The translations under genes and the position numbers were made by a program. From positions 420,419-484,418 of the forward strand of contig NZ_LISX01000001.1 in assembly GCF_001905465.1 (NCBI RefSeq): DNA of 64,000 bases, written 5' to 3'. The stretch comes from Kitasatospora sp. CB01950 (lineage in GTDB: Bacteria; Actinomycetota; Actinomycetes; Streptomycetales; Streptomycetaceae). The notes beneath the pieces are model-generated. The model was not told the origin of the DNA, did no database searches, and saw only the letters and a list, made by a program, of their open reading frames with translations. Positions 1 through 64,000 of the stretch are shown here, piece by piece; the stretch's first letter is position 1, and each line of letters begins with the position of its first letter.

Positions 1-414
1 ATCAGTCCCTCGGGGATCGCGTCGTTCAGAGCGGTCCGGAGCGTGGCGCGGGCGGACCAGGGCTTCGCCGGCCGCCTGGTCGAGTGGACCGCCCGAATCC
101 TCGGCCGCGACCTGGACATCGTCCGCAAGGCCCCCGACCAGCGAGGCTTCCAGGCCCGGCCCAAGCGCTGGGCGATCGAGCGGACGTTCTCGTGGCTCAC
201 GGCCCACCGCCGCCTCGCCCGCGACTACGAGAGCAGCCCGGCCCACTCCGAGACCATGATCCGCTGGGCGATGATCGGCATCATGGTTCGCCGACTCACC
301 CGAGGCCGCCCCGCCACCAGACAAGGCCCACGACCGCTTTCACCCACCGATCCATTAGATCTCAAACACGGTCTGATTGGGCGTTTCACCCGTAGTCGGG
401 ATGGTTCATCCTGA
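1..414 (+). pseudogene. IS5-family transposase, C-terminal remnant
   Basis: The reading frame is open from the first base of the window, so the gene is cut by the window edge or truncated further left. It carries the last third of an IS5-type DDE transposase: an ADQGFAG segment, then RWAIERTFSWL with the catalytic Glu, then HRRLARDYE. This is closely related to, but clearly different from, the complete transposase at 609-1448. Homology stops near residue 90; the frame then runs through non-homologous DNA into the left inverted repeat of the next element and ends at 414. I read it as an old IS end interrupted by the later IS insertion. Confidence 0.7.
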
Positions 415-1475
415 TTTCCGGGGAGCTCGGGCTGCTGTCGTTCGGTGACGCTTGGGGGCCTGGTGACAGGAGTGCCACTGCTGCGCCTATGTCCGCCGGA
501 ACTGCGCGATTCCTCCTGTCTCATCCCAAGAAGTCGAGCCCACTGGCTTTTGTCTCTCGGGTACCGCGAGTCCTGGGCAGCGCGGCAATCCCGCAGTATG
601 CCGTTGTCATGACGGATCGTCGACCGTATCCGAGTGACCTGTCCGACGCCCGCTGGGCCCTGGTCGAGCCCACCCTCACTGCCTGGCGTCGGGCCCGCAC
701 CGAGCGGGCCCTCGCGTTCGGCCGGCCGCCCGAGCACGAGTTGCGCGACCTGCTGGACGCGGTCCTCTACGTCGACCGCACCGGAATTCCCTGGCGCTAC
801 CTCCCGCACGACCACCCGCCATGGGAAACCGTCTACGCCTACTTCGCCCGATGGCAGAAGGAGGGGGTGTTCGAGCAGCTCAACGGCCTTCTACGGCGGC
901 TGGTTCGCACCGCCGAGGGCCGCGCTCCGGAGCCGACGGCCTGCATCATCGACTCCCAGAGCGTGAAGACCTCCACGAACGTCCCCACCTCCTCGCAGGG
1001 CGTCGACGCCGGCAAGAAGATCGTGGGCAGGAAGCGGAACATCGTCACCGACACGATCGGCCTGCTGCTGATGGTCCTGGTCACCGCCGCGAGCGTGCAG
1101 GACGGCACCGCCGGCCGACAGCTGCTGACCGCGGTCGCCACCGAGCACCCCGCCGTCCGCAAGGCCTGGACGGACATGGGCTACAAGAACGCCGTCGTCG
1201 AACACGGCGCCATCCTCGGCATCGACGTCGAGATCGTCCGCCGCGACCCCGCCACCAGGGGATTCGTCGTCCAGCCCCGTCGCTGGGTCGTCGAACGCAC
1301 CTTCGGCTGGCTCATGAACCACCGTCGTCTCGCCCGCGACTACGAAGCCCTCCCGGCCCGTTCAGAAGCCATGGTCCACGTCGCGATGATCAGCCTCATG
1401 ACCCGCCGACTCACCGGCGAGAACACCCACACCTGGCGCGGAACCTGACCATCAGAATCCGGGGTGAAACGCCCA
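378..1475 (+). mobile_element. IS5-type insertion sequence, apparently complete
   Basis: A 14-bp perfect inverted repeat (TGGGCGTTTCACCC at 378-391, its complement at 1462-1475) brackets a single transposase gene, giving an element of about 1.1 kb, normal for IS5-type elements. The repeat is not strictly terminal-tested: I see no convincing target duplication outside it, so the exact ends could differ by a few bases. The left end sits inside the tail of an older IS5 remnant. Confidence 0.65.
609..1448 (+). CDS. IS5-family DDE transposase
   Basis: 279-residue transposase that would catalyse cut-and-paste movement of the surrounding element. The N-terminal part matches the DUF4096-type domain of IS5/IS4 transposases (YPSDLSDARWALVEPTL, IPWRYLP, WETVYAYFARW). 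The DDE residues are visible in IIDSQSVK (about residue 115), AWTDMGYKN and RWVVERTFGWL. The ATG at 609 is preferred over the upstream in-frame start at 489, because the 40 extra residues have no family resemblance and lie in the IS leader. The gene is intact, with no frameshift, so the element could still be active. It is a near relative of the fragment at 1-414. Confidence 0.88.
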   Translation: MTDRRPYPSDLSDARWALVEPTLTAWRRARTERALAFGRPPEHELRDLLDAVLYVDRTGIPWRYLPHDHPPWETVYAYFARWQKEGVFEQLNGLLRRLVRTAEGRAPEPTACIIDSQSVKTSTNVPTSSQGVDAGKKIVGRKRNIVTDTIGLLLMVLVTAASVQDGTAGRQLLTAVATEHPAVRKAWTDMGYKNAVVEHGAILGIDVEIVRRDPATRGFVVQPRRWVVERTFGWLMNHRRLARDYEALPARSEAMVHVAMISLMTRRLTGENTHTWRGT

Positions 1476-1697
1476 GTGAGGGCCAAGAGCACGACTCCGC
1501 CGGACCAGCTTTCGGCACTCTTCAAGCACTACATGCGGGCGTACATGGCCCAGCCTTCGGAGGCCGAAGCAAACGCCGTCAAGGCCGTGCAGCATTCGGT
1601 CTCCGCAGGCGGCACCGAATGGATCACGAATAGGAAGGCGCTAGCCCACGTCATGGCCACCCACCTGACGATCTGGCCGGCAGGCAGCGGGAATTGA
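1476..1697 (+). pseudogene. Gene remnant abutting the IS right end
   Basis: A 73-codon open frame begins with GTG exactly at the right inverted repeat of the IS5 element. It continues as a plausible soluble helical peptide (LSALFKHYMRAYMAQPSEAEANAVKAV) ending in WPAGSGN. I do not recognise the family. The frame starting at the IS boundary and the lack of a ribosome binding site suggest the 3' end of a gene whose front was removed or displaced by the insertion. It could also be a short hypothetical gene. Confidence 0.35.
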
Positions 1698-1944
1698 CGT
1701 GGGTTCGAGTAGGCCCGTGGATCACGAGGCAACGCTCTGACCAGGTGCAGTCCCATCAATCGATTGGACTGCACCGTCACCAGTAGAAATCCCTTGACGC
1801 CACCGTAATTGCTTGGGTTGAGCCGGACGTTGCCATCCGCTTCGGTCCTGTGGGAACTTTAGTTAGCAGTGTGGCCGGGGTAAGCAGCCACAGTCCCGCC
1901 TCGTGCTGCGGGAACCCCACCCTGGCACCACCAGTATGGAGTGG
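1698..1944. other. Intergenic stretch with hairpin and one copy of a direct repeat
   Basis: No gene is seen here. It holds one copy of a 27-bp imperfect repeat (1716-1742) and directly after it a perfect 10-bp inverted repeat (GGTGCAGTCC at 1744-1753, complement at 1766-1775). The hairpin lies between the converging remnant and the restriction gene and could act as a terminator, although no T-run follows. Confidence 0.5.
1716..1742. repeat. Imperfect direct repeat, left copy flanking the R-M cassette
   Basis: CGTGGATCACG, two variable bases, GCAACG, two variable bases, then CTGACC. It matches 23 of 27 positions with 4767-4793; similarity extends more weakly leftwards. The two copies bracket the whole restriction-modification cassette. 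Confidence 0.5.
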
Positions 1945-2844
1945 CTACTCGGAAGGGTGCCACTTCGGAAAGAGAGCGCCATCTGGCTGCGAGGATTCCA
2001 AAAGAGGTGCCGTGGCCTTAGCGAGGATGGCGGACTGCTCGACAATCCGTGGCCACTCTGTCAGCACTTCGCTGCCTATTACGAGCTCATCAAGCAGGCC
2101 AGAGTAGAGCAAGTCAACAGCTCGTCGGAGATCAGACTGTCGGCTACTCCATTGATGCCGCCCATCCATGATCGCATAGTGATTCACGTGGATGCCGAAC
2201 TCGTCTTCGAACCTTCGCAACTCAAGGCCGACCAGGTGGAGCTCGTAGATTGCATCGGACATTTTGGAGCCGCCGCCGGTTTTCCCCCAGTACTCCTTGA
2301 TTTCCCAGAGTGCGACCGGATTTAGCAGGTCGGGGAGGGCGCCATCGAGCCTTCGAGGTGAAACCCAGATGTGCTTATCAGAGACGATTGCGGCCCGGCT
2401 CTGAGGGTCCGTATTTACGGGAATTTCAGCCCTTTGGCACTCTTGGTATACGACGGCGTCGACCGTGTTGACCAAGACCTTCGGGGAACTGTGGTAACCG
2501 TCGAGCTTCACTCCGTAGCTCTGTAGAACCTGGTCCGAGAGCAGCGAGTAATCAGCGACTGCCTGCTCCTCTGTGCGCATTAGGGCGAGAGCTTCCTCGG
2601 CCACTTCGCGGCGCTTGCTCCAATAGTCTGACAGCATTTCCGTCATGCCGCTATTGGCGTCGAGGTAGTTAATGAGGCCGACGGCAGCGCGCGTTCCAGC
2701 AGACCTTAGAACCGATTTGATTTCGGATGGGCTGATGTGTGATGCGTACTTACGCTTAGTGGCCGGCTGATCTGCGAGCATTCGCACGGCATGCCAGAAC
2801 GGGTCATCCCAGCGCGCGGAGGCGAATCCCGGTTCGCGTTTCAT
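1945..2844 (-). CDS. Putative type II restriction endonuclease (PD-(D/E)XK fold)
   Basis: 299-residue protein. Residues 171-183 read PD-x8-E-I-K (PDLLNPVALWEIKEYW), the layout of a PD-(D/E)XK nuclease active site, with Asp172, Glu181 and Lys183 as candidate metal/catalytic residues. The start ATG overlaps the stop of the HTH controller gene by four bases (ATGA), and a Dam-like methyltransferase gene diverges upstream. That is the standard layout of a controller-regulated type II restriction system, and it is the main reason for the functional call, because I cannot place the sequence in a named restriction family. It would cut DNA lacking the partner methylation, possibly at a GATC-like site. 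Base composition is AT-richer than in neighbouring genes, indicating transfer. Confidence 0.65.
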   Translation of the reverse strand: MKREPGFASARWDDPFWHAVRMLADQPATKRKYASHISPSEIKSVLRSAGTRAAVGLINYLDANSGMTEMLSDYWSKRREVAEEALALMRTEEQAVADYSLLSDQVLQSYGVKLDGYHSSPKVLVNTVDAVVYQECQRAEIPVNTDPQSRAAIVSDKHIWVSPRRLDGALPDLLNPVALWEIKEYWGKTGGGSKMSDAIYELHLVGLELRRFEDEFGIHVNHYAIMDGRHQWSSRQSDLRRAVDLLYSGLLDELVIGSEVLTEWPRIVEQSAILAKATAPLLESSQPDGALFPKWHPSE

Positions 2845-3074
2845 TTACCTTCACTCTCGTCATCGCTCAGCAGGTACCAGGGGCTGACCCCGAGAGCATG
2901 TGCGAGGCGAGAGATGTTGATCAGGCTGATGTTGCGCTCCCCACGCTCCACGCTGCCGACGTAGGTGCGGTGAAGCTGAGCAGCATCCGCCAGGGCCTCT
3001 TGCGACAGCCCTGCTGCCTCTCGAAGCGCCCTGACCCTGATGCCGAACTTGACCAAGACCGCACGATCATCCAC
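2841..3074 (-). CDS. HTH (XRE/Cro) controller protein of the R-M system
   Basis: 77-residue protein that is almost entirely one helix-turn-helix domain: LREAAGLSQEALADAAQLHRTYVGSVERGERNISL, followed by HALGVSPWYLL. This is the size and architecture of restriction-modification C proteins, which delay restriction expression until methylation is established. The start is GTG at 3074. Its stop overlaps the nuclease ATG, so both proteins come from one message. Only about 20-30 bp separate it from the divergent methylase start, so any operator it binds must overlap both promoters. Confidence 0.75.
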   Translation of the reverse strand: MDDRAVLVKFGIRVRALREAAGLSQEALADAAQLHRTYVGSVERGERNISLINISRLAHALGVSPWYLLSDDESEGK

Positions 3075-3082
3075 GAAACAGG

Positions 3083-3118
3083 TACACTGCCCGGCGTGAC
3101 GACAATGGGTCTACAGAC
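3083..3118 (+). promoter_or_regulatory. Compact divergent promoter/operator of the R-M system
   Basis: A -10-like TACACT (3083-3088) lies seven bases before an in-frame GTG at 3096, which fits a leaderless methylase transcript. A small inverted repeat, GTCT-AC-AGAC, sits at 3109-3118 and could be a controller half-operator. The promoter of the leftward controller/nuclease gene must lie in the same few tens of bases. Confidence 0.35.
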
Positions 3119-3980
3119 TATGAGTAGCATCCGCTACGGCGACGGTCGCTCCTTCCTGAAGTGGGCGGGTGGCAAAACTCGGTATGCGGATCAGTTGGTA
3201 TCTATCGCCCCTAAGTTCGATGGGCGATACTTTGAGCCTTTCATGGGTAGCGCAGCAGTCTTCTTTGAATTGGCGCCAGCTAAGGCTTCTCTATCTGACG
3301 CCAATCGGGAGTTGGTGGTCTGTTTCAAGCAGGTCGCCGAGAATCCGGAGAAAGTTCTCGCCCTTCTGGATGAGATGCCGAATACGCGCGAATTCTACAA
3401 CCAGGAGCGGGCTCGTGATGTCGCGGGCATGTCGGATCTGGAGCGTGCGGCGCGCGTCATCTACTTGAACAAGACTGGATTTAGAGGCCTTTGGCGCGTA
3501 AATCGCAAGGGTGGATTTAACGTTCCCTATGGTGAATATGATCGACCCTACTACAATCGAAGCGTTTTTATGGCTGCATCGCGGGCGCTTCAGGGCGTAG
3601 AAATCCAGCATCGCGACTTCACTGCTGCTCTCGCTGAGGCGAAGGCTGGTGACTGGGTCTACCTTGACCCGCCCTACATTCCGCTTGGCGGCTGGTCTGA
3701 CTTTAAGCGGTACACGGCTGAGCAGTTCGGGGAGGAGGATCAGCATAGATTGGCCGTGGCGATGCGCGAGGCTGGGAGTCGCGGTGTCTTTGTGACGATG
3801 ACGAATAGCGCAACACCCTTGACCGAGGAGATCTTCGCCGAATTTAACGTGATGCGCATGGCTACGCGCCGGGACATTAATTTGCAGGCGAAGAGCAGGG
3901 GGAGTTGGGACCTCGTATTTACGAATTACGAGATCCCGAGTGTCGGTGGTGAAGGGGCGGAGGAGCCAGCTCTCTTTTAG
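3105..3980 (+). CDS. Dam-like DNA adenine-N6 methyltransferase (D12 class)
   Basis: About 291 residues from the ATG at 3105; in-frame GTG 3096 and ATG 3120 are alternatives, and the GTG may start a leaderless mRNA. FLKWAGGKTRY (17-27) is the AdoMet-binding motif I and DPPY (188-191) is catalytic motif IV of the D12/Dam family. FEPFMGSAAVFFEL and LNKTGFRGLWRVN are also typical. It should methylate adenine in a short palindrome (GATC is the commonest target of this family; the site cannot be read from sequence) and protect the host against the divergent nuclease. Codon use is markedly less GC-biased than in the rest of the window, supporting recent acquisition. Confidence 0.9.
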   Translation: MGLQTMSSIRYGDGRSFLKWAGGKTRYADQLVSIAPKFDGRYFEPFMGSAAVFFELAPAKASLSDANRELVVCFKQVAENPEKVLALLDEMPNTREFYNQERARDVAGMSDLERAARVIYLNKTGFRGLWRVNRKGGFNVPYGEYDRPYYNRSVFMAASRALQGVEIQHRDFTAALAEAKAGDWVYLDPPYIPLGGWSDFKRYTAEQFGEEDQHRLAVAMREAGSRGVFVTMTNSATPLTEEIFAEFNVMRMATRRDINLQAKSRGSWDLVFTNYEIPSVGGEGAEEPALF

Positions 3981-4845
3981 CCGCTGCCCGGTCATGTGCA
4001 GTCGACTGGCCTGGGTCTGCTTTGGGCCCAATCGGGTGGCCCGGACGTGACCGGAGCCGATTACCGCCCGGGACCAGTCGAGCGGCTCGGCGGATCGAAG
4101 CTTGCTCAACAGGACGGCGTGGACTGGTACGCGCGGCCTTGGCCCAAACTGCCGCCTACCGTCAGCAGGTTGTGTCCGAGCTGCGAGTTCCTGGGGAGGT
4201 TCCCCCCCACTGGATGTCGGTGCGCAGCACAACACGTTCGATCACCCGAGTATGTTCGCCGCGGTCCGTGGGCGAGGCACCACTTTGGCGCCCACCAACG
4301 AGCCGTAAGGCTAACGCTCATGTCAGTAGCAGCTTCTGTTGGGGCCATCTTTAAGGTGACCCGTCGCTGGGATGGGTCAGGGCGGGCGGGCAGTACCGCC
4401 GCCCAGCTGCAGTGTGACCACGGAGCGGGAAGGCCGAGCTGCGTGAAGTGATCGCGAGCTCACACCGCCACCTTGCTGTGCCCCTGTTTGAACCCTCCGC
4501 GTTGCCTACTTTCGTGTGCTCTTCAGGCGCCTCAAGCCCCTCGCGCTCGGTCTCGTAGCTTGCCAATGCCCGGTGCGCTTGCTCGACCGATGTATAGGGC
4601 TTGGTAGTTCGTTGCCAGGGTGCCGCTGTCGGCGGGTCGATCCTGCGGGCCGTGATTTCTTTGGTCTGGCGGTTCGTCGCCAGGGGCCCTGGGCGAGCTG
4701 GCCGGAGGCTCATTTGCGTGAGCGATGCGTGAGCGGACGGGGCAGCACGTGCCGGTTCGGGGGGATCGTGGATCACGGCGCAACGTCCTGACCTGCGGGT
4801 TCATCACCATGTGATCGATGGCAGCAGCAACCAACGTGATCGCTC
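3981..4845. other. Gene-less stretch between R-M cassette and tRNA half
   Basis: About 860 bases in which no frame on either strand looks like a convincing gene: short overlapping frames, no ribosome binding sites, uneven composition. It ends with the second copy of the 27-bp direct repeat (4767-4793). Because it abuts a tRNA attachment-site half, it may hold the decayed remains of an integrase or other island genes, but I could not identify any. Confidence 0.5.
4767..4793. repeat. Imperfect direct repeat, right copy flanking the R-M cassette
   Basis: Same-orientation partner of 1716-1742 with 23 of 27 identities. It is followed, like the left copy, by a segment containing a CCAT...ATCGAT...GG motif. 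Confidence 0.5.
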
Positions 4846-4850
4846 GCGGG

Positions 4851-4894
4851 CTCGTAATGCGTAGGTCATGGGTTCGAATCCCATAGGCGGTTCA
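4851..4894 (+). tRNA. 3' half of tRNA-Thr(CGT), likely att site
   Basis: Reading rightwards: anticodon loop CTCGTAA (anticodon CGT), 3' anticodon stem, variable loop, a perfect T arm (ATGGG-TTCGAAT-CCCAT, 4868-4884), 3' acceptor strand AGGCGGT (4885-4891) and discriminator. The D arm, 5' acceptor strand and a properly pairing 5' anticodon stem are absent, so this is not a functional tRNA. Actinomycete integrases recombine into just this 3' part of tRNA genes, leaving a half copy at one end of the element. The intact gene should lie at the other end, outside the window. Confidence 0.75.
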
Positions 4895-4897
4895 ATG

Positions 4898-4936
4898 AAG
4901 GCCCAGGTCAGATAGTCACTGACCTGGGCCTTTTTT
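4898..4936 (+). terminator. Intrinsic terminator behind the tRNA half
   Basis: Perfect 14-bp stem (AAGGCCCAGGTCAG at 4898-4911, complement at 4919-4932), 7-base loop and a run of Ts. It is probably the original terminator of the tRNA-Thr gene, kept with the attachment site. Confidence 0.88.
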
Positions 4937-4951
4937 GTTTCCGCGAATTCC

Positions 4952-6781
4952 CCTGAGCTTGACTCTGTCGGGGATCTTGGTGTTCGACTGCAGGTGATCA
5001 TGGTGGCGCGCCAGTCTCGCGGGTGTACGTGCCTGTGAGATTCCCGAGGAGTGCAGATGTCGGTCCGTCGCCGTCCGGGTGGCAAGGTCCCGGTGTTGAC
5101 GGTGCGGATGGCGAGGGCCAGCAAGCTCGGTGATACGACGGCGATGTGGGTGCGGGACCGGCTCGACGGCCTGTGGCGGGACGAGGACTTCGCGGACTGG
5201 TACCCGCGCGACGGGCGCCCGGGCTCTCGCCCGCGCAGCCGGCCACGGTGAGCGTGCTGCAGTTCCTGCTGGGCCTGTCCGACCGCGACGCCGCCGAGGC
5301 CGTGCGCTGCCGGATCGACTTCAAGTACGCGCTCGGCCTCGAACTCGACGATCCGGGCTTCCGCCACAGCGTGCTGACCGACTTCCGCGACCGCCCGGTG
5401 CGGGAGGACAGGGCGGACCGCCTCCTCGACCTCGCCCTGGCCCGGCTTGAGGACACCGGGCTGGTTCGTGAGCGCACTACTCGGCGCACCGACTCCACCC
5501 ACGTCCTGGCCGCCGTGCGCGACCTGACCCGCCTCGAGCTGGTCACCGAGGCCGTACGTGCGGCCTCGGAGGAACTCGCCCGCACCGCCGGCCACGCGCT
5601 GGACGGCCTGGTCGGCCATGACTGGGGCCGCCGCTACGGCCGCCCGGTGCGCCTGGGCAGGAACCCCACGCGGCCCAGGACCCGGATCAACAACACCGGC
5701 GAAGACGCCCGCCACCTGCTCGAACACCTCATCCGCAACCACCCGTCCCTGCTTGCAGGCCCTCAAGTTCAGGTCCTGCGACAGATTCTGGTGCAGAACT
5801 GCTTCTGGGACCCCGCCGGGCGCCTGCGCTGGCGCGACGAGGACGACGGCAGCGGCCTGCCGCCCTCGGCGCACCGGATCGTCTCGCCCTACGACCCGCC
5901 GGTCCGCTACGCACGCCGCGGCCAGGCCACCCGTTGGACGGGGTTCCTCGCGCACGTGACCGAGACCTGCTCCACGACGGCCCCAACGTCATCACAGATG
6001 TGGCCACCATGCCCGCCACCAGCTCCGACACCGAGGTCCTGCCCGGCGTCCACACTCGGTTGGAGCGCCGGAGCCTGCTGCCCGACCAGCACCTGGTCGA
6101 CGGCGGCTACACCTCCCTGCCCCACCTGGAACAGGCGACACGCGAACACCGTGTCACCGTCCTCGGACCTCTGCCGGGCAACCCCACCCGCCAGCACCGC
6201 CGCGGCGAGGGCTTCGCACGCGACGACTTCCGCATCGACTTCGACCGCAAGGAGGTCACCTGCCCGCAGGGACAGACCAGCGCCGGCCGGCACGGCCCCC
6301 ACCCGACCTCCTCACCGACCGCAGCCCCGCTGATCGTCGCCCGCTTCACCAAGAACCAGTGCCAGCCCTGCCCGGTCCGGGCCAAGTGCACCAGCTCCCG
6401 CGACTCCCACCGCACCGTGGGCTTCCCGCCGCACGAGCTGCTCGAACTCCAGCAGCGCAACCGCGCCGACCAGCAGGACCCGGCCTGGCACAAACGGTAT
6501 GCGGTCCGTTCCGGCATCGAGGGCACCATCTGCGAGTTCGCCCACGGCCGTGGCCACGGCATGCGCCGCTGCCGCTACTGCGGACAGCCCAAGGCGTACC
6601 TGCAACGCGTGCTCACCGCCATCGCCGTCGACATCGAACGCCTCAGGCGAAGGCGCGCTCCCGCGACCGCCGACAGCCTTCCAGGACCACCTCGACCAGC
6701 AGGGCATCCCACGCCTACGTTCCTGGCGAGCCGTCAGCTGACGCAGCAGCGACCAAGATCCCCGACAGAGTCAAGCTGAGG
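4952..6781 (+). mobile_element. IS1182-type insertion sequence, complete ends
   Basis: 30-bp inverted repeats with a single mismatch (4952-4981 and 6752-6781) enclose one frameshifted transposase, total 1.83 kb. No clear target duplication is visible. It inserted just behind the tRNA terminator, within 20 bases of the island edge. Confidence 0.85.
5057..6779 (+). pseudogene. IS1182-family transposase, two frameshifts
   Basis: Homology to IS1182-type transposases moves through three frames. Residues up to GRPG (about 5220) are in the frame of ATG 5057, which follows a GAGGAG ribosome site. From LSPAQPATVSVLQFLLG to about 5965 it is in the -1 frame, and from DGPNVITDV onward in a third. The first break is explained by loss of one G in a CCCGGGG run near 5221. 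Landmarks remain: TDSTHVLAA with the first Asp, HLVDGGYTS with the second, a Cys-rich [10 protein letters not shown] segment, and RSGIEGTI near the catalytic Glu. Without programmed frameshifting at both sites the protein is dead. Confidence 0.85.
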
Positions 6782-6859
6782 TGGCGGCCCGCCATGACGG
6801 GAGGCGGGTGCGGCCAAACTCCGTGGCTCGTCGGTGGGTTGCCTGGGCCTCGTGTCCAA

Positions 6860-6888
6860 GGGTTCTGCCCCGGAGTGGGGCAGAACCC
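6860..6888 (-). terminator. Terminator of the PASTA/sigma operon
   Basis: Perfect 12-bp stem GGGTTCTGCCCC / complement with a 5-base loop, about 20 bases past the PASTA gene stop. There is no strong T-run, as is usual in streptomycetes. Confidence 0.75.
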
Positions 6889-6909
6889 GAAGGTTGATCA
6901 CAGGAACAC

Positions 6910-7512
6910 TCAGGGCTTCCCCTTCGAGATGAAGAGGGCGATGGTGGAGTCCGGGGCGACGGTGGTGCCGGGCTGGGGTTCTGTGTTGATGACGGCTCCG
7001 GTCGGGGTGTTCCAGTCGGTGAAGGTCTGGATGTGTCCGATTTTCAGGCCGGCTTCTGTGAGGGTCTTTTCGGCTTGGTCCTGGGGCATGCCGAGCACGG
7101 GGGGGACGGTGATCGAGGCGTCGTGCGGGCCCGGTTCGGTGTGGGTGCCGGGCGACGGGGTTCCGCTTCCCATCGTGGTGCCGGGGGATGCGGTGCCGGC
7201 GGTGGGTGATGGGGTGTTCGGGGCGGCGGTGGCGGTCGTGGCGGCGGCGGTGTGGTCGGTCGGGTGGTCGGTGCCGTGCAGGGCGAAGGCCGTGCCGGCG
7301 GTGAGCACGATGACGGCGGCCGAGGCGGAGAGGGCGGCGAGGCCGCGCCGGCGGCGGGTGCGGGTGCGGTGCAGGATGGCGGTGCCGTCGAAGGCGGGGG
7401 GGTGTGCGTCGTTCGCGAAGTCGTCCATGGCCCGGAGCAGTGCCTCTCTGAAGTCGGGGCCCGGCACGGTGCTGTGGTGACCGGTCTGGTCGTCGGGCGG
7501 GAACGGGGTCAT
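6910..7512 (-). CDS. Membrane-anchored single-PASTA protein
   Basis: 200 residues. A cytoplasmic N-terminus (1-55) ends in a basic stretch RTRTRRRR, followed by one membrane span (about 58-78) and a Thr/Pro/Ala-rich extracytoplasmic linker (80-132). One PASTA domain follows (134-200: ITVPPVLGMPQDQAEKTLTEAG...PGTTVAPDSTI). PASTA domains bind muropeptides or beta-lactam-like ligands. The ATG overlaps the sigma-factor stop (TGATG), so the two are translationally coupled. In this position one expects an anti-sigma factor. The N-terminus has no recognisable zinc-binding anti-sigma motif, so sigma control by a PASTA sensor is an inference from context. Confidence 0.82.
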   Translation of the reverse strand: MTPFPPDDQTGHHSTVPGPDFREALLRAMDDFANDAHPPAFDGTAILHRTRTRRRRGLAALSASAAVIVLTAGTAFALHGTDHPTDHTAAATTATAAPNTPSPTAGTASPGTTMGSGTPSPGTHTEPGPHDASITVPPVLGMPQDQAEKTLTEAGLKIGHIQTFTDWNTPTGAVINTEPQPGTTVAPDSTIALFISKGKP

Positions 7513-8105
7513 CACGCACCTTCGAACTGGGGCAGTGGGGCGGTCCGGCGGCCGTCCGGTGTGGGCGGGGGCTGTTCGGGCTGGGGCTGTTCGGGCTGAG
7601 GGACTGCGGTGCGCAGTCTGGCCAGCCCGCGGGCGAGTTGCGAGCGCACGGAGCCGGCAGAGATCCGGAGCGTCTCGGCGATCTCGCGGTCCTCCATGTC
7701 GTGGAGGTAGTGCAGCACCACGACGGTGCGCATCCCGATCGGCAGGGCGTGGAGTGCCTGCACCAGTTCGTCGCGGAGATCCACCAGCCGGTACGGGTCG
7801 CGGGGGTCGGCGCGCTCCACCTCGTGCGAACGCGTGCCCATCCGGCGGAGGTTGCGCCACCGGTCGTTGGCCAGGTTCACCACGATCCGGCGGACGTACG
7901 CCTCCGGCGAGTCCGCGACGGCGACCCGGTTCCAGTGGCGGCACGCCTTCTCCAGGGCCTCCTGCAACAGGTCCTCCGCGCTCTCCTGACTTCCGGTCAG
8001 GACATAGGCGGTCCGGAACAGCGCCGCCGAACGCTGCTGGACGAACTCGACGAAGTCGATCCTCCGGGGGTCCTCGCCGCGCCTGTCCAGCCTCACCAGC
8101 CGCAT
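7512..8105 (-). CDS. ECF sigma factor, SigE-like group
   Basis: 197 residues from ATG 8105; the open frame extends further upstream but with no resemblance. Region 2 is VQQRSAALFRTAYVLTGSQESAEDLLQEALEKACRHW in outline; region 4 is ALPIGMRTVVVLHYLHDMEDREIAETL followed by SAGSVRSQLARGLARLR. The C-terminal tail is Pro/Gln-rich, with a PQPEQ repeat. It would direct RNA polymerase to a small stress or envelope regulon. The coupled membrane PASTA protein is the obvious candidate partner and suggests a cell-wall signal. The divergent biosynthetic operon starts 265 bp away but nothing shows that this sigma factor drives it. Confidence 0.85.
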   Translation of the reverse strand: MRLVRLDRRGEDPRRIDFVEFVQQRSAALFRTAYVLTGSQESAEDLLQEALEKACRHWNRVAVADSPEAYVRRIVVNLANDRWRNLRRMGTRSHEVERADPRDPYRLVDLRDELVQALHALPIGMRTVVVLHYLHDMEDREIAETLRISAGSVRSQLARGLARLRTAVPQPEQPQPEQPPPTPDGRRTAPLPQFEGA

Positions 8106-8369
8106 GCCGATGCACTCATGTTCCGCTCCTTTGATGTTCCCGCCCCCATGACGGCCCCTCACCGCTCCTTGCTGCACGGGGCCCGCCCGAAGTGACGCAC
8201 ATCACTGGCTCCGGCGCCCGGGTCGGCGGGAGCGGTGCGTTCGCGCCGAGGCCGGTGGGCTGCCGCAAGGATTGCTTAAACCCCGGGTTCAAAACCTTTC
8301 GCTACCGCGAGCGAACCGTTCCGGCCACGATCGTGGCGATGGCCGTTTGACGGACGGGGAGCAAAACAC
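8106..8369. promoter_or_regulatory. Divergent control region left of the biosynthetic operon
   Basis: The region between the sigma gene and the first ATP-grasp gene is locally AT-richer around 8271-8300. It holds two palindromes: TTCGCT-N6-AGCGAA (8298-8315) and a perfect 14-bp palindrome GCCACGATCGTGGC (8324-8337). A GGGGAG ribosome site precedes the GTG at 8370. I do not see 11-bp-spaced SARP heptamers here. The palindromes could bind the LysR or another regulator. Confidence 0.45.
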
Positions 8370-9632
8370 GTGAGCATCCTGCTAGTTCACAAGAAGAACC
8401 TGAGCCGGCGTCTGCTTCTGGCGAAGGCCCGGGAGTACACGCAGCGGCACGGGGACCGGCTGCTGATGATCATGGCGGACCCGACGTGGGAGGCGGAGTA
8501 CGTCGACCGGGTCGGCCTTGCGGACACCACGAGCATCGAAGAGACCCTCAAGGCGTGCAAGGCGCTGCTCGCGGACGAGACGGAGCCGGTCACGGCCGTC
8601 ATCACGCTGAGCGAGTTCTGTGTGCCGACGGCTGCGGCGATCGCCGCGGAGTACGGTCTGCCCTCGGTGAGTGAGCAGACCGCGTACGCGGCGCGCGACA
8701 AGTTCGCGATGCGCAGTGCGTTCGCGGAAGCGGGGGACGTGCCGCAGCCGAAGTTCGCGCTGGTCACCGACGCGCGGCAGGCCGTCGAGCAGGCGGAGCA
8801 GCTCGGCTACCCGGTGATCATCAAGCCGGTGATCGGCGCGCACAGCATGTTCGTACAGAAGATCGACAACGAGCAGGAGCTGGTCGAGGCGTTCCCGGAG
8901 ATCCAGAAGGGCGCCTGGGAGGGCTTCGCGTTCGACCCGCTGTACCACCAGACGTTCGAGCGGTACAACGGCGGCATCCTGATCGAGGAGTTCGTCGGCG
9001 GCACCGAGATCAGCGTCGAGTCGCTGATCGTCGACGGGGTGACGCACTCCATCGCGATCCACGACAAGCCGCTGCCGCAGGGCACGACCTTCGAGGAGGT
9101 CTACGCCTGCACGCCGACCCGGTTGCCCGCCGAGACGGTGGAGAAGATCTACGCCGCGACCGCCGCCTGCCACCGGGCGCTGGGCATCACCACCGGCGCC
9201 TCGCACGTCGAGTGGCGGCTGCGCGACGGCAAGGAGCCGGTCATCCTCGAAGCCGGCGCCCGGATGGGCGGCGGCCCGATCTACCGGTCGGTGCTGCTGA
9301 GCACGGGCGTCGACATGCTGGAGGCGATGCTCGACCTGTCGACCGGGCGGACGCCCACCATCGACCCCCGGCCGGAGCCGACCCCGATCGGCTTCCGCAA
9401 CATCTTCCCCGAGAAGCCCGGCACGCTGACCGAGATCGTCGGCGCCGAGGAGACCGAGGCTTCCGACGACGTGCACGACCTGGAGATCCTCCGGGGGATC
9501 GGCGACACCCTCGACGTCCCGCCGAACACCTACGAGGGGTACGGCCACGTCATCTTCACCGCGCCGGACATCGAGCGTCTGGACGCGCGGTTCGCAGAAC
9601 TTCTTCGAACACTGCGGCTGGAGACCCGATGA
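8370..9632 (+). CDS. ATP-grasp carboxylate-amine ligase 1
   Basis: 420 residues, starting with GTG behind GGGGAG. It has the ATP-grasp layout. An N-terminal preATP-grasp domain (1-110) is followed by DKFAMRSAFAEAG, then the nucleotide-binding YPVIIKPVIGAHS (about 148-160), the lid/EEFVGGTEISVE, and the metal-binding end HVEWRL...VILEAGARMGGG (about 275-300). Such enzymes activate a carboxylate as acyl phosphate and join it to an amine, as in bacilysin- or dapdiamide-type peptide formation. It opens a six-gene rightward operon and overlaps the oxygenase by ATGA. With two further, unrelated-looking ATP-grasp enzymes in the operon, a small peptide or amide product made without an NRPS is likely. 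The substrate is not predictable. Confidence 0.85.
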   Translation: MSILLVHKKNLSRRLLLAKAREYTQRHGDRLLMIMADPTWEAEYVDRVGLADTTSIEETLKACKALLADETEPVTAVITLSEFCVPTAAAIAAEYGLPSVSEQTAYAARDKFAMRSAFAEAGDVPQPKFALVTDARQAVEQAEQLGYPVIIKPVIGAHSMFVQKIDNEQELVEAFPEIQKGAWEGFAFDPLYHQTFERYNGGILIEEFVGGTEISVESLIVDGVTHSIAIHDKPLPQGTTFEEVYACTPTRLPAETVEKIYAATAACHRALGITTGASHVEWRLRDGKEPVILEAGARMGGGPIYRSVLLSTGVDMLEAMLDLSTGRTPTIDPRPEPTPIGFRNIFPEKPGTLTEIVGAEETEASDDVHDLEILRGIGDTLDVPPNTYEGYGHVIFTAPDIERLDARFAELLRTLRLETR

Positions 9633-10636
9633 ACGCACTGAGCGGAGCCCTGACAGCGTCGTCGACCATCGGTGACGGCGGTATCGCCCTCACCGACCTC
9701 CGCCTCGCGGACAGTGTCCGCGACGCCCTGGCCGAGCGGCTGCACGACGCCCTCGGCGACCCCTTCCCGCCGCTCGACACCGATGTCGACGCCGCGATCC
9801 TCGCCCGGATCGGCGTGCACGCGCTGCGCCGGACGCTGCCGACCGCCGTGCTGGACGAACTCGCCGGCTTCACCCGCGACAGCAGCGACGTGCTGGTGCT
9901 GTCGAACCTGCCGCAGCAGGAGTTCCCGCCGACCCCGGTCAGCGGCTTCGGCGAGGAGACCGAGCTCTCCCTCGTCAACTCGCTGCAGCTCGGCCTGATC
10001 TCGCTGCTCGGGCTGACCCCGTACGCGGTCGACTACGAGAACAGCGGCAAGCTCATCCGCAACGTCGTCCCCAACCCCGAGGCGGCCGGCAAGACCAGCT
10101 CCTGGGGTGCGGACACCGAGTTCTTCTGGCACACCGACAACCCCCACCTGCCGTTCGGCCAGGCGGGGTTGGACCCGAGGCCGTTCCCGCCGCGGTTCCT
10201 CACCTTCTACGCGGTGCGCAACGTCGAGCAGGTGGCCACCGAGTTCGTCGGGGTGGACGTCGCGCTGGAGGGGCTGCCGGAGGAGGTCCTGGAGCGGCTG
10301 TCCGCCAACGAGTTCCTGGTGGCGGCGCCGGACTCCAACGACGTCAAGTCCGACGGGAGGCGGATCGCGCTGGAAGGCACCGCGGTGCTCCAGCGTGCCC
10401 CCGAGGGCGTCCTCATCCGCTACGACCGCGGCACCACGCGGGGCATGAACGCCGAGGCCGAGCGGGCCCTGGACATCCTGTCCGAGCAGCTGGCCCGGAA
10501 GCCCGCCTTCGCGCCCGTCCTGCAGCCGGGCCAGTTCCTGATCTTCGACAACTACCGGGCGCTGCACCGCCGCAAGGCCTTCGACCCGGCGCCGTCCGAC
10601 GTCGCCCGGTGGCTGCGTCGCTGCTACGCCAGCTGA
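9629..10636 (+). CDS. Fe(II)/2-oxoglutarate oxygenase, clavaminate synthase/VioC-like
   Basis: 335 residues. The iron ligands are visible as H168-T-D170 (FFWHTDNPHLPF) and the distal His313 (YRALHRRKAF). The segment GKLIRNVVPNP...TEFFWHTDNPH is the hallmark of the clavaminate synthase/arginine beta-hydroxylase (VioC, AsnO) branch rather than of sulfonate-using TauD. That branch hydroxylates, or oxidatively cyclises and desaturates, free or modified amino acids. It would therefore tailor an amino-acid building block or the finished peptide. It is translationally coupled to ATP-grasp 1 (ATGA). An approximately 90-bp gap follows before the next gene, still in the same direction. Confidence 0.85.
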   Translation: MNALSGALTASSTIGDGGIALTDLRLADSVRDALAERLHDALGDPFPPLDTDVDAAILARIGVHALRRTLPTAVLDELAGFTRDSSDVLVLSNLPQQEFPPTPVSGFGEETELSLVNSLQLGLISLLGLTPYAVDYENSGKLIRNVVPNPEAAGKTSSWGADTEFFWHTDNPHLPFGQAGLDPRPFPPRFLTFYAVRNVEQVATEFVGVDVALEGLPEEVLERLSANEFLVAAPDSNDVKSDGRRIALEGTAVLQRAPEGVLIRYDRGTTRGMNAEAERALDILSEQLARKPAFAPVLQPGQFLIFDNYRALHRRKAFDPAPSDVARWLRRCYAS

Positions 10637-10725
10637 CCGCGACGCGGAACACCGCTGACAACCCGGCTCCACCGGCCAGTTCACGGCCGGAGCCGATTCA
10701 CCGCACAGAACGAGGAGAACATCGG

Positions 10726-11979
10726 ATGTATCGGGTCGCCGTGGTCGGTGGAAAGCCGGCCCCCATCAGCGGTGCGAAGGAACTCGGCATCGACGTCGTG
10801 CTGGTCCACGAGGAGGGCAAGTACGACATCGACGAGGCCGGGCCGCACTGCGAGCGGATCGTGCACGCCCCGGTCGACGACCGCGAGGCCATCCTCGCGG
10901 TGCTCAAGCCGCTGCACGAGGAACGCCCCTTCGACCTGCTGCTGACCACCACCGAGGACGCCGCGATCCCGGTCGGCTGGGTCAACGAGGCGCTGGGCCT
11001 GCCCGGCACCAGCGAGCGCACCTCGCGGATCATCAAGGACAAGGCCCTGACCCGGCAAGCGATGGCCGACGCCGGCCTGACCCCGGTTCAGTTCCGGTCG
11101 CTGACCGACGCCGAGGACGCGGCCGACTTCCAGACCGCGGTCGGCGACCGGATCGTGCTCAAGCCGATCGACGGCGTTGCCAGCCTGCACATCCACGTCG
11201 CGACCACCCCGGAAGAGGCGTCCGCCGCGTGGAACACGCTGCAGGAGGCCGGCTACCCGCGGGTCATCGCCGAGGAATACCTCGACGGCCCCGTGGTGAG
11301 CGTCGACTCGTTCTCGTACCAGGGCCGCCACATCGTGGTCGGAATGTCCGAATACATCATGAACGAGACCTTCGTCGAGTGGCAGGTCGCGACGGTCAGC
11401 GAGACCGCCTGGCCGCACCGCGAGGCGCTGCGCACCGCCACCGCCGAGCTGCTGGACGCGGTCGGCCTGACCGACGGCCCCGCGCACAGCGAGTTCGTGC
11501 TGACCCCCAAGGGCCCCCGGGTGCTGGAGACCCACAACCGGCTCGCCGGCTCCGGCGCCCCCGACCTGGTGCGCCGGGCGACCGGCGTGGACCTGGCCCG
11601 GATGTTCCTGACCATTCCGCTCGGCATCGACAAGCTCCCCGAGACCCACCCGGAGCCGACCGGCGGCGCGGCGATCCGCTTCTTCGTCTTCCCCGAAGGC
11701 GGCCGGATCACCAAGATCACCGGCCTGGACGACCTCGACGTGCCGGTGCTGCGGGTGCCCGCGGGCGAGAAGCCGCCGCACATCATCCCGTACATGTACA
11801 GGCTCGCCGGGCACGAGGTCGGCGTCGTGATCTCCAAGGACGTGGGCGACACCGTCAACCCGCTGCGCGCGGTCATGGACTGCGACAGCGGCTACGTGCT
11901 GGCCCAGGGCCGCGACATGCAGGACGCGGTCGCCAAGGCCGCGGCGCTGACCGAGCGGATCCAGTTCCACGTCGAGTAG
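10726..11979 (+). CDS. ATP-grasp carboxylate-amine ligase 2
   Basis: 417 residues from the ATG behind GAGGAG. It starts with a Rossmann-like MYRVAVVGGKPAPISGAKELG. The ATP-grasp core shows DKALTRQAMADAGL, DRIVLKPIDGVAS (Lys for ATP), IAEEYLDGPVVSVDSFSY, HSEFVLTPKGPRVLETHNRLAGSG (metal-binding Glu and Asn) and a C-terminal FVFPEGGRI lobe, as in the carboxylate-amine ligase subfamily that includes BacD-like dipeptide synthetases. It is clearly different in sequence from ATP-grasp 1 and 3, so it probably makes a separate bond. It lies in the middle of the operon, with an SDR gene 43 bp downstream. Confidence 0.85.
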   Translation: MYRVAVVGGKPAPISGAKELGIDVVLVHEEGKYDIDEAGPHCERIVHAPVDDREAILAVLKPLHEERPFDLLLTTTEDAAIPVGWVNEALGLPGTSERTSRIIKDKALTRQAMADAGLTPVQFRSLTDAEDAADFQTAVGDRIVLKPIDGVASLHIHVATTPEEASAAWNTLQEAGYPRVIAEEYLDGPVVSVDSFSYQGRHIVVGMSEYIMNETFVEWQVATVSETAWPHREALRTATAELLDAVGLTDGPAHSEFVLTPKGPRVLETHNRLAGSGAPDLVRRATGVDLARMFLTIPLGIDKLPETHPEPTGGAAIRFFVFPEGGRITKITGLDDLDVPVLRVPAGEKPPHIIPYMYRLAGHEVGVVISKDVGDTVNPLRAVMDCDSGYVLAQGRDMQDAVAKAAALTERIQFHVE

Positions 11980-12022
11980 GCCGCCGGGCCGACTGCACAC
12001 GACCGACCAGAGAGGAAAGACC

Positions 12023-12784
12023 ATGGTGAAGACCGCAGTCGTGACCGGTGCGAGCAGCGGCATCGGAGCGGCCATCACAGCGCGGCTGGCCAAGGACGGC
12101 TACCGGGTGCTCGCCGTGGCCCGCCGGGCCGACCGGCTGGCCGAGGTGGCCGAGCGGACCGGGGCCACGCCGTACGTGCTCGACGTCACCGACAGCGAGG
12201 CGGTGGCCCGGTTCGCCGCCACCGTCGACCGGTGCGACGTGCTGGTGAACAACGCCGGCGGCGCGTTCGACGCGGCCACCCTCGAAGCCGCCGACCCGGA
12301 GGTCTGGCGACACAGCTTCGATGTGAACGTCCTCGGCACGCTGCACGTCACCCGGGCACTGCTGACCGCACTGCTGGCGGCCCGGGGCGCGACTGTGGTC
12401 ACCATGAACTCGACCGCCGGGACCTCCGTCTACGAAGGCGGCGGCAGCTACACGGCGGCCAAGCACGCGGCGCACGCCCTCACCGGGACGCTGCGCCTGG
12501 AACTGGCCGGCCGGCCCGTCCGCGTCGTCGAGATCGCCCCGGGCATGGTGCGGACCGAGGAGTTCGCCCTCAACCGGTTCGCCGGCGACGCGGGCAAGGC
12601 CGCGGCCGTCTATGCGGATGTCGACCGGCCGCTCACCGCCGAGGACATCGCCGAGTGCGTCGGCTTCACGGTCGGCCTGCCGATCCACGTCAACATCGAC
12701 CAACTGGTCGTCAGGCCACTGGCCCAGGCCGCGCAGCACAAGCTGCACCGCGGCCCGCTCTTCGAGGGGGAGACTGCGCGATGA
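12023..12784 (+). CDS. Short-chain dehydrogenase/reductase (YdfG-like)
   Basis: 253 residues. The NAD(P)-binding TGASSGIG is at 8-15, NNAGG near 76-80, and catalytic Ser/Tyr/Lys in MNSTAG...SYTAAKHAA; the C-terminus reads APGMVRTEEF. The overall match is to the YdfG/serine-3-dehydrogenase type of SDR, which oxidises beta-hydroxy acids or reduces the keto form. That would suit oxidation of a beta-hydroxy amino acid produced by the neighbouring oxygenase, although the substrate is inferred only from context. A GAGAGGAAAG ribosome site precedes the ATG. It overlaps the next ligase gene by ATGA. Confidence 0.88.
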   Translation: MVKTAVVTGASSGIGAAITARLAKDGYRVLAVARRADRLAEVAERTGATPYVLDVTDSEAVARFAATVDRCDVLVNNAGGAFDAATLEAADPEVWRHSFDVNVLGTLHVTRALLTALLAARGATVVTMNSTAGTSVYEGGGSYTAAKHAAHALTGTLRLELAGRPVRVVEIAPGMVRTEEFALNRFAGDAGKAAAVYADVDRPLTAEDIAECVGFTVGLPIHVNIDQLVVRPLAQAAQHKLHRGPLFEGETAR

Positions 12785-14145
12785 CCGACGCGATCACCGA
12801 GGCGTACAACCAGGAGTGCCTGTCCCCGGACAGCCGGCTGCGCGACGTCACCAGCCGGCTGAAGCTGCCGGCCAAGCTCGCCGCCGCGCACGGCGCCGGC
12901 TCGCTGCCGCGCCCGCTGTTCCTCGCCGAGCGGGAGATCCAGGAGTTCACCGACGACCTGAAGGGCTTCTTCGACCTGCTGACGGCGCTGCCGGAGCGGC
13001 TGTTCGACGGCAACGTCGACCGGTACGCCGACGCGGTCGGCGTCAGCCCGCGGCGGGCCGCGCTGATGAAGCGGCTCGGCGTCGCCCCGATCCTGCACGG
13101 ACGCGCCGACCTGCACCACGACGGGACGTCGTTCAAGCTGCTCGAGTTCAACGTGGGCACCCACCTGGGCGGCACCGACCGCGCGGAGGTGCTGCGGCTC
13201 CACCTGGAGGACGAGGCGTTCCGCTCCTTCGCCGAGGAGCACCGGCTCGACTACGCGCACACCGGCTCGCAGATCATCGACGTGCTGCGCAAGCTCGGCG
13301 AGCAGGTGACCGGCGGATCGGAGCCCGTCATCGCCTTCGTCGAGGCCGACGGGGGTCTGGCGCCCTACCTGCACCTGGTGCTCTCGTTCCAGGAGATGGC
13401 CGCGCGGCTCGGCATGAAGATCCTGCTCGCCGAGGTCAGCCAGGTCACCAGCAAGGACGACAAGCTCTACCTGGACGACACCCCGATCGACGTCGTCCTG
13501 CGCTACTTCTCGACCAACCAGCTGTGCGCGGACGGCCGCGACGGCGCCGAGGCGGAGCCGTTCTTCCGCGCCCACGAGGCCGGCAAGACGCTGCTCTACA
13601 CGCCGCTGGACGGCCTGCTCTTCGAGCAGAAGACCAGTCTGGCGCTGCTCTCCGACCCCGAGTGGCGCGGCGCGTACACCGCCGAGGAGACCGAGCTGAT
13701 CGACCGGCTGCTGCCGTGGACCCGGCTGCTCACCGACGGCGAGACCACCGCCGACGGCGAGCGGGTGGACATGCTCGACTACTGCCACGCCAACCGCGCC
13801 GATCTGCTCCTGAAGCCCGGCGGCCAGGACGGCGGCCGCGGCATCGTCTCCGGCTGGACCGTCGACGACCGGACCTGGCGCGAGGCGCTGGCGTCCGGCA
13901 ACGGCAAGGAGTGGCTGGTGCAGCGCCGGGTCGTTCCCCGGAACGAGCCGATGGTGGACCCGGAGACCCTGCAGATCCGCGACTGGCAGGCCACCTGGGG
14001 CATGTTCGTCACCCCGCACGGCTACGGCGGCTTCCACATCCGCGCCCTGCCGGCCGACCTCGACGGCATCCTCTGGCTCGGCAACGTGCCGCACGTGCGC
14101 AAGACCGGCGTCTTCCACTACGCGGCGCCCGACAAGGAGGCGTGA
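12781..14145 (+). CDS. ATP-grasp ligase 3, glutathionylspermidine-synthase-like/circularly permuted type
   Basis: 454 residues with no N-terminal Rossmann start. The glycine-rich nucleotide loop comes late in the chain: LLLKPGGQDGGRGIVSGW (about 339-356), followed by EWLVQRRVV and GMFVTPHGYGGFHIRAL. This order is typical of circularly permuted ATP-grasp proteins and glutathionylspermidine-synthase-like enzymes, which form amides on peptides or polyamines. The middle contains FKLLEFNVGTHLGG, resembling the substrate-side domain of that family. It overlaps the SDR by ATGA and the exporter by one base (TGATG). It is the third independent ATP-grasp fold in the operon, so at least two or three amide bonds are likely. 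Confidence 0.8.
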   Translation: MTDAITEAYNQECLSPDSRLRDVTSRLKLPAKLAAAHGAGSLPRPLFLAEREIQEFTDDLKGFFDLLTALPERLFDGNVDRYADAVGVSPRRAALMKRLGVAPILHGRADLHHDGTSFKLLEFNVGTHLGGTDRAEVLRLHLEDEAFRSFAEEHRLDYAHTGSQIIDVLRKLGEQVTGGSEPVIAFVEADGGLAPYLHLVLSFQEMAARLGMKILLAEVSQVTSKDDKLYLDDTPIDVVLRYFSTNQLCADGRDGAEAEPFFRAHEAGKTLLYTPLDGLLFEQKTSLALLSDPEWRGAYTAEETELIDRLLPWTRLLTDGETTADGERVDMLDYCHANRADLLLKPGGQDGGRGIVSGWTVDDRTWREALASGNGKEWLVQRRVVPRNEPMVDPETLQIRDWQATWGMFVTPHGYGGFHIRALPADLDGILWLGNVPHVRKTGVFHYAAPDKEA

Positions 14146-15416
14146 TGACCGCCGACGTGTCGACGGCGGCGCCCGAGGAACGGCAGCGCTCGCTGCTGGC
14201 CCGCCACGCCGACTTCCGCCGGCTGTTCACCGCGTACAGCCTGAGCCAGGTGGGCACCCAGGTCAGCTACGTCGCGGTGCCGCTGGTGGCAATCGAGGCA
14301 CTGCACGCGGGCTCCGCCCAGGTCAGTGCGCTGGCGTTCCTCGGCTCGCTGCCGTTCCTGCTGGTCGGCCTGCAGGCCGGCGCGTGGCTGGAGCGGATGC
14401 GGCGGCGGCCGGTCCTGATCGTCACCGACCTGGTGCGCGGCGGGCTGATCGCCTCGGTGCCGATCGCCTGGGCCTTCGACGCGCTGACCAGCGTCCACCT
14501 CTACCTGGCGGTGCTGCTGGTCGGCGTCGCGACGGTGTTCTTCGAGGTGGCGTCCGGGGCGTACATCCCGCACCTGGTCGGCCGGGACAACCTGCTGGAG
14601 GCGAACGCCAAGCTCGGCGGCATGTTCGCGGGCGCCGAGGTCGCGGGCCGGAGCATCGGCGGTTTCCTCGTGCAGGCGCTCACCGCGCCGTACGCGCTGG
14701 TGGTCAACGCCGTCACCTACCTGTGGTCGGCGCTCTGGCTGGGCGTGATCCGCAAGCAGGAACCGCAGGTGGAGAAGACCGGCGCCGCCAAGCCGCTGTG
14801 GCCGGACGTCAAGGCCGGCCTCGGGTACGTGTTCGGCAACGGGGTGCTGCGGACGATCTCGCTGGAGACGTCCTGGAGCAACTTCTGCCTGCGCATCGTC
14901 ATCACGCTGGTGCCGGTGCTGTACGTCTCGGAGCTGCACCGCTCCGCCGCGCTGGTCGGCGCCTTCCTGACCGCGGGCGGCGCCGGGGTGTTCGTCGGCG
15001 CGGCGGTCGCCCGCCGGATCGGCAGCAAGGTCGGCTACGGCCGGGCGCTGTGGCTGTCGGGCGCCTGCTGCGGGCCGTTCGCGCTGGTGGTGCCGTTCGC
15101 GGTGCACGGCGCGGCGGTGTGGATCGGCATCGTCGCCTGGGGCCTGGCGACGGTCAAGGTCGGCTTCGACAACGTGCTGAAGGGTTCGATCCGTCAGCTC
15201 GTCACCGCGGACGACATGATGGCCCGGATGGGCGCGACCTACCGTTTCCTGATCACCGGCGTGCTGGCGATCGGCTCGGGCGCCGCCGGTGTGCTGGCGG
15301 GAACGGCCGGGGTGCGGACCGCGGTCCTGGTCGGCGCCGCCGGCCTGGCCGTGAGCTGGCTGATGCTGTTCTTCTCGCCGGTCCGCGCGATCCGGGAGCT
15401 GCCCGGCACCGCGTGA
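14145..15416 (+). CDS. MFS transporter, probable product exporter
   Basis: 423 residues with about twelve hydrophobic segments. The FRRLFTAYSLSQVGTQVSYVAVPLVAI start and the LERMRRRPVLIVTDLVRGG loop are typical of the MFS_3/enterobactin-exporter-like (EntS/macrolide efflux) group. As last gene of the rightward operon, translationally coupled to ATP-grasp 3, it most likely exports the finished compound and may confer self-resistance. Only 35 bp separate its stop from the convergent LysR gene. Confidence 0.88.
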   Translation: MTADVSTAAPEERQRSLLARHADFRRLFTAYSLSQVGTQVSYVAVPLVAIEALHAGSAQVSALAFLGSLPFLLVGLQAGAWLERMRRRPVLIVTDLVRGGLIASVPIAWAFDALTSVHLYLAVLLVGVATVFFEVASGAYIPHLVGRDNLLEANAKLGGMFAGAEVAGRSIGGFLVQALTAPYALVVNAVTYLWSALWLGVIRKQEPQVEKTGAAKPLWPDVKAGLGYVFGNGVLRTISLETSWSNFCLRIVITLVPVLYVSELHRSAALVGAFLTAGGAGVFVGAAVARRIGSKVGYGRALWLSGACCGPFALVVPFAVHGAAVWIGIVAWGLATVKVGFDNVLKGSIRQLVTADDMMARMGATYRFLITGVLAIGSGAAGVLAGTAGVRTAVLVGAAGLAVSWLMLFFSPVRAIRELPGTA

Positions 15417-15451
15417 GCGCGCACGTCGCAGGCGACGCCCGGCCGTTCGGG

Positions 15452-16354
15452 TCAGAGCGTCGTCTGCGCCGTCTTCGACAGTGCGGCGATCGTCGCCCGG
15501 ATCGCCGGGCGGCGGTCGCCGCCGGCCCGCCAGACCGCGTAGACGTGCCGGCTCAGCAGCGGCTGCACCGGGACCACCCGGACGCCCTCCGGGATCGGTT
15601 CCCGGCCCAGTCGCGGGATCACCGCGATGCCGAACCCGGCCTGCACGAGCGCCAGTTGGGTGGCGTACTCGCCGGCCGTGTGGACGATCTGCGGTTCGAT
15701 GCCGTACCCGCGCAGGGTGTAGAGCAGCCACTCGTAGCAGCCGGAGCCGGGCGTCCAGCTGATCCACCGGTCGCCGTGCAGCTCGGCCAGGTCGAGCGTC
15801 TCGCGGGACGCCAGCGGGTGGCTCGCCGGGAGCGCGATGTCGGCGACGTCGTCGAGGAGTTCGGTCCGGCTCAGCCCGGGCGGCAGGCTCAGCGGTGCGT
15901 TGAACCAGTCCTGCACCACCGCGACGTCCAGGTCGCCGCGGATCACCAGCGGCACCGACACGTCGGGCTCCAGCTCGGAGATCCTCGGGAACAGCGACGG
16001 GAACTCGGTCACCAGGCTGGTCAGGGTGCCGGTCAGCAGACCGCGGGCGGCCGTCGGGAAGCCGGCTATCGACACCTGCCCGACCACGGCGCCGCGGTGC
16101 CCCTCCAACTCGGCCTCGGTCTCGTCGACCAGCGCCAGGATCTTGTCGGCCCGGTCGACCAGCAGCTTCGCCGCGTCGGTCAGCAGCACGCCCCGGCTGT
16201 GGCGCTCCAACAGCGTCTGCCCGACCTCGCGTTCGAGCTTCGCGAGCCGCTGCGACACCGCCGACGTGGTCAGGTGCAGCACGGCCGCGGCCGAGCTGAT
16301 CGACCCGCTGGTCGACACCGCGTGCAGGGCCCGAATCCCGTTGAGCTCCAACAT
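15452..16354 (-). CDS. LysR-family transcriptional regulator
   Basis: 300 residues. An N-terminal winged helix (1-62: RALHAVSTSGSISSAAAVLHLTTSAVSQRLAKLE) is followed by a LysR substrate-binding domain (about 88-295), with SLVTEFPSLFPRISEL and AGEYATQLALVQAGFGIAVIP typical of the co-inducer lobe. It sits between the converging biosynthetic operons. It is separated from the leftward operon by a strong terminator, so it has its own promoter. Its ligand could be a pathway intermediate. Candidate targets are the palindromes before 8370 and the 26901-27111 promoter region, neither proven. Confidence 0.9.
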   Translation of the reverse strand: MLELNGIRALHAVSTSGSISSAAAVLHLTTSAVSQRLAKLEREVGQTLLERHSRGVLLTDAAKLLVDRADKILALVDETEAELEGHRGAVVGQVSIAGFPTAARGLLTGTLTSLVTEFPSLFPRISELEPDVSVPLVIRGDLDVAVVQDWFNAPLSLPPGLSRTELLDDVADIALPASHPLASRETLDLAELHGDRWISWTPGSGCYEWLLYTLRGYGIEPQIVHTAGEYATQLALVQAGFGIAVIPRLGREPIPEGVRVVPVQPLLSRHVYAVWRAGGDRRPAIRATIAALSKTAQTTL

Positions 16355-16413
16355 GTGCGTGTCCTTCCGCAGGTGGTCGGCGGCGTCGAAGCCGTCGGGT
16401 ACGAGAAGCAGAA

Positions 16414-16468
16414 CACGGCGGACTCCGGCCGGGCGGCTGTTCGGTGCCGCCGGCCGGAGTCCGCCGTG
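16414..16468 (-). terminator. Strong hairpin ending the 10-gene leftward operon
   Basis: Perfect 19-bp inverted repeat (16414-16432 / 16450-16468) with a 17-base loop, immediately behind the aldo/keto reductase stop. It separates the biosynthetic operon from the LysR gene. Confidence 0.85.
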
Positions 16469-16490
16469 CGTATGGCCTGGAGCCGGCCGG

Positions 16491-17339
16491 TCAGCTCGCC
16501 GGGTAGGCGGCGTCGAGACGGGCGAACTGCTCGTCCGTCAGCACGAGTTCGGCGGCCGCGACGTTCTCCCGCAGGTGCCCGGCCGAGCTGGTGCCCGGGA
16601 TCGGGATCATCATGGGGGAGCGGTGCAGCAGCCAGGCCAGCGAGACCTGGGTGGTGGTGGCGCCGAGCTCGGCGGCCACCCCGGCCAGCACGCCGCGGTC
16701 GCGCGAGTGCTCACCGCGGGCGATCGGCAGCCACGGGACGAAGGCGATGCCCTCGCGCTCGCAGTACTCCAGCACGTCCTCGTCGACCCGGTCGCTGAGG
16801 CTGTAGCGGTTCTGCACGCTGACCACGTCGATCTCGGTCCGGGCCGCCTCCAGCTCGGCCACCGACACCTGCGACAGGCCGATGTGCCGGATCTTGCCCT
16901 CCTTCTGCAGCTGCGCCAGCGCGCCGAACTGCTCGGCGACCGGCACCTGCGGGTCGATCCGGTGCAGCTGGAACAGGTCGAGGGACTCCAGCCGCAGCCG
17001 GCGAAGGCTCAACTCGGCCTGCTGGCGCAGGTACTCGGGACGGCCCAGCGGCAGCCACTCGTCCCGCGAGGGACGCGACTGGCCCGCCTTGGTCCCGATG
17101 ACCAGGCCGTCCGGGTAGGGGTACAGGGCCTCGGCGAGCATCTCCTCGCTGGTGCCGGGGCCGTACGAGTCCGCGGTGTCGATGAAGGTCACGCCGAGCT
17201 CGACGGCGAGCCGGGCGAGGTCGAGCGCGGCCGGAACATCGGCGGGCAGGCCCCACACCCCGGGCCCGGTCAGCCGCATCGCGCCGAATCCCATGCGCTG
17301 GACGGTCAGATCGCCACCGAGGACGAAGGTCTGGTTCAC
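16491..17339 (-). CDS. Aldo/keto reductase
   Basis: 282 residues, (alpha/beta)8 barrel of the AKR family. It has MGFGAMRLTG, FIDTADSYGPGTSEEMLAEAL with catalytic Asp/Tyr, then GTKAGQS, DLFQLHRIDP with catalytic His, GLSQVSVAEL and the NADPH-binding PIPGTS...L. It would reduce an aldehyde or ketone. It is the last gene of the leftward operon, only 9 bp after the MDR gene, so it is certainly cotranscribed. Its closest look-alikes are general-purpose oxidoreductases, so the substrate cannot be named; a sugar-like ketone is plausible from the neighbouring sugar enzymes. Confidence 0.88.
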   Translation of the reverse strand: MNQTFVLGGDLTVQRMGFGAMRLTGPGVWGLPADVPAALDLARLAVELGVTFIDTADSYGPGTSEEMLAEALYPYPDGLVIGTKAGQSRPSRDEWLPLGRPEYLRQQAELSLRRLRLESLDLFQLHRIDPQVPVAEQFGALAQLQKEGKIRHIGLSQVSVAELEAARTEIDVVSVQNRYSLSDRVDEDVLEYCEREGIAFVPWLPIARGEHSRDRGVLAGVAAELGATTTQVSLAWLLHRSPMMIPIPGTSSAGHLRENVAAAELVLTDEQFARLDAAYPAS

Positions 17340-17348
17340 GGTTTCCTC

Positions 17349-18398
17349 TCAGTTGCTTGCAAATGCCCGACGCCGGTCGGAGCCGGCGGCAGGGACGAGC
17401 ACGACCTTTCCGAGCACGCGACGCCCGGCGAGGTCCGCGTGGGCCTGTGCCGCTTCGTGGAGCGGACGGTCACCCACTGCGTCCAGCCGCAGCATGCCCC
17501 GTGCCAGGCCGTCGAACACCGCCCTTGCCCGATCGAGGAGTTCGGACCGGTCGCGGATGTGATGGGTGAGGTCGGGGCGGGTCAGGAAGAGCGATCCGCC
17601 CGCCTGCAGCAGCGCCGGATCGACCGGGTCGACCGGGCCGCTCGCCGCGCCGTGCAGCACCAGGGTGCCGCGTGGACGCAGCGACGCCAGGCTCTGGGCG
17701 AAGGTCGCGGCGCCGACCCCGTCGTAGACCGCGGCCACCCCCTCGCCCCCGGTCAGCGCCCGGACCTGCTCGGACAGCGGGGCGTCGCCGGCGTCCGGGC
17801 CGTAGCGGACCACCTCGGCGGCGCCGGCCTTCCGCGCCAGCTGCTCCTTCTCGGCGGTGGAGACGGTCGCGATCACCCGGCCGCCGAGCAGCGTCACCCA
17901 CTGCGTCAGCAGCAGCCCCAGGCCGCCCGCCGCGGCCTGGACCAGCACGTTCTGGCCCGGCCGCACCGGGTGGGTGTCGTGCACCAGGTAGTGCGCGGTC
18001 ATGCCCTGCAGCAGCACCGCCGCCGCCGTCCGGTCGTCGATCGCGTCCGGCACCGGCACCAGCCGCTCGGCCGGGACGACGGCGAACTGCGCGTAGGCGC
18101 CGCGCACGTTCGCCCAGGCGACCCGGCCGCCGACCCGGAGGCCGTGCGGGTCCGTGTCGGGCCCGAACGCGCGCACGACGCCCGCGCCCTCCTGCCCGAG
18201 CACGGCCGGCATCGGCACCGGGTAGCGGCCCGAACGCAGGTACAGGTCGACGAAGTTGACGCCCGCCGCGGCGACCTCGACCAGCGCCTCGCCCGGGCCG
18301 GGCGTCGGCACCGGGCACTGCTCGAAGCGCAGTTGCTCGGGGCCGCCCGGCTCGTGCAGCACCACGGCGTCCATCACGTCCTGCCCGGCCTCAGCCAT
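17349..18398 (-). CDS. Quinone-oxidoreductase-like MDR protein
   Basis: 349 residues of the zinc-independent medium-chain dehydrogenase family. The N-terminal GroES-like part (LHEPGGPEQLRFE...GVNFVDLYLRSGRYPVPMPAVLGQEGAG) lacks the Cys/His zinc ligands. The Rossmann half shows VLVQAAAGGLGLLLTQ, followed by VIATVSTAEK and VYDGVG. Such enzymes reduce enones or quinones with NADPH. The start overlaps the aminotransferase stop by 8 bp. Together with the aldo/keto reductase it suggests reduction of a conjugated or 2-keto-3-deoxy intermediate; this is inference. Confidence 0.88.
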   Translation of the reverse strand: MAEAGQDVMDAVVLHEPGGPEQLRFEQCPVPTPGPGEALVEVAAAGVNFVDLYLRSGRYPVPMPAVLGQEGAGVVRAFGPDTDPHGLRVGGRVAWANVRGAYAQFAVVPAERLVPVPDAIDDRTAAAVLLQGMTAHYLVHDTHPVRPGQNVLVQAAAGGLGLLLTQWVTLLGGRVIATVSTAEKEQLARKAGAAEVVRYGPDAGDAPLSEQVRALTGGEGVAAVYDGVGAATFAQSLASLRPRGTLVLHGAASGPVDPVDPALLQAGGSLFLTRPDLTHHIRDRSELLDRARAVFDGLARGMLRLDAVGDRPLHEAAQAHADLAGRRVLGKVVLVPAAGSDRRRAFASN

Positions 18399-19386
18399 GA
18401 GCCTTGACCGGAACCGGGGTGAGCCAGCTGAGGTGCCGGCCCGAACGGCCGCGCACCAGCGAGAAGTACAGCTCGTACAGGTGCTCGGTGACCGGCCCGG
18501 CGACGCCCTTGCCGACCTGCAGGCCGTCCACCGTGGTGATCGGCAGCACCTCCCATGCCGTGCCCAGGAAGAACAGCTCGTCGGCGAGGTACAGCTCGGT
18601 GCGGTCCACCGTGCGCTCCTCGACCTCGTAGCCCTCCTCGGCGAGCAGGGTCAGCGCGGTGGAGCGGGTGACGCTCTCCAGCACCCCGCTGGACAGCGCC
18701 GGGGTGACCACCACGCCGTCCCGGACCATCGCGATGCACGCGCCCGGGCCCTCGCTGACCTTGTGCTGGTCGTTGAGCAGGATCGGCCAGTCGTGCCCGT
18801 TCTCCCGCGCCTCCATCAGCGCCAGGCGGCCGTTGTGGTAGTTCGAGAACGCCTTGACCCGCGGCGGCGTGATCGCGTCGCTGATCCGCAGCCAGGAGCT
18901 GACCCCGGCCCGGCAGCCCTCCCGCTTGAACCCGGACTGGAACGGCCAGCTGTCGATGGCGACCTCGCAGCGCACCCCGGCCGGGACCATCTGCTCCCGG
19001 ATCACGCCCTCGGGGAACGCCCACGGGCGGATGTAGGTGTCGTCCGAGGCCTTGTTCGCCGTCATCAGCTCGACGATCGCCGCGGTCAACTCGTCCCGCG
19101 TCCACGGGATCTCGACCCGGCAGATGCGCGCGGAGGCGTACAGCCGGTCCAGGTGGTCCTCCAACCGGAACAGCAGCAGGTTCTCGCCGTCCTCGGCCAG
19201 GTACGCCTTGATGCCCTCGAAGACCGCCGCCACCGAGGCGTGGCCCACGGCGTTGACGTGGATCGTGGCCTCGCCCCAGGGCTGCAGCCGACCGCTGCGC
19301 CAGATCCACTCGGCGCTGTCCACGCCGGGAGCGGCCAGGGAACCGAGGTGTGCGGCGGGCTCACGCCGCTGTGCTGCGGAACTCAT
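18391..19386 (-). CDS. Class IV (branched-chain/IlvE-like) aminotransferase
   Basis: 331 residues of PLP fold type IV. Visible are YASARICRVEIPWTRDEL, YIRPWAF, the PLP lysine region RVKAFSNYHNGRLALMEA, and the C-terminal LYLADELFFLGTAWEVLPITTVDG. The usual GAGENLF-type loop is GPGACIA here, and the Gly-Asn spacing after the lysine is altered, so substrate choice probably differs from housekeeping IlvE. It would aminate a 2-keto acid made by the operon, linking the sugar-acid enzymes to the amino-acid ligases of the opposite operon. It overlaps the HAD gene by 26 bp. Confidence 0.85.
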   Translation of the reverse strand: MSSAAQRREPAAHLGSLAAPGVDSAEWIWRSGRLQPWGEATIHVNAVGHASVAAVFEGIKAYLAEDGENLLLFRLEDHLDRLYASARICRVEIPWTRDELTAAIVELMTANKASDDTYIRPWAFPEGVIREQMVPAGVRCEVAIDSWPFQSGFKREGCRAGVSSWLRISDAITPPRVKAFSNYHNGRLALMEARENGHDWPILLNDQHKVSEGPGACIAMVRDGVVVTPALSSGVLESVTRSTALTLLAEEGYEVEERTVDRTELYLADELFFLGTAWEVLPITTVDGLQVGKGVAGPVTEHLYELYFSLVRGRSGRHLSWLTPVPVKAHG

Positions 19387-20056
19387 CGTCGAAGAGCCTT
19401 TCGAGGGAGTCGAGGGACAGGGATTCGAGGGTGGGCACCACCGCCGCCGCGCCGGCGAACGCGGACGGGTCCGCGGCGGCCGCGGCGGCCGCGGCGCCGG
19501 GCACGGCGACGCAGCGCAGCGAGGCCGCGACGGCCGCGGTCACCCCGGGCACCGAGTCCTCGAAGGCCACCGCGGTGTCCGCGCGGACGCCGAGTTCGCC
19601 CAGCGCGTGGAGGTAGAGGTCGGGAGCCGGCTTGTTGGGAAGCGGCAGGTCGCCGGTGACGACGGCCCGGAAGTGCTCGCGCACGCCGAGCCGCCGCAGG
19701 TGCGACTCCACCCACGAGCTCGCCGCGCTGGACACCAGCGCGATCCCGAGCCCGCGACCGTCGGCCTCGCCCAGCAGCTCGGCCACCCCGGGCAACAGCG
19801 GCTGGGCGTGCGCGAGTTCGGACTTGAGCGCACGCCGGTGATCGAGCTCCTGCGCCGTCATGGCCCGCCCCAGGCGTTCGCCGAGGTCGTCCGCCGCGAG
19901 GAGCTCGCCGTCGTGCCGGCCGCGCATCCGGGCCCACAGACCCGCCGGGAGTTCGAGGCCGAACTCCCGGTAGGTCTGCTGCCAGGACTCGCGGGCGGCG
20001 TTCTCGGTGTCGCAGATCAGGCCGTCGAAGTCGAACAGCAGCGTGTCGAGGGTCAT
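19361..20056 (-). CDS. HAD-superfamily phosphatase (beta-phosphoglucomutase-like)
   Basis: 231 residues. Motif I is FDFDGLICDTE (nucleophile Asp9, acid/base Asp11), the cap domain spans about 20-90, motif II is ALVSSAASSW, motif III Lys is in PLPNKPAPDLYLHAL, and motif IV is AFEDSVPG. It would remove a phosphate from a sugar phosphate or an isomerised product. In sialic-acid-type pathways a NeuB-family synthase acting on a phosphorylated sugar is followed by exactly this kind of HAD phosphatase, and a NeuB-like gene heads this operon. It overlaps the flavoenzyme gene by ATGA. Confidence 0.88.
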   Translation of the reverse strand: MTLDTLLFDFDGLICDTENAARESWQQTYREFGLELPAGLWARMRGRHDGELLAADDLGERLGRAMTAQELDHRRALKSELAHAQPLLPGVAELLGEADGRGLGIALVSSAASSWVESHLRRLGVREHFRAVVTGDLPLPNKPAPDLYLHALGELGVRADTAVAFEDSVPGVTAAVAASLRCVAVPGAAAAAAAADPSAFAGAAAVVPTLESLSLDSLERLFDDEFRSTAA

Positions 20057-21393
20057 GCCACGACCGCTCGCTCCGGCGCGCCCACCGGGCCGAGCAGGCG
20101 CACCGCGTAGTCGCCGGCGAAGACGCCGTCGGGGTCGACGCGGGACCGCTCGCGCTGGAAGTCCGCCCAGCGCGGGTACCGGGGTGCGAGCACCTCGGCG
20201 GTCGCGGTGTGCGCCTTGCCCCAGTGCGGCCGTCCGCCGTGGGCGCGCATCACGTGCTCGATCACCCGCAGCAGCTCCACCTGGCCGGGGCTGCGCGACA
20301 CGGTGAGGTTGACGTAGCCGGTGTCCCGGCCGTACGCGGGGCTCAGCGGCGAGTCGTCGCCGGCGCCCACCCGGACCAGCACCGAGTACGGCGAGTACTG
20401 CCCGGCGCGCTTCAGCGCACCCGTCAACTCGCGCAGCGCGTCCGGGGTCCGGTCCAGCGGCAGCGCGTGTTCGAGGGCGATCTGCTTCACCGGCTGCGGG
20501 AAGGTGAACACCTGGTCGGAGACGTCCACGTAGTCGGCCGGCCCCGGCAGGGGCAGGGCCAGCGCCCGGCTGAGCAGCGGGACGGCCGTCGACGAACCGC
20601 GGCCGGCCACGCCCGTCACGCCGCAGCACAGCTCCTGCACGGTGGTCGTGTAGCGGCGCAGCCGCGCCCGCGGGGTCGGCGGGGCGTCGGTGCGGTCCAT
20701 CGTCCGGATGCCGACCTCGGGCTTCCACGGCAGCCAGGACATGCTGATGTGGTCGGCGCTCGCGGCCCAGCCGGAGAAGTCCTTCAGCACCGTGTCGAGC
20801 GGGGCCGAGCTCTCCCGGACCTCCAGGTTGAACGCCGGCACGCAGCGGAAGGTGATCGAGGAGACCAGGCCGAGCGCGCCGACCGAGGTGCGGGCGGCGT
20901 GGAACAGCGCGGGGTCGTGCTCGGCGTCCAGCGCGTGCACGGCGCCGTCGGCGGTGACCAGGCGCAGCGCCGTGACCATGCCCGACAGCGGGCCGAAGGA
21001 CAGCCCGGTGCCGTGGTTGCCGGTCGCGAGCGCCCCGCCGACGGTCTGCTCGGCCAGCGTGCCGATGTTCGGCAGGGCCAGGCCGATCCGGCGCAGGGCG
21101 GTGGCGAGGTCGCCCAGCCGGGTGCCGGAGCGGACCGTCACCGACGGCGCGGCGCGGTCCACGGACACGATGCCGGTGTGCCGGGTCAGGTCGACCAGCA
21201 GGCCGTCGGTGACGGCCAGCTGGTTGAACGAGTGGCCGGTGCCTGCCGCGCGGATGCCGACGCCGAACCGGCGGGCCATCAGCACGGCGTCCACCAGCGC
21301 GGCTTCGCCGACCGGGCGCAGGATGCGCTGCGGCGTGCACCGGGCGGTGCCGGACCAGTTGCGCCAGGAGGTGCGCGAGGCCGAGGCGCTCAT
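20053..21393 (-). CDS. FAD-linked alditol/aldonolactone-oxidase-like enzyme
   Basis: 446 residues of the VAO flavoprotein family. The N-terminal FAD-binding domain includes IRAAGTGHSFNQL, whose His is the usual site of covalent flavin attachment, and TVGGALATGNHGTG. The C-terminal ALO domain ends with GRPHWGKAHT and YPRWADFQRERSRVDPDGVF. The HSFN and HWGK signatures are shared with streptomycete alditol oxidase and aldonolactone oxidases, which oxidise polyols or sugar lactones with oxygen. It fits oxidation of a polyhydroxylated intermediate. It overlaps both neighbours by four bases. Confidence 0.87.
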   Translation of the reverse strand: MSASASRTSWRNWSGTARCTPQRILRPVGEAALVDAVLMARRFGVGIRAAGTGHSFNQLAVTDGLLVDLTRHTGIVSVDRAAPSVTVRSGTRLGDLATALRRIGLALPNIGTLAEQTVGGALATGNHGTGLSFGPLSGMVTALRLVTADGAVHALDAEHDPALFHAARTSVGALGLVSSITFRCVPAFNLEVRESSAPLDTVLKDFSGWAASADHISMSWLPWKPEVGIRTMDRTDAPPTPRARLRRYTTTVQELCCGVTGVAGRGSSTAVPLLSRALALPLPGPADYVDVSDQVFTFPQPVKQIALEHALPLDRTPDALRELTGALKRAGQYSPYSVLVRVGAGDDSPLSPAYGRDTGYVNLTVSRSPGQVELLRVIEHVMRAHGGRPHWGKAHTATAEVLAPRYPRWADFQRERSRVDPDGVFAGDYAVRLLGPVGAPERAVVA

Positions 21394-22322
21394 GCGTTCC
21401 CCTTTCCGTCGGTCGTCGCAGTGCCGATGCCGAGCGTGCGCAGGTAGGTCCGGAGCGACTCCCGCCAGGTCGTCATGGAGTGCCCGAGCGAGTGGAGCCG
21501 GTCGGTGTTGAGGGTGGAGTCCACCGGCCGTGCGCCCACGAAACCGCAGTCGGCCATCGGTATCGGGGTCGGCGCGAGCGCCGGGCCCTCGTCGTCCTTC
21601 AACACCGACTGGAGTTCCAGCCCGACGTCGAACCAGCTGGCCCGTCCGCCGTTGCCGATGTGGATGGTGCCGCCGGGAGGCTCCGGCAGGCACAGCAGGT
21701 GCACCAGCGCCTCGGCGAGGTCACGGGTGCCGGTCGGCAGGCTGTACTGGTCGCTCACCAGCGGGGCCGGCTCGCCGCGCTCGGCGGAGCGGACCGCGGC
21801 GAGGACGTTGTCCACCCGCTCGTCCGCGCCGCCGAACAGCCAGGACGTCCGCACGATCAGCGAGTCGGGCACCAGGGAGGTGATCCGCTCGCCGGCCACC
21901 TTGGTCAGGCCGTAGACGCTGACCGGGTTGGGCAGGTCCTGCTCGGTGTAGCCGTGCTCCGGGGTCGCGAGGCCGTCGAAGACGTAGTCGCTGGACAGGT
22001 ACACCATCCGCGCGCCCGCCCGACGGCTCTCCCGGGCGACATTCCGGGTGCCCTCGACGTTGACCCGCATCGCGAGGCGCGGGTCCGCCTCGCAGGTGTC
22101 CACGATCGCGCAGGCGGCGAGGTGCACCACGACCGTCGGCCGGAACTCGGCCACCGACCGGCTGAGCGCACGGCCGTCCGCGATGTCGAAGTCGACCAGC
22201 GAGACGCCGTGCACCGGCCAGTGCGCGGTGCGCGGGTCGTCGCCCAGAGCCCGGATCAGCGCCTGTCCGAGCATTCCGTCCGCGCCGGTGACGTAGATCC
22301 GCTCCGGCCGTGCGCCGCCCAT
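21390..22322 (-). CDS. RmlD-like NAD(P)-dependent sugar reductase/epimerase
   Basis: 310 residues. IYVTGADGMLGQALI is the Rossmann fingerprint. VVHLAACAIVDTCEADPRLAMRVNVEGTRNVA, LSSDYVFDG and SVYGLTKVAGE (catalytic YxxxK) place it with dTDP-4-dehydrorhamnose-reductase-like extended SDRs. No nucleotidylyltransferase or glycosyltransferase is in the cluster, so it may act on a free or phosphorylated sugar rather than a dTDP-sugar. The start overlaps the RraA-like stop by one base (TAATG), and its own stop overlaps the flavoenzyme start. Confidence 0.86.
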   Translation of the reverse strand: MGGARPERIYVTGADGMLGQALIRALGDDPRTAHWPVHGVSLVDFDIADGRALSRSVAEFRPTVVVHLAACAIVDTCEADPRLAMRVNVEGTRNVARESRRAGARMVYLSSDYVFDGLATPEHGYTEQDLPNPVSVYGLTKVAGERITSLVPDSLIVRTSWLFGGADERVDNVLAAVRSAERGEPAPLVSDQYSLPTGTRDLAEALVHLLCLPEPPGGTIHIGNGGRASWFDVGLELQSVLKDDEGPALAPTPIPMADCGFVGARPVDSTLNTDRLHSLGHSMTTWRESLRTYLRTLGIGTATTDGKGNA

Positions 22323-22996
22323 TAGAGGTGCCCGAATTCGGTCAGGAGCTGCTGCAGGGTGGCACCGGAGTTGATCTTGTCCCGGATGAGCTTCTCCTTG
22401 GCGATCTGCCGGCCGGTGCCCTCCAGGACCTCCTCGGCGGCCTCGGCCGGGACGACGGCGATGCCGTTCTCGTCCGCGACCACGATGTCGCCGGGGTGGA
22501 TGATCTGACCGTCGATCACCACCGGGACGTTGAACTGCACCGGCTCGGTGCGGTTGTGCTCGGCGCTGGGCGAGGGGCGCGGCACCGTGGAGCGGTACCA
22601 GACCGGGAACTCCAGGTCGCGGATCTCGTCCACGTCGCGGATGGCGCCGTCCACGATGCCGCCGGCGATGCCCGCCTTCAGCGACAGGGTCGACATCAGG
22701 CCGCCCCACATCGCGGTCCGGGTGGTCTCGTGGCAGGCCACCACGATCACGTCGCCGGGCTGGGCCTTGGCGAGCAGCGGCATGCAGTCGACCAGGTTGT
22801 CGATCGACAGGCTGACGGTCAGCGCCGGACCGGCGATCTTGTGGTGCGGCTTGACCGGCAGCAGCCCGCCGATCGCGCCCATCCGACCCTGCGCGTCGGT
22901 CACCAGGCAGGAGGGGCTGTACTCGCGCAGCACGGCGCGGAACTCCTCGATCACCGCCTCGGACGGCCGCTTGACGTCGTTGTACACCGTTTCCAT
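22322..22996 (-). CDS. RraA-like protein (HMG/CHA aldolase or decarboxylase family)
   Basis: 224 residues with the RraA fold. Key segments are SPSCLVTDAQGRMGAIGG, AGPALTVSLS, QPGDVIVVACHETTRTAMWGGLMSTLSLKAGIAGGIVDGAIRDVDEI, and DIVVADENGIAVVP. The G-x-VDGA-I-RD motif with Arg-Asp is typical of family members that bind a divalent metal and cleave or decarboxylate 2-keto acids (4-hydroxy-4-methyl-2-oxoglutarate aldolase, oxaloacetate decarboxylase), rather than acting on RNase E. In this operon an aldol or decarboxylation step on a 2-keto sugar acid is the attractive reading. It overlaps the transketolase stop by one base. Confidence 0.85.
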   Translation of the reverse strand: METVYNDVKRPSEAVIEEFRAVLREYSPSCLVTDAQGRMGAIGGLLPVKPHHKIAGPALTVSLSIDNLVDCMPLLAKAQPGDVIVVACHETTRTAMWGGLMSTLSLKAGIAGGIVDGAIRDVDEIRDLEFPVWYRSTVPRPSPSAEHNRTEPVQFNVPVVIDGQIIHPGDIVVADENGIAVVPAEAAEEVLEGTGRQIAKEKLIRDKINSGATLQQLLTEFGHL

Positions 22997-24990
22997 CAGA
23001 TTTCTCCGTTCTCTTCGGGACGCCGCGTGCGGGCGGCGACAGCGAGGGGCAGGGCCGTGGCGGTTCCGCGGGACTCCGCGAGGACGGCGTCGGCCAGGTC
23101 CTCGAAGTGCAGTCCGTGGGCGCGCAGGATCTCCTCCGGGGTGCCGGACAGCGGCACCTCGGTCAGTCCCAGGCCGCGGAACGCCGGCGACTCCGGCAGG
23201 TTCAGCTCGGCGAGCGTGCGGGCGACGACGTCGCCCTGGCCGCCGCGCACGTAGTGGTTCTCCACCACGATCAGGCGGTCGGCGCCGGCGGCCAGTTCGG
23301 TCAGCCAGTCGGCGTCGACCCGGTTGAGCCAGGGCAGCTCGACGACCGTCGGGGCCTCGCCCTGCTCCGCCAACAGGTCGGCGGCCTGCAGGAGTTGGTC
23401 GAGCACGGTCGGACCGGCGCCGATCAGGACGGTGCGGCCGCCCTCGCGCACCACCCGGCCGTGGCCAGTGCGCAGCTCCGCGGCGGGCAGCGCGGCCACC
23501 CGGGCGGGCACCTCCACGCTCTCCAGCCGCAGGTAGAAGCTCTCGTCGGTCGCGACGCAGTGCCGCACCGCCAGCCGCACGCCCTCGCAGTTGGCCGGCT
23601 GGATCACCGTCAGGCCCGGCAGGGCGCTGAACGCGGCGACGTCGCGGACCGCCTGGTGCGAGTGGCCCGGCGCGGCGGGCAGCAGACCGGCCAGCGCGCC
23701 CATGTAGACGATCCGGCGGCCCTCGGTGGCGTTGTTGTAGATCTGCTCGTACGGCCGCGAGTGCAGGAAGCAGGCGAAGGAGTTCACGAACGGCAGCAGG
23801 CCCTGGGAAGCCAGGCCGCTCGCCGCGGAGACCATGTCCTGCTCGGCGATGCCGAACTCGATGAAGCGGTCCGGGTGGGTCTGGGCGAACGGGATCAGGC
23901 CGGTGTCGAGCACCAGGTCCGCGTCCAGCGCGAGGATCCGCTCGTCCTGCGAGGCGAGCTCGGTGAGCTCCTTGCCGTACGCCTCGAAGAGCTTCTCGGT
24001 GCCGGGGCGCCGGTCCGGCGCCGGCTCCTCCGCCACCAGGTTCAGCGGGCCGAGGCCGTTGCGGTCGAGGATCTCCCGGGCCGAGTCGACGAGCTGCGCG
24101 TGCGCGGCCTCGTAGTGCTCGGGCGCCGGGGCGCCGCTGTGGAACAGGTAGCGCCAGAACGTCCCCGAGTCGTCGTCGGTGAACGCCGCCGGCATCGAGG
24201 TCGCGGCGAAGGCCTCGCAGCCGCCGCCCTTGACGGTGTCCGCGACGACCACCGCGGGCAGCTCCGGGAAGGACTCCCAGCGCTTGCGGAACGCGGCCTC
24301 CAGCGCCTCCTGGTCGTGGCCGTCGCAACGGACCACGCCCCAGCCGAAGCCGGCGAAGCGCGCCTCCAGGTCGCCCAGGCTGTTGACGTCCTCGACCCAG
24401 GTGTCCGACTGGATCTTGTTGTGGTCGACGACGACGGTCAGCTCGTTCATGCCGCGCTGGACGGCGCCGGCCAGCGCCTCGTAGTTCTGGCCCTCCTGCA
24501 GCTCGCCGTCACCGGTGACCACGTAGACCCGGCGCGAACGGCCGGCCAGGCGGTCGGCCAGGATCACGCCCTTGGCCTTCGAGATGCCCATGCCGAGCGA
24601 GCCGGTGTTGAAGGGCATGTGCGGGGTGTGCACGTCGGGGTGCCCGGGCAGGCCGCCGAGGCGGCGCAGCCGGTGCAGCTTCCCCTCGGGCAGCCCGCCG
24701 AGGCCGATCAGCGCGGCGTACAGGCCCGGCGCGTCGTGGCCCTTGGAGGAGAAGTAGAGGTCCCCGTCCTCGGCCAGCGGCTCGCGCATCTCGTGCAGGT
24801 ACAGGTGGCTGACCAGGTCCGCGGCGCTGAAGCTGGAGCCGAGGTGGCCCGAGCCGGCGCGCATCACCATGTACAGCGTGTTGATCCGGGTGAGTGCCGA
24901 GAAGGCACGGCAGCGCTCCAGGGGGTCTGCCACCCCGTCGAGGACGCGGGTGATCTCCGCGACCTCCACCCGGTGCAGGGCGACGGGCAT
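22996..24990 (-). CDS. Full-length transketolase-like enzyme
   Basis: 664 residues in one chain. N-terminal half: AGSGHLGSSFSAADLVSHLY and the thiamine-diphosphate motif TGDGELQEGQNYEAL...VDHNKIQSD. C-terminal half: pyrimidine-binding domain with RFIEFGIAEQDMVSAASGLA and a transketolase C domain. The ATG at 24990 follows AAGGAGAG by five bases and is chosen over an in-frame ATG at 25026. It is shorter than housekeeping transketolase and lies deep in a biosynthetic operon, so it probably transfers a two-carbon unit to build or remodel the sugar precursor. It is coupled to the RraA-like gene by TGATG. Confidence 0.9.
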   Translation of the reverse strand: MPVALHRVEVAEITRVLDGVADPLERCRAFSALTRINTLYMVMRAGSGHLGSSFSAADLVSHLYLHEMREPLAEDGDLYFSSKGHDAPGLYAALIGLGGLPEGKLHRLRRLGGLPGHPDVHTPHMPFNTGSLGMGISKAKGVILADRLAGRSRRVYVVTGDGELQEGQNYEALAGAVQRGMNELTVVVDHNKIQSDTWVEDVNSLGDLEARFAGFGWGVVRCDGHDQEALEAAFRKRWESFPELPAVVVADTVKGGGCEAFAATSMPAAFTDDDSGTFWRYLFHSGAPAPEHYEAAHAQLVDSAREILDRNGLGPLNLVAEEPAPDRRPGTEKLFEAYGKELTELASQDERILALDADLVLDTGLIPFAQTHPDRFIEFGIAEQDMVSAASGLASQGLLPFVNSFACFLHSRPYEQIYNNATEGRRIVYMGALAGLLPAAPGHSHQAVRDVAAFSALPGLTVIQPANCEGVRLAVRHCVATDESFYLRLESVEVPARVAALPAAELRTGHGRVVREGGRTVLIGAGPTVLDQLLQAADLLAEQGEAPTVVELPWLNRVDADWLTELAAGADRLIVVENHYVRGGQGDVVARTLAELNLPESPAFRGLGLTEVPLSGTPEEILRAHGLHFEDLADAVLAESRGTATALPLAVAARTRRPEENGEI

Positions 24991-25012
24991 TGTCTCTCCT
25001 TCGGGGGTTCGG

Positions 25013-25810
25013 TCACCAGCTGACATAGCCGCCGTCCAACAGCAGTTCCTGTCCGGTGACGTAGCCGCTGAGCTCGGAGGCGAGGAACAGCAGCGGACCG
25101 GTCAGGTCGCCGTCCACCGCCATCCGGCCCATCGGGACCCGCTCGGCGAACTTCCGCCGGAACTCCGGGTCCTGGCCGCCGAGCACGCCGCCGGGGGACA
25201 GGGTGTTGACGCGCACGCCGTCCGCCCCCCAGTACGCGGCCAGGTACCGGGTCAGGTTGTGCACCGCGCCCTTGGACATGCCGTAGGCCGGGTGCTTGAG
25301 GAACGGCGGGTCGAGCGGGATGTGGTCGTAGAGCGGCGGGTAGGGGGCCACGTTCCCGTACAGCGATCCGATGTTGATCACGGAGCCGCGGCCCTGCTCG
25401 GCCATGTGGACGCCGAAGACCTGACACATCAGCAGCACGCCGCGGACGTTGACGTCCAGGATGCTGCCGACGGACTCCTCCGGGACGTCGGCGAAGGTCC
25501 AGCCGCCCCGCTCGGCGCTGGGCGGGTGGTCGATGCCCGCGTTGTTCACCAGAATGGTCGGGCTGCCCAGCTCGTCCAGGCAGGTCGCGAGGGCCTCCTG
25601 GAGCGAGGCCCGCGAGGTGACGTCGGCGGCCAGGGGCAGGTAGCGCCCCGAGCCGGCGGGCAGGTCGGCCAGGGCGTCCGGGACGGACGCCCCGAGGTCG
25701 AGTCCGAGGACGTCGGCCCCGGCGGAGAGCAGCGCGCCGCTCCACACCGTGCCGAGCCGACCTGCCGCGCCGGTGACCACGGCCACCCGGCCGGTCAGGT
25801 CAATCGGCAT
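25013..25810 (-). CDS. Short-chain dehydrogenase/reductase
   Basis: 265 residues. TGAAGRLG at the cofactor site, DVTSR, NNAGID, the catalytic NIGSLYGNV (Ser) and YGMSKGAVHNLTRYLA (Tyr, Lys), and a C-terminal SGYVTGQELLLDGGYVSW typical of classical SDRs with a Rossmann fold. A long insert between the Ser and Tyr (APYPPLYDHIPLDPPFLKHPA) resembles SDRs found in capsule, sialic-acid-type and sugar-modification loci. It overlaps the NeuB-like stop by 11 bp, and the transketolase ATG follows 22 bp after its stop. Confidence 0.88.
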   Translation of the reverse strand: MPIDLTGRVAVVTGAAGRLGTVWSGALLSAGADVLGLDLGASVPDALADLPAGSGRYLPLAADVTSRASLQEALATCLDELGSPTILVNNAGIDHPPSAERGGWTFADVPEESVGSILDVNVRGVLLMCQVFGVHMAEQGRGSVINIGSLYGNVAPYPPLYDHIPLDPPFLKHPAYGMSKGAVHNLTRYLAAYWGADGVRVNTLSPGGVLGGQDPEFRRKFAERVPMGRMAVDGDLTGPLLFLASELSGYVTGQELLLDGGYVSW

Positions 25811-26900
25811 GCGTGCCGGCCTCGGATTCGATCAGCGCGGTCAGCGCGTCGCCGGCGGCCAGGTGGTCCGGCAGGATCGCGTCGTCCTCGGTCAGCGAGA
25901 CCGAGAGGGTCATGCCGATGACCTGCTCCAGCTGGTACGGCTTGAGGCCGTCGCCCGGCGACTTGCAGGCGATGTCCTCGGCGGTGAGCTTGTGGCCGGC
26001 CGGCAGCGCGCGCGCGGCGACGAGCTTCTTGCCCATCTTGCGCACCGCGGGGGCCTCGGTCTCGCTGCAGCGCTTGATCGGCGAGCCCAGGGCGGCCTTG
26101 GCGCGGCGGAGACCGGCGGTCAGCTCGGCCAGCTCCACCGGGTTGAGCGAGAACGCGTGGTCGGTGCCCGGCAGCGTCTGGTCGAGAGTGATGTGCTTCT
26201 CGACGACGCGCGCGCCGAGGGCGTAGGCCAGCAGGCTCGCCTCGGGGCCGAGGTCGTGGCCGGAGAAGCCGACGACGACCTCCGGGAACTCCTCGCGGAA
26301 GGTCTGGATCACCGAGAGGTTCAGGTCCTCGGGGGTGGCCGGGTAGATGGCCGTGCACTGCAGCAGGGCCAGGTTGGTGTTGATCGGCAGGATGGCCTCG
26401 CAGGCGCGCCGGACCTCCGCCATGGTGGCGCCGCCGGTGCTCACCACCAGGGCCTTGCCGGTCTGCGCGGCGTAGCGCAGCAGCGGGGTGTTGGTCAGGT
26501 CCGCCGAGGCGATCTTGATCGCGGCCAGGTCGAGCTCGGCCAGGAAGTCGACGCTCGGCAGGTCGAAGGCGGTGGAGAAGAAGTCGATGCCGAGCTCCGC
26601 AGCCACGCCGGAGAGGTGCTTGTACTCGTCGAGGCCGAACTCCAGCGCCTCGCGGTGCGCGCCGTAGGTGGGGCCGTAGGAGTTGCGCCCGGTGTAGGGC
26701 TGGTCGTACATGGCCCGCGTGAACAGGGACTTGTTGTCGCGCTTCTGGAGCTTCGCGGCACTCGCGCCGGCCTCGGCCGCCATCCGGAAGAGGGCCTCGG
26801 CCTGTTCGAGGCTGCCACCGTGGTTGTGGCCGATCTCGGCGATCACATAGGCGTCGGTGTCATCGGCAATCCGGTGGCCACCGATATGGAATTCCCGCAT
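25800..26900 (-). CDS. NeuB-family 2-keto-3-deoxy sugar acid synthase
   Basis: 366 residues. An N-terminal TIM barrel carries YVIAEIGHNHGGSL, AAKLQKR, FFSTAFDLPSVDFL, VVSTGGATM, LLQCTAIYPATPEDLNL, VGFSGHDLG and VVEKHITLDQTLPGTDHAFSLNP, the diagnostic motifs of sialic/legionaminic acid synthases. A C-terminal SAF (antifreeze-like) domain covers about 290-345. Enzymes of this family condense phosphoenolpyruvate with an aldose to give a 2-keto-3-deoxy sugar acid. It heads the 10-gene operon. No CMP-transferase or N-acetylation gene is present, so a surface sialic acid is unlikely. The start ATG is preceded by AAAGGAA ten bases upstream. Confidence 0.9.
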   Translation of the reverse strand: MREFHIGGHRIADDTDAYVIAEIGHNHGGSLEQAEALFRMAAEAGASAAKLQKRDNKSLFTRAMYDQPYTGRNSYGPTYGAHREALEFGLDEYKHLSGVAAELGIDFFSTAFDLPSVDFLAELDLAAIKIASADLTNTPLLRYAAQTGKALVVSTGGATMAEVRRACEAILPINTNLALLQCTAIYPATPEDLNLSVIQTFREEFPEVVVGFSGHDLGPEASLLAYALGARVVEKHITLDQTLPGTDHAFSLNPVELAELTAGLRRAKAALGSPIKRCSETEAPAVRKMGKKLVAARALPAGHKLTAEDIACKSPGDGLKPYQLEQVIGMTLSVSLTEDDAILPDHLAAGDALTALIESEAGTHAD

Positions 26901-27111
26901 CTGTGTCACGTTCCTTTGCTCTTGCTCTACTCGATTCGCCTTCTGAGCGCGCCAACCGTCGCAAGGCGGTGTCCCGCGGCCGTACCAGTCCGCTCCCGGG
27001 GGCGGAGCCCGCACCGGGATCGAGCGGCGCTCGAACAGGACTCGATCGGTACCTCTCTGTGCGAGCGTGGTCACGCACGTCACACACACCACGGAAAGGG
27101 AGCTTCCAGTC
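26901..27111. promoter_or_regulatory. Divergent promoter region with SARP-type direct repeats
   Basis: Three heptamers TCGAGCG (27020), TCGAACA (27031) and TCGATCG (27042) start exactly 11 bp apart. Because TCGA is palindromic the leftward strand also reads TCGAGTC, TCGAGCG and TCGATCC at the same 11-bp spacing. Streptomyces SARPs bind TCGAGxx-type heptamers with one-turn spacing next to the -10 region. The array lies between the NeuB operon (start 26900, leftward) and the small gene at 27112 (rightward), and the SARP gene itself is the next locus. Which promoter it drives cannot be decided from sequence. Confidence 0.65.
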
Positions 27112-27267
27112 ATGCGTCGCGTCACCCACCGAGTGCCTTCCCTCGCGGCCGCAACTCCCCTTCCCACCACCGGGATCGGGGCCGCCTCGACGGGCCGGGA
27201 GCAGGCGTTCGGCGGAGGGCCCACCACGGACAACCCGAGTCCGAACCTCATCCCCTCCGGCCACTGA
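27112..27267 (+). CDS. Small AfsS-like protein (51 aa)
   Basis: 51 residues with an AAGGGAG ribosome site 7-13 bases before the ATG. The N-terminus is basic (MRRVTHRVP), the middle is Ala/Thr/Pro-rich, and the C-terminus reads GGGPTTDNPSPNLIPSGH. The TTDN-P-x-P part resembles the T-x-x-D-N-x-x-P repeat of AfsS, the small global regulator transcribed under AfsR in S. coelicolor. It sits beside an AfsR-like gene and downstream of SARP-type repeats, as afsS does. A precursor peptide for the ATP-grasp enzymes is the alternative, but no leader/core pattern is obvious. The family call is tentative. Confidence 0.5.
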   Translation: MRRVTHRVPSLAAATPLPTTGIGAASTGREQAFGGGPTTDNPSPNLIPSGH

Positions 27268-27270
27268 CCG

Positions 27271-27331
27271 CGGCGGGCCGGCCGCCTTCCCCGCGGATCC
27301 CCCGTGCGCGGCGGAAACGGCCGGCCCGCCG
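27271..27331. terminator. Long inverted repeat between the small gene and the SARP gene
   Basis: Perfect 14-bp arms (27271-27284 / 27318-27331) with a 33-base loop, starting four bases after the small gene's stop. It lies between converging genes and could terminate both. Confidence 0.7.
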
Positions 27332-27428
27332 CCACCTGCTCGGTGACGACGGGCCGGGAACGGCGCGCCGGGAGGCGGAGCGCCGGGAACGGGATGCGGG
27401 GACGGTTGTTCAGCCTGCCGGGGAGCGG

Positions 27429-30400
27429 CTATTCGGCCTGCCGGCGGCAGCACACCGGCGTGCCGATCCGGGCGAAGAGCGCCTCCGCCTCCTTGGCGTA
27501 GGACGCGGCGGCCGCGCCGGGCCGGCCGCTCCGCAGCGCGACCGCGGCCAGGCCGTCGAGTGCGAGGGCGAGTTCGAAGATGTTCTCGACCGCCCCGGCG
27601 TCCCGGCGGGCCGACTCGTGCTGGTCCTCGGCGCGCTGCTCGTGCCCCTCGCGCAGCAGAACGGCGCCGAGCAGGTTGGCGATGGCGGCACGGCGCATCG
27701 GCGAGCCGATCTCCACCGCGAGCACCCGCTCGGCCAGGTCCATCGCCTGCTTCGCGTGCCCGGCGCGCCGGAGCGCGTACGCCCGCCAGGCGTCCACCAC
27801 ACAGACCATCGTCGTGTTGCGCAGCTGGGCGTACGTATCGGCCGCCTGCTGGAACCGGTGGATCGCCATCTCCCACTCCGCCAGGCCGAGTTGGGCCTCC
27901 GCGATGTTGAGCAGGGCGAGCGCCTCGTCGCTGAGGTTGCTCATTTGCCGGCCCAGCTTCAACGCCATGAAGGCGGCCTTCTCGGCCTCCTTGTGCTGGC
28001 ACAGCACGTTGAGGGCGGAGCTGATCGCATTGAGGGCGTTGGCCTCCTCGCGGTGGTCGGACAGGCTGCGCAGGATCGGCAGCGCCCGGCGCAGGTAGTG
28101 CAGCGCCTCCTGCGACCGGCCCAGCGAGTTGTGGAACGAGCCGAGGCGGCTGAGGCACGCGGCCTGGCCGTGCCGGTCCCCGATCTCGATCGCCAGCTCC
28201 AGCGCCTCCTCCAGGTACTTGATCCCCCGGCCGCACAGCCCGGACAGCCAGTGGCCCAGGCCGGCGTTGGTCAGGCTCAGCCGCAGCAGCAGCTTGTCGC
28301 CCAGGCGCCGGGCGGCCGCGACGGAGATCTCGTTCACCTCCAGGAGCTCCTGCGGGTGCTCCTGGAGGGTCAGGTACGCGCCGAGGTTGCGCGGCAGGCC
28401 CGCGGCCTGCCGGTGCAGCCCGGCGTCGGAGGCCGCCCGCAGCAGGGCGATCAGGTTGCGGCGCTCCCGGTCGAACCACTTCAGCGCGAGCTGAGGGGTC
28501 CAGGCCGGCAGCACGTACGGCTCGGCCGGGACCGGCTCGGCGAGATAGCGCAGCCGCCCGGGGAACAGCACGTCGGCGGCGGCCTCGGCGGCCGCCACGT
28601 AGTAGTCCACCAGGGCGGCGAACCGCGCCGCGTCCTCCTGGGGTTCGGCACTGGAGGCGGCGAGGCTGCGGGCGAAGTCCCGCACCAGGTCGTGGAAGCT
28701 GAACCGGCCGAACTCGGGCTGTTCCAGCAGGTGCACGTCGATCAGCGACTCGAGGATCCGCTCGGCCTCCTCGAACGCCGTCCCGAACAGCGCCGCCGCC
28801 GCGCCGACCTCGATGTCGGAACCCGGGTTGAGGCCCAGCAGCCGGAACGCCCGCTGCTGCTCCGGACGGAGCACCAGGAAGGACAGCTTCAGGCTCTCCA
28901 CCACGTCGCGGTCGCCGGTGCTCAACTCGTCCAGACCGGTCGGGCGCACGCTCAGCCGCATGACCAGATGCCCGAACGTCCAGTGCCGGCGGTGCCGCAG
29001 CCGGGCCGCGGCGATCCGCAGCGCCAGCGGCAACCCGCCGCAGAGGCTGACCAGTTGGGCCACGGCCTCCGGCTCCGCCGCACACCGCTCGACGCCGACG
29101 ATCCGCTCCACCAGGGCCACGCCCTCCTCCGGCGGCAGCTGCCCGATGGAGAGCTGGGCGGCGCCGTCGAGGTTCACCAGCCGGCGGCGACTGGTGACGA
29201 TCGCCAGGCAGTTCGGCGACGACGGGATCAGCGGCAGGATCTGCGTCTCGTCGAGCACGTTGTCCAGGACGAGGAGGAGCCTGCGGTTCGCGCAGGCCGT
29301 GCGCCAGGCCGCGGTGCGTTCCGCCAGGCCCTCGGGCACCTGGTCGCCGTTGACGCCGAAGCTGCGCAGGAGCACGTCCAGCACCGCCTCCGGCCGCAGC
29401 GGCTCGCAGCCCGGGGTGAAGCCGTGCAGGTCGACGAAGACCTGCCCGTCCGGGAACTTGTCCGCGATGCGGTGCGCCAGGTGCACGGCGAGCGAGGTCT
29501 TCCCGCTCCCGCCCATCCCGTCGACGGCGATCAGCCGCGGCGCGGGGCCCGGGGTCTTCAACAGGTCGGTGAACCAGTCGAGTTCCTCCTGCCGGCCGGT
29601 GAAGTCGTCGATGTCGTAGGGCAGCGTGCTGGGGGGAGGGGTGCCGAGGTTCTGCCGCGGCCAGCCCGTGGGCGCGAGGGGGGCGACGGAGGACGGGGCG
29701 GCCGGGGCCGGGAGGGCGGCCGGGGGCCGGGGGGCCGCCGGCGCACCCGGTGCGGCGGGATCGGCGGGCGACGGCGCGGGCTCCGCGGTGGCCAGCAGCG
29801 CGGGGTCGGCGGAGAGGATCGCCGCGTGCAGGTTGTTGAGCGCGGCGCCGGGGTCGATCCCGAGTTCGTCGGCCAGCAGCTCCCGTGCCCGGTTGTACTC
29901 CGCGAGCGCCTCGGCCTGCCGGCCGCTGCGGTACAGGGAGAGCATCAGCGCGTGCCGCAGCGACTCGCGGAGCGGATGCCGGTCGACCAGTTCGCGCAGC
30001 TCGGAGACGGTGGTGGCGGCCTCGTCGGGATTGACCTGGACGTTGCACAGCCACTCGTAGGCGGCCAGCCGGCTGTCCTCCAGGGCGGTCGCCGCAGCCT
30101 CGATGATCCGGCCGCTGATTCCGGCCAGGGCCTCGCCCCGCCACAGCGCGAGGGCGGACCGCAGATGGCCCGCCACGGCGGCGGAGTTCAACGGGTCGGC
30201 CTGCCGGGCCAGTTCGAGCTCCCGCTTGAACTCGTGCAGGTCGACCCGGGCCGACTCCAGCTGGAGCCGGTAGCCGGGCCCCTCGGTGCAGATCCGCGCC
30301 ACGTTCTTCGGTATGCGGAGCCGGAGTTCGCCGATCGCCTTGCGGACCTGGTGGGTCGCGGTGCGCGGCGGGAATTCCTCCCACAGTGCCGCCGTCAGGC

Positions 30401-30602
30401 GGGTGGTGGGAACGACTCGTCCCGACTCCAGTAACAGGATGGCGAGCACTTTCTCGTTCTTCGAGCCACCCAATTGCTTTCGCTGGTGCGTGTCCGAGGT
30501 GACTTCCAGCGACCCGAGGAGTCCGAAGCGCCAATAACCCGTGGCACTTTCATTTTCGGTCGCGGTTCCCGTTGTGGTGGAATTTCCCTGCAAGTGCTCC
30601 AT
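27429..30602 (-). CDS. AfsR-type SARP regulator with NB-ARC and TPR domains
   Basis: 1057 residues from ATG 30602 (an in-frame start 33 bases upstream is less likely). Domains: OmpR-type winged helix (about 24-105, FGLLGSLEV...LTAALWEEFPPRTATHQVRKAIGELR), bacterial transcriptional activation domain (about 110-255), Ala/Pro linker, NB-ARC ATPase (about 310-590: Walker A DGMGGSGKTSLA, Walker B LLLVLDN, GLPLAL), then TPRs to the end. It is expected to activate the cluster through TCGA heptamers such as 27020-27052. Codon 57 is TTA (30434-30432), the rarest Leu codon in streptomycetes, making translation depend on the bldA tRNA. It reads toward the small AfsS-like gene. Confidence 0.92.
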   Translation of the reverse strand: MEHLQGNSTTTGTATENESATGYWRFGLLGSLEVTSDTHQRKQLGGSKNEKVLAILLLESGRVVPTTRLTAALWEEFPPRTATHQVRKAIGELRLRIPKNVARICTEGPGYRLQLESARVDLHEFKRELELARQADPLNSAAVAGHLRSALALWRGEALAGISGRIIEAAATALEDSRLAAYEWLCNVQVNPDEAATTVSELRELVDRHPLRESLRHALMLSLYRSGRQAEALAEYNRARELLADELGIDPGAALNNLHAAILSADPALLATAEPAPSPADPAAPGAPAAPRPPAALPAPAAPSSVAPLAPTGWPRQNLGTPPPSTLPYDIDDFTGRQEELDWFTDLLKTPGPAPRLIAVDGMGGSGKTSLAVHLAHRIADKFPDGQVFVDLHGFTPGCEPLRPEAVLDVLLRSFGVNGDQVPEGLAERTAAWRTACANRRLLLVLDNVLDETQILPLIPSSPNCLAIVTSRRRLVNLDGAAQLSIGQLPPEEGVALVERIVGVERCAAEPEAVAQLVSLCGGLPLALRIAAARLRHRRHWTFGHLVMRLSVRPTGLDELSTGDRDVVESLKLSFLVLRPEQQRAFRLLGLNPGSDIEVGAAAALFGTAFEEAERILESLIDVHLLEQPEFGRFSFHDLVRDFARSLAASSAEPQEDAARFAALVDYYVAAAEAAADVLFPGRLRYLAEPVPAEPYVLPAWTPQLALKWFDRERRNLIALLRAASDAGLHRQAAGLPRNLGAYLTLQEHPQELLEVNEISVAAARRLGDKLLLRLSLTNAGLGHWLSGLCGRGIKYLEEALELAIEIGDRHGQAACLSRLGSFHNSLGRSQEALHYLRRALPILRSLSDHREEANALNAISSALNVLCQHKEAEKAAFMALKLGRQMSNLSDEALALLNIAEAQLGLAEWEMAIHRFQQAADTYAQLRNTTMVCVVDAWRAYALRRAGHAKQAMDLAERVLAVEIGSPMRRAAIANLLGAVLLREGHEQRAEDQHESARRDAGAVENIFELALALDGLAAVALRSGRPGAAAASYAKEAEALFARIGTPVCCRRQAE

Positions 30603-31323
30603 GTGAGACTCACACCCCCTGTTCGCCCGTGGCACATGCCAGGAGCCAAGCCAGCATACACGGACGTATGCATGCCAAACTTAAGTCCGTTTAAATGCAG
30701 TTCGGGCCTTATGCGGCCGGTGACGTGTTCGCAGCCTTTCGTGGTGTTCGTCGGGATGTCCGGCGGGACGGCGGACGGCCCGCGCCCGGACAGAGGCAGT
30801 GCTCGACGCCCCTGTCCCGGCCTGCGGACTCCCCGGCGGAGTCGGTGCCCCGCAGCGGCCGGGCGGGGCGCCGGCCGCTGCGGCCCGTCGGATTTTGCAG
30901 GTTGCTTGCGTATTCTCGGCAGTCGCCGACATGGCCCGTCCCGCTCCCCCCGAAGTGCGGTCGGGCGCCTATGGGCGAGGTAATGCGGAGCGGGCCGGGG
31001 CGGCGCTGTCGCAGGTGCCGTGATCAGGCAGGACGGTGTTTCCACGGTCATTGTAAAGCGTAATGTGCGGGTTGTGGGGTCAAATCCTGCGGGCGGTTCG
31101 GTGGGGGTATGGGGCGGGGATCGTGCAGCGTTGGTTGAATTCCGTTCCGGCGGAATGGATTCCGGAAAGGCGCGGCGGGCGAGATCGCTTGTCCAGCCTT
31201 TTGGCGTGTTTGAGTCATCTTTGAATTGGTCCGCGCCAAGCGCCCCATCGGCCCGGGTTCCCGCTCCCGGCCGCGACCAGACTGCTGGTCCGAGGAATTG
31301 GTTCGAACACCGAGGAGGGCGGC
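30603..31323. promoter_or_regulatory. 720-bp control region between the SARP and AraC genes
   Basis: I see no gene here; frames across it are shadows. Next to the SARP start is a perfect palindrome GTGAGACTCAC (30603-30613), which overlaps the leader and could fold over the ribosome site. Further up, GCATAC-N6-GTATGC (30654-30671) resembles the ATAC...GTAT core of gamma-butyrolactone receptor operators, in a visibly AT-rich promoter stretch (about 30650-30700). Near the AraC gene, ATTCCG-N6-CGGAAT lies at 31139-31156. A GAGGAGGG ribosome site precedes 31324. Confidence 0.45.
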
Positions 31324-32181
31324 ATGACAAAGGATCTCCAGGCGGCACGGACCTGCCTGGCGCAGCAGGCAGGTCTGCGGATCACCGAGCTTGCGTGCTG
31401 TCAGGACCACCGCTCGTTCAGGACGGCCGCGACCGGGCAGCCGGACGGGGCGGTGCTCGTCGTCTCGCTGATCCGCTCGGGGTGCCTGGTGCTGCGCAGC
31501 GGCGACCGCGAGGACCTCGTCGACCCGACCACGGGCTTCCTGCTGCGCTGCGGGGACGACGCGGCCGTCGCCCGCCCGGCCCGGGCGCCCGACCTGAGCA
31601 CGGTGCTCCAGTTCCACCAGGACGTGCACGGCGAGTGCCCGGGCGCGGCCGCCTCGCGGGTGCTGCCGGTGGACGCGCGCCTGGACCTCGCCCACCGCCG
31701 CCTGGTCGCCGCCTGCCGGGCCGGCGCGGAGCCGTTCGAGGTGGCGGAGCGGGCCAACCGCCTGGTCGCCGGACTGACCTGCGCCGTCCGCGAGCCCGCC
31801 CGCGCGGCGACCGCCGTCGCGCACCGAAGACTCGCCCACCGGGCCTGTGCCGCACTGATCGACGGGCCGCCGAACCTGGGACTGGAGGAGCTCGGCCGGC
31901 AGCTCGGCTGCTCCCCGTTCCACCTCAGCCGGGTCTTCCGGGCGGTCACCGGGCGCACCCTCACCGGCTACCGCAATCAGCTGCGGGTGCGTGCGGTGGT
32001 GGAGGAACTCGACGGCGGCCGGCCGCTGCGCGAACTGGCCGCGAAGCACGGCTTCGCCGACCAGGCCCACCTGACCCGGGTGTTCCGCCAGTACGCCGGC
32101 GAGCTCCCCAAGGTCGTCCGGGCCACGCTGCGACGGGCGGACTCCCCGGCGGGAACCGAGCAAGAATCTTCAACGCCCTGA
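31324..32181 (+). CDS. AraC-family transcriptional regulator
   Basis: 285 residues. An N-terminal cupin-like sensing part (about 1-110) is followed by a C-terminal double HTH (about 180-280): LGLEELGRQLGCSPFHLSRVFRAVTGRTLTGYRNQLRVRAV and GFADQAHLTRVFRQYAGELP, the AraC signature. The ATG has an ideal GAGGAGGG ribosome site. It lies beyond the SARP promoter region and points away from the cluster, so it may be a cluster regulator or mark its right edge. A SnoaL-like gene follows 215 bp later in the same direction. Confidence 0.88.
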   Translation: MTKDLQAARTCLAQQAGLRITELACCQDHRSFRTAATGQPDGAVLVVSLIRSGCLVLRSGDREDLVDPTTGFLLRCGDDAAVARPARAPDLSTVLQFHQDVHGECPGAAASRVLPVDARLDLAHRRLVAACRAGAEPFEVAERANRLVAGLTCAVREPARAATAVAHRRLAHRACAALIDGPPNLGLEELGRQLGCSPFHLSRVFRAVTGRTLTGYRNQLRVRAVVEELDGGRPLRELAAKHGFADQAHLTRVFRQYAGELPKVVRATLRRADSPAGTEQESSTP

Positions 32182-32396
32182 CCGCCGCCGCCGAGAGAAT
32201 GGCCGCGAACCGGGCCGGGCCGGTCATCGGCGCAGACGCCGGGAGGCCCGTGGGAGCGACCGGGCGCCGGTGCCGGGAAACCCCCGGGAGAGACCGGGCC
32301 GTCGCCGGCAGGCAGGTGCCGCCGGGGCGGGTGAGCGGCGGGTTCGGGCGACACGACGCCGGCCCCACATCGAGGAAGCTACGGAGAAGGACGGCC

Positions 32397-32762
32397 ATGA
32401 CTGATCCGAACGAGTTCGCACGGCGCTACGTCCGGCTGTGGCACGAGCCGGATCCGGTGGTGCGGCGGGAGGGGATAGCGGCGATGTTCGCGCCGGATGC
32501 GCGGCACTTCACGCCCTGGCAAGTGGTGTGCGGGCACGAGGAGTTGGAGGCGCGGATCGGCGGTGCGTACGAGAGGTGGGTGGCGCCGGGGGAGTACCTG
32601 TTCCGGGCCGCGCCGCATGCGGACGGGCACCACGGGACGGTGCGGTTCGGCTGGGAGATGGTGGAGCGCGCTTCGGGGGCGGTGGTGTCCGTCGGATTCG
32701 ACTTCGTGGTGTTCACCGAGGACGGGCTGATCAGAAGCGACCACCAGTTCCTCGACTTCTGA
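32397..32762 (+). CDS. SnoaL-like/NTF2-fold small protein
   Basis: 121 residues behind GGAGAAGG. YVRLWHEPDPVVRREGIAAMFAPDARHFTP and the VRFGWEMVERASGAVVSVGFDFVVFTEDGLIRSDHQFLDF end form the cone-shaped alpha+beta barrel of SnoaL-like/NTF2 proteins, a fold used by polyketide cyclases, isomerases and many small-molecule binders. It is probably cotranscribed with the AraC regulator. Nothing indicates the substrate, and membership in the cluster is uncertain. Confidence 0.75.
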   Translation: MTDPNEFARRYVRLWHEPDPVVRREGIAAMFAPDARHFTPWQVVCGHEELEARIGGAYERWVAPGEYLFRAAPHADGHHGTVRFGWEMVERASGAVVSVGFDFVVFTEDGLIRSDHQFLDF

Positions 32763-32763
32763 G

Positions 32764-32795
32764 CGGGGCCGCACGCGAAGTGGCGCGCGGCCCCG
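32764..32795. terminator. Bidirectional hairpin between SnoaL-like and sodF genes
   Basis: Nine-bp stem CGGGGCCGC/GCGGCCCCG (32764-32772 / 32787-32795) in the gap between converging genes. Confidence 0.6.
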
Positions 32796-32842
32796 GGGAG
32801 TTCAGGGTCGTCGGGTGCCGTCGGTCGTCTGCGGGGCAGTCG

Positions 32843-33445
32843 TCAGGCGGAAGTGGCGGCGGTGAAGCGGGTGGTGACGTCCTGCCAGTTCACGACGTCC
32901 CACAGGCGGGTGACGTAGTCGGGGCGGACGTTCTTGTACTGCAGGTAGTAGGCGTGCTCCCAGGCGTCGAAGGCGAGCAGCGGGACGGTGCCCTGGCCCA
33001 CGTTGCCGTGGTGGTCGTAGACCTGCTCGACGATCAGGCGCTTGCCGAGCGGCTCCCAGGAGAGGATGCCCCAGCCGGAGCCCTGGACGCCGACGGTGGC
33101 GGTGGTGAGCTGCTGCTTGAACGCCTCGAAGGTGCCGAAGTGCTCGGTGACGGCGTCGGCCAGCGCGCCCTCCGGGCGGTCGCCGCCCTCGGGGGAGAGG
33201 TTCTGCCAGAACAGCGAGTGCAGGACGTGGCCGGACAGGTTGAAGGCCAGGGTCTTCTGCAGGCCGACCAGCGAGCCGAACTGCTCCTTGTCGCGGGCTT
33301 CGGCGAGCTGCTCCAGCGTCAGGTTGGCGCCGTTGACGTACGCCTGGTGGTGCTTGGAGTGGTGGAGCTCCAGGATTTCGGCGGACATCGCCCGCTCCAG
33401 GGCGGAGTAGTCGTAGGGCAGGTCAGGCAGCGTGTAGGCACCCAT
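32843..33445 (-). CDS. sodF: Iron superoxide dismutase (SodF)
   Basis: 200 residues, the normal length of an iron/manganese SOD. The metal ligands lie in [29 protein letters not shown] and [14 protein letters not shown] (Asp and His). Streptomycetes alternate between nickel SOD and this iron enzyme; nickel-loaded Nur represses the iron gene. A near-perfect Nur box lies just upstream (33498-33514), which supports naming it sodF rather than a manganese enzyme. The start ATG is taken at [13 protein letters not shown]; upstream in-frame codons are unrelated. It stands alone. Confidence 0.93.
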
Positions 33446-33497
33446 GGTTGAGCAGCCCCTCTCGGTCGACGGATGATCCGTTGCGAGGGCCACCTTA

Positions 33498-33514
33498 TTG
33501 CAACTCTTTTGCAG
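33498..33514 (-). promoter_or_regulatory. Nur (nickel uptake regulator) box upstream of sodF
   Basis: TTGCAA-N5-TTGCAG on the plus strand, that is CTGCAA-N5-TTGCAA toward the gene. It matches the TTGCAA-N5-TTGCAA operator reported for Nur in S. coelicolor in 11 of 12 informative positions, 53 bp before the start codon. Confidence 0.8.
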
Positions 33515-33644
33515 GAGCACTGATGGGGCATTAAGGGCTGGTGGCGTCGGGTGTCGCCGGATGTCCTCGGGCGGCGCCCGGCCGGCCTGCGGACGTGCGG
33601 GCGCCGGGCCGTCCTGGCGGCCCGCCACCCGGCGCTGAACGGTC

Positions 33645-34700
33645 TCAGCCCAGCTTGCGGGACTTCTGGATCGCTGCGGTCAGGCGCTCCAGCAGCGGAG
33701 TGAAACCGGCGTACGAGAACCGCGGCACCGCGTCCCACGGGGTGATCTGTTCGGCCTTCACGGCGGGCAGCTGCCCCCAGGCGGGCTTGGCGGCCAGGTC
33801 CTTGGGCTGGAGAGCGGTGGAACGCTGGTCGAGCAGCAGGATGTCCGCCGCGTACTTGCCGGCGTTCTCCCAGCTCAGGCCCTCGTAGTAGTCGCCGCCG
33901 TCGGTCTTCTCCGGCTGGATGAACTCCACGCCCAGCTCGGCGAAGTAGAGCAGGTCGCAGGAGATCTTCGGGTTGGAGACGTAGAACAGGTCGGCGCTGC
34001 CCGAGCAGGCCATCACCTTGATTCCGCCGGCCGCCTTGACGGCCTGCCGCAGCGCCTCGGAGGCCTGCTCGAAACGGGTCTTGGCGTCGACGACCTCGGG
34101 CGCCTTCAGGTCCGCGCCGAGCGACTCGGCCAGCTTGGCGTAGTGCTCGATCGGCTGACGGATCGACACCCGGCCGGTGGAGGTCAGCACCGACGGGGCG
34201 AGCTGCAGGATCTTGTCCTTGGACTCGTCCGGCACGTACCAGTACGCGTCCGGGTCGTACATGTGGGTCACCAGCAACTCGGGGCGCAGCGCCGCGTACT
34301 TCTCGATGGAGAACTCGCCCCAGGCGTTGCCGATGATCTCGACCTGATCGACGTTCAGGCTGCCGGCCTGCGGGTCGGGCTTGCCGTCGGCGGTCTTTGT
34401 CTCGCCGAAGACGCCGACCAGCTGCTTGTCCAGGCCGAAGTCGGCGAGGGCGGCGGCCGCACCGGTGAAGGCCACCACCCGGGTCGGCACGGACTTGGCG
34501 GTGACGGTCTTGCCGCGGTCGTCGGTGTAGCTCCACGGACCCTTGTCCGCACCGGAGTTCGCGCCGCCGGAGGCCTGGCCGCCGCCCTTGCCGGAGCCCT
34601 TGTCGCCGGAGGATCCGCAGGCGGCGAGCAGCGCGCCGAGGGCGGTGGCGCCGCCTGCGGCGAGCAGGCCGCGACGGGTCGGGCGGAAGGAGAACGGCAT
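33645..34700 (-). CDS. Siderophore-binding lipoprotein of an ABC importer (Tat-exported)
   Basis: 351 residues. The N-terminus has a twin-arginine signal ([21 protein letters not shown]) that ends in a lipobox, so Cys about 28 should be lipidated. A Gly/Ser-rich spacer is followed by a FecB/BtuF-type periplasmic-binding domain ([33 protein letters not shown], then [18 protein letters not shown]). It should capture a ferric siderophore and deliver it to the permeases encoded divergently. It shares an iron box with them (34925-34943). Start chosen at [11 protein letters not shown] because the 58 upstream codons would destroy the signal peptide. Confidence 0.9.
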
Positions 34701-34924
34701 GGCGGGACCTCGGTTCGGAGCAGGGGGCGTGGGGGCCTGGCCGCGGCGGTAGGCGCTAGTGCCGCGGCAGGCAGCCTTCGCCCCGTCGCGACGCCCTGCA
34801 CGCACTCTCGCCGCACCGGCCGAAAACCCGAGTACACCCAGTACGAGGGCTTCCGACCGGCACGCCGAGAGCACGCACCGGACGCCGCTCCTTGACGGGC
34901 AGAGGCTGCCTGCCGCGGCATTAG

Positions 34925-34943
34925 ATAGGTTAACCTAACCTAA
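34925..34943. promoter_or_regulatory. DmdR/IdeR-type iron box shared by the divergent transporter genes
   Basis: ATAGGTTAACCTAACCTAA matches 16 of 19 positions of the TTAGGTTAG-GCTAACCTAA iron box bound by iron-loaded DmdR1/IdeR. It lies between the lipoprotein gene (start 34700) and the permease gene (start 35006), so iron sufficiency would shut both off. Confidence 0.8.
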
Positions 34944-35005
34944 GTTCCGGCGCGTTGAGTCCTACCCGGCCCGCGCCGGCAGTCCCCGACCGATCCGGAG
35001 CACCC

Positions 35006-36037
35006 GTGAGCATCACCCGCTCCCTCCCGACACCCGGCACCGCCACCCCCCGCCGCGGCCTCCCGCCCGCCCTCGGCCTGGCCGCCGGACTGCTCGTGCT
35101 GCTCGCCGTCCTGGTGCTCAGCCTCGGCCTCGGCGCACGGCAGTTGAGCCCCGCCGAGGTCTGGCACGGACTGACCGACCCGACCGCCCCCGGCTGGACC
35201 GCCGTCCACGAGATGCGCCTGCCGCGCACCCTGCTCGGCCTGCTCGCCGGCACCGCGCTCGGCCTGGCCGGCGGCGTCATGCAGGCCCTCACCCGCAACC
35301 CGCTCGCCGACCCCGGACTGCTCGGCATCAACGCCGGCGCGTCCGCCGCGGTCGCCACCGCCGTTGCCTTCCTCGGCGTCAGCTCCTTCACCGGCTACAT
35401 CTGGTGGGCGCTGGCCGGCGCGGCCGTCGTCTCGGCCCTGGTCTACGCCGTCGGCGGCGGACGCGGCGCCACCCCCGCCCGGCTCGCGCTGGCCGGCTCC
35501 GCGCTCAACGCCACGCTGTACTCGTACGTCAGCGCCGTGATGCTGCTGGACACCGCCTCGCTCGACAAGATGCGCTTCTGGACGGTCGGTTCACTCGCCA
35601 GCGCGCAGCCGTCCACCGTGCTCGGCGTCCTGCCGTTCGTCGCCGTCGGGGCCGTCCTCGCCCTCGCGCTGGCCCGCCCGCTGAACGCGCTCGCCCTCGG
35701 CGACGACGCGGCCCGCGCACTCGGCGCCCGGCCCGGCGCGATCCGGGCCGCCGCGATCCTCGCCGTCACCCTGCTGTGCGGGGCGGCCACCGCGGCCTGC
35801 GGGCCCATCGTCTTCGTCGGCCTGATGATCCCTCACCTGGTCCGCGCCCTCACCGGCCCCGACCTGCGCCGCCTGCTCCCGTACTGCGCGGTGCTCGCCC
35901 CCGTCCTGCTCCTCGGCGCGGACGTCCTCGGCCGGGTCCTGGGCCGGCCCGGCGAACTCCAGGTCGGCATCGTCACAGCGGTCCTCGGCGGGCCGTTCTT
36001 CCTGTACTTCGCACGACGGGGGAAGGCACGCGCATGA
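35006..36037 (+). CDS. FecCD-family siderophore permease 1
   Basis: 343 residues from GTG 35006, placed five bases after GGAG (an in-frame TTG at 34955 is less likely). About ten membrane spans. Signatures of the BtuC/FecCD family: MRLPRTLLGLLAGTALGLAGGVMQALTRNPLADPGLLGINAGA, ALGARPGAIRAAAILAVTLLCGAATAACGPIVFVGLMIPH, and GRPGELQVGIVTAVLGGPFFLYF. It forms the membrane channel with the second permease. The iron box lies 63-81 bp upstream. Confidence 0.93.
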   Translation: MSITRSLPTPGTATPRRGLPPALGLAAGLLVLLAVLVLSLGLGARQLSPAEVWHGLTDPTAPGWTAVHEMRLPRTLLGLLAGTALGLAGGVMQALTRNPLADPGLLGINAGASAAVATAVAFLGVSSFTGYIWWALAGAAVVSALVYAVGGGRGATPARLALAGSALNATLYSYVSAVMLLDTASLDKMRFWTVGSLASAQPSTVLGVLPFVAVGAVLALALARPLNALALGDDAARALGARPGAIRAAAILAVTLLCGAATAACGPIVFVGLMIPHLVRALTGPDLRRLLPYCAVLAPVLLLGADVLGRVLGRPGELQVGIVTAVLGGPFFLYFARRGKARA

Positions 36038-36113
36038 GGGCGACGACGATTCATCGGCCGACGGCGGCCGGCAGGTGCTGCGGTCGCGCGAGGCGACGAG
36101 GGAAGGATGTGGC

Positions 36114-37139
36114 ATGAGGACGTTGCGAGTCGCCCGGTTCTCGATGCGGTACCGGCCGCGGGCGCTGGCCGCCTGCGCCGGGGCGCTGCTGGTCGCGGCG
36201 GTGGCCGGGGTGTTGGCGCTCGGGCACGGCGACTACCCGCTCGCGCCCGGGGACGTGGTGCGCACCCTGCTCGGGGACGGCAGCCCCGCCGAGGACTTCA
36301 TCGTCAACCAGCTGCGGCTGCCGAGGGTCGCCACCGCACTGCTGGTCGGCGCCGCGCTGGCACTGGCCGGCGCACTGTTCCAGACCCTGGTGCGCAACCC
36401 GCTCGGCAGCCCCGACATCCTCGGCTTCACCCAGGGCGCGTCCACCGGCGCGCTGCTGGTCGTGGTGGCCGGCGGCAGCAGCCAGGCGCTGGCCGGCGGG
36501 GCGGTCGCGGGCGGACTGCTCACCGGCGCCGCGATCTACGCCCTGGCGTGGCGCGGCGGCGTGCACGGCGCCCGCCTGGTACTCGTCGGCATCGGCACCG
36601 CCGCGATCCTCACCGGCATCAACGGCTACCTGCTGACCCGCACCCAACTCATGGACGCCGCCCGCGCGGTGCTCTGGCTCACCGGCAGCCTCGACGGCCG
36701 CGGCTGGGAACAGGCCCGCCCGCTCGCGATCGCCCTCGTCGTGCTGCTCCCGCTGCTGCTGCTCGGCTGCGGCCCCGCGCTGCGCGCCCTCGAACTCGGC
36801 GACGACGCCGCCAGCGGCCTCGGGGTGCGCCCCGAACGCCTGCGCCTCGCCCTGCTGAGCGCGGCCGTCCTGCTCGCCGCCCTTGCCGCGGCCGCCGCCG
36901 GGCCGGTCAACTTCGTCGCGCTGACGGCCCCCCAGCTCGCCCGCCGGCTCACCGGCGCCCCCGGCCCCAACCTGGCCGCCTCCGCCTGCACCGGCGCCGC
37001 GCTGCTGGTCACCGCCGACTTCGCCGCGCAGCACCTGTTCGCCGACCACCAACTGCCGGTCGGCGTGGTCACCGGCGTCCTCGGCGGCGGCTACCTGGTC
37101 TGGCTGCTGGCCGGCCAGCGCCGGGCGGGCCGGCTGTGA
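36114..37139 (+). CDS. FecCD-family siderophore permease 2
   Basis: 341 residues from ATG 36114 behind GGAAGGA. LRLPRVATALLVGAALALAGALFQTLVRNPLGSPDILGFTQGAS and HQLPVGVVTGVLGGGYLVWLLA are the FecCD hallmarks. It pairs with permease 1, encoded 76 bp upstream in the same operon. The ATPase gene follows after a 213-bp gap that holds a tandem repeat. Confidence 0.93.
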   Translation: MRTLRVARFSMRYRPRALAACAGALLVAAVAGVLALGHGDYPLAPGDVVRTLLGDGSPAEDFIVNQLRLPRVATALLVGAALALAGALFQTLVRNPLGSPDILGFTQGASTGALLVVVAGGSSQALAGGAVAGGLLTGAAIYALAWRGGVHGARLVLVGIGTAAILTGINGYLLTRTQLMDAARAVLWLTGSLDGRGWEQARPLAIALVVLLPLLLLGCGPALRALELGDDAASGLGVRPERLRLALLSAAVLLAALAAAAAGPVNFVALTAPQLARRLTGAPGPNLAASACTGAALLVTADFAAQHLFADHQLPVGVVTGVLGGGYLVWLLAGQRRAGRL

Positions 37140-37145
37140 ACGAGC

Positions 37146-37281
37146 GCGGCAAGCGCTTTCCTGCTGCCTGCGGCAAGCGCTTTCCTGCTGCCTGCGGCAA
37201 GCGCTTTCCTGCTGCCTGCGGCAAGCGCTTTCCTGCTGCCTGCGGCAAGCGCTTTCCTGCTGCCTGCGGCAAGCGCTTTCC
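37146..37281. repeat. 24-bp tandem repeat, 5.7 copies, each with an AAGCGCTT palindrome
   Basis: Five identical copies start at 37146, 37170, 37194, 37218 and 37242; a sixth partial copy ends at 37281. The unit begins GCGGCAAGCGCTTTCC and ends TGCTGCCT. It lies in the gap between the second permease and the ATPase. AAGCGCTT recurs every 24 bp, somewhat over two helical turns. Because 24 is a multiple of three each frame stays open (for instance GKRFPAAC repeats), but no gene call is warranted. Confidence 0.95.
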
Positions 37282-37352
37282 CGCCGTTTCCCGTCCCCCG
37301 TCCCCCGTCCCCCCGTCCGTCTGTCCGTCCTCGTCCTGAACGGAGCCCTCCC

Positions 37353-38165
37353 ATGGCCCAGTCCGAGCCCCGCCTGGCCGGTCGTGAGCTGACCCTCGCG
37401 TACGAGAAGCGCGTCATCGCGGAGGGCCTGAGCGTCGACATCCCCGACCACTCCTTCACCGTGGTGGTCGGCCCGAACGCCTGCGGCAAGTCCACCCTGC
37501 TGCGGGCGCTGTCGCGGACGCTGAAGCCGACGGCGGGCCAGGTGCTGCTGGACGGGCAGTCGATCGCCACGCTGCCCGCCAAGCAGGTCGCCCGGACCCT
37601 CGGCCTGCTGCCGCAGTCGTCGATCGCGCCGGACGGCATCACCGTGGCCGAACTGGTCTCGCGCGGCCGGTACCCGCACCAGGGCGTGCTGCGCCAGTGG
37701 TCGACGGAGGACGAGCGGGTGGTGGCGGAGGCGATGACCGACACCGGCGTCGCCGACCTCGCGGACCGGCCGGTGGACGAACTCTCCGGCGGCCAGCGGC
37801 AGCGGGTCTGGATCGCCATGGCCCTGGCCCAGCAGACCCCGCTGCTGCTGCTCGACGAGCCCACCACCTACCTGGACATCGCGCACCAGATCGAGGTCCT
37901 CGACCTGTGCGCCCGCCTGCACCGGGAGCAGGGGCGCACCCTGGTCGCCGTGCTGCACGACCTCAACCAGGCCGCCCGCTACGCCACCCACCTGATCGCC
38001 CTGCGGGACGGTCGGCTGGTCGCCGCGGGGCCCCCGCAGGACGTGGTCACCGCCGACCTGGTCGAGGAGGTGTTCCGGCTGCCGTGCCGGGTGATCCCGG
38101 ACCCGGAGACCGGCACCCCGTTGGTCGTCCCCGCCGCCAACCGCCGCGTTGCCATGGGGAGTTGA
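37353..38165 (+). CDS. Siderophore ABC transporter ATP-binding protein (FepC-like)
   Basis: 270 residues. Walker A GPNACGKST (about 46-54), Q-loop LLPQSS, ABC signature LSGGQRQRVWIAMALAQ, Walker B LLLLDEPTTYLD and the switch His in VLHDLNQAARYATH. This is the FecE/FepC branch that energises ferric-siderophore uptake. A GGAG site lies before the ATG. It belongs to the permease operon but is separated by the 24-bp repeat array, which might alter transcript level or stability between permease and ATPase. Confidence 0.93.
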   Translation: MAQSEPRLAGRELTLAYEKRVIAEGLSVDIPDHSFTVVVGPNACGKSTLLRALSRTLKPTAGQVLLDGQSIATLPAKQVARTLGLLPQSSIAPDGITVAELVSRGRYPHQGVLRQWSTEDERVVAEAMTDTGVADLADRPVDELSGGQRQRVWIAMALAQQTPLLLLDEPTTYLDIAHQIEVLDLCARLHREQGRTLVAVLHDLNQAARYATHLIALRDGRLVAAGPPQDVVTADLVEEVFRLPCRVIPDPETGTPLVVPAANRRVAMGS

Positions 38166-38169
38166 CTGG

Positions 38170-39705
38170 TCAGGGCAGCAGCGCCGCCACGGACTCCACG
38201 GTGTCCGCCTCGGCGGCGCGCTTGTCCTCCCGGTACCGCAGCACCCGGGCGAAGCGCAGCGTCACCCCCTCCGGGTACCGGCTGGAGCGCTGGACCCCGT
38301 CGAAGGCGATCTCCACCACCAGTTCGGGCCGCACCGCCACGCCCCACCGCTCCTCGCGGACCGCCAACTCCCGCAGCCGGACGGTCTGCCACTCCAGCAG
38401 GCTGTCCGTGAGGCCCTTGAACGTCTTGCCCAGCATCGCGAAACTGCCGTCCGCCCGCCGGGCCCCCAGGTGCAGGTTGGACAGCCGCCCGGTGCGCCGC
38501 CCGTGTCCCCACTCGGCGGCCAGCACCACCAGGTCGAGGGTGTGGACGGGCTTCACCTTCAGCCAGGAGGAGCCGCGCCGCCCCGCGCTGTACGGCGCGT
38601 CCAGCGACTTCACCACCACCCCCTCGTGCCGGTGCTCGGCGGTCGCCGCGCGGGTGAACTCCCTTGCCAGCAACCGCTGTTCTGGATCGGACGGATCGTC
38701 CACCCGGAGCCGCCGCACCCGGGCGCGCTCCGGCACCAGGGCGGCCAGTGCGGCGCGCCGCTCGGCGGCGGGGGCGTCCAGCAGGTCCCGGTCGCCGGCC
38801 AGCAGCAGGTCGAAGAAGACGGCGGACAGCGGGTGCTCGGCGTGCTCGGCGCGCTCGCCGTGCGAGCCGACCCGGCCGGAGGTCTGCTGGAACGGCCGCG
38901 GCAGGCCCTCCTCGTCCAGCACCAGCACCTCGCCGTCCAGCACCAGCCGCTCCTGCGGCAACTCCCGTACCAGTGCGACCACTTCGGGCAGCCGGGCGGT
39001 GATCTCGGCGAGCGTGCGGGTGAACAGACGTACCTCGTCGCCGTCCCGATGCGCCTGGATGCGGACCCCGTCGAGCTTCTCCTCCACCGCGCACGGGCCG
39101 AGCCGGTCCAGGGCCTCGTCGACGTCCTTCGCGCTCTGCGCCAGCATCGGCTGCACCGGGCGGCCGACGGTCAGTCGGAAGGCGTCCAGTGCGGCCGGCC
39201 CTCGGGCGACCAACTGCCCGGCGAGCGGCCCGAGTTCGCCCGACAGCATGAGCGCTCGCCGGACCGCCTCGGCCGGCGCCCCGACCGCCGCCGCCAGGGC
39301 CTCCACGGCCACCGCGTCCAGCGCGCCCTGCCGCAGCTCGCCGGAGAGCAGGCCGAGCAGGAAGTGCTGCTCCGGCTCGGTGGCCAGCGCCATCAACTCG
39401 CCCACCTGCCGCCGGCGTTCGCCCTGCGAGCCGGGCCCGGCGAGGGCCGCCAGCGCGGACAGCCGGCGGTCCAGCTCCAGCACCTCCAGCGTCGCTCGGC
39501 CGGCGGGCGCGGGCCGCTCCCGCAGCGTCTGCCACCCCACCCCCACCTTCCGCTGCGGCAGCCGCCCCGCCAGGTACGCCACCACCACCGGCGCCTCCTG
39601 CGCCGAGACCCGCCCGAACAGCTCCGCCAGCACCCGCACTTTCTCCGACCGCGCCGCCGTCCCCGCCAACCGCCCCGACGCCCCGGCCACCTCCGCCACC
39701 AACAT
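38170..39705 (-). CDS. ATP-dependent DNA ligase (mycobacterial LigB-like)
   Basis: 511 residues, about the length of mycobacterial LigB. An N-terminal DNA-binding domain (1-200) precedes the nucleotidyltransferase core. Motif I is VEEKLDGVRIQAHR with the AMP-accepting Lys; also LDGEVLVLD, FDLLLAGDRDLLDAP, HEGVVVKSLDAPYSAGRRGSSWLKVKP (motif IV/V), and an OB-fold domain with EIAFDGVQRSSRYPEGVTLRFARVLRYR. It seals nicks in repair; bacteria carry it beside the essential NAD-dependent LigA. The start ATG 39705 has GGAGG eight bases upstream. It converges on the ABC ATPase with a 4-bp gap. Confidence 0.92.
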   Translation of the reverse strand: MLVAEVAGASGRLAGTAARSEKVRVLAELFGRVSAQEAPVVVAYLAGRLPQRKVGVGWQTLRERPAPAGRATLEVLELDRRLSALAALAGPGSQGERRRQVGELMALATEPEQHFLLGLLSGELRQGALDAVAVEALAAAVGAPAEAVRRALMLSGELGPLAGQLVARGPAALDAFRLTVGRPVQPMLAQSAKDVDEALDRLGPCAVEEKLDGVRIQAHRDGDEVRLFTRTLAEITARLPEVVALVRELPQERLVLDGEVLVLDEEGLPRPFQQTSGRVGSHGERAEHAEHPLSAVFFDLLLAGDRDLLDAPAAERRAALAALVPERARVRRLRVDDPSDPEQRLLAREFTRAATAEHRHEGVVVKSLDAPYSAGRRGSSWLKVKPVHTLDLVVLAAEWGHGRRTGRLSNLHLGARRADGSFAMLGKTFKGLTDSLLEWQTVRLRELAVREERWGVAVRPELVVEIAFDGVQRSSRYPEGVTLRFARVLRYREDKRAAEADTVESVAALLP

Positions 39706-39814
39706 CCCGACCACCCTCCACCGCACGGCCCCACCCACCACCGTAGGAGCCGCGAGGGGAGACCCGCCGCTCCAAAGGTGTGGGTTCGGGGGGTTTGCGC
39801 CGGATACTGGCGGT

Positions 39815-40042
39815 ATGCGCCTGAATGCGGAGAACCCTGAGTATCCCGAGGACGACGACGAGCGGACCCCGACCGTGGTGGAGGGGGCCGAGGAGGACCG
39901 GGAGGCGGTGGAGCCGGAGGTGGACGACCTGGAGGTGCTGCGGCGGCAGCGCGCGCTGGGGGCCGAGCCCGCCGACGAGGGGGACGCGGTGGAGCAGGTC
40001 CGGGAGGTCACGATGGGCGACGAGGACCACCGGGCGGACTGA
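39815..40042 (+). CDS. Small acidic hypothetical protein
   Basis: 75 residues, strongly acidic (EYPEDDDERTP, EEDREAVEPEVDDLEVL), with no membrane segment or known domain. There is no clear ribosome site before the ATG. The acidic composition and third-position GC support coding. It converges with the large membrane-protein gene 22 bp downstream. Confidence 0.55.
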   Translation: MRLNAENPEYPEDDDERTPTVVEGAEEDREAVEPEVDDLEVLRRQRALGAEPADEGDAVEQVREVTMGDEDHRAD

Positions 40043-40064
40043 CCGGCGCGGTCAGATCGTGCGG

Positions 40065-42608
40065 TCAGATCGCGCGGCGGCGCTGCAGCCAGACGAACGC
40101 CGCCCAGCCCGGCAGCACCGGCAGCACGAAGGTGAGCAGCCGGAACAGCAGCACCGCGGCGAACGCGGTGCCCCGGTCCATGCCCGCGGTCCAGGCCAGC
40201 GCCCCCGCGAGCAGCCCCTCCACCGCGCCGACCGCGCCCGGCGTGGGAGCGACGTTGCCGACCGCGTTGCCGGCCAGGAAGCTGACCGCGACGGGATTGA
40301 ACCCCGGGTGCTGGCCGACCGCCCGGGTGCAGCAGTACAGGCTCAGCACGAAGCACATCGACACCAGCAGCTGCCCGGCCACCCCGACGGCGAGCTTGCC
40401 GGGCTGCTGGGCCAGGTCGAGCAGCCGCGGCAGCACCTCGGCCCGCAGCGGCCGTAGCAGCGTCTGGGCGCGCCGCCGCAGCGACGGCACCGCCACCACC
40501 GACACCGTGACGACGGCCCCGGCCACCGCGGCCAGCACCAGCACCAAGTCGGTCGGGAACGCCGAACCCTCCTCCACCGGCCCCTTGCCGACGGCAGTGC
40601 CGACCAGCGCGCTGAACACGGCGAGCTGCAGCATGTGCAGCACCAGGCCGAACAGCTGCGTCGCACCGATGCTGGACAGCGCCTGCGCGGTCGGGATGCC
40701 CGCGCACTGCAGGTAGCGGGTGTTCAGCGCGATGCCGCCGATGCCGCCGGGGGAGACCAGCTTGACGAACGAACCGGCGGTCTGGGCGGCCAGCGTGGCC
40801 CGGAACGACAGCTTCTCCGGGACGAACCCGCTGAATGCGAAGGTCGCGATCGGGTAGCTGACGGCCGCGAACAGGGCCGCGGCGGTCAGCCACAGCGGGT
40901 CCGAGTCGGCGACCAGCGAGATCGGGTTCCGGTCCATGCCGAACAGGAACTGGAGCAGCCCGAACCCGGCCACGATCCCGCCGACCACGGTCAGCACGGT
41001 GCGCGGACGCAGCCGCTCCAGCCGGACCGGCTCGGTGGCGGCCTGCGGCATCTGCCGCTGCACCTCGGCGCGCAGCTCGCCCGCCAGCTGCTTGTGCCGG
41101 GCCAGCGCCGCCCGGGTGTCGCGGGCCAGCGCGATCGGCTGCAGCAGCGGCAGCGCCGCGCCGACCGCCCCCCGGCCGAGCACGTCGATCGCGGCCCGCA
41201 CCGCCCGTTCCGGCCCGGCGTGCACCGCGAGGACGGCCAGCATCCCGGCGACGTCCAGCCGCAGCAGCAGGTCGCCGGCCGCGATCTCGCCGCGCGCCAG
41301 CCCGACCAGGTGGACCTTGCCCTCCGCGTCCAGCAGCACCGTCTGCGGGGAGATCGAACGGTGCGCGATCCGGCGGCGCTGGAGCAGCGCCAACTGCTGC
41401 CAGGCGTCGCGCAGTTCCGCGTCGGTCGGGCTGCTGTCGGGGTCGGCGACCGAGGGCCTGTCGGCGACCGAGGCGCTGCCGGCGACCGAGGGGCTGCCGG
41501 CGACCGAGGGGCTGCCGGCGACCGAGGCGCTGCCGGAGTCCGCCGAAGCGGCCGGGACGCACTCGGTGAACAGGTCGGCGAACGGCCGGGCGTCGATCCG
41601 GTGGTAGGCGACCAGCGCGGCGTCCGGGCCCAGCTCGACGGCGGCGACGGGCGTCCGGGTGCGCGCGCCCGCGGCGGACGCGGCGTGGCCGAGCAGCGCC
41701 TGATGCTCCAGCCCGGCGCGCAGGGGGCGCAGGCCGAGCGGGCGGGGCGCGGTGCGCAGCCGGAGCGCCAGCCACAGGTGGCCGAGCAGCCCGCTGGCCT
41801 GGACGTGCCGGTCGAGCAGATGAACGTCCAGGTCGGGGCGGCCGTCGCGCTGGGTGACCAGGTAGCGGCTGGGCCCGATCGCGAGCACCGTGTCGGTGCG
41901 CACCCCGCTGGCGGCGAGCGCCGCGCCGATCTGCCCCTCGGTGGGCGTGCCGACCGGCTCGCCGACGGCGTACCGGGTGGCGTGCGCGGTGGTCCAGCCG
42001 AGCAGCAGCGACAGCACCAGGGACAGCGGGGTGGCGTACCCGGTGACCAGCCCCGACAGGCCGGAGAGCGTCAGCGTGACCGCCAGCGCGGTGCGCCAGC
42101 GGCGTCGGCCGGCGGTGCCGATCGCCGTCATGAACGCCAGCACCGGCGCGAGGTGCCCGTACACCGGGTCGGTGCGGCCGCCGCTGCCGGGCAGCGCGTG
42201 GGTGAGCGTGGTGAGGTCGCCGGCCAGCAGGTCCAGGCCGAGCGAGAGGCCGTACGCGAGGACGGCCGCCAGGACGCCGTCCGCGACCCGTCGGCCGTCG
42301 GCGCACACCACCCGGTCCACGGCGTACCCCAGCGGCACCAGCAGCAGCGCGCCGCCGCAGAGCGCCGCCGCGAGCTTCACGGGCGGCCAGGGCAGCAGAT
42401 CGGCGGCGCGCGAGACGTCGGTGTCCAGGCCGAGCGCGGAGGAGCGGGCGTAGCCCGCGAGCAGCAGTACCAGGGCAATCCAGCACAGCCCGGACACCAG
42501 CCGGATCAGGGCGGCCGGGTGCCGGACCCGGTCCGCGTGACCGCCGCGCGGGGCGGACTGTGCGCTGCGCTGTTCCTGGGATTCGTCGGCTTGTATCACC
42601 GTGGCCAC
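40065..42608 (-). CDS. Large LPG-synthase-TM (flippase)-like membrane protein with kinase-like middle
   Basis: About 847 residues from GTG 42608 (GTG 42599 is equally possible). The N-terminal part has several membrane spans (about 25-200). A soluble middle contains a degenerate protein-kinase-like segment (WQQLALLQRRRIAHRSISPQTVLLDAEGKVHLVGLARGE, like HRDIKPxNILLD...DFG with catalytic residues missing). The C-terminal third is an AglD2/MprF-type lysylphosphatidylglycerol-synthase TM domain (FVKLVSPGGIGGIALNTRYLQ, GNVAPTPGAVGAVEGLLAG). Such proteins flip lipids. The linker contains five tandem 18-bp repeats (41443-41532). No aminoacyltransferase domain is present, so it does not itself make lysyl-PG. 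Confidence 0.8.
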   Translation of the reverse strand: MATVIQADESQEQRSAQSAPRGGHADRVRHPAALIRLVSGLCWIALVLLLAGYARSSALGLDTDVSRAADLLPWPPVKLAAALCGGALLLVPLGYAVDRVVCADGRRVADGVLAAVLAYGLSLGLDLLAGDLTTLTHALPGSGGRTDPVYGHLAPVLAFMTAIGTAGRRRWRTALAVTLTLSGLSGLVTGYATPLSLVLSLLLGWTTAHATRYAVGEPVGTPTEGQIGAALAASGVRTDTVLAIGPSRYLVTQRDGRPDLDVHLLDRHVQASGLLGHLWLALRLRTAPRPLGLRPLRAGLEHQALLGHAASAAGARTRTPVAAVELGPDAALVAYHRIDARPFADLFTECVPAASADSGSASVAGSPSVAGSPSVAGSASVADRPSVADPDSSPTDAELRDAWQQLALLQRRRIAHRSISPQTVLLDAEGKVHLVGLARGEIAAGDLLLRLDVAGMLAVLAVHAGPERAVRAAIDVLGRGAVGAALPLLQPIALARDTRAALARHKQLAGELRAEVQRQMPQAATEPVRLERLRPRTVLTVVGGIVAGFGLLQFLFGMDRNPISLVADSDPLWLTAAALFAAVSYPIATFAFSGFVPEKLSFRATLAAQTAGSFVKLVSPGGIGGIALNTRYLQCAGIPTAQALSSIGATQLFGLVLHMLQLAVFSALVGTAVGKGPVEEGSAFPTDLVLVLAAVAGAVVTVSVVAVPSLRRRAQTLLRPLRAEVLPRLLDLAQQPGKLAVGVAGQLLVSMCFVLSLYCCTRAVGQHPGFNPVAVSFLAGNAVGNVAPTPGAVGAVEGLLAGALAWTAGMDRGTAFAAVLLFRLLTFVLPVLPGWAAFVWLQRRRAI
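41443..41532. repeat. In-frame 18-bp tandem repeat in the membrane-protein linker
   Basis: Five copies of an 18-bp unit (CCGGCGACCGAGGGGCTG with single-base variants), encoding a SVAGSP-like hexapeptide repeat on the minus strand. It is likely length-variable between strains. Confidence 0.9.
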
Positions 42609-42726
42609 GCGGCATGGTCCCACACCGCGAGGGTCCTGAGCTGGCCTTTCGGTCAAGGGAATTCGGAGCGGCGTGCCGCATACGGGCTGATAATGGTCAT
42701 ATCGGTCCGATGGAGGGAGGTCGGCG

Positions 42727-43002
42727 ATGACCAAGCGCTCGACCGACAAGATGATCAGGCTCCGCGAGGGCACCGAACTGGTCCTGCGGGACCGCACCAT
42801 GGAAGCCGACCCGGCACCCCTCGCACCCCAGCTGCACACCGACACCGAACGCGCCACCCGCAGCGGCTATCCCGGCGACACCGAGTTCAGCCACGGCGGC
42901 CGCCGGATGGCGGCGATGGCCGGCCCGGCCGACGGGCCCGCCGCCCACACCGACCTGCCCGGCCACCGGCACCGCGGCGCGGAACGGCACTCGGAGCACT
43001 GA
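42727..43002 (+). CDS. Small hypothetical protein
   Basis: 91 residues behind an excellent GGAGGGAGG ribosome site. Charged N-terminus (MTKRSTDKMIRLREGTELVLRDRTME) and a polar, His-rich C-terminus (HTDLPGHRHRGAERHSEH) that could bind metal. No recognised domain. It diverges from the membrane-protein gene and precedes the Nudix gene by 60 bp. Confidence 0.65.
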   Translation: MTKRSTDKMIRLREGTELVLRDRTMEADPAPLAPQLHTDTERATRSGYPGDTEFSHGGRRMAAMAGPADGPAAHTDLPGHRHRGAERHSEH

Positions 43003-43062
43003 ACCCCCGGCGGGGGTGAGAGAGTTGGCGCCGCCCGCACCCACCCCCGCCGAAGGAGCCCC

Positions 43063-43557
43063 ATGGCCGACGCCCCGCAGTTCGCCTCGCGCGAGGACTG
43101 GCTCGCCTCCCTGCCCCGGGTCTACGCCGCCGCAGGCTGCCTGATCACCGACCCCGACGGGCGCGTCCTGATCGTCAAGGCCGGCTACCGGGACGCCTGG
43201 CAGTTCGTCGGCGGCACCGTCGACCTCGGCGAGAACGCGCAGCAGTGCGCCACCCGCGAACTCCACGAGGAGACCGGCCTCCACCGCGAGGCGGGCGACC
43301 TGCTGGCCGTCGCCTGGACCCACCCCAGCGGCGAACTCGGCCACCCCGCCTGCCACTTCCTCTTCGACCTCGGCGTCCTCCCGGCCGACACCCCGATCAC
43401 GCTCCCGGCGGGCGAGCTCGACGCCTACCGGTGGGCGACCGTCCCCGAGGCGCTCTCCCTGCTGGGCCCCGCCCGCGCCCTCCGCCTCGAAGCGGGCCTC
43501 GCCGCGCGCGCGGACGGACGGACGCGCGTGGTGACGGCGCCCGACTCCGGCTTCTGA
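43063..43557 (+). CDS. Nudix hydrolase
   Basis: 164 residues. The Nudix box is complete: GGTVDLGENAQQCATRELHEETGL (GX5EX7REUXEEXGU, about 51-73), with the metal-binding REUXEE glutamates present. These enzymes hydrolyse nucleoside diphosphates linked to another moiety; the substrate is not readable. GAAGGAG precedes the ATG. It converges with a methyltransferase gene. Confidence 0.9.
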   Translation: MADAPQFASREDWLASLPRVYAAAGCLITDPDGRVLIVKAGYRDAWQFVGGTVDLGENAQQCATRELHEETGLHREAGDLLAVAWTHPSGELGHPACHFLFDLGVLPADTPITLPAGELDAYRWATVPEALSLLGPARALRLEAGLAARADGRTRVVTAPDSGF

Positions 43558-43584
43558 GTCGGCTAACTCCGGCTTCCGAGTCGG

Positions 43585-44280
43585 CTAGCCCCTGCGCCAG
43601 ACGTACGCCGCCGAGACCGGCTGCCCGCGGTGGCGGGACCACTTGGGCTTGAGGGCGATCCATTCGTCGCCGACGGTCTGTTCGCGCATCTCGGCGAGCT
43701 GCCAGCCCGCAGCGAGGCCCGCCGTGAGGTGGTCGCCGACGAGGTGGACGTGGGTGGTGATGGCGACCGGGCCGTCGGGGCCGTCGTAGTGGGTGGGCAT
43801 GCCGGCGGACATGATGAACGCGGGGTGGAGGCCGACCAGGACGAAGAGGCCGCCGGGGCGGACCAGGCGGTGGGCCTCGCGGTAGAGCGGTCCGAGGTCG
43901 GCGAGGTGTTCGTCGACCAGGGAGCAGGCCGCCAGGTCGTACGCCCCGGAGGGCAGCCCGGTCGCGGCCAGGTCGGCCTCGGTGAGGCTGCGGTGGGCGC
44001 CGCGTTCGCGGGCGCGTCCGAGCATCTCGGGGGTGAGGTCGACGCCGTCGATCGCGCCGACGCCGCGCCCGCGCAGCCACGCGCCGGTGCGGCCGGTGCC
44101 GCAGCCGAGGTCGACGGCGATGCCGGCCTCGGACCAGGCGGGGACGGCGAGTCGGGCCAGGACGTCGACGTCCATCGCGTCCTGGACGGTCTGTTCGTAG
44201 CTGTCGACCCATCCGGCGTAGCCGGTGCGGACGTCGACGGTCGGGTAGCCGCGGGTGTCGAAAAGGGCGAAATCCACCAT
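43585..44280 (-). CDS. SAM-dependent methyltransferase (class I)
   Basis: 231 residues. Motif I VDLGCGTGRTG binds AdoMet; motif II-like IDGVDLTPEMLGRARERG, motif post-II GAYDLAACSLVDEHLADL and the HRLVRPGGLFVLVG strand follow, typical of Methyltransf_11/25 proteins. The C-terminal HPAFIMSAGMPTHYDGPDGPVAITTHVH part is shared by a streptomycete group of unknown substrate. The start is set at MVDFALFDTRGYP; 14 upstream codons look non-coding. It stands alone between Nudix and phosphatase genes. Confidence 0.87.
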   Translation of the reverse strand: MVDFALFDTRGYPTVDVRTGYAGWVDSYEQTVQDAMDVDVLARLAVPAWSEAGIAVDLGCGTGRTGAWLRGRGVGAIDGVDLTPEMLGRARERGAHRSLTEADLAATGLPSGAYDLAACSLVDEHLADLGPLYREAHRLVRPGGLFVLVGLHPAFIMSAGMPTHYDGPDGPVAITTHVHLVGDHLTAGLAAGWQLAEMREQTVGDEWIALKPKWSRHRGQPVSAAYVWRRG

Positions 44281-44333
44281 GCGGCGCAGTATGGTTCGCC
44301 CGCAGTCCGGCGCGCGAACCAATTAACGGACCG

Positions 44334-45074
44334 TCAGTTCCCTTCGAGGAAGCGGTTTCGGAGCGCGGCGGCGTCGGCGGCGGGCAGCCACTGCGCGGCG
44401 TCGAACTCGGCGAGCACCTGGTGCAGCGCCCCGTCGGCGGTGGTGCCGGCGTCGGCGAGGGTGCGGGCGATGCCGGCCTCCTCGTCGGGCAGGTCGAGGA
44501 GGGTCCACAGCGGCCGCAGGTTGGGGGCGGAGAGCAGGTAGTCCTCGGCGATCGCGGCGGGTTCGACGTCGGCGAGGGCGAGCAGGACGAGCGCGGCCAG
44601 GCCGGTGCGGTCGCGGCCGGCGCCGCAGTGCACCACGACGCCGCCGTCCCGGGCGTGGGCGACGGCGGAGACCAGCCGGGCGACGGCTTCGCGGCAGTGG
44701 TCGAGGTAGGGGCGGAAGGACAGCGGAGTGCCGTCGAGGGCGCCGAAGCGGGCCCACCAGTCGGGGCCGGCCAGCGCGTCGAGCGGGATGCGGACCAGGT
44801 CGACGGTGTCGGGAGTGGGCAGCAGCGGCCGGTACTCGACCTGGTCCCGCAGGTCGATCACGGTGCGCACACCGTGCGCGAGCATCGCGTTCTGGCCCTC
44901 GGCGGTGAGCCGGTCGAGGTTGTCGGCGCGGACGATCGCGCCGGTGCGGGTGCGCCGGCCGTCCCGGGTGGGCAGGCCGCCGAGGTCACGGACGTTCAGG
45001 CAGCCGTCCCAGTCGAGTCGGCGGGCCTCGTGCAACTCGGCCGTGGTGCCGGCCGTGGTGGCGGTCCCTGTCAT
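44334..45074 (-). CDS. Tyrosine/dual-specificity protein phosphatase
   Basis: 246 residues with the P-loop VVHCGAGRDRTGLA (CX5R, catalytic Cys and Arg) and the N-terminal CLNVRDLGGLPTRDGRRTRTGAIVRADNL of the Y_phosphatase3 family, which includes mycobacterial PtpB-like enzymes acting on phosphotyrosine or phosphoinositides. Gene-specific context is lacking; the upstream DUF4304 gene reads in the same direction. Confidence 0.9.
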   Translation of the reverse strand: MTGTATTAGTTAELHEARRLDWDGCLNVRDLGGLPTRDGRRTRTGAIVRADNLDRLTAEGQNAMLAHGVRTVIDLRDQVEYRPLLPTPDTVDLVRIPLDALAGPDWWARFGALDGTPLSFRPYLDHCREAVARLVSAVAHARDGGVVVHCGAGRDRTGLAALVLLALADVEPAAIAEDYLLSAPNLRPLWTLLDLPDEEAGIARTLADAGTTADGALHQVLAEFDAAQWLPAADAAALRNRFLEGN

Positions 45075-45132
45075 GTGCTTCCCCCCGGATGCGTCGGTAC
45101 CGGCGCGCTCCCGCCCCGGTACTGACTGGGAC

Positions 45133-45822
45133 TCAGTGGGCCTCGTCGTGGTTCCCGTCGGGGAACTCCCACAGCGGGCGGCCGAGGGTGTCGAGCGCCC
45201 TGACCAGCCGGAAACGTCGGTCGCGGGCGGACAGGAAGCCGCGGGCGGCGCCGGCCAGGACCTGCCGGGCGGCCGGGTCGTGGCGGCTCCACGCGCCGTG
45301 CAACTCAAGCGTGCCGTCGGTGAGTTCGGCGCGTTGGATGCGCGCGACACCGGCGATCGCGAGGGCGTTGTTGACGCCGTCGAGGGCGACCGGGAGCAGG
45401 TAGGGGCCGCGGTCGTCGGGACGCAGCCGGCGGCGCAGTTCGGGCAGCGCGTAGCCGCGGACGGCGGCCACCGAGTCCTCGACGGCCACCAGCCAGCGCG
45501 GGCCGGGCGCGACCTCCCACCACACCTCGCCGCCGACCGGCATCACCTCGCCGATCGGGGCGCGCCAACGTTCCAGCCCGGTGGGCGTGTTGGCGTCCGG
45601 ACGGACGCTGCGCCGGTCCCAGGCGGCCTTGTCGGTGACGGAGAGGTTGACGGTGTAGCGCACCCGCCCGTCCGCGTGGACGACCTGTACGCCGAGCACC
45701 GCCCACCGGTCGTGGTCCGGCAGCGAGAACGAGTGCCGCCAGCCGTGCAGGCCGAGGGCGCGCAGGGCGGGCGCGAAGTGCTCGCGGATTCCCGTCGCGT
45801 ACAGCTCCTGGGCGGTGCTCAT
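45133..45822 (-). CDS. DUF4304-like protein
   Basis: 229 residues. LYATGIREHFAPALRALGLHGWRHSFSLPDHDRWAVLGVQ and the VRYTVNLSVTDKAAWDRR strand resemble DUF4304 proteins, whose function is unknown. It is soluble with no catalytic motif I can identify. It may be cotranscribed with the phosphatase 58 bp downstream. Confidence 0.7.
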   Translation of the reverse strand: MSTAQELYATGIREHFAPALRALGLHGWRHSFSLPDHDRWAVLGVQVVHADGRVRYTVNLSVTDKAAWDRRSVRPDANTPTGLERWRAPIGEVMPVGGEVWWEVAPGPRWLVAVEDSVAAVRGYALPELRRRLRPDDRGPYLLPVALDGVNNALAIAGVARIQRAELTDGTLELHGAWSRHDPAARQVLAGAARGFLSARDRRFRLVRALDTLGRPLWEFPDGNHDEAH

Positions 45823-46132
45823 GGCGTCTCCCGTGTCTCTGCCTCGGTGCAGGGGGCGGCGGCGCGCGGACGGCCGTCGCGCTCCGGATCGGGGACGGAA
45901 TGTCCCTCTTTTGTACGGTATGGCGAGGGAGTGGGGGGAAACCGCGGGCGAACGACAGCGTCCGACAGGACGAAAGTCGGCCCGGTCCGGGTCCTTGGTC
46001 CCGAAACTGACGGAGCCTCGGTCTGCACCGGGCGCACACCGTGCAGCGCCCGCCCCCACACCCTGCGGCCACCGCTCCACCACGGCGGGGGCCCTGCCCC
46101 GCGGGTGGGCCGGGGCATCCGGATGGCGCATC
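45823..46132. other. 310-bp intergenic region before the sigma-factor gene
   Basis: Divergent promoter region between the DUF4304-like gene and the ECF sigma gene. I see no additional gene and no operator I can name. Confidence 0.4.
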
Positions 46133-46867
46133 ATGTGGCGGGTGCACAGTGCTGAACACCACGGGGCGGACGACGGCGACCGACGCGGCCGTCCGGGTCC
46201 GCCGGACCGCCCGGCGGGCCGGCGGGCCGATCTCGCCGAGGCCGTCCGGGCCGCGCAGGACGGCGACGAAGAGGCGTTCCGGGTCCTGTTCAGAGCCGTC
46301 CAGCCCGGGCTGCTGCGCTACCTGCGGGTGCTGGTCGGAGGCAGGGCCGAGGACGCCGAGGACATCGCGTCCGAGGCGTGGCTGCAGATCGCCCGTGACC
46401 TGCCGGGCTTCCGCGGCGACGCGGACGGGTTCCGCGGCTGGGCCGCCACCATCGCCCGCAACCGGGCCATGGACCACCTGCGCCGGGTGCGCCGCCGTCC
46501 GGTCGCCGACCTGCCGGTCGAGTACCTGGTCGAGCTGGCCGCCGTCGAGGACACCGCAGGCCAGGCGATGGCCACCGTCGCCACCTCCGACGCGCTCGCG
46601 CTGATCGCCTCGCTGCCGCCCGACCAGGCCGAGGCGGTGCTGCTGCGGGTGGTGCTCGGGCTGGACGCGGAGAGTGCCGCGAAGGTCCTGGGCAAACGGG
46701 CCGGCAGCGTCCGAATGGCCGCGCACCGGGGGCTGCGGCGGCTTGCCAAGGCCCTCGACCAGACCGGGGGAGCGGCCGACGGGGTACCCCGTCGGGCGGC
46801 CGGCAAAAAGATCTCCGCGCAGGGTGTGACACCGGCGCAGGTGCCGACGCTGAGGGATATGAGATGA
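46133..46867 (+). CDS. ECF RNA polymerase sigma factor
   Basis: About 244 residues from ATG 46133 (GTG 46142 is also possible). Region 2: AVQPGLLRYLRVLVGGRAEDAEDIASEAWLQIARDLPGF, then GWAATIARNRAMDHLRRVRRRP. Region 4: ALIASLPPDQAEAVLLRVVLGLDAESAAKVLGKRAGSVRMAAHRGLRRL. The C-terminal tail is short. The stop overlaps the ATG of a membrane protein (ATGA), the usual arrangement for a sigma/anti-sigma pair. This sigma belongs to a different group from the SigE-like one at 7512-8105. Confidence 0.87.
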   Translation: MWRVHSAEHHGADDGDRRGRPGPPDRPAGRRADLAEAVRAAQDGDEEAFRVLFRAVQPGLLRYLRVLVGGRAEDAEDIASEAWLQIARDLPGFRGDADGFRGWAATIARNRAMDHLRRVRRRPVADLPVEYLVELAAVEDTAGQAMATVATSDALALIASLPPDQAEAVLLRVVLGLDAESAAKVLGKRAGSVRMAAHRGLRRLAKALDQTGGAADGVPRRAAGKKISAQGVTPAQVPTLRDMR

Positions 46868-47757
46868 GCACCAACCGATCCCGCCGGATCGATCGCGCCG
46901 CCGCCGAGCAGCTGCTCGGCGGTACGACGGTCGACCCGGAGGCCGGTCAGAACCCCTCCGCCGGGCAGCAGTCCGTGCCAGGACGGCCCGAGCTCGCCGA
47001 CCTGCTCGCCGCCGCTGCGGCGACCGGGCCGGAGGACGGTGGCCCGCTGCCCGGCGAAGAGGGGGCCCTGGCCGCGTTCCGGCAGGCTCGTCGCCAGCCG
47101 GCCCCCAGTCAGCACCGGAGACGAAAGATGGCGGACACCGCGCTCGCGCGGGCCCTCAGCGCGAAGGCCATGGCCGTCGCGCTGGGCGTGACCGCCGTCG
47201 GCGGGGTCGCCGTCGCCGCCGGGGCGGGCCGGCTGCCCGAGGTCCTGGGCGGTCCCGCCCCGACCCCGCCGGCCGCCGCCGCGTCCGCGCCGCCCTCGGG
47301 CACGCCCGACGCGTCGTCGCCGGGCACCGCCCCGGGCCGTACCGCCAAGCCGTCCGGCACCGCCGGCCGCCCGGCCGGCGGATCCGGTCGGCCCACCGAC
47401 CCGGCGTCCACCGACCCGGGGCAGGCACCCGACCTGGTCGCACTGTGTCGCGGTTTCGCGGCCCGGGTCTCGGGCGGCGCCAAGCCGAAGGAGGCCGCCG
47501 TCGATCCGGCGCTGGCCGAACTGCTGCGCGCCGCCGGCGGCCCGGAGAAGGTCAACGGGTACTGCGCGCAGCTCGTCCGCGGCGGCGGCCACAACGACGA
47601 CGACCGGAACGACGACCGCAACGGCAAGGGCAGCGGCAACGGCCACGGCCGCCCGTCGGCAGGTCCGTCCCCGTCGGCGTCCGCCACACCGTCGTCCTCG
47701 GCCCGGCCGGGCCGGGGCGGCGACCAGTCCAAGGGCGGGGGCAACAGCCAGGACTGA
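46864..47757 (+). CDS. Single-span membrane protein, candidate anti-sigma factor
   Basis: 297 residues. An N-terminal cytoplasmic part (1-98) with AAEQLLGG and ELADLLAAAAA segments precedes one membrane span (about 100-121, MAVALGVTAVGGVAVAAGAG). The outer part is a Pro/Ala/Ser/Thr-rich stretch, then a small ordered region (VALCRGFAARVSGGAKPKEAAVDPALAELLRAAGGPEKVNGYCAQL, two Cys) and an Asp/Asn/Gly-rich low-complexity tail. It is translationally coupled to the sigma gene, hence the anti-sigma suggestion; no zinc anti-sigma motif is visible. Confidence 0.7.
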   Translation: MSTNRSRRIDRAAAEQLLGGTTVDPEAGQNPSAGQQSVPGRPELADLLAAAAATGPEDGGPLPGEEGALAAFRQARRQPAPSQHRRRKMADTALARALSAKAMAVALGVTAVGGVAVAAGAGRLPEVLGGPAPTPPAAAASAPPSGTPDASSPGTAPGRTAKPSGTAGRPAGGSGRPTDPASTDPGQAPDLVALCRGFAARVSGGAKPKEAAVDPALAELLRAAGGPEKVNGYCAQLVRGGGHNDDDRNDDRNGKGSGNGHGRPSAGPSPSASATPSSSARPGRGGDQSKGGGNSQD

Positions 47758-47770
47758 CACCGACTCCGGT

Positions 47771-48012
47771 CGGGCGGTGGACACTCCCCCCGGGTCCACC
47801 GCCCGGCCGGCCCCGACTCCGGACGGCCGGCGGGTTCCCCTGTGCCCGCCGGCCGGCCCGGACCGACTTCCGGACGGGCGGACGGCTCCCCCGGGCCCCG
47901 CCCGTCCGGAAACCGCTCCGGTCGGCCCCTCGGACTCCCCCGGGTCCACGGCCGGCCGGAACCGCTCCGGACGGACGGCTGGACTCCCCCGGGTCCACCG
48001 TCCGTCCGGAGC
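47771..48012. repeat. Array of five hairpins with shared loop and different stems
   Basis: Stems at 47771-47782/47794-47805 (12 bp), 47824-47834/47845-47855 (11 bp), 47868-47881/47898-47911 (14 bp), 47917-47927/47950-47960 (11 bp with one G-U) and 47964-47978/47998-48012 (15 bp). The loops share a C-rich core of the form (GGA)CTCCCCCGGG(TCC); the stem sequences differ but always pair. It fills most of the gap behind the membrane-protein gene. Confidence 0.85.
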
Positions 48013-48086
48013 CCACCCCGGCGTCCCGCCCGAAAACCTCTGGAGTCCCCGGTGACCGACCCGACGCACCGCCAGGCGAGTCGGCG

Positions 48087-48224
48087 ATGAGCTTCCCGCG
48101 CACCTCGCCGCACGTCGAACGCGCAGCCAGACGGGCCGTCCACGGCTCGTCGCGCATCCCGCGTGCCCTGCTCACCGCCGCCCTGGCCGCCCTGCTCGCC
48201 GCCCTGCTGGTGCAGCGGCCGTAA
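48087..48224 (+). CDS. Small single-span membrane peptide (45 aa)
   Basis: 45 residues: a basic N-terminus (HVERAARRAVHGSSRIP) followed by a hydrophobic segment ALLTAALAALLAALLV that would span the membrane, ending at once. No clear ribosome site. It lies between the hairpin array and the kinase gene. The codon pattern is compatible with coding but the length makes this uncertain. Confidence 0.4.
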   Translation: MSFPRTSPHVERAARRAVHGSSRIPRALLTAALAALLAALLVQRP

Positions 48225-48284
48225 AGCCCTGCCGCACCGCACCGCTATGGTTCACGGGTGCCCGACCGACGAGGGGAGTATCCG

Positions 48285-49820
48285 ATGATCGGACGCGCGC
48301 TGAACGGGCGCTACGAGCTCGGCGAGATACTCGGCGTCGGCGGAATGGCCACCGTCTACCGGGCCGTGGACCACCAGTTGGGCCGCCCGGTCGCGGTCAA
48401 GGTGCTCAACGGCGGCCTCGCCGACGACCCCCGGTTCGCCGAACGCTTCGCCCGCGAGGCCCGGATGGCCGCGCTGCTGGTGCACCCGCGGATCGTCACG
48501 GTCTTCGACTCCGGCATCGACCAGGGCTCCCCGTACCTGGTGATGGAACTCGTCCACGGCGACACCCTGGGCCGGCTGATCGCCGACCACGGCACCCTCC
48601 CGGTGGAACGCGCCGTCGGCATCGCCGCCGCCGTCCTCGACGCGCTGGCCGCCGCCCACGCCCAGGGCCTGGTGCACCGCGACATCAAGCCCGGCAACAT
48701 CATGATCACCCACGACGGCGGGGTGAAGGTGGTGGACTTCGGCATCGCCCGGGCCGGCTCCTCCTCCGGGCAGCAGCTCACCCAGACCGCCTCCGTCATC
48801 GGCACCGCCGCCTACCTCTCCCCGGAACAGGCCACCGCCGGCGCCGTCGACGCCCGCGCCGACCTGTACGCCGTCGGCTGCGTGCTGGTCGAAATGCTCA
48901 CCGGCGCACCGCCGTTCACCGCCGACACGCCCGTCGCGATCGCCTTCAAGCACGTCACCGAGTACCCGGTGTCGCCCGCCGCGCTCCGCCCCGACGTGCC
49001 GCCCGCGCTGGACGCCGCGATCCTGCGGCTGCTCGCCAAGCACCCCGACCAGCGCCCCGCCGACGCCAACGCGGCCGCCGCCGAACTGCTCGCCGCCGTC
49101 CCGGCCGCACCCACCGACCGCACCGCCGAACTGCTCGGCGCCGCCACCCAGGTCCTGCCGCCGGTCCCCGCGACCATGCCGTCGCCGCCCCCGCCCCCGC
49201 CGCAGCGGCAGCCCTGGACCGAGCAGCAGCGCACCTCGGTGCTCCCGCCGATGCCGATGGCGATGCCGGTCCGCCACCGGGACGAGGCACCCGAGCCCCG
49301 GCGCGGCCGCAACCCGCTGGTGTACGCGGGCGTCGGCGCCGCCGTGTTCGCCTGCGTGGCCGGCATCGCCGCGTTCTCGCTCAGCGGCGGCGACCCCACC
49401 CCGAAGGCCCAGCCGTCCGCCGGTGCTCCGTCCGCCACGGCCGAGAGCAGCGCCCCCGTCGCGCCCCCGTCCCCGTCGCCCAGCGCCTCGGCCCGCCCCA
49501 GCACCTCGCCCAAGCCGTCCACGAGCGCCAAGCCCACCGTGATCGCCCAGCTCGCCCAGCTGCGCGCCGACGTCGCCCAGGCCTCCTTCGCCCGCGACCG
49601 CGACCGCCAGAACGACCTGACCGCGCTCCTCGACCAGGCCACCCAGGACGTCAACGACCACCGCTCCGACGACGCCGAGAGCGCCCTCAAGGACGCCCAG
49701 CGCCTGGTCAAGGACCTCCAGAAGCACAAGGCCGTCGAGCCCGCCCTCGCCAACGGCTGGCAGGTCCGGATCGCCGGCCTGCTCACCGCCGTGCACATGC
49801 AGGCCCAGCGCGAGGACTAG
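48285..49820 (+). CDS. Ser/Thr protein kinase, membrane anchored (Pkn type)
   Basis: 511 residues from ATG 48285, which follows GGGGAG; a GTG at 48258 seven bases past a TATGGT -10-like hexamer could give a leaderless longer form. Kinase domain 1-265: Gly loop GVGGMATV (17-24), Lys39 in VAVKV, HRDIKPGN (about 134), DFG (about 153), and SPEQ. A Pro-rich juxtamembrane part is followed by a membrane span (about 345-370) and an outer Ser/Pro linker plus a helical region rich in Gln/Asp/Lys. It has no PASTA domains, so the ligand differs from PknB-type kinases. Confidence 0.93.
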   Translation: MIGRALNGRYELGEILGVGGMATVYRAVDHQLGRPVAVKVLNGGLADDPRFAERFAREARMAALLVHPRIVTVFDSGIDQGSPYLVMELVHGDTLGRLIADHGTLPVERAVGIAAAVLDALAAAHAQGLVHRDIKPGNIMITHDGGVKVVDFGIARAGSSSGQQLTQTASVIGTAAYLSPEQATAGAVDARADLYAVGCVLVEMLTGAPPFTADTPVAIAFKHVTEYPVSPAALRPDVPPALDAAILRLLAKHPDQRPADANAAAAELLAAVPAAPTDRTAELLGAATQVLPPVPATMPSPPPPPPQRQPWTEQQRTSVLPPMPMAMPVRHRDEAPEPRRGRNPLVYAGVGAAVFACVAGIAAFSLSGGDPTPKAQPSAGAPSATAESSAPVAPPSPSPSASARPSTSPKPSTSAKPTVIAQLAQLRADVAQASFARDRDRQNDLTALLDQATQDVNDHRSDDAESALKDAQRLVKDLQKHKAVEPALANGWQVRIAGLLTAVHMQAQRED

Positions 49821-49828
49821 CGCGGGCT

Positions 49829-50332
49829 CTACTCGCCGCCGCGCGCCCGCCGGATCGTCCGGGTCCTCACCTGACGGCTCAACGCCGTCACACCGGTGGT
49901 CAGGAACACCACGGTGTACAGCAGTTGGAGCATCACCACGACCCGCGCCACCTGCCCGGCCGGGTGGATGTCGCCGTAGCCGACGGTCGCCATGGTGATC
50001 ACCGTGAAGTACAGCGCGTCGATCTTGGTGTTCAGGCCCTCCAACTCGCCCGGCTGCTTGGACATCGCCAGGTACGCGCCCGCGAACACCACCAGCGCCC
50101 CGCACAGCAGCATCACGATCACCGGGACGGGCCGTCCCGGTCGGCCCAGCACCTGCCGTCGTGCCTCGCCCAGCAGGCCTGTGCCGAGCAGCGCCAGCAG
50201 GGTGCCGAACAGCACCCAGCTGACCACCGGGTGGCGCGGCCCGAGCCAGTCCAGCGGCACCGCGAAGTACGCCGTCAGCAGCAGCACCGGACCGCCCAGC
50301 AGGGCGAGGTACACCCGCGTCAGCTCCTTCAC
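49829..50332 (-). CDS. Two-span potassium channel
   Basis: 167 residues from GTG 50332, overlapping the upstream gene's stop (GTGA). The selectivity filter is TVGYGD in ALYFTVITMATVGYGDIHPAG, with pore helix before it and inner helix VVVMLQLLYTVVFLTTGVTAL after it. Two extra hydrophobic segments lie at the N-terminus. A basic C-terminus follows; no RCK domain. It should conduct potassium across the membrane. It is coupled to a large membrane protein of unknown function. Confidence 0.9.
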   Translation of the reverse strand: MKELTRVYLALLGGPVLLLTAYFAVPLDWLGPRHPVVSWVLFGTLLALLGTGLLGEARRQVLGRPGRPVPVIVMLLCGALVVFAGAYLAMSKQPGELEGLNTKIDALYFTVITMATVGYGDIHPAGQVARVVVMLQLLYTVVFLTTGVTALSRQVRTRTIRRARGGE

Positions 50333-51618
50333 GCCGACGGGGCCTTCCGGTCCGCGGGCTCCTCGGGCCGGGCGTCCAGGAACTCCAGCACCGCCAGCAC
50401 CGCCAGCAGCACCACCGCGATCCAGAGCACCACCACCGCCGTCGGATAACCCCAGGTCAGCACCACGATCGCGGCCACCACGACGGCGCCCCAGCCCAGC
50501 CACGCCTTCCACCGGTGCACGAACCGGCCGACCGGGCCCAGCCGCAGCCCGATCCCCTCGGCGGCCCGCCGCACCGCACCCAGGCCGGCCTGCCACAGCT
50601 GCCGCACCCAGCCCGCCCGCCGGCCCGGCCCGGTCAGCCAGGCGGCCAGCGCGATCACGATGCCCAGCGCCAGCAGCATCCGCACCGCCGCCCGCAGATA
50701 CCGCACCAGGGTGTCGTAGACCGCCGCCGCGGCGGCCTGGTCGACGTCGGCGGGCAGCTTGTCCAGATACAGCGCCCGGAACACGGTCAGCCCGATGCCC
50801 AGCAGGCCCGCCGCGACGGCCATCGCGAGCGCCGTGGTGACGGTGGCCCGCCGGTGGCGCACCGCCAGCAGGATGCCGCCGACCGCGCACACCACCGCCA
50901 GCACCGGCACCCAGAACCCGGCCAGGTCGAGCAGCCGCAGCCCGGTCTGCGCCTTCTTCACCGCGTCCGACTGCACCAGCACGAAGTCGGTGTGCACCTC
51001 GGGGATGTTCGCCGCCAGGCTCAGCCCGTTCGCCACCAGCCGGTCCTTCACCTGGACGATCACCGGGGCCAGGTCCAGGGTCACGGTGTCGCCCTTCACC
51101 TGCACCGCGCCGCCGCCCTCCCCGGTCAGCACCTTGGTGAACGCGGCGTGCGCGTTGCGCAGGATGCCCTCCCAGATGGCGGGGAACGCGTCCGACCGGA
51201 CGACGTTCAGCACCTGGTCGTGGACGAAGCCGGTCAGCCCGTCGGTCAGCGCCGACCCGACCTTGCCCAGCACCGCGTTCAGGGCCGGCCGGTCGGTCGG
51301 CGCGACCTCGTTCAGCAGGTCGGAGATCGGCAGCTGCTGCATGATCGCGTCCGTCGTCCGGTTGGCGACCGCGCCCTGCACGGCCGGGTCGGACGCCAGC
51401 GGGGCCATCGTCGACACGAACCGGCCGGTGTCGGTGACCTGCGCCCGGCTCCAGGAGGAGACCACGGCCAATGGGGTGAGCACCGCGGCCAGCACGATCA
51501 GCACCGCGGCGAAGAACGACCGCACCCGGTGGTGGCGGCGGGGCTCCTGCGACTCCAAGGAGGCGACCCGGGCGCGCAGGGCGGCGAGCTCGCGCTCGTC
51601 CGGGGACTCGTCCGTCAT
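50329..51618 (-). CDS. Integral membrane protein of unknown function
   Basis: 429 residues. A short coiled-coil-like N-terminus (ERELAALRARVASLESQ) precedes one span (about 34-55), a long extracytoplasmic region (about 56-245: VTDTGRFVSTMAPLASDPAVQGAVANRTTDAIMQQL is its best landmark), then about four more spans and a basic cytoplasmic linker. Proteins like this are common in streptomycetes without assigned role. It is coupled to the potassium channel, so a joint membrane function is possible. Confidence 0.75.
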   Translation of the reverse strand: MTDESPDERELAALRARVASLESQEPRRHHRVRSFFAAVLIVLAAVLTPLAVVSSWSRAQVTDTGRFVSTMAPLASDPAVQGAVANRTTDAIMQQLPISDLLNEVAPTDRPALNAVLGKVGSALTDGLTGFVHDQVLNVVRSDAFPAIWEGILRNAHAAFTKVLTGEGGGAVQVKGDTVTLDLAPVIVQVKDRLVANGLSLAANIPEVHTDFVLVQSDAVKKAQTGLRLLDLAGFWVPVLAVVCAVGGILLAVRHRRATVTTALAMAVAAGLLGIGLTVFRALYLDKLPADVDQAAAAAVYDTLVRYLRAAVRMLLALGIVIALAAWLTGPGRRAGWVRQLWQAGLGAVRRAAEGIGLRLGPVGRFVHRWKAWLGWGAVVVAAIVVLTWGYPTAVVVLWIAVVLLAVLAVLEFLDARPEEPADRKAPSA

Positions 51619-51699
51619 CGCTACCGTCCAGGTGATCCGCCGTCAGGTGGCTACCAGCAGATACCAGGACGGAGCGGCCAGCCACTCGGGTGCGACGAA

Positions 51700-51734
51700 G
51701 GAGCCCCGGACCGCGACTGGCGGTCCGGGGCTCC
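51700..51734. terminator. Strong hairpin between the membrane-protein promoter and tatA
   Basis: Perfect 15-bp stem (GGAGCCCCGGACCGC / complement) with a 5-base loop; it follows the tatA-like gene and probably ends its transcript. Confidence 0.8.
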
Positions 51735-51770
51735 GGAAGACCTTGCTGCGCCGGCCGGGGCCGGCGGGTG

Positions 51771-52049
51771 TCAGGCCGTGGTCGACTTCGACGTCTCGGC
51801 GGCCTTGGTGATCACGGTCGGCTCGACGGCCTGGCGGGGCTGCTCGGCGGCCTGCGAGGCGGCGGTGCCGTTCTGCGCCTCGGCGGCGGGGGCGTCCTCC
51901 TCGCGCAGGGCCTTGGTCTCGGCCTTCAGGATGCGCATCGACTTGCCGAGGCCGCGGGCCATCTCGGGCAGCTTCTTCGAGCCGAACAGCAGGACCAGCA
52001 CCACCACCATGATGAGGATGTGCCAGGGCTCAAGACCGTTACGGAACAT
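51771..52049 (-). CDS. tatA: TatA/E twin-arginine translocase subunit
   Basis: 92 residues. N-terminal membrane span ([16 protein letters not shown]), the conserved [23 protein letters not shown] hinge and amphipathic helix, then a polar disordered tail. TatA forms the translocation pore for folded proteins with twin-arginine signals, such as the lipoprotein at 33645-34700. It is a stand-alone gene here; streptomycetes often carry more than one TatA/E-like protein, so it may be an extra paralogue. Confidence 0.92.
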
Positions 52050-52191
52050 CCCTGACCACCGGTCCTTTCGTGGAAGTTCTCGCTGTGACGTCTGGGCCGG
52101 GCGGAAGGCCCGACCCGGCCAGTATGCCTGTCCTCATCGGCGAACGTATACACCCGTCGGCAAACAGCGGCCGAAATGCAGGTGATACCAG

Positions 52192-53721
52192 TCATGTGGT
52201 CTGTACCACCGGGGAGTTCGCGGCGGGCTGCCCGGCCGGGCGCAGGTGGCGCATCAGCAGGTGGGCGGCGAGTGCGGCGCCCAGCATCACCACCACCCCG
52301 ACCAGCGCGGCGACGTGCAGGCCGGCGGTGAAGGCGTCGCGGGCGGTGGTGAGCAACTGCTCGGCGGCGTCGCCGGGCAGGTGGGCGGCGGTGGTGACGG
52401 CCCCGCCGAGGGTGTCGCGGGCGGCGGTGGGGGCGGCGCCGTCCATACGGGTCCGGTAGATCGCTGCGCCGGCCGCGCCGAGCACCGCGATGCCGAGCGA
52501 GCTGCCGAGTTCCTGGGCGGTCTCGGAGGTGGCCCCGGCGGCGCCGGCCCGTTCGGCGGGGGCGGCGGAGAGCACCATCTCGCCGGTGATGCTGACGGTG
52601 CCGACCGCGCCGGCGGAGATGATCCCGGCGGCGGTGAGCGGCAGCACCAGCGAGGAGTCGGGGGCGACGAAGGCCATCGCGGCGAAGCCCGCCGCACTGG
52701 CCAGGAAGCCGGCCGTGAGCAGCACCGCGGGCCGCACCCGCCCTGCCAGCGCACCGAAGCCGCCGACCGCCGCGCCGACGCCGACGCTGGGCAGCAGCGC
52801 CCAGAGCGAGGCGGCGAGCGGGCCGTATCCCTTGACCAGCTGGAGGTACTGCGAGGTGAAGAGGCAGAAGCCCATCATCGCGAACATCGCGATGGTATTG
52901 ACGGTGATCGCCCCGCTGTAGGTGCGGATCCGGAACAGCGAGAGGTCGATCAGCGGGTGCGCCGCGGTGCGAAGCCGCACGGCGAGGCCGACGCCGACCA
53001 GCAGACCGGCGAGCAGCACCAGCGAGGGGCGCAGGCTCCAGCCGTCCACCGCGAGGGTCTTGATGCCGTAGACGACCGGCAGCACCGTGGCGACGGACAG
53101 CACGGCGCCGGCGACGTCGAAGCGGCCCTGCTGCGGGGCGCGGTACTCGGGGAGCAGGAACGGCGCGGCGGCCATCGCCAGCAGCATCACGGGGACGGCG
53201 ATCAGGAAGGCCGAGCCCCACCAGAAGTGCTCCATCAGCAGCCCGCCGACCACCGGCCCGAGGGTGGCGCCGGCCATCATGACGCCGCTCCACGCGCCGA
53301 TCGCGGCCTGCCGCTGCTTGGGGTCGGGGAACATGTTGCGCACCAGGGCCAGCGTGGAGGGCCCGAAGACCGCCCCGGCGACGCCCAGCAGGGCCCGGGC
53401 GGCGATCAACTGGTTCGCGCCGTCCGTCCAGGCGGCCACCAGCGAGGCCGCGGCGAACGCGGCGGTGCCGCCGATCAGCAGCCGACGCCGACCGATCCGG
53501 TCGCCCAGGGCGCCCATCGGGATCAGCAGCCCGGCCAGCAGGAACGAGTACATGTCCATGATCCACAGCTGCTGGGTGCCGCTGGGTCGCAGGTCGGTGG
53601 CGATGAACGGGACGGCGAAGAACAGCACCCCCATGTCCATGGCGAGGACGAGGGTCGGCAGCAGGAGGAGGGCGAGGCCCAGCCATTCGCGTCGGCCGGC
53701 GCGGCCGTGGTCGGTGGTCAT
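52192..53721 (-). CDS. MFS drug efflux transporter, DHA2/EmrB-QacA type
   Basis: 509 residues with about 14 hydrophobic segments. LALAMDMGVLFFAVPFIATDL-like start, GALGDRIGRRRLLIGG (MFS motif A) and GWRSAFLI-like WWGSAFLIAVPV mark the DHA2 multidrug group. A divergent TetR gene 109 bp away, with a palindrome between, forms the usual repressor/efflux pair, so expression is probably induced by a drug or metabolite. Start at MTTDHGRAG; nine upstream codons look non-coding. Confidence 0.92.
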   Translation of the reverse strand: MTTDHGRAGRREWLGLALLLLPTLVLAMDMGVLFFAVPFIATDLRPSGTQQLWIMDMYSFLLAGLLIPMGALGDRIGRRRLLIGGTAAFAAASLVAAWTDGANQLIAARALLGVAGAVFGPSTLALVRNMFPDPKQRQAAIGAWSGVMMAGATLGPVVGGLLMEHFWWGSAFLIAVPVMLLAMAAAPFLLPEYRAPQQGRFDVAGAVLSVATVLPVVYGIKTLAVDGWSLRPSLVLLAGLLVGVGLAVRLRTAAHPLIDLSLFRIRTYSGAITVNTIAMFAMMGFCLFTSQYLQLVKGYGPLAASLWALLPSVGVGAAVGGFGALAGRVRPAVLLTAGFLASAAGFAAMAFVAPDSSLVLPLTAAGIISAGAVGTVSITGEMVLSAAPAERAGAAGATSETAQELGSSLGIAVLGAAGAAIYRTRMDGAAPTAARDTLGGAVTTAAHLPGDAAEQLLTTARDAFTAGLHVAALVGVVVMLGAALAAHLLMRHLRPAGQPAANSPVVQTT

Positions 53722-53794
53722 GCCGAGGACTGTACGGACGTCTTGCACGACTGTCTAGTACAAACGTCTCAATCGGGTGTGCCAGACGTCCGAG

Positions 53795-53810
53795 CAAGAC
53801 AAGCGTCTTG
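53795..53810. promoter_or_regulatory. Candidate TetR operator between efflux and regulator genes
   Basis: Perfect inverted repeat CAAGAC-AAGC-GTCTTG, 20 bp before the TetR start. Related GTCT/AGAC half-sites recur on both sides (for example at 53763-53769 and 53784-53790), as expected for an autoregulated divergent promoter. Confidence 0.6.
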
Positions 53811-53830
53811 GACTGCCGTAGCATCGGCGC

Positions 53831-54418
53831 ATGGGAAATCGCGAGGACCTGCTGGCCAGCGCCAAGCACTGCCTGTACGAGAAGGGCTACGGCCGCACCA
53901 CCGCCCGGGACATCGCCAGCGGAGCGGGCGTCAGCCTGGCCGCGATCGGCTACCACTACGGCTCCAAGGACGCGCTGCTGATCCAGGCGCTGGTGGAGGC
54001 CATGGGGGAGTGGGGCACCGCGATCGGCACGGCGCTGGCCTCCTCGGCGGACATCGCCGACCCGAAGGAGCGGTTCGTCCGCTCCTGGGACGCGATGCGG
54101 GACAGCTTCGCCACGCACCGGGGGCTGTGGACGGTGCAGTTCGAGATCCTCGGGCAGCTGGAGAGCCTCCCGAAGCTGCGCGAACAGCTGGCCGAGGCGC
54201 AGAAGCTCGGCCGGCTCGGCCTGGCCGCGCTCTTCCAGGGCAAGGCCGAGCACGAGGACACCCCGGACGAGCTCGCCAAGGGCGTCTTCTACCAGTCGCT
54301 GCTGCTCGGCCAGGCCGCGCACTGGCTGATCGACCCGGACGGGGTGCCCGGCGGCGAGGACTACCTGCGCGCGATGGCGCTGGTCAGCGGCGAGGTGCTG
54401 GGCGCGCCCGCCGCCTGA
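53831..54418 (+). CDS. TetR-family repressor
   Basis: 195 residues. The N-terminal HTH reads LLASAKHCLYEKGYGRTTARDIASGAGVSLAAIGYHYGSKDALLIQAL, the TetR signature; the rest is an all-helical ligand-binding domain. It likely represses the divergent efflux pump and itself through the palindrome in between. Confidence 0.92.
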   Translation: MGNREDLLASAKHCLYEKGYGRTTARDIASGAGVSLAAIGYHYGSKDALLIQALVEAMGEWGTAIGTALASSADIADPKERFVRSWDAMRDSFATHRGLWTVQFEILGQLESLPKLREQLAEAQKLGRLGLAALFQGKAEHEDTPDELAKGVFYQSLLLGQAAHWLIDPDGVPGGEDYLRAMALVSGEVLGAPAA

Positions 54419-54459
54419 GTCGCCCGACCGCGGGCCGGGCAGGCGAGCGGTCGGGCGGC

Positions 54460-54795
54460 TCAGGCGGTGACGGCGGTGAGCAGCACCACCGCGTCGGTGT
54501 GGGCGAGCAGGCCGTGCCGCTCCTGCGGGATCGAGTGCAGCTCGCCCGCGGTCGCGTCCTGCTGCCGGCCGGCCACCGTCAGCGCGACCCGGCCGCGCAG
54601 CACCTGGAGGCTGGCGGCGACCGGGGCGTTGTGCTCGTCCAGCACTGCTCCGGCGCGCAGCGCGATCACGGTCTGCCGCAGTACGCCGTCGTGCAGCAGC
54701 AGATGGGCGCTGCGGCCGTGCGGGCTGGCGGCGGCCTTGGCGGCGTGCTCCTCGGCCAGCGCGTTCAGGTCGATCCGGGCCGGCTGCTCGGTCAT
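54460..54795 (-). CDS. Small cupin-domain protein
   Basis: 111 residues forming a single cupin barrel: VIALRAGAVLDEHNAPVAASLQVLRGRVALTVAGRQQDATAGELHSIPQERHGLLAHTDAVVLLTAV. His residues at the usual cupin motif 1 and 2 positions (EHN, ERHGL) could bind a metal. It resembles stand-alone cupins of unknown role. It converges with the TetR gene. Confidence 0.8.
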   Translation of the reverse strand: MTEQPARIDLNALAEEHAAKAAASPHGRSAHLLLHDGVLRQTVIALRAGAVLDEHNAPVAASLQVLRGRVALTVAGRQQDATAGELHSIPQERHGLLAHTDAVVLLTAVTA

Positions 54796-54930
54796 CGCGT
54801 TCTCCGTCCGTCGGCCCCCCGGACCGACCCTAGGCAGGCTTCGCGGGCGCCGCGCGCCGGGCCACGCGCAGGGGTCAACGGGAGGCCCGTTCGGCGTGCG
54901 GGGCCCGGGAAGCGGCCCGATGGTGGTCCT

Positions 54931-55188
54931 ATGGCGACCAATCAGAAATTCATCGGCGGTTTCCAGGTGAACCGCGGCATGCTCACCGTCGGCGTGGCCC
55001 TCACGGGGATCGGCGCCGTCGTCGGACTGACCGGCACGGCGCTGGTCTGCGTCGCCCTGGCGAACGCGGGCCGGGGCTGGTTCCAGCAGCTGGAGACCCA
55101 CCCGGCTGCGCTCGCGCAGCGCACCGTGCACCAGGCGAAGGCCGCGTCGGCGGCCGGACTGGAGGCCTGGCGCGCGAGCGCGAACTGA
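54931..55188 (+). CDS. Small two-span hypothetical protein
   Basis: 85 residues: a polar start (MATNQKFIGGFQVNRG), a long hydrophobic stretch (MLTVGVALTGIGAVVGLTGTALVCVALANAG) that may make one or two membrane segments, and an amphipathic helical tail (LAQRTVHQAKAASAAGLEAW). No clear ribosome site. Followed by a perfect terminator. Family not known to me, although gas-vesicle- or stress-type small membrane proteins look similar. Confidence 0.6.
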   Translation: MATNQKFIGGFQVNRGMLTVGVALTGIGAVVGLTGTALVCVALANAGRGWFQQLETHPAALAQRTVHQAKAASAAGLEAWRASAN

Positions 55189-55196
55189 CCGCGGAC

Positions 55197-55239
55197 ACGA
55201 CGGAGGCGGGCACCCGGACCGGGTGCCCGCCTCCGTCGT
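55197..55239. terminator. Near-perfect 43-bp palindromic terminator
   Basis: ACGACGGAGGCGGGCACCCG pairs with its complement with a minimal loop; it lies between converging genes (small membrane protein and acyl-CoA dehydrogenase) and should work in both directions. Confidence 0.88.
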
Positions 55240-55259
55240 GCCCGCGGGTCCGAACTGCC

Positions 55260-56417
55260 TTACAGGCCGAGCGACTTGGCGATGATGGTGCGCATGACCT
55301 CGCTGGTGCCGCCGTAGATCCGGAACACCCGGTTGTCGGTGTAGAGGCGGGCGATCGGGTACTCCAGGATGTAGCCGTAACCGCCGTGCAGCTGGAGGCA
55401 CTTGTCGATAACCTCGGAGGCCGACTCGGTGCAGAACAGCTTGGCCGCGGCGGCGTCCGCCACCGTCAGCTCGCCGTTCTGGTACAGCTCCAGCGCCTGG
55501 TCGACCATGGCCTGCTGGGCGAGCACCTGGGCCTGGCAGTCGGCCAGCGAGAACTTGGTGTTCTGGAACTCGGCGACGGCCTTGCCGAACACCTTGCGGT
55601 CCTTGACGTACTTCACCGCGAACTGCACCGCGGCGGCCGCCGAGGCGTACGCGCCGACCGCGATCGCCAGGCGCTCCTGCACCAGGTTGTGGGTCAGGTA
55701 GGAGAACGCCTTGCCCTCCTCGCCGAGCAGGTTCCCCACCGGGACCTTCACGTCGGTGAAGGACAGCTCGGCGGTGTCCGAGGTGCGCAGGCCGATCTTC
55801 TGCAGCTTGCGGCCGACCGAGTAGCCCTCGGAGGCGGTGTCCACGCACAGGATGGACAGGCCGGCCCGGCGGTCCGCCGGGTCGTACGGCGCGGTGCGGC
55901 AGACCACCAGGACCAGGTCGGCCAGCACGCCGCCGGTGATGAAGGTCTTGGCGCCGTTGAGCACGTAGTGGGTGCCGTCGGCGGACAGCTTCGCGGTGGT
56001 GGCGATGCCGGCCAGGTCGGAGCCCGCGCCCGGCTCGGTCATCGCGATCGCGGTCATGATGTCGCCGGTGACGAAGCCCGGCAGCCAGCGCTGCTTCTGC
56101 TCCTCGGTGGCGTACTCCATCAGGTACGGCAGCACCAGGCCGGTGTGCACGCCGGAGGAGCCGAAGGTGACGCCCGCGCGGGCGGTCTCCTCGTAGATCA
56201 CCGCCTGGTACTTGAAGCCGGTCTCGCCGGCGCCGCCGTACTCCTCCGGGACCTCGATGCCGAAGACGCCGAGCTCGCCCAGCTTGCGGTAGAAGTCCCG
56301 CGGCGGGTGGCCGGCCTCCTCCCAGCTCTCGTAGGCCGGGACGACCTCGTTCGCGATGAAGTCCCGGATGGTCTCCCGGAACGCCTCGTGATCCTCGTTG
56401 TACACAGTGCGGCGCAC
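55260..56417 (-). CDS. Acyl-CoA dehydrogenase
   Basis: 385 residues from GTG 56417 with a GAAGGGAG ribosome site. Typical features: IEVPEEYGGAGETGFKYQAVIYEETAR, AMTEPGAGSDLAGIATTAKL and FITGGVLADL (FAD/acyl-CoA contacts), QERLAIAVGAYASAAAAVQFAVKYVKDRKVFGKAVAEFQNTKF, and the C-terminal LQLHGGYGYILEYPIARLYTDNRVFRIYGGTSEVMRTIIAKSL with the catalytic Glu. It oxidises acyl-CoA thioesters in fatty- or branched-acid degradation. It is monocistronic. Confidence 0.93.
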   Translation of the reverse strand: MRRTVYNEDHEAFRETIRDFIANEVVPAYESWEEAGHPPRDFYRKLGELGVFGIEVPEEYGGAGETGFKYQAVIYEETARAGVTFGSSGVHTGLVLPYLMEYATEEQKQRWLPGFVTGDIMTAIAMTEPGAGSDLAGIATTAKLSADGTHYVLNGAKTFITGGVLADLVLVVCRTAPYDPADRRAGLSILCVDTASEGYSVGRKLQKIGLRTSDTAELSFTDVKVPVGNLLGEEGKAFSYLTHNLVQERLAIAVGAYASAAAAVQFAVKYVKDRKVFGKAVAEFQNTKFSLADCQAQVLAQQAMVDQALELYQNGELTVADAAAAKLFCTESASEVIDKCLQLHGGYGYILEYPIARLYTDNRVFRIYGGTSEVMRTIIAKSLGL

Positions 56418-56840
56418 GGTGCGCTCCCTTCGGGCGGGCGGCTGGACGCGCAGTCAAGTTAATCGCCGGTAGCTTCCGCTGTCCAGGGTCGCCGACGCCC
56501 CGCCGGACCGCCATCGCCCGAGGTCAGCCGAACCGCCGACGGACGGCGAGTTCGAGGTGGTCGCGGTCGACCCGGGTGGGGGCAACCGGCCGATCGCATA
56601 CGCGCGGAGTCTGCGCGGCTAATTCGTCCGGCGGTGGTCTCCCTGCAAACTGGTGCGAAAGTCGTACGGATGGGCGGCCGCCGTTTCGGGCGGGTCGGTA
56701 AATGGCGTGGGATTTCGGCGGGTTGGCGGGATTCCGGGCGATCGCCCGGGCGGCGGGCCGGAGTTGACCGAGTATCGACAGAAGAAGGGAATGTCGAAAA
56801 CAGTGGTCGCCTGATTGTCGTACTGGCACACTGGGGCCTC
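56418..56840. promoter_or_regulatory. 423-bp divergent promoter region
   Basis: No gene seen. A perfect 16-bp palindrome CCGGGCGATCGCCCGG lies at 56734-56749. A CACACT hexamer at 56827-56832 sits eight bases before the HtpG-like ATG, so that message may be leaderless. The region is visibly less GC-rich between about 56640 and 56830. Confidence 0.4.
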
Positions 56841-58793
56841 ATGTCTGATGGCCTTCCCCCCGTTTCCGGCGCCGACGGAAGTGGCGCCGAATTCCCCGCA
56901 TCCGAGAAGTCGGAGAATCTCCGCACCACGGAGGTCGACCTCGGCGGCCTGGTGGGCGTGCTCGCCACGCACCTCTACTCGACGCCACTGGTGGCACTGC
57001 GCGAACTCGTGCAGAACGCCCACGACTCGCACACCCGGCGCAGGCTGGAGGACCCGGAGGGCGACTACCGGCCACTGATCCGGGTGACCGGCGACCCGGC
57101 CGCGCGGACGGTGGCGATCGAGGACAACGGGGCCGGACTGACCGAACCCGAGATCCACGCCTACCTGGCCACCGTCGGCACCGGCTACACCCGGATGCTG
57201 CGCGACCTGACCGGCAACCAGGAACTCATCGGCGCGTTCGGACTGGGCTTCCTCTCCGCGTTCTCGGTCGCCGAGGAGGTGACCGTCACCACCGCCTCGC
57301 ACCGCGAACCGCACGCCGCGCACACCTACCGCAGCCGCGGCGGCGAGCAGTACAGCGTCGAGGCGGCCCCGCCCCGGCCCGCGCCCGGCACCGTGGTGAC
57401 GCTCCGGCTCAAGCCCGAGCACGCCCACCTCGCCGACCAGGAGGCGCTGCGCGAAGTCCTCGCCCGGTACTGCGTGCTGCTGCCCATCGAGGTGTTCGTC
57501 GGCGACGACGAGCAGGCCGTCAACAACGTCGTGGTGCCCTGGCGGCAGGACGTCCCCGGCTCGCCCCACCTGCACCGGATGCGCTTCGCCACGGCCTTCG
57601 CCCGCAGCTTCGAACCGCTCACCGCCTTCCCCGTGCAGCCCGCCGAGGACCGCTCCGACGCCGTCGGCCTGCTCTGGGTGCAGGACGGCGGCACCTACGG
57701 CTCCACCGACAACCGCGACCTCGCCGTCTACCTGCGCGGCATGCTGCTCGCCGACGACGCCCGCGACCTGCTGCCCAGCTGGGCCGGCTTCATCGGCGGC
57801 GTCGTCGAGTCCACCCGCCTCACCCCCACCGCCAGCCGCGAGGACCTCCAGCGCGACGAGCACTACCGGGCCCTCCAGCAGGTCCTCGCCGACGCCATCG
57901 TCGACGGCCTGTACGAGACCGCCCGGCTGCACCCCGCCGCCTGGCGGCGGATCCTCACCCGGCACGGCCAGGAACTGCTCGGCGCCGCCCTCTGCGACGA
58001 CCGGCTGTTCACCCTGCTCGCCGACGACGTTCCCGTCCCCACCTCGCAGGGCGAACTCACCGCCGGCGCCCTGCGCGCCGCCGGCGACGGCGCCGTGCAC
58101 GTCGCCCTCGGCAGCGGCGGCGGCTTCGAGGAGATGCTGTACCGCGCCATGCAGGTGCCGATCGCCCGCGGCGACCGGTACGCCGTCCTGCCGTTCCTGC
58201 GCCGCTACGCGCAGCTGCGGGACTGCCGGATCGTCGAACTCGGCAGCGAGAGCGGCAACCGCGAACTGTTCCGCGCCCCCGACCTGCCGCTGCCCGCCGA
58301 ACAGCACGCCTGGCTGAGCGCCGCCCTCACCGACGACGGCGAACAGCTCGTCCCGGCCCGCTTCGACCCGCCCGGCCTGCCGCTGGTGCTGGTGCCCGAC
58401 CGCGAGGCCGAGCTCAAGGCCCGGATCGAGGACGACCGGGCCGACGCCCGCATCCCGTCCGCCGCGCTGCGCCTGGCCCGGGCGTTCACCGCCCGCACCG
58501 ACGGCACCGTCCAGGCCCGGCTCTACCTCAACCTGGCCTCGCCCGCCGTGCGCGACCTGCTCGCCGCCTACCGCGACGGCCACACCGGGGCCGCCACCGC
58601 CGCCGCGCTGCTGCGCTCGCTCAAGGTGATCATGGCGGCGGCCTCCGGCTCGGCCGGCGGCGACCTGACCGCGGCCCTCGGCGGCATCTCCACGGCGGTC
58701 GCCGCGCTCACCGTCGCCGTCCCCGCCGACGGCCTGTCGGTGGTGCCCGACACCATCTCCGCAGACACTCCGCAGGGGGACGAGGAACGATGA
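56841..58793 (+). CDS. HtpG/Hsp90-like GHKL ATPase
   Basis: 650 residues. The GHKL/Hsp90 nucleotide site is intact: VALRELVQNAHDS (52-63, metal-binding Asn), EDNGAGL (94-100), TGYTRM and LIGAFGLGFLSAFS (129-142), followed by Hsp90 middle-domain-like STRLTPTASREDLQRDEH. The C-terminal third is not obviously the dimerisation domain of classical HtpG. It overlaps a TPR gene by ATGA, so the two form a two-gene unit. A chaperone or conformational switch acting with the TPR protein is the simple reading, since TPRs are classical Hsp90 partners in eukaryotes; the bacterial role is unknown. Confidence 0.85.
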   Translation: MSDGLPPVSGADGSGAEFPASEKSENLRTTEVDLGGLVGVLATHLYSTPLVALRELVQNAHDSHTRRRLEDPEGDYRPLIRVTGDPAARTVAIEDNGAGLTEPEIHAYLATVGTGYTRMLRDLTGNQELIGAFGLGFLSAFSVAEEVTVTTASHREPHAAHTYRSRGGEQYSVEAAPPRPAPGTVVTLRLKPEHAHLADQEALREVLARYCVLLPIEVFVGDDEQAVNNVVVPWRQDVPGSPHLHRMRFATAFARSFEPLTAFPVQPAEDRSDAVGLLWVQDGGTYGSTDNRDLAVYLRGMLLADDARDLLPSWAGFIGGVVESTRLTPTASREDLQRDEHYRALQQVLADAIVDGLYETARLHPAAWRRILTRHGQELLGAALCDDRLFTLLADDVPVPTSQGELTAGALRAAGDGAVHVALGSGGGFEEMLYRAMQVPIARGDRYAVLPFLRRYAQLRDCRIVELGSESGNRELFRAPDLPLPAEQHAWLSAALTDDGEQLVPARFDPPGLPLVLVPDREAELKARIEDDRADARIPSAALRLARAFTARTDGTVQARLYLNLASPAVRDLLAAYRDGHTGAATAAALLRSLKVIMAAASGSAGGDLTAALGGISTAVAALTVAVPADGLSVVPDTISADTPQGDEER

Positions 58794-61123
58794 CCACCGA
58801 CATCTGGTCCTGGGTGCACGACACCCACCGCCAACTCGTCGAGTCCGGCCAGCACCGGCTGGCCGACGCGCTCGCCGAGATCGCCGGCCACGCCGTCGAG
58901 GGCCGCAACGAGCAGCTCGACGCCATGTACCCCGAGGCGCTGGCCTCCGCCCGCGCCCTCGGCCTGCCCTGGGTCGAGGTCTTCCTGCGGCACTGGCGGC
59001 TGCAGAACCTGCTGAACAAGCGCAACCAGGGCGAGGCCGCGATGTCCGAGGCGGTGTCGCTGCTGGAGTTCGCACACCGCGAGGAGACCGCCTCCTGCCC
59101 CCAATCGGTGTGCGCCGTCCAGGACTTCACCATCTGCCACGCCAACATCGACGGCCCCGGCTACGTCCCCGAGCGGCTCGCCGTGCTGGAGGAGACCCTG
59201 GAGCGGGTCGAACCCGCCCGGGCCTGCTTCGACTGCCTGTCCCGGGAGTACGCCGACACCCTGGAGGACGACGGCCGCCCCGCCGACGCGCTGACCCACC
59301 TCGACCGCGCGCAGACCCGGATCCGGGCGGCCGGCGAACAGGTCTCGCTGGCCTTCGTGCACAGCCGCACCTCCGCCCTGCACCGGCTCGGCCGGCACCA
59401 AGAGGCCCTGGACGCCTACGACACCGCCGAGCGCGCCCACGTCGCCGCCGGACAACGCCTCGACGACGACGACCGCCGCAAGCTCCGGGTCGGCCGCGCC
59501 CTCCAGCACGCCGCCCTCGGCCGCGCCGCGACCGCCCTCGAACTGCTGCCCGCCGCCGAAGAGGCCGACCGCTACCCCGACATCCGCCACCGCTGGACCG
59601 CCGCCGTCGAACTGCTGGTCGCCGCAGGGGAGTTCCCCAACGACGCCGCGCTCGGCGCCCGGCTCGCCGAGTGGGCCGGCGAACTCGACGCCGCCGGCTC
59701 GCACCGCCCCTGCCTCACCACCGTGCTGGCCGCCGGCCGGCTCGCCCTCGCCCGCGGCGCCCGCGAGGTCGCCCGCACCCTGGCCCGCACCGGCGCGCGC
59801 AAGCTCGGCCAACTGCGCCGCACCGACGGCGTCGCCGAACAGGTCGCCGACCTGCTGGCCGCCGCCGAAGTTCTGCCGCACCCCGAACTTCCCGTCCCCG
59901 TGGGTGAGTTGCCGCAGTGGCTGGCCGAGAACCGCCCCGAGCCGGAGACCGGCGCCGACCTGCTGGCCGCCGCCCTCGCCACCGCCGAGGCACCCGACAC
60001 CGTCCTGGTGCTCAACCTGGCCGGCGCGCTCGGCGCCCTCGGCCACACCCGCGCCGTCACCGAACTGCTCTGGGCCCAGCTCGAACTCGACCCCGGCAGC
60101 GACTACCTCACCGGCATGCTCGGCCAGCTGCTGATCGACGCCGAGGACGGCGACGGCATCGACCGGCTCGCCGACCGGCTCTCCGCCGACCCCGGCGACG
60201 CGCACTGGCTGCGCGCCCGCTGGGCCGCCGCCCAGGGCCGCTGGGCCGAGGTCGGCGAACAGTGCGCCGCCGTCCTCGCCCACGAACCGGACGCCCTCAA
60301 CACCCGCCGCCTCGCCGCCACCGCCGCCACCCGCCGCGGCGACCACGTCGAGGCCCAGCGGCTCTACCAGGAACTCCTGGAACACGCCCTCGACCCCGCC
60401 GAGGCCGACGAGGACGAGCAGCACCGCACCGTCCAGCCCCCCGACCTGTGGCACCTCATCACCGCCGCCACCGCCAACCGCGACTGGGCGGCCGTCCGCG
60501 CCGCCGGCACCCGCCTGGGCATCGAGTTCGACGCCGACAGCGGCCCGGTCGACGAGGAGTGGCAGCTGATCGAGATCCGCGCCCCCCGCCACAACGGCAC
60601 CACCGTCGACCTGCCCGCACTGCGCACCGGCCCGGCCACCGCCCGGGTGCTGCCGGTGCTCGGCGACGACCACGACCTCAACCACGGCGACGTCGTGGTG
60701 TTCTCGCCCGCCGTGCTCAACGACCGCCCCGAGCCCGGCCAGGAGGACGACTGGCACCCGGTCTTCGAACACCTCGCCCTGCTCGACCCGGCCGGCTTCA
60801 CCACCTACTGGATCGACGGCTGCTGCCCCGACAACGACACCTGGTACGCCCTGCGCGACGCCCTCCAGGAAGCCGGGTACGCGGTGTGGGCCTACAGCGG
60901 CGACCAGTACCGGGTCACCGACCCGCACCACGAGGACGAGACCCTGCCCGGCGTCTACGCCGCGCTCGGCGTCCCGCCGACCGCCTCGGCCAAGGAGGCC
61001 GACGCCCTCCTCGCCGACCTCACCGCCCACTGGCCCCACCCCCTCGCCTGGCCCGCCCTCGCCGACGCCGCCGGCGTCGACCTGGACCGACACCGGAAGA
61101 TCGTCGAGGACTACGGCCTGTAG
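58790..61123 (+). CDS. TPR-repeat protein partnered with the HtpG-like ATPase
   Basis: 777 residues. Helical repeats dominate residues 1-560 (for example LADALAEIAGHAVEGRNEQLDAMYPEAL; ADALTHLDRAQTRIRAAGEQVSLAFVHSRTSALHRLGRHQEALDAYDTAERAHVAAG). The C-terminal 200 residues form a separate mixed alpha/beta domain (EWQLIEIRAPRHNGTTVDLPALRTGPATARVLPVLGDDHDLNHGD) ending in LLADLTAHWPHPLAWPALADAAGVDL. It has no signal peptide or membrane span. Coupled to the ATPase by ATGA. Function not known; a scaffold or client-recognition role is inferred from the pairing. Confidence 0.8.
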   Translation: MTTDIWSWVHDTHRQLVESGQHRLADALAEIAGHAVEGRNEQLDAMYPEALASARALGLPWVEVFLRHWRLQNLLNKRNQGEAAMSEAVSLLEFAHREETASCPQSVCAVQDFTICHANIDGPGYVPERLAVLEETLERVEPARACFDCLSREYADTLEDDGRPADALTHLDRAQTRIRAAGEQVSLAFVHSRTSALHRLGRHQEALDAYDTAERAHVAAGQRLDDDDRRKLRVGRALQHAALGRAATALELLPAAEEADRYPDIRHRWTAAVELLVAAGEFPNDAALGARLAEWAGELDAAGSHRPCLTTVLAAGRLALARGAREVARTLARTGARKLGQLRRTDGVAEQVADLLAAAEVLPHPELPVPVGELPQWLAENRPEPETGADLLAAALATAEAPDTVLVLNLAGALGALGHTRAVTELLWAQLELDPGSDYLTGMLGQLLIDAEDGDGIDRLADRLSADPGDAHWLRARWAAAQGRWAEVGEQCAAVLAHEPDALNTRRLAATAATRRGDHVEAQRLYQELLEHALDPAEADEDEQHRTVQPPDLWHLITAATANRDWAAVRAAGTRLGIEFDADSGPVDEEWQLIEIRAPRHNGTTVDLPALRTGPATARVLPVLGDDHDLNHGDVVVFSPAVLNDRPEPGQEDDWHPVFEHLALLDPAGFTTYWIDGCCPDNDTWYALRDALQEAGYAVWAYSGDQYRVTDPHHEDETLPGVYAALGVPPTASAKEADALLADLTAHWPHPLAWPALADAAGVDLDRHRKIVEDYGL

Positions 61124-61273
61124 CCCGCACCACCGCCGCCCTTGGTTCGGAACTCCCGGACCACGGGCGGGCACAGCTCTGCTCCCGGAACGGGTCGGCC
61201 TGTCGGCCGGGACAGGTACGGTGGGAATCTCAGGCGTCTGGACGGACACCACACGCGAGCGAGGGAGCCGGGC

Positions 61274-61828
61274 ATGAGTGCGCAGCCGATCGCGTACGGC
61301 GACGTGGACCACGAGGCGGCGCTGAAGTATGCGGTGCAGCTCATCGACGACCGGTGGGCCCAGGTCATCGAGGGGCGAATCGTTCTGATGTCACCGATGT
61401 GGGACCACGAACGACTCGTCGCCCGGATCCGCCGGCAGCTCGACGCCCGGGTCGACGAGCTCGGCTGCGTGAGCGGATCCGGCAATCTCGACCTGCCGGG
61501 GTCCCCGAACTGGTACCTGGCCGACATCGCCGTCGTCCCGGACGACCTCGCCGCCGGAGCCGGCGCGCTTACTCCCGACCAGACCCTGCTGGTCGTCGAG
61601 GTCACCTCCGAGTCCAATGGCGACACCGACCGCGTCACCAAGCGCAAGCGCTATGCCCAGTACGGCGCGCCGCTGTACCTGCTCGCCGACCGGCAGAGCC
61701 GCGAGTGCACCCTGTTCTCCGAGCCCCACGACCTGGGCTATGCAGTGGTGGACGGTCCGCACCCGTTCGGTGTGGCGATCAGGCTGCCGGAGCCGTTCGG
61801 GCTGGTGCTGGACACCTCGAGGTTCTGA
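61274..61828 (+). CDS. Uma2-family nuclease-fold protein
   Basis: 184 residues. RWAQVIEGRIVLMSPMWDHERLVARIRRQLDARV, WYLADIAVVPDD and LLVVEVTSESNGDTDRVTKRKRYAQYGAPLYLLADRQ match Uma2 proteins, a PD-(D/E)XK superfamily branch. Asp (ADIAVV) and E-V (VVEVTSES) with Lys (KRKRYA) supply the presumed active site. Streptomycetes carry many copies of unknown role. It starts behind GAGGGAG. Confidence 0.88.
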   Translation: MSAQPIAYGDVDHEAALKYAVQLIDDRWAQVIEGRIVLMSPMWDHERLVARIRRQLDARVDELGCVSGSGNLDLPGSPNWYLADIAVVPDDLAAGAGALTPDQTLLVVEVTSESNGDTDRVTKRKRYAQYGAPLYLLADRQSRECTLFSEPHDLGYAVVDGPHPFGVAIRLPEPFGLVLDTSRF

Positions 61829-61952
61829 GGTCGTTCCAGCTCGGCCCGGCGGGAGTGGGCACCCCTTGTTCGCACCGTCGGGGGCGATCGGGCAAGGTGG
61901 AGCCAGTAGGCAGCCCGACCGGGCGGCTGCCGGGGTGGCGGAGGAAAGCACC

Positions 61953-63671
61953 GTGTCCGAACGCAAGCCGGAGGGCGCACCTGCGCAGGAGGCGCCGCCC
62001 ACCGAAGGGCTGCTCGGTCCGGACGCCCCGCCCATCGAACGGACCGTCAGCGTCCCGCACGCACCCGAGCCCGCGCAGACCGAGGGGCTGCTCGGGCACA
62101 CGGCCGCCCAGGAAGCCGCCGGGGCCGTCCGCGCCCGCAACCCGCTCGCCCAGGACACCCTCACCCCCGAGGAGTGGAACGCCGCCGGCTACACCCCCGC
62201 GTACGGCCTGGACCTGACCGAACTGCACAAGGGCGCCCCCGGCGACGCCCCCTGGCCGGACCGGATGCGCACCCTGCTGCGCACGCCGATGGCCGAGCGC
62301 CCCGCCTTCGAACGCACCCCGCGCGAACTGCACCCGGCCGCCGGTGCGCAGACCCAGCGCAACGTGCCCCGCATCCTCGACCTGTCGCTGCGCATCGGCG
62401 AACTGCTGCTGGCCAGTGGCGAGGCCGCCGAGGACGTGGAGGCGGCGATGCTCGGCATCGCCCACGCCTACCGCCTCGACCACTGCGAACCGCAGGTCAC
62501 CTTCACCCTGATCTCGATCTCCCACCAGCCCTCGCTGATCGACCCGCCGGTCACCGCGGACCGGGTGGTGCGCCGCCGCACCTCCGACTACACGCGGCTG
62601 GCCGCCGTGTACGAGCTGGTCGCCGACATCACCGCGGAGAAGGTGACCGTCAACGACGCCTACCGGCGGCTCGCCGAGATCCGCCGCAACCGGCACCCGT
62701 ACCCGGCCTGGCTGCTGTCGATGGCCACCGGGCTGCTGGCCGGCGCGGCGTCGTTCCTGGTCGGTGGGAGGGTCGACAGCAAGGCCTGGCTGGTGTTCGG
62801 CGCCGCGTTCGCCGCCGCCGTGGTCGGCGACCGGCTGGCCTCGTTCATCGCCCGCCGCGGGCTGCCCGAGTTCTACCAGTTCGTGATCGCCGCGATGCCC
62901 GCCGCGCTCTGCGGCATCCTGCTCTCCTTCAACGAGCTGCACCTGCGCGGCTCCGTGGTGATCACCGGTGGGCTGTTCGCGCTGCTGCCCGGACGCGCGA
63001 TGGTCGCCGCCGTGCAGGACGGCCTGACCGGCTTCTACATCACCGCCGCCGCCCGGCTGCTGGAGGTGATGTACCTGGTCGCGGGCATCGTCATCGGCGT
63101 GATGCTGGTGCTGTACATCGGCGTCAACTACAACGCCAAGCTGCGGCCCGACGAGTCGATCGGCGGCACCACCTCGCCGCCGGTCCAGCTGCTCGCCGCG
63201 ATGGTGCTGGCGCTGGCCTTCGCGATGCTGCTGCAGACCGACCGGCGCTCGCTGCCGATGGTGGTGCTGAACGCAGGCATCGGCTGGTCCACGTACGGCG
63301 TGCTGGTCTACAACGCCGGGATCTCGGCGATCGTCGCCACCGGCCTGGCCGCCGGCCTGGTCGGCCTGTTCGGCCAGCTGCTGGCCCGCTTCCAGGCGTC
63401 CTCCGCGCTGCCGTACGTGACCGCCGCGATGGGCCCGCTGATGCCCGGTTCGGCGCTGTACCTGGGCATGCTGGCGTTCGCCCAGGGCCACGCCTCCAGC
63501 GGACTGGTCTCCGCCAGCCGGGCCGTCGCGCTGGCGCTGGCGCTGGCCATCGGCGTCAACCTCGGCGGCGAGGTGGCCCGGCTGTTCCTGAAGAACCCCG
63601 GCGCCAGCGACCGCGACGCCCCGCACCTGCTGATCCCGCGCCGGGCCGCGAAACGCACCCGAGGCTTCTGA
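61953..63671 (+). CDS. thrE: ThrE-family threonine/serine exporter
   Basis: 572 residues from GTG 61953 behind GGAGGAAAG. A long polar N-terminus with repeated TEGLLG segments precedes the ThrE domain (LDLSLRIGELLLASGEAAEDVEAAMLGIAHAY, FTLISISHQPSL) and then about ten membrane spans, including a ThrE_2-type C-terminal half (ASSALPYVTAAMGPLMPGSALYLGMLAF). Family members export threonine and serine. It leads a small rightward operon continuing at 63721. Confidence 0.88.
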   Translation: MSERKPEGAPAQEAPPTEGLLGPDAPPIERTVSVPHAPEPAQTEGLLGHTAAQEAAGAVRARNPLAQDTLTPEEWNAAGYTPAYGLDLTELHKGAPGDAPWPDRMRTLLRTPMAERPAFERTPRELHPAAGAQTQRNVPRILDLSLRIGELLLASGEAAEDVEAAMLGIAHAYRLDHCEPQVTFTLISISHQPSLIDPPVTADRVVRRRTSDYTRLAAVYELVADITAEKVTVNDAYRRLAEIRRNRHPYPAWLLSMATGLLAGAASFLVGGRVDSKAWLVFGAAFAAAVVGDRLASFIARRGLPEFYQFVIAAMPAALCGILLSFNELHLRGSVVITGGLFALLPGRAMVAAVQDGLTGFYITAAARLLEVMYLVAGIVIGVMLVLYIGVNYNAKLRPDESIGGTTSPPVQLLAAMVLALAFAMLLQTDRRSLPMVVLNAGIGWSTYGVLVYNAGISAIVATGLAAGLVGLFGQLLARFQASSALPYVTAAMGPLMPGSALYLGMLAFAQGHASSGLVSASRAVALALALAIGVNLGGEVARLFLKNPGASDRDAPHLLIPRRAAKRTRGF

Positions 63672-63720
63672 CCCGGCGGCCCCGCGGACGAACCGAACCC
63701 GAGATCGAAGGCACCACCCG

Positions 63721-64000
63721 ATGCTCAGCGCACTGCTCGACGGCTACCGCCACCACATTGTGGACGCCCACAAGCAGCCCCTGTTCCTACTGCTGGTCGG
63801 GTTCATCTCGTCCTTCGTGTTCATCCGCTTCAGCACCCGGATGATCCGCGCCAAGGTCCGCTGGTGGCCCGGCAACATCACCCCCGGCGGACTGCACATC
63901 CACCACATGGTGTTCGGCCTGGGCTTCCTGCTGCTCGGCGGCATCGGCGTCTTCGCCACCAACGGCGGCCACCCCTGGATCGACTGGTTCGGCCTGTCCT
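63721..64000 (+). CDS. Membrane protein, cut by the window edge
   Basis: The first 93 residues are visible. A cytoplasmic start (MLSALLDGYRHHIVDAHKQ) is followed by one clear span (PLFLLLVGFISSFVFIRF), a loop with RWWPGNITPGGLHIHHMVFG containing a His pair, and a second hydrophobic segment (FGLGFLLLGGIGVFA). The rest lies outside the window. ITPGGLHIHH is seen in a family of streptomycete integral membrane proteins of unknown function. It begins 49 bp after the thrE stop and is probably cotranscribed. Confidence 0.75.
   Translation, partial: MLSALLDGYRHHIVDAHKQPLFLLLVGFISSFVFIRFSTRMIRAKVRWWPGNITPGGLHIHHMVFGLGFLLLGGIGVFATNGGHPWIDWFGLS

Follow-up and report, generated by a model that had tools for sequence, protein, structure and literature searches.

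A locus of Kitasatospora sp. CB01950 that encodes three different ATP-grasp ligases raises the question of what these ligases join, and which further genes belong with them. Peptides built by free-standing ATP-grasp ligases easily escape cluster finders keyed to NRPS, PKS or RiPP signatures. The locus is part of a 64,000-nucleotide stretch of DNA (hereafter the window). The ligase genes lie among six open genes at 8370-15416, all on the + strand and with a GC3 of 0.93-0.98:

Gene A, 8370-9632, +, 420 aa: L-amino-acid-ligase-type ATP-grasp ligase (Pfam ATP-grasp_4, LAL_C2; nearest in PDB BL00235 (3vot) and BacD; E-x-x-A-R motif).
Gene B, 9629-10636, +, 335 aa: Fe(II)/2-oxoglutarate oxygenase, TauD/CAS-like (Pfam TauD; PDB alignments; H168-x-D170 ... 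H313).
Gene C, 10726-11979, +, 417 aa: L-amino-acid-ligase-type ATP-grasp ligase (Pfam ATPgrasp_N, ATP-grasp_4, LAL_C2; PDB BL00235).
Gene D, 12023-12784, +, 253 aa: short-chain dehydrogenase/reductase, SDR (Pfam adh_short).
Gene E, 12781-14145, +, 454 aa: permuted ATP-grasp ligase with predicted glutathione/glutathionylspermidine-synthetase fold (AlphaFold2 model, Foldseek, VIA-align; putative metal ligands D110, E122, N124).
Gene F, 14145-15416, +, 423 aa: MFS exporter (Pfam MFS_1, MFS_3).

The six genes form a tightly coupled operon, with spacings of -4 (A/B), 89 (B-C), 43 (C-D), -4 (D/E) and -1 bp (E/F). An earlier note on this DNA had seen three different ligases sharing one operon with an oxygenase, an SDR and an exporter, and this was confirmed by Pfam, by the fold of E and by the gene spacing. 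The absence of NRPS and PKS that it reported was borne out in the genes scanned by Pfam, as neither kind of domain was found in A-R and 15 further ORFs of the window. No tRNA or Rfam family was found in the window, and promoter and terminator pattern scans gave no result.

Ligases A and C passed the Pfam cut-offs for both ATP-grasp_4 (80.3 and 40.3 bits, respectively; cut-off 27) and LAL_C2 (51.3 and 40.3 bits; cut-off 29.4). Judged by this domain set, both are members of the L-amino-acid-ligase type and are predicted to form peptide bonds. The solved structures closest to them, BL00235 and the bacilysin ligase BacD, have the identical domain set and have the E-x-x-A-R motif of A in common. 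However, A scored 71.9 bits against an NCBIfam BacD cut-off of 850, identity to these structures is low, and the gene context differs. Oxygenase B passed Pfam TauD (51.6 bits, cut-off 27), and its H-x-D/E...H triad was located at H168, D170 and H313. Among solved structures, those closest to B belong to the CAS/VioC/AsnO/lysine-3-hydroxylase kind, and its sequence features place it among the Fe(II)/2-oxoglutarate oxygenases of the TauD/CAS type. The former description of B as “VioC/clavaminate-synthase-like” had the superfamily right, but B attains no specific family: it missed the NCBIfam equivalog cut-offs for GntD (77.8 against 345 bits), CS1 (59.1 against 450) and VioC (44.9 against 418.6), and lies so far below them that its substrate cannot be named.

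Ligase E gave no match to Pfam or NCBIfam at E 0.001, and a single chance match to PDB by sequence (E 0.3). A contig search with E alone as query had no result. An AlphaFold2 model of E (mean pLDDT 93.1) was compared with known structures. Foldseek placed glutathione synthetases on top (1m0w, E 2e-17) and a GSPS-like protein, 3n6x, at rank 17. The first 26 rows of VIA-align (Z 21-26 over 332-414 residues) were YgiC/YjfC, glutathione, glutathionylspermidine and trypanothione synthetases. The model indicates a permuted ATP-grasp fold along the whole chain, an assignment that covers fold and mode of action alone, and the label “permuted, glutathionylspermidine-synthase-like” given to E in the earlier note proves right by fold, though without a sequence-family match. 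E has the whole fold and the permuted ATP-grasp order in common with these synthetases, but is found at 10-15% identity to them (VIA-align) and in an actinobacterial biosynthetic context. When 42 of the 54 listed E proteins were aligned (the E of the window being one of them or additional), the putative metal ligands D110 and E122 were present in all 42 and N124 in 37, with Gly in the other five. According to the motif, these residues may be equivalent to D273, E281 and N283, the metal-binding residues of E. coli GSH synthetase (PMC11117183). Pur6 of the puromycin pathway was weighed as a relative of E but set aside; it is described as having a mass of 84 kDa and lacking known domains (PMC11641026).

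Glutathionylspermidine and trypanothione synthetases, which have the fold of E, join a peptide to a polyamine. E might likewise attach an activated acid to an amine other than an amino acid, such as a polyamine or amino sugar, in which case the product would be no plain peptide. Another such role would be the use of aminoacyl-tRNA, as in PEARL enzymes, for which an origin from GSS/GSPS-like ATP-grasp proteins has been proposed and which have half-length relatives with an N-terminal part resembling GSPS and GSH synthetase (PMC11117183). We consider these roles unlikely, as E recurs next to L-amino-acid ligases in many loci. A PEARL-like role is further opposed by the Asn of the putative metal site, which E keeps and which in PEARLs is replaced by His (PMC11117183), and by the lack of any Pfam match, hence of one to a lantibiotic-dehydratase family.

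A-F are followed by a LysR gene and, beyond it, by a ten-gene operon at 16491-26900 (H-Q). This operon is on the opposite strand, and the two operons converge with the LysR gene between them:

Gene G, 15452-16354, -, 300 aa: LysR-type regulator (Pfam HTH_1, LysR_substrate; also in L021 and L053).
Gene H, 16491-17339, -, 282 aa: aldo/keto reductase (Pfam Aldo_ket_red).
Gene I, 17349-18398, -, 349 aa: zinc-ADH/quinone-reductase-like enzyme (Pfam ADH_N, ADH_zinc_N; NCBIfam).
Gene J, 18391-19323, -, 310 aa: class IV aminotransferase, branched-chain type (Pfam Aminotran_4; NCBIfam PRK06606.1, TIGR01122).
Gene K, 19361-20056, -, 231 aa: HAD phosphatase (Pfam HAD_2).
Gene L, 20053-21393, -, 446 aa: FAD sugar-lactone/alditol oxidase-like (Pfam ALO, FAD_binding_4; PDB 8ot8, xylitol oxidase 2vfr).
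Gene M, 21390-22322, -, 310 aa: RmlD-like reductase (Pfam RmlD_sub_bind; NCBIfam rmlD 216.4 against a cut-off of 224.05).
Gene N, 22322-22996, -, 224 aa: RraA-like aldolase (Pfam RraA-like).
Gene O, 22996-24990, -, 664 aa: single-chain transketolase-like enzyme (Pfam Transketolase_N, Transket_pyr, Transketolase_C; GDG...N motif; PDB transketolases).
Gene P, 25013-25810, -, 265 aa: short-chain dehydrogenase (Pfam adh_short_C2).
Gene Q, 25800-26900, -, 366 aa: NeuB-like PEP-dependent synthase with SAF domain (Pfam NeuB, SAF; PDB SpsE, PseI, NeuB relatives).
Gene R, 27429-30449, -, 1006 aa: SARP-type (BTAD/NB-ARC/TPR) regulator, the probable pathway regulator (Pfam BTAD, NB-ARC, TPR_12; syntenic 81% copy in G031).

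Q was above the Pfam cut-offs for NeuB (249 bits) and SAF (47.4 bits), and these domains and its E-I-x-x-N-H motif are also those of the sialic-acid-type synthases NeuB, PseI and SpsE. In contrast to those systems, Q missed the NCBIfam equivalog cut-offs for NnaB (283 against 399.65 bits) and PseI (223.7 against 340.25), and Pfam detected no cytidylyltransferase family among A-R. Aminotransferase J passed the NCBIfam branched-chain cut-offs (PRK06606.1, 283.4 bits against 279; TIGR01122, 261.2 against 245.55). No LysW-like carrier gene was called between A and Q among ORFs of at least 60 aa.

The explanation that we favor, with slightly better than even chances, is a single cluster of about 17 genes, A-Q (8370-26900), with regulator R, in which H-Q supplies a polyhydroxylated amino acid and A-F modifies, joins and exports. 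It draws on the gene coupling, the families, the fold of E, the linkage of A to operon Q-H, the ligase tree and the precedent of the phosphonoalamides. We infer all substrates, the sequence of steps, the residue count and the product as follows. In a NeuB-type reaction, Q would condense PEP and an aldose (phosphate), and transketolase O and the RraA-like aldolase N would set the carbon chain. K would remove the phosphate, oxidations and reductions would fall to L, M, P, I and H, and J would transaminate, giving a polyhydroxylated L-alpha-amino acid, to be coupled by A. B would hydroxylate another residue, which D might take on to a ketone and which C would couple. E would add one more amide bond, all three ligases would act through acyl phosphates, and F would export the small peptide. 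The scores of J at branched-chain cut-offs count against this explanation, since a hydrophobic keto acid fits them better than a polyol. So do the occurrence of H-Q genes apart from these ligases, the differences in ligase sets between loci, and a locus in which only Q of the operon accompanies F and E (all described below).

A search of 394 sampled genomes of the class found A (E <= 1e-80) in five and transketolase O (E <= 1e-130) in six, both together in five (Fisher p 8e-11; 5e-9 when the genome of the window is excluded; these values ignore relatedness). B was rarer, in 3/394. Such counts for A and B are not those of the scattered housekeeping genes that the earlier note had allowed for. 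H-Q genes adjoin A in nine loci from about six actinobacterial genera (the window, G031, Micromonospora KC606, Pilimelia, Actinophytocola, Microbispora, G162, G153 and G510), and in G184 A and the H-Q operon are on separate contigs. G031 was the only one of 72 related stretches with A-F in the same order as in the window, and B is missing from the other seven of the nine loci. The ligase sets differ, with no C at the Microbispora locus and no E in G510. In the latter, J is still together with K-Q, and neither H nor I was found. In Nonomuraea endophytica, Q alone of the H-Q operon was seen near F and E. The six genes A-F are not supported as the full set, as the ten-gene operon accompanies ligase A in other genera; the coordinates 8370-15416 match A-F, but the cluster runs on to about 26900.

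Related stretches were called with a simple codon-usage script, which splits some genes (B in L108 is one open frame by genome search), and which was also used for an unannotated plasmid with a match to Q. Some places entered the comparison from two sources (L022/L042, L023/L043, L024/L045, L026/L054, L027/L059, L030/L088, L041/L103-L104 and probably L092/G402).

Trees were quick runs with no bootstrap, built from the LAL rows of 25 chosen loci and the E rows of 28. In the ligase tree (44 rows), the ten A-type rows fell into a single clade (SH-aLRT 100); the nine loci above account for nine rows, and a 10-kb contig carries the other. The C of the window clustered with the C genes of three loci that carry B (5 rows, SH-aLRT 99). 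E grouped with Actinocrinis at SH-aLRT 93, under the starred level. As the window's C groups with C of B-carrying clusters that lack a visible H-Q operon, the cluster looks like a mosaic.

Alternatively, A-F alone, the set described in the earlier note, could build a small oligopeptide from ordinary residues and residues oxidised by B, with H-Q an unrelated neighbor, e.g., in carbohydrate or cell-surface metabolism. This would agree with the convergent arrangement of the operons, with the occurrence of parts of H-Q without the ligases, and with Actinocrinis, G150 and G142, where B, C and another ligase were seen without H-Q genes. It is nevertheless distinctly improbable, because A tracks H-Q across genera and in several gene orders, including G162 and G153, where H-Q is followed directly by A-C-F-E on one strand. 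Operon H-Q probably supplies one residue of the ligase product.

H-Q genes without these ligases were observed in two settings. In G402 and Streptomyces NBC_01237, Q, P, O, N, M and K are next to large genes that are NRPS by Pfam (two condensation domains, two AMP-binding domains, carrier and thioesterase), with a 78-aa carrier protein, and a class III aminotransferase immediately follows K. In G538, Q, P and O are within a polysaccharide-type locus carrying a cytidylyltransferase. The product of these genes therefore need not be ligase-joined, and in some settings it may be something other than an amino acid. The products of NeuB-family enzymes are 2-keto-3-deoxy sugar acids, and H-Q could make a nonulosonate-like sugar acid that the ligases amidate or aminoacylate without its becoming an alpha-amino acid, while J serves another residue. 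The cytidylyltransferase of G538, expected for a CMP-activated sugar acid, and the branched-chain scores of J are in line with this. We nonetheless hold it to be very unlikely, given that J is inside the coupled operon and stays with K-Q in G510, and that the NRPS-linked version has its own aminotransferase after K. We tentatively suggest, at a little under even chances, that sialic-acid-type chemistry (NeuB-like PEP condensation together with a transketolase) has become a movable actinobacterial cassette, which yields polyhydroxylated non-proteinogenic amino acids of a new class and is plugged into free-standing ATP-grasp ligases here and into NRPS modules in G402 and NBC_01237.

The cluster family unites three ligases, one from a family that neither Pfam nor NCBIfam models, with a proposed amino-acid pathway around a NeuB-like enzyme. 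If the favored explanation is true, polyhydroxylated amino acids could be reached by a new route, the residue that each ligase takes could be predicted (A with operon Q-H, C with oxygenase B), and there would be small peptides to seek in several genera.

No characterised cluster of this make-up was found in the literature by title or opening abstract, which is weak evidence, as most subscription papers are outside that coverage. Clavams, tabtoxin, phosphonopeptides and azabicycles were dropped as products, since beta-lactam synthetase, PEP mutase and azinomycin-type kinase/semialdehyde genes are not among the families of A-R. Scleric acid biosynthesis has a single ATP-grasp ligase, SclG (PMC13307308). 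The azinomycin-type diamino-dihydroxy-heptanoate pathway also uses a transketolase and an aminotransferase to reach a polyhydroxylated amino acid, but its transketolase is split (AziC5/C6) and acts on N-acetyl-glutamate-semialdehyde (PMC9570651), whereas a single-chain transketolase and a NeuB-like enzyme are present here and the kinase/semialdehyde pair was not seen among A-Q. In the belactosin A cluster, too, ATP-grasp ligases form peptide bonds and a 2-oxoglutarate enzyme acts on one residue. That residue is an aminocyclopropyl amino acid from lysine, and the available part of the source does not mention a NeuB/transketolase set (PMC10764440). In the phosphonoalamide clusters (PnaA-PnaD) the residue is phosphonoalanine (PMC11867202), whereas the window has a third, permuted ligase, an oxygenase and the NeuB/transketolase operon, and no Pfam match to the PEP mutase/phosphonopyruvate-forming family among A-R. 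Still, two ATP-grasp ligases, one of them a free-standing L-amino acid ligase, there build tripeptides around a PEP-derived, transaminated residue (PMC11867202), in a convergent pathway such as the one proposed here.

The earlier note, drawn from the sequence alone, had named six genes as a ligase operon (A-F, 8370-15416), and these proved to be real: all are on the + strand, with one stop each and GC3 values of 0.93-0.98. Neighbouring genes either overlap by 4, 4 and 1 bp or are separated by gaps of 89 and 43 bp. Downstream of F lie a regulator gene (G) and a second operon of ten genes (H-Q), and a SARP-type regulator (R, Pfam) is found 528 bp past Q.

Genes of the ligase operon, the second operon and the LysR regulator
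A, 8370-9632, + strand: ATP-grasp ligase with LAL_C2 domain (Pfam)
B, 9629-10636, + strand: TauD-type oxygenase (Pfam)
C, 10726-11979, + strand: ATP-grasp ligase with LAL_C2 domain (Pfam)
D, 12023-12784, + strand: classical SDR (Pfam)
E, 12781-14145, + strand: permuted glutathione-synthetase-type fold (AlphaFold2 model, Foldseek, VIA-align)
F, 14145-15416, + strand: MFS exporter (Pfam)
G, 15452-16354, - strand: LysR regulator
H-Q, 16491-26900, - strand: ten genes, overlapping or at most 37 bp apart
Within 16491-26900, all - strand:
H: aldo/keto reductase
I: ADH-like reductase
J: BCAT-type aminotransferase
K: HAD phosphatase
L: FAD lactone/alditol-oxidase-like enzyme
M: RmlD-like reductase
N: RraA-like aldolase
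O: transketolase
P: SDR
Q: NeuB-like synthase

The PDB structure nearest to both A and C is the L-amino acid ligase BL00235, followed for A by BacD. PDB alignments of B reveal the metal-triad residues H168-x-D170 and H313 (residue numbering). J passes the NCBIfam cut-offs for branched-chain transaminases, a sequence score that is by itself no pointer to a polyol substrate. Divergent from A, an ECF-type sigma factor gene overlaps a PASTA-domain protein gene (6910-8105); in the comparison with other loci, no such pair adjoined A. Further upstream, a segment of low GC (0.57) at 1945-3980 encodes a D12 adenine methyltransferase together with a protein that fits a type II restriction enzyme model (DUF7687); the two are probably a type II restriction-modification pair, and transposase matches flank them (609-1448 and 5146-6333).

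Gene E, without a match in Pfam or NCBIfam, was modelled with AlphaFold2 using an alignment with 41 relatives (mean pLDDT 93.1). Foldseek and VIA-align grouped the whole modelled chain with eukaryotic-type glutathione, glutathionylspermidine and trypanothione synthetases and YgiC/YjfC. Residues 181-447 correspond in the alignment (Z 9.5) to positions 1-249 of the E. coli GSH synthetase 1gsa, and the putative metal motif (D110, E122, N124) lies N-terminal to this part, so that the model indicates a permuted ATP-grasp order. All 42 of 42 aligned rows share D110 and E122, and at position 124 Asn occurs in 37 rows and Gly in the other 5. By motif, the three residues are putative counterparts of D273, E281 and N283, given as GSH synthetase metal ligands in PMC11117183.

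Relatives of E are common (57/150 genomes at E <= 1e-3, 42 of these below 1e-50), and in the stretches compared other L-amino acid ligases often adjoin them. Twelve distinct loci (L043 (= L023), L025, L052, L058, L061, L062, L064, L065, L067, L068, L069, L091) combine both with two further families, each classed from one scanned member: f9, of PRMT-like methyltransferases, and f4, of haem-oxygenase-like proteins with a sub-threshold cupin match. A third family in these loci gave a weak match to dimethylargininase. The f9/f4 pair is reminiscent of SznE/SznF, the pair that acts in N-nitrosourea biosynthesis. In another recurrent type (L032-L036, L038, L039), an L-amino-acid-ligase-like gene accompanies an E relative, together with a protein of ~650 aa whose AMP-binding match is sub-threshold. 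The window's own genome has a second E-family gene (L040; 35% identity) with an L-amino-acid-ligase-like neighbour.

The window was set against 72 related stretches from two retrievals (20 + 52, with some duplicates). The A-F order recurs only in genome G031, where G-R are present too, divided between L021 and L102. With further fetched stretches included, H-Q genes adjoin an A-type ligase in nine loci: the window, G031, Micromonospora sp. KC606 (Q-I, G, H), Pilimelia terevasa (M-H seen), Actinophytocola xanthii (O, P, Q seen), Microbispora siamensis (Q-H), G162 and G153 (both Q-H, then A-C-F-E) and G510 (Q-J plus two other ligases; E not seen there). A and H-Q are on separate contigs in G184, and in Streptomyces oryzae a 10-kb contig carries A, C, F and E. 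G153, G162, G184 and G510 belong to the same genus as G402.

Broad samples agree with this linkage. Transketolase O (E <= 1e-130) was found in 6/391 genomes of the order and 6/394 of the class; ligase A (E <= 1e-80) was found in 5/394 class genomes, all among the six with O (Fisher p = 8e-11, or 5e-9 once the genome of the window is left out; neither value is corrected for relatedness). In the remaining O-bearing genome, G538, the O copy is 53% identical and is part of a polysaccharide-type locus. Oxygenase B (E <= 1e-40) occurs in 3/394 class genomes.

In a quick ligase tree of 44 rows, the ten A-type rows fell into a single clade with SH-aLRT 100; the nine A + H-Q loci account for nine of these rows. 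C of the window and G031 clustered with C of Actinocrinis (L042), G150 (L107) and G142 (L108) (SH-aLRT 99), separate from C of Micromonospora, Pilimelia and the others. These three loci hold B and C homologues, another ligase, a carbamoyltransferase and a haem-oxygenase-like protein, and G142 has a D homologue (66%); H-Q genes were absent from their fetched stretches. They constitute a second cluster type, also with a GDSL hydrolase; the family assignments here rest on Pfam for members of L022, the same place as L042. In the E tree, E of the window grouped with Actinocrinis, with support of only 93. From the ligase-tree grouping and the B-carrying loci without H-Q, we infer that a B-C-D unit was joined to an A + H-Q unit, in which case A would take an H-Q-derived residue and C a B-modified one.

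As counter-evidence to the A + H-Q linkage, the H-Q core can serve other ends, because it is found in NRPS and polysaccharide-type loci. In G402 (L100-L101) and on a linear 1.6-Mb plasmid record of Streptomyces NBC_01237 (NZ_CP108509.1; L106), Q, P, O, N, M and K are accompanied by NRPS genes and by putative genes for hydroxyphenylglycine, but not by these ligases. The homologues lie between the putative hydroxyphenylglycine set (glyoxalase/HPPD-like, FMN dehydrogenase, aminotransferase) on one side and a class III aminotransferase on the other, and the NRPS is two-module with a thioesterase. The G538 locus (L105) has relatives of Q, P and O (51-56%) with a cytidylyltransferase, which makes a polysaccharide origin of this set possible; aldehyde dehydrogenase and capsule-type genes are also present. 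In Nonomuraea endophytica, only Q of the H-Q genes was seen, with F and two E copies.

Gene content, families, folds and linkage are shown here; the following steps are proposed as the most likely pathway. Q would condense PEP with an aldose or aldose phosphate, O and N would set chain length, K would remove phosphate, and L, M, P, I and H would adjust oxidation levels before J aminates the 2-keto acid. B would hydroxylate a second residue, which D may then oxidise; A, C and E would link the parts by way of carboxylates activated as acyl phosphates, and F would export the product.

The window cluster belongs to a real, recurrent and uncharacterised cluster family; among the papers that literature searches listed, none described a cluster of A-F + H-Q make-up. 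The clearest precedent for the peptide-by-ligase reading is the phosphonoalamide pathway, in which, according to PMC11867202, ligases build peptides around a PEP-derived residue. The cluster is a new variant among ATP-grasp-ligase peptide pathways, and the NeuB/transketolase operon is its most unusual part.
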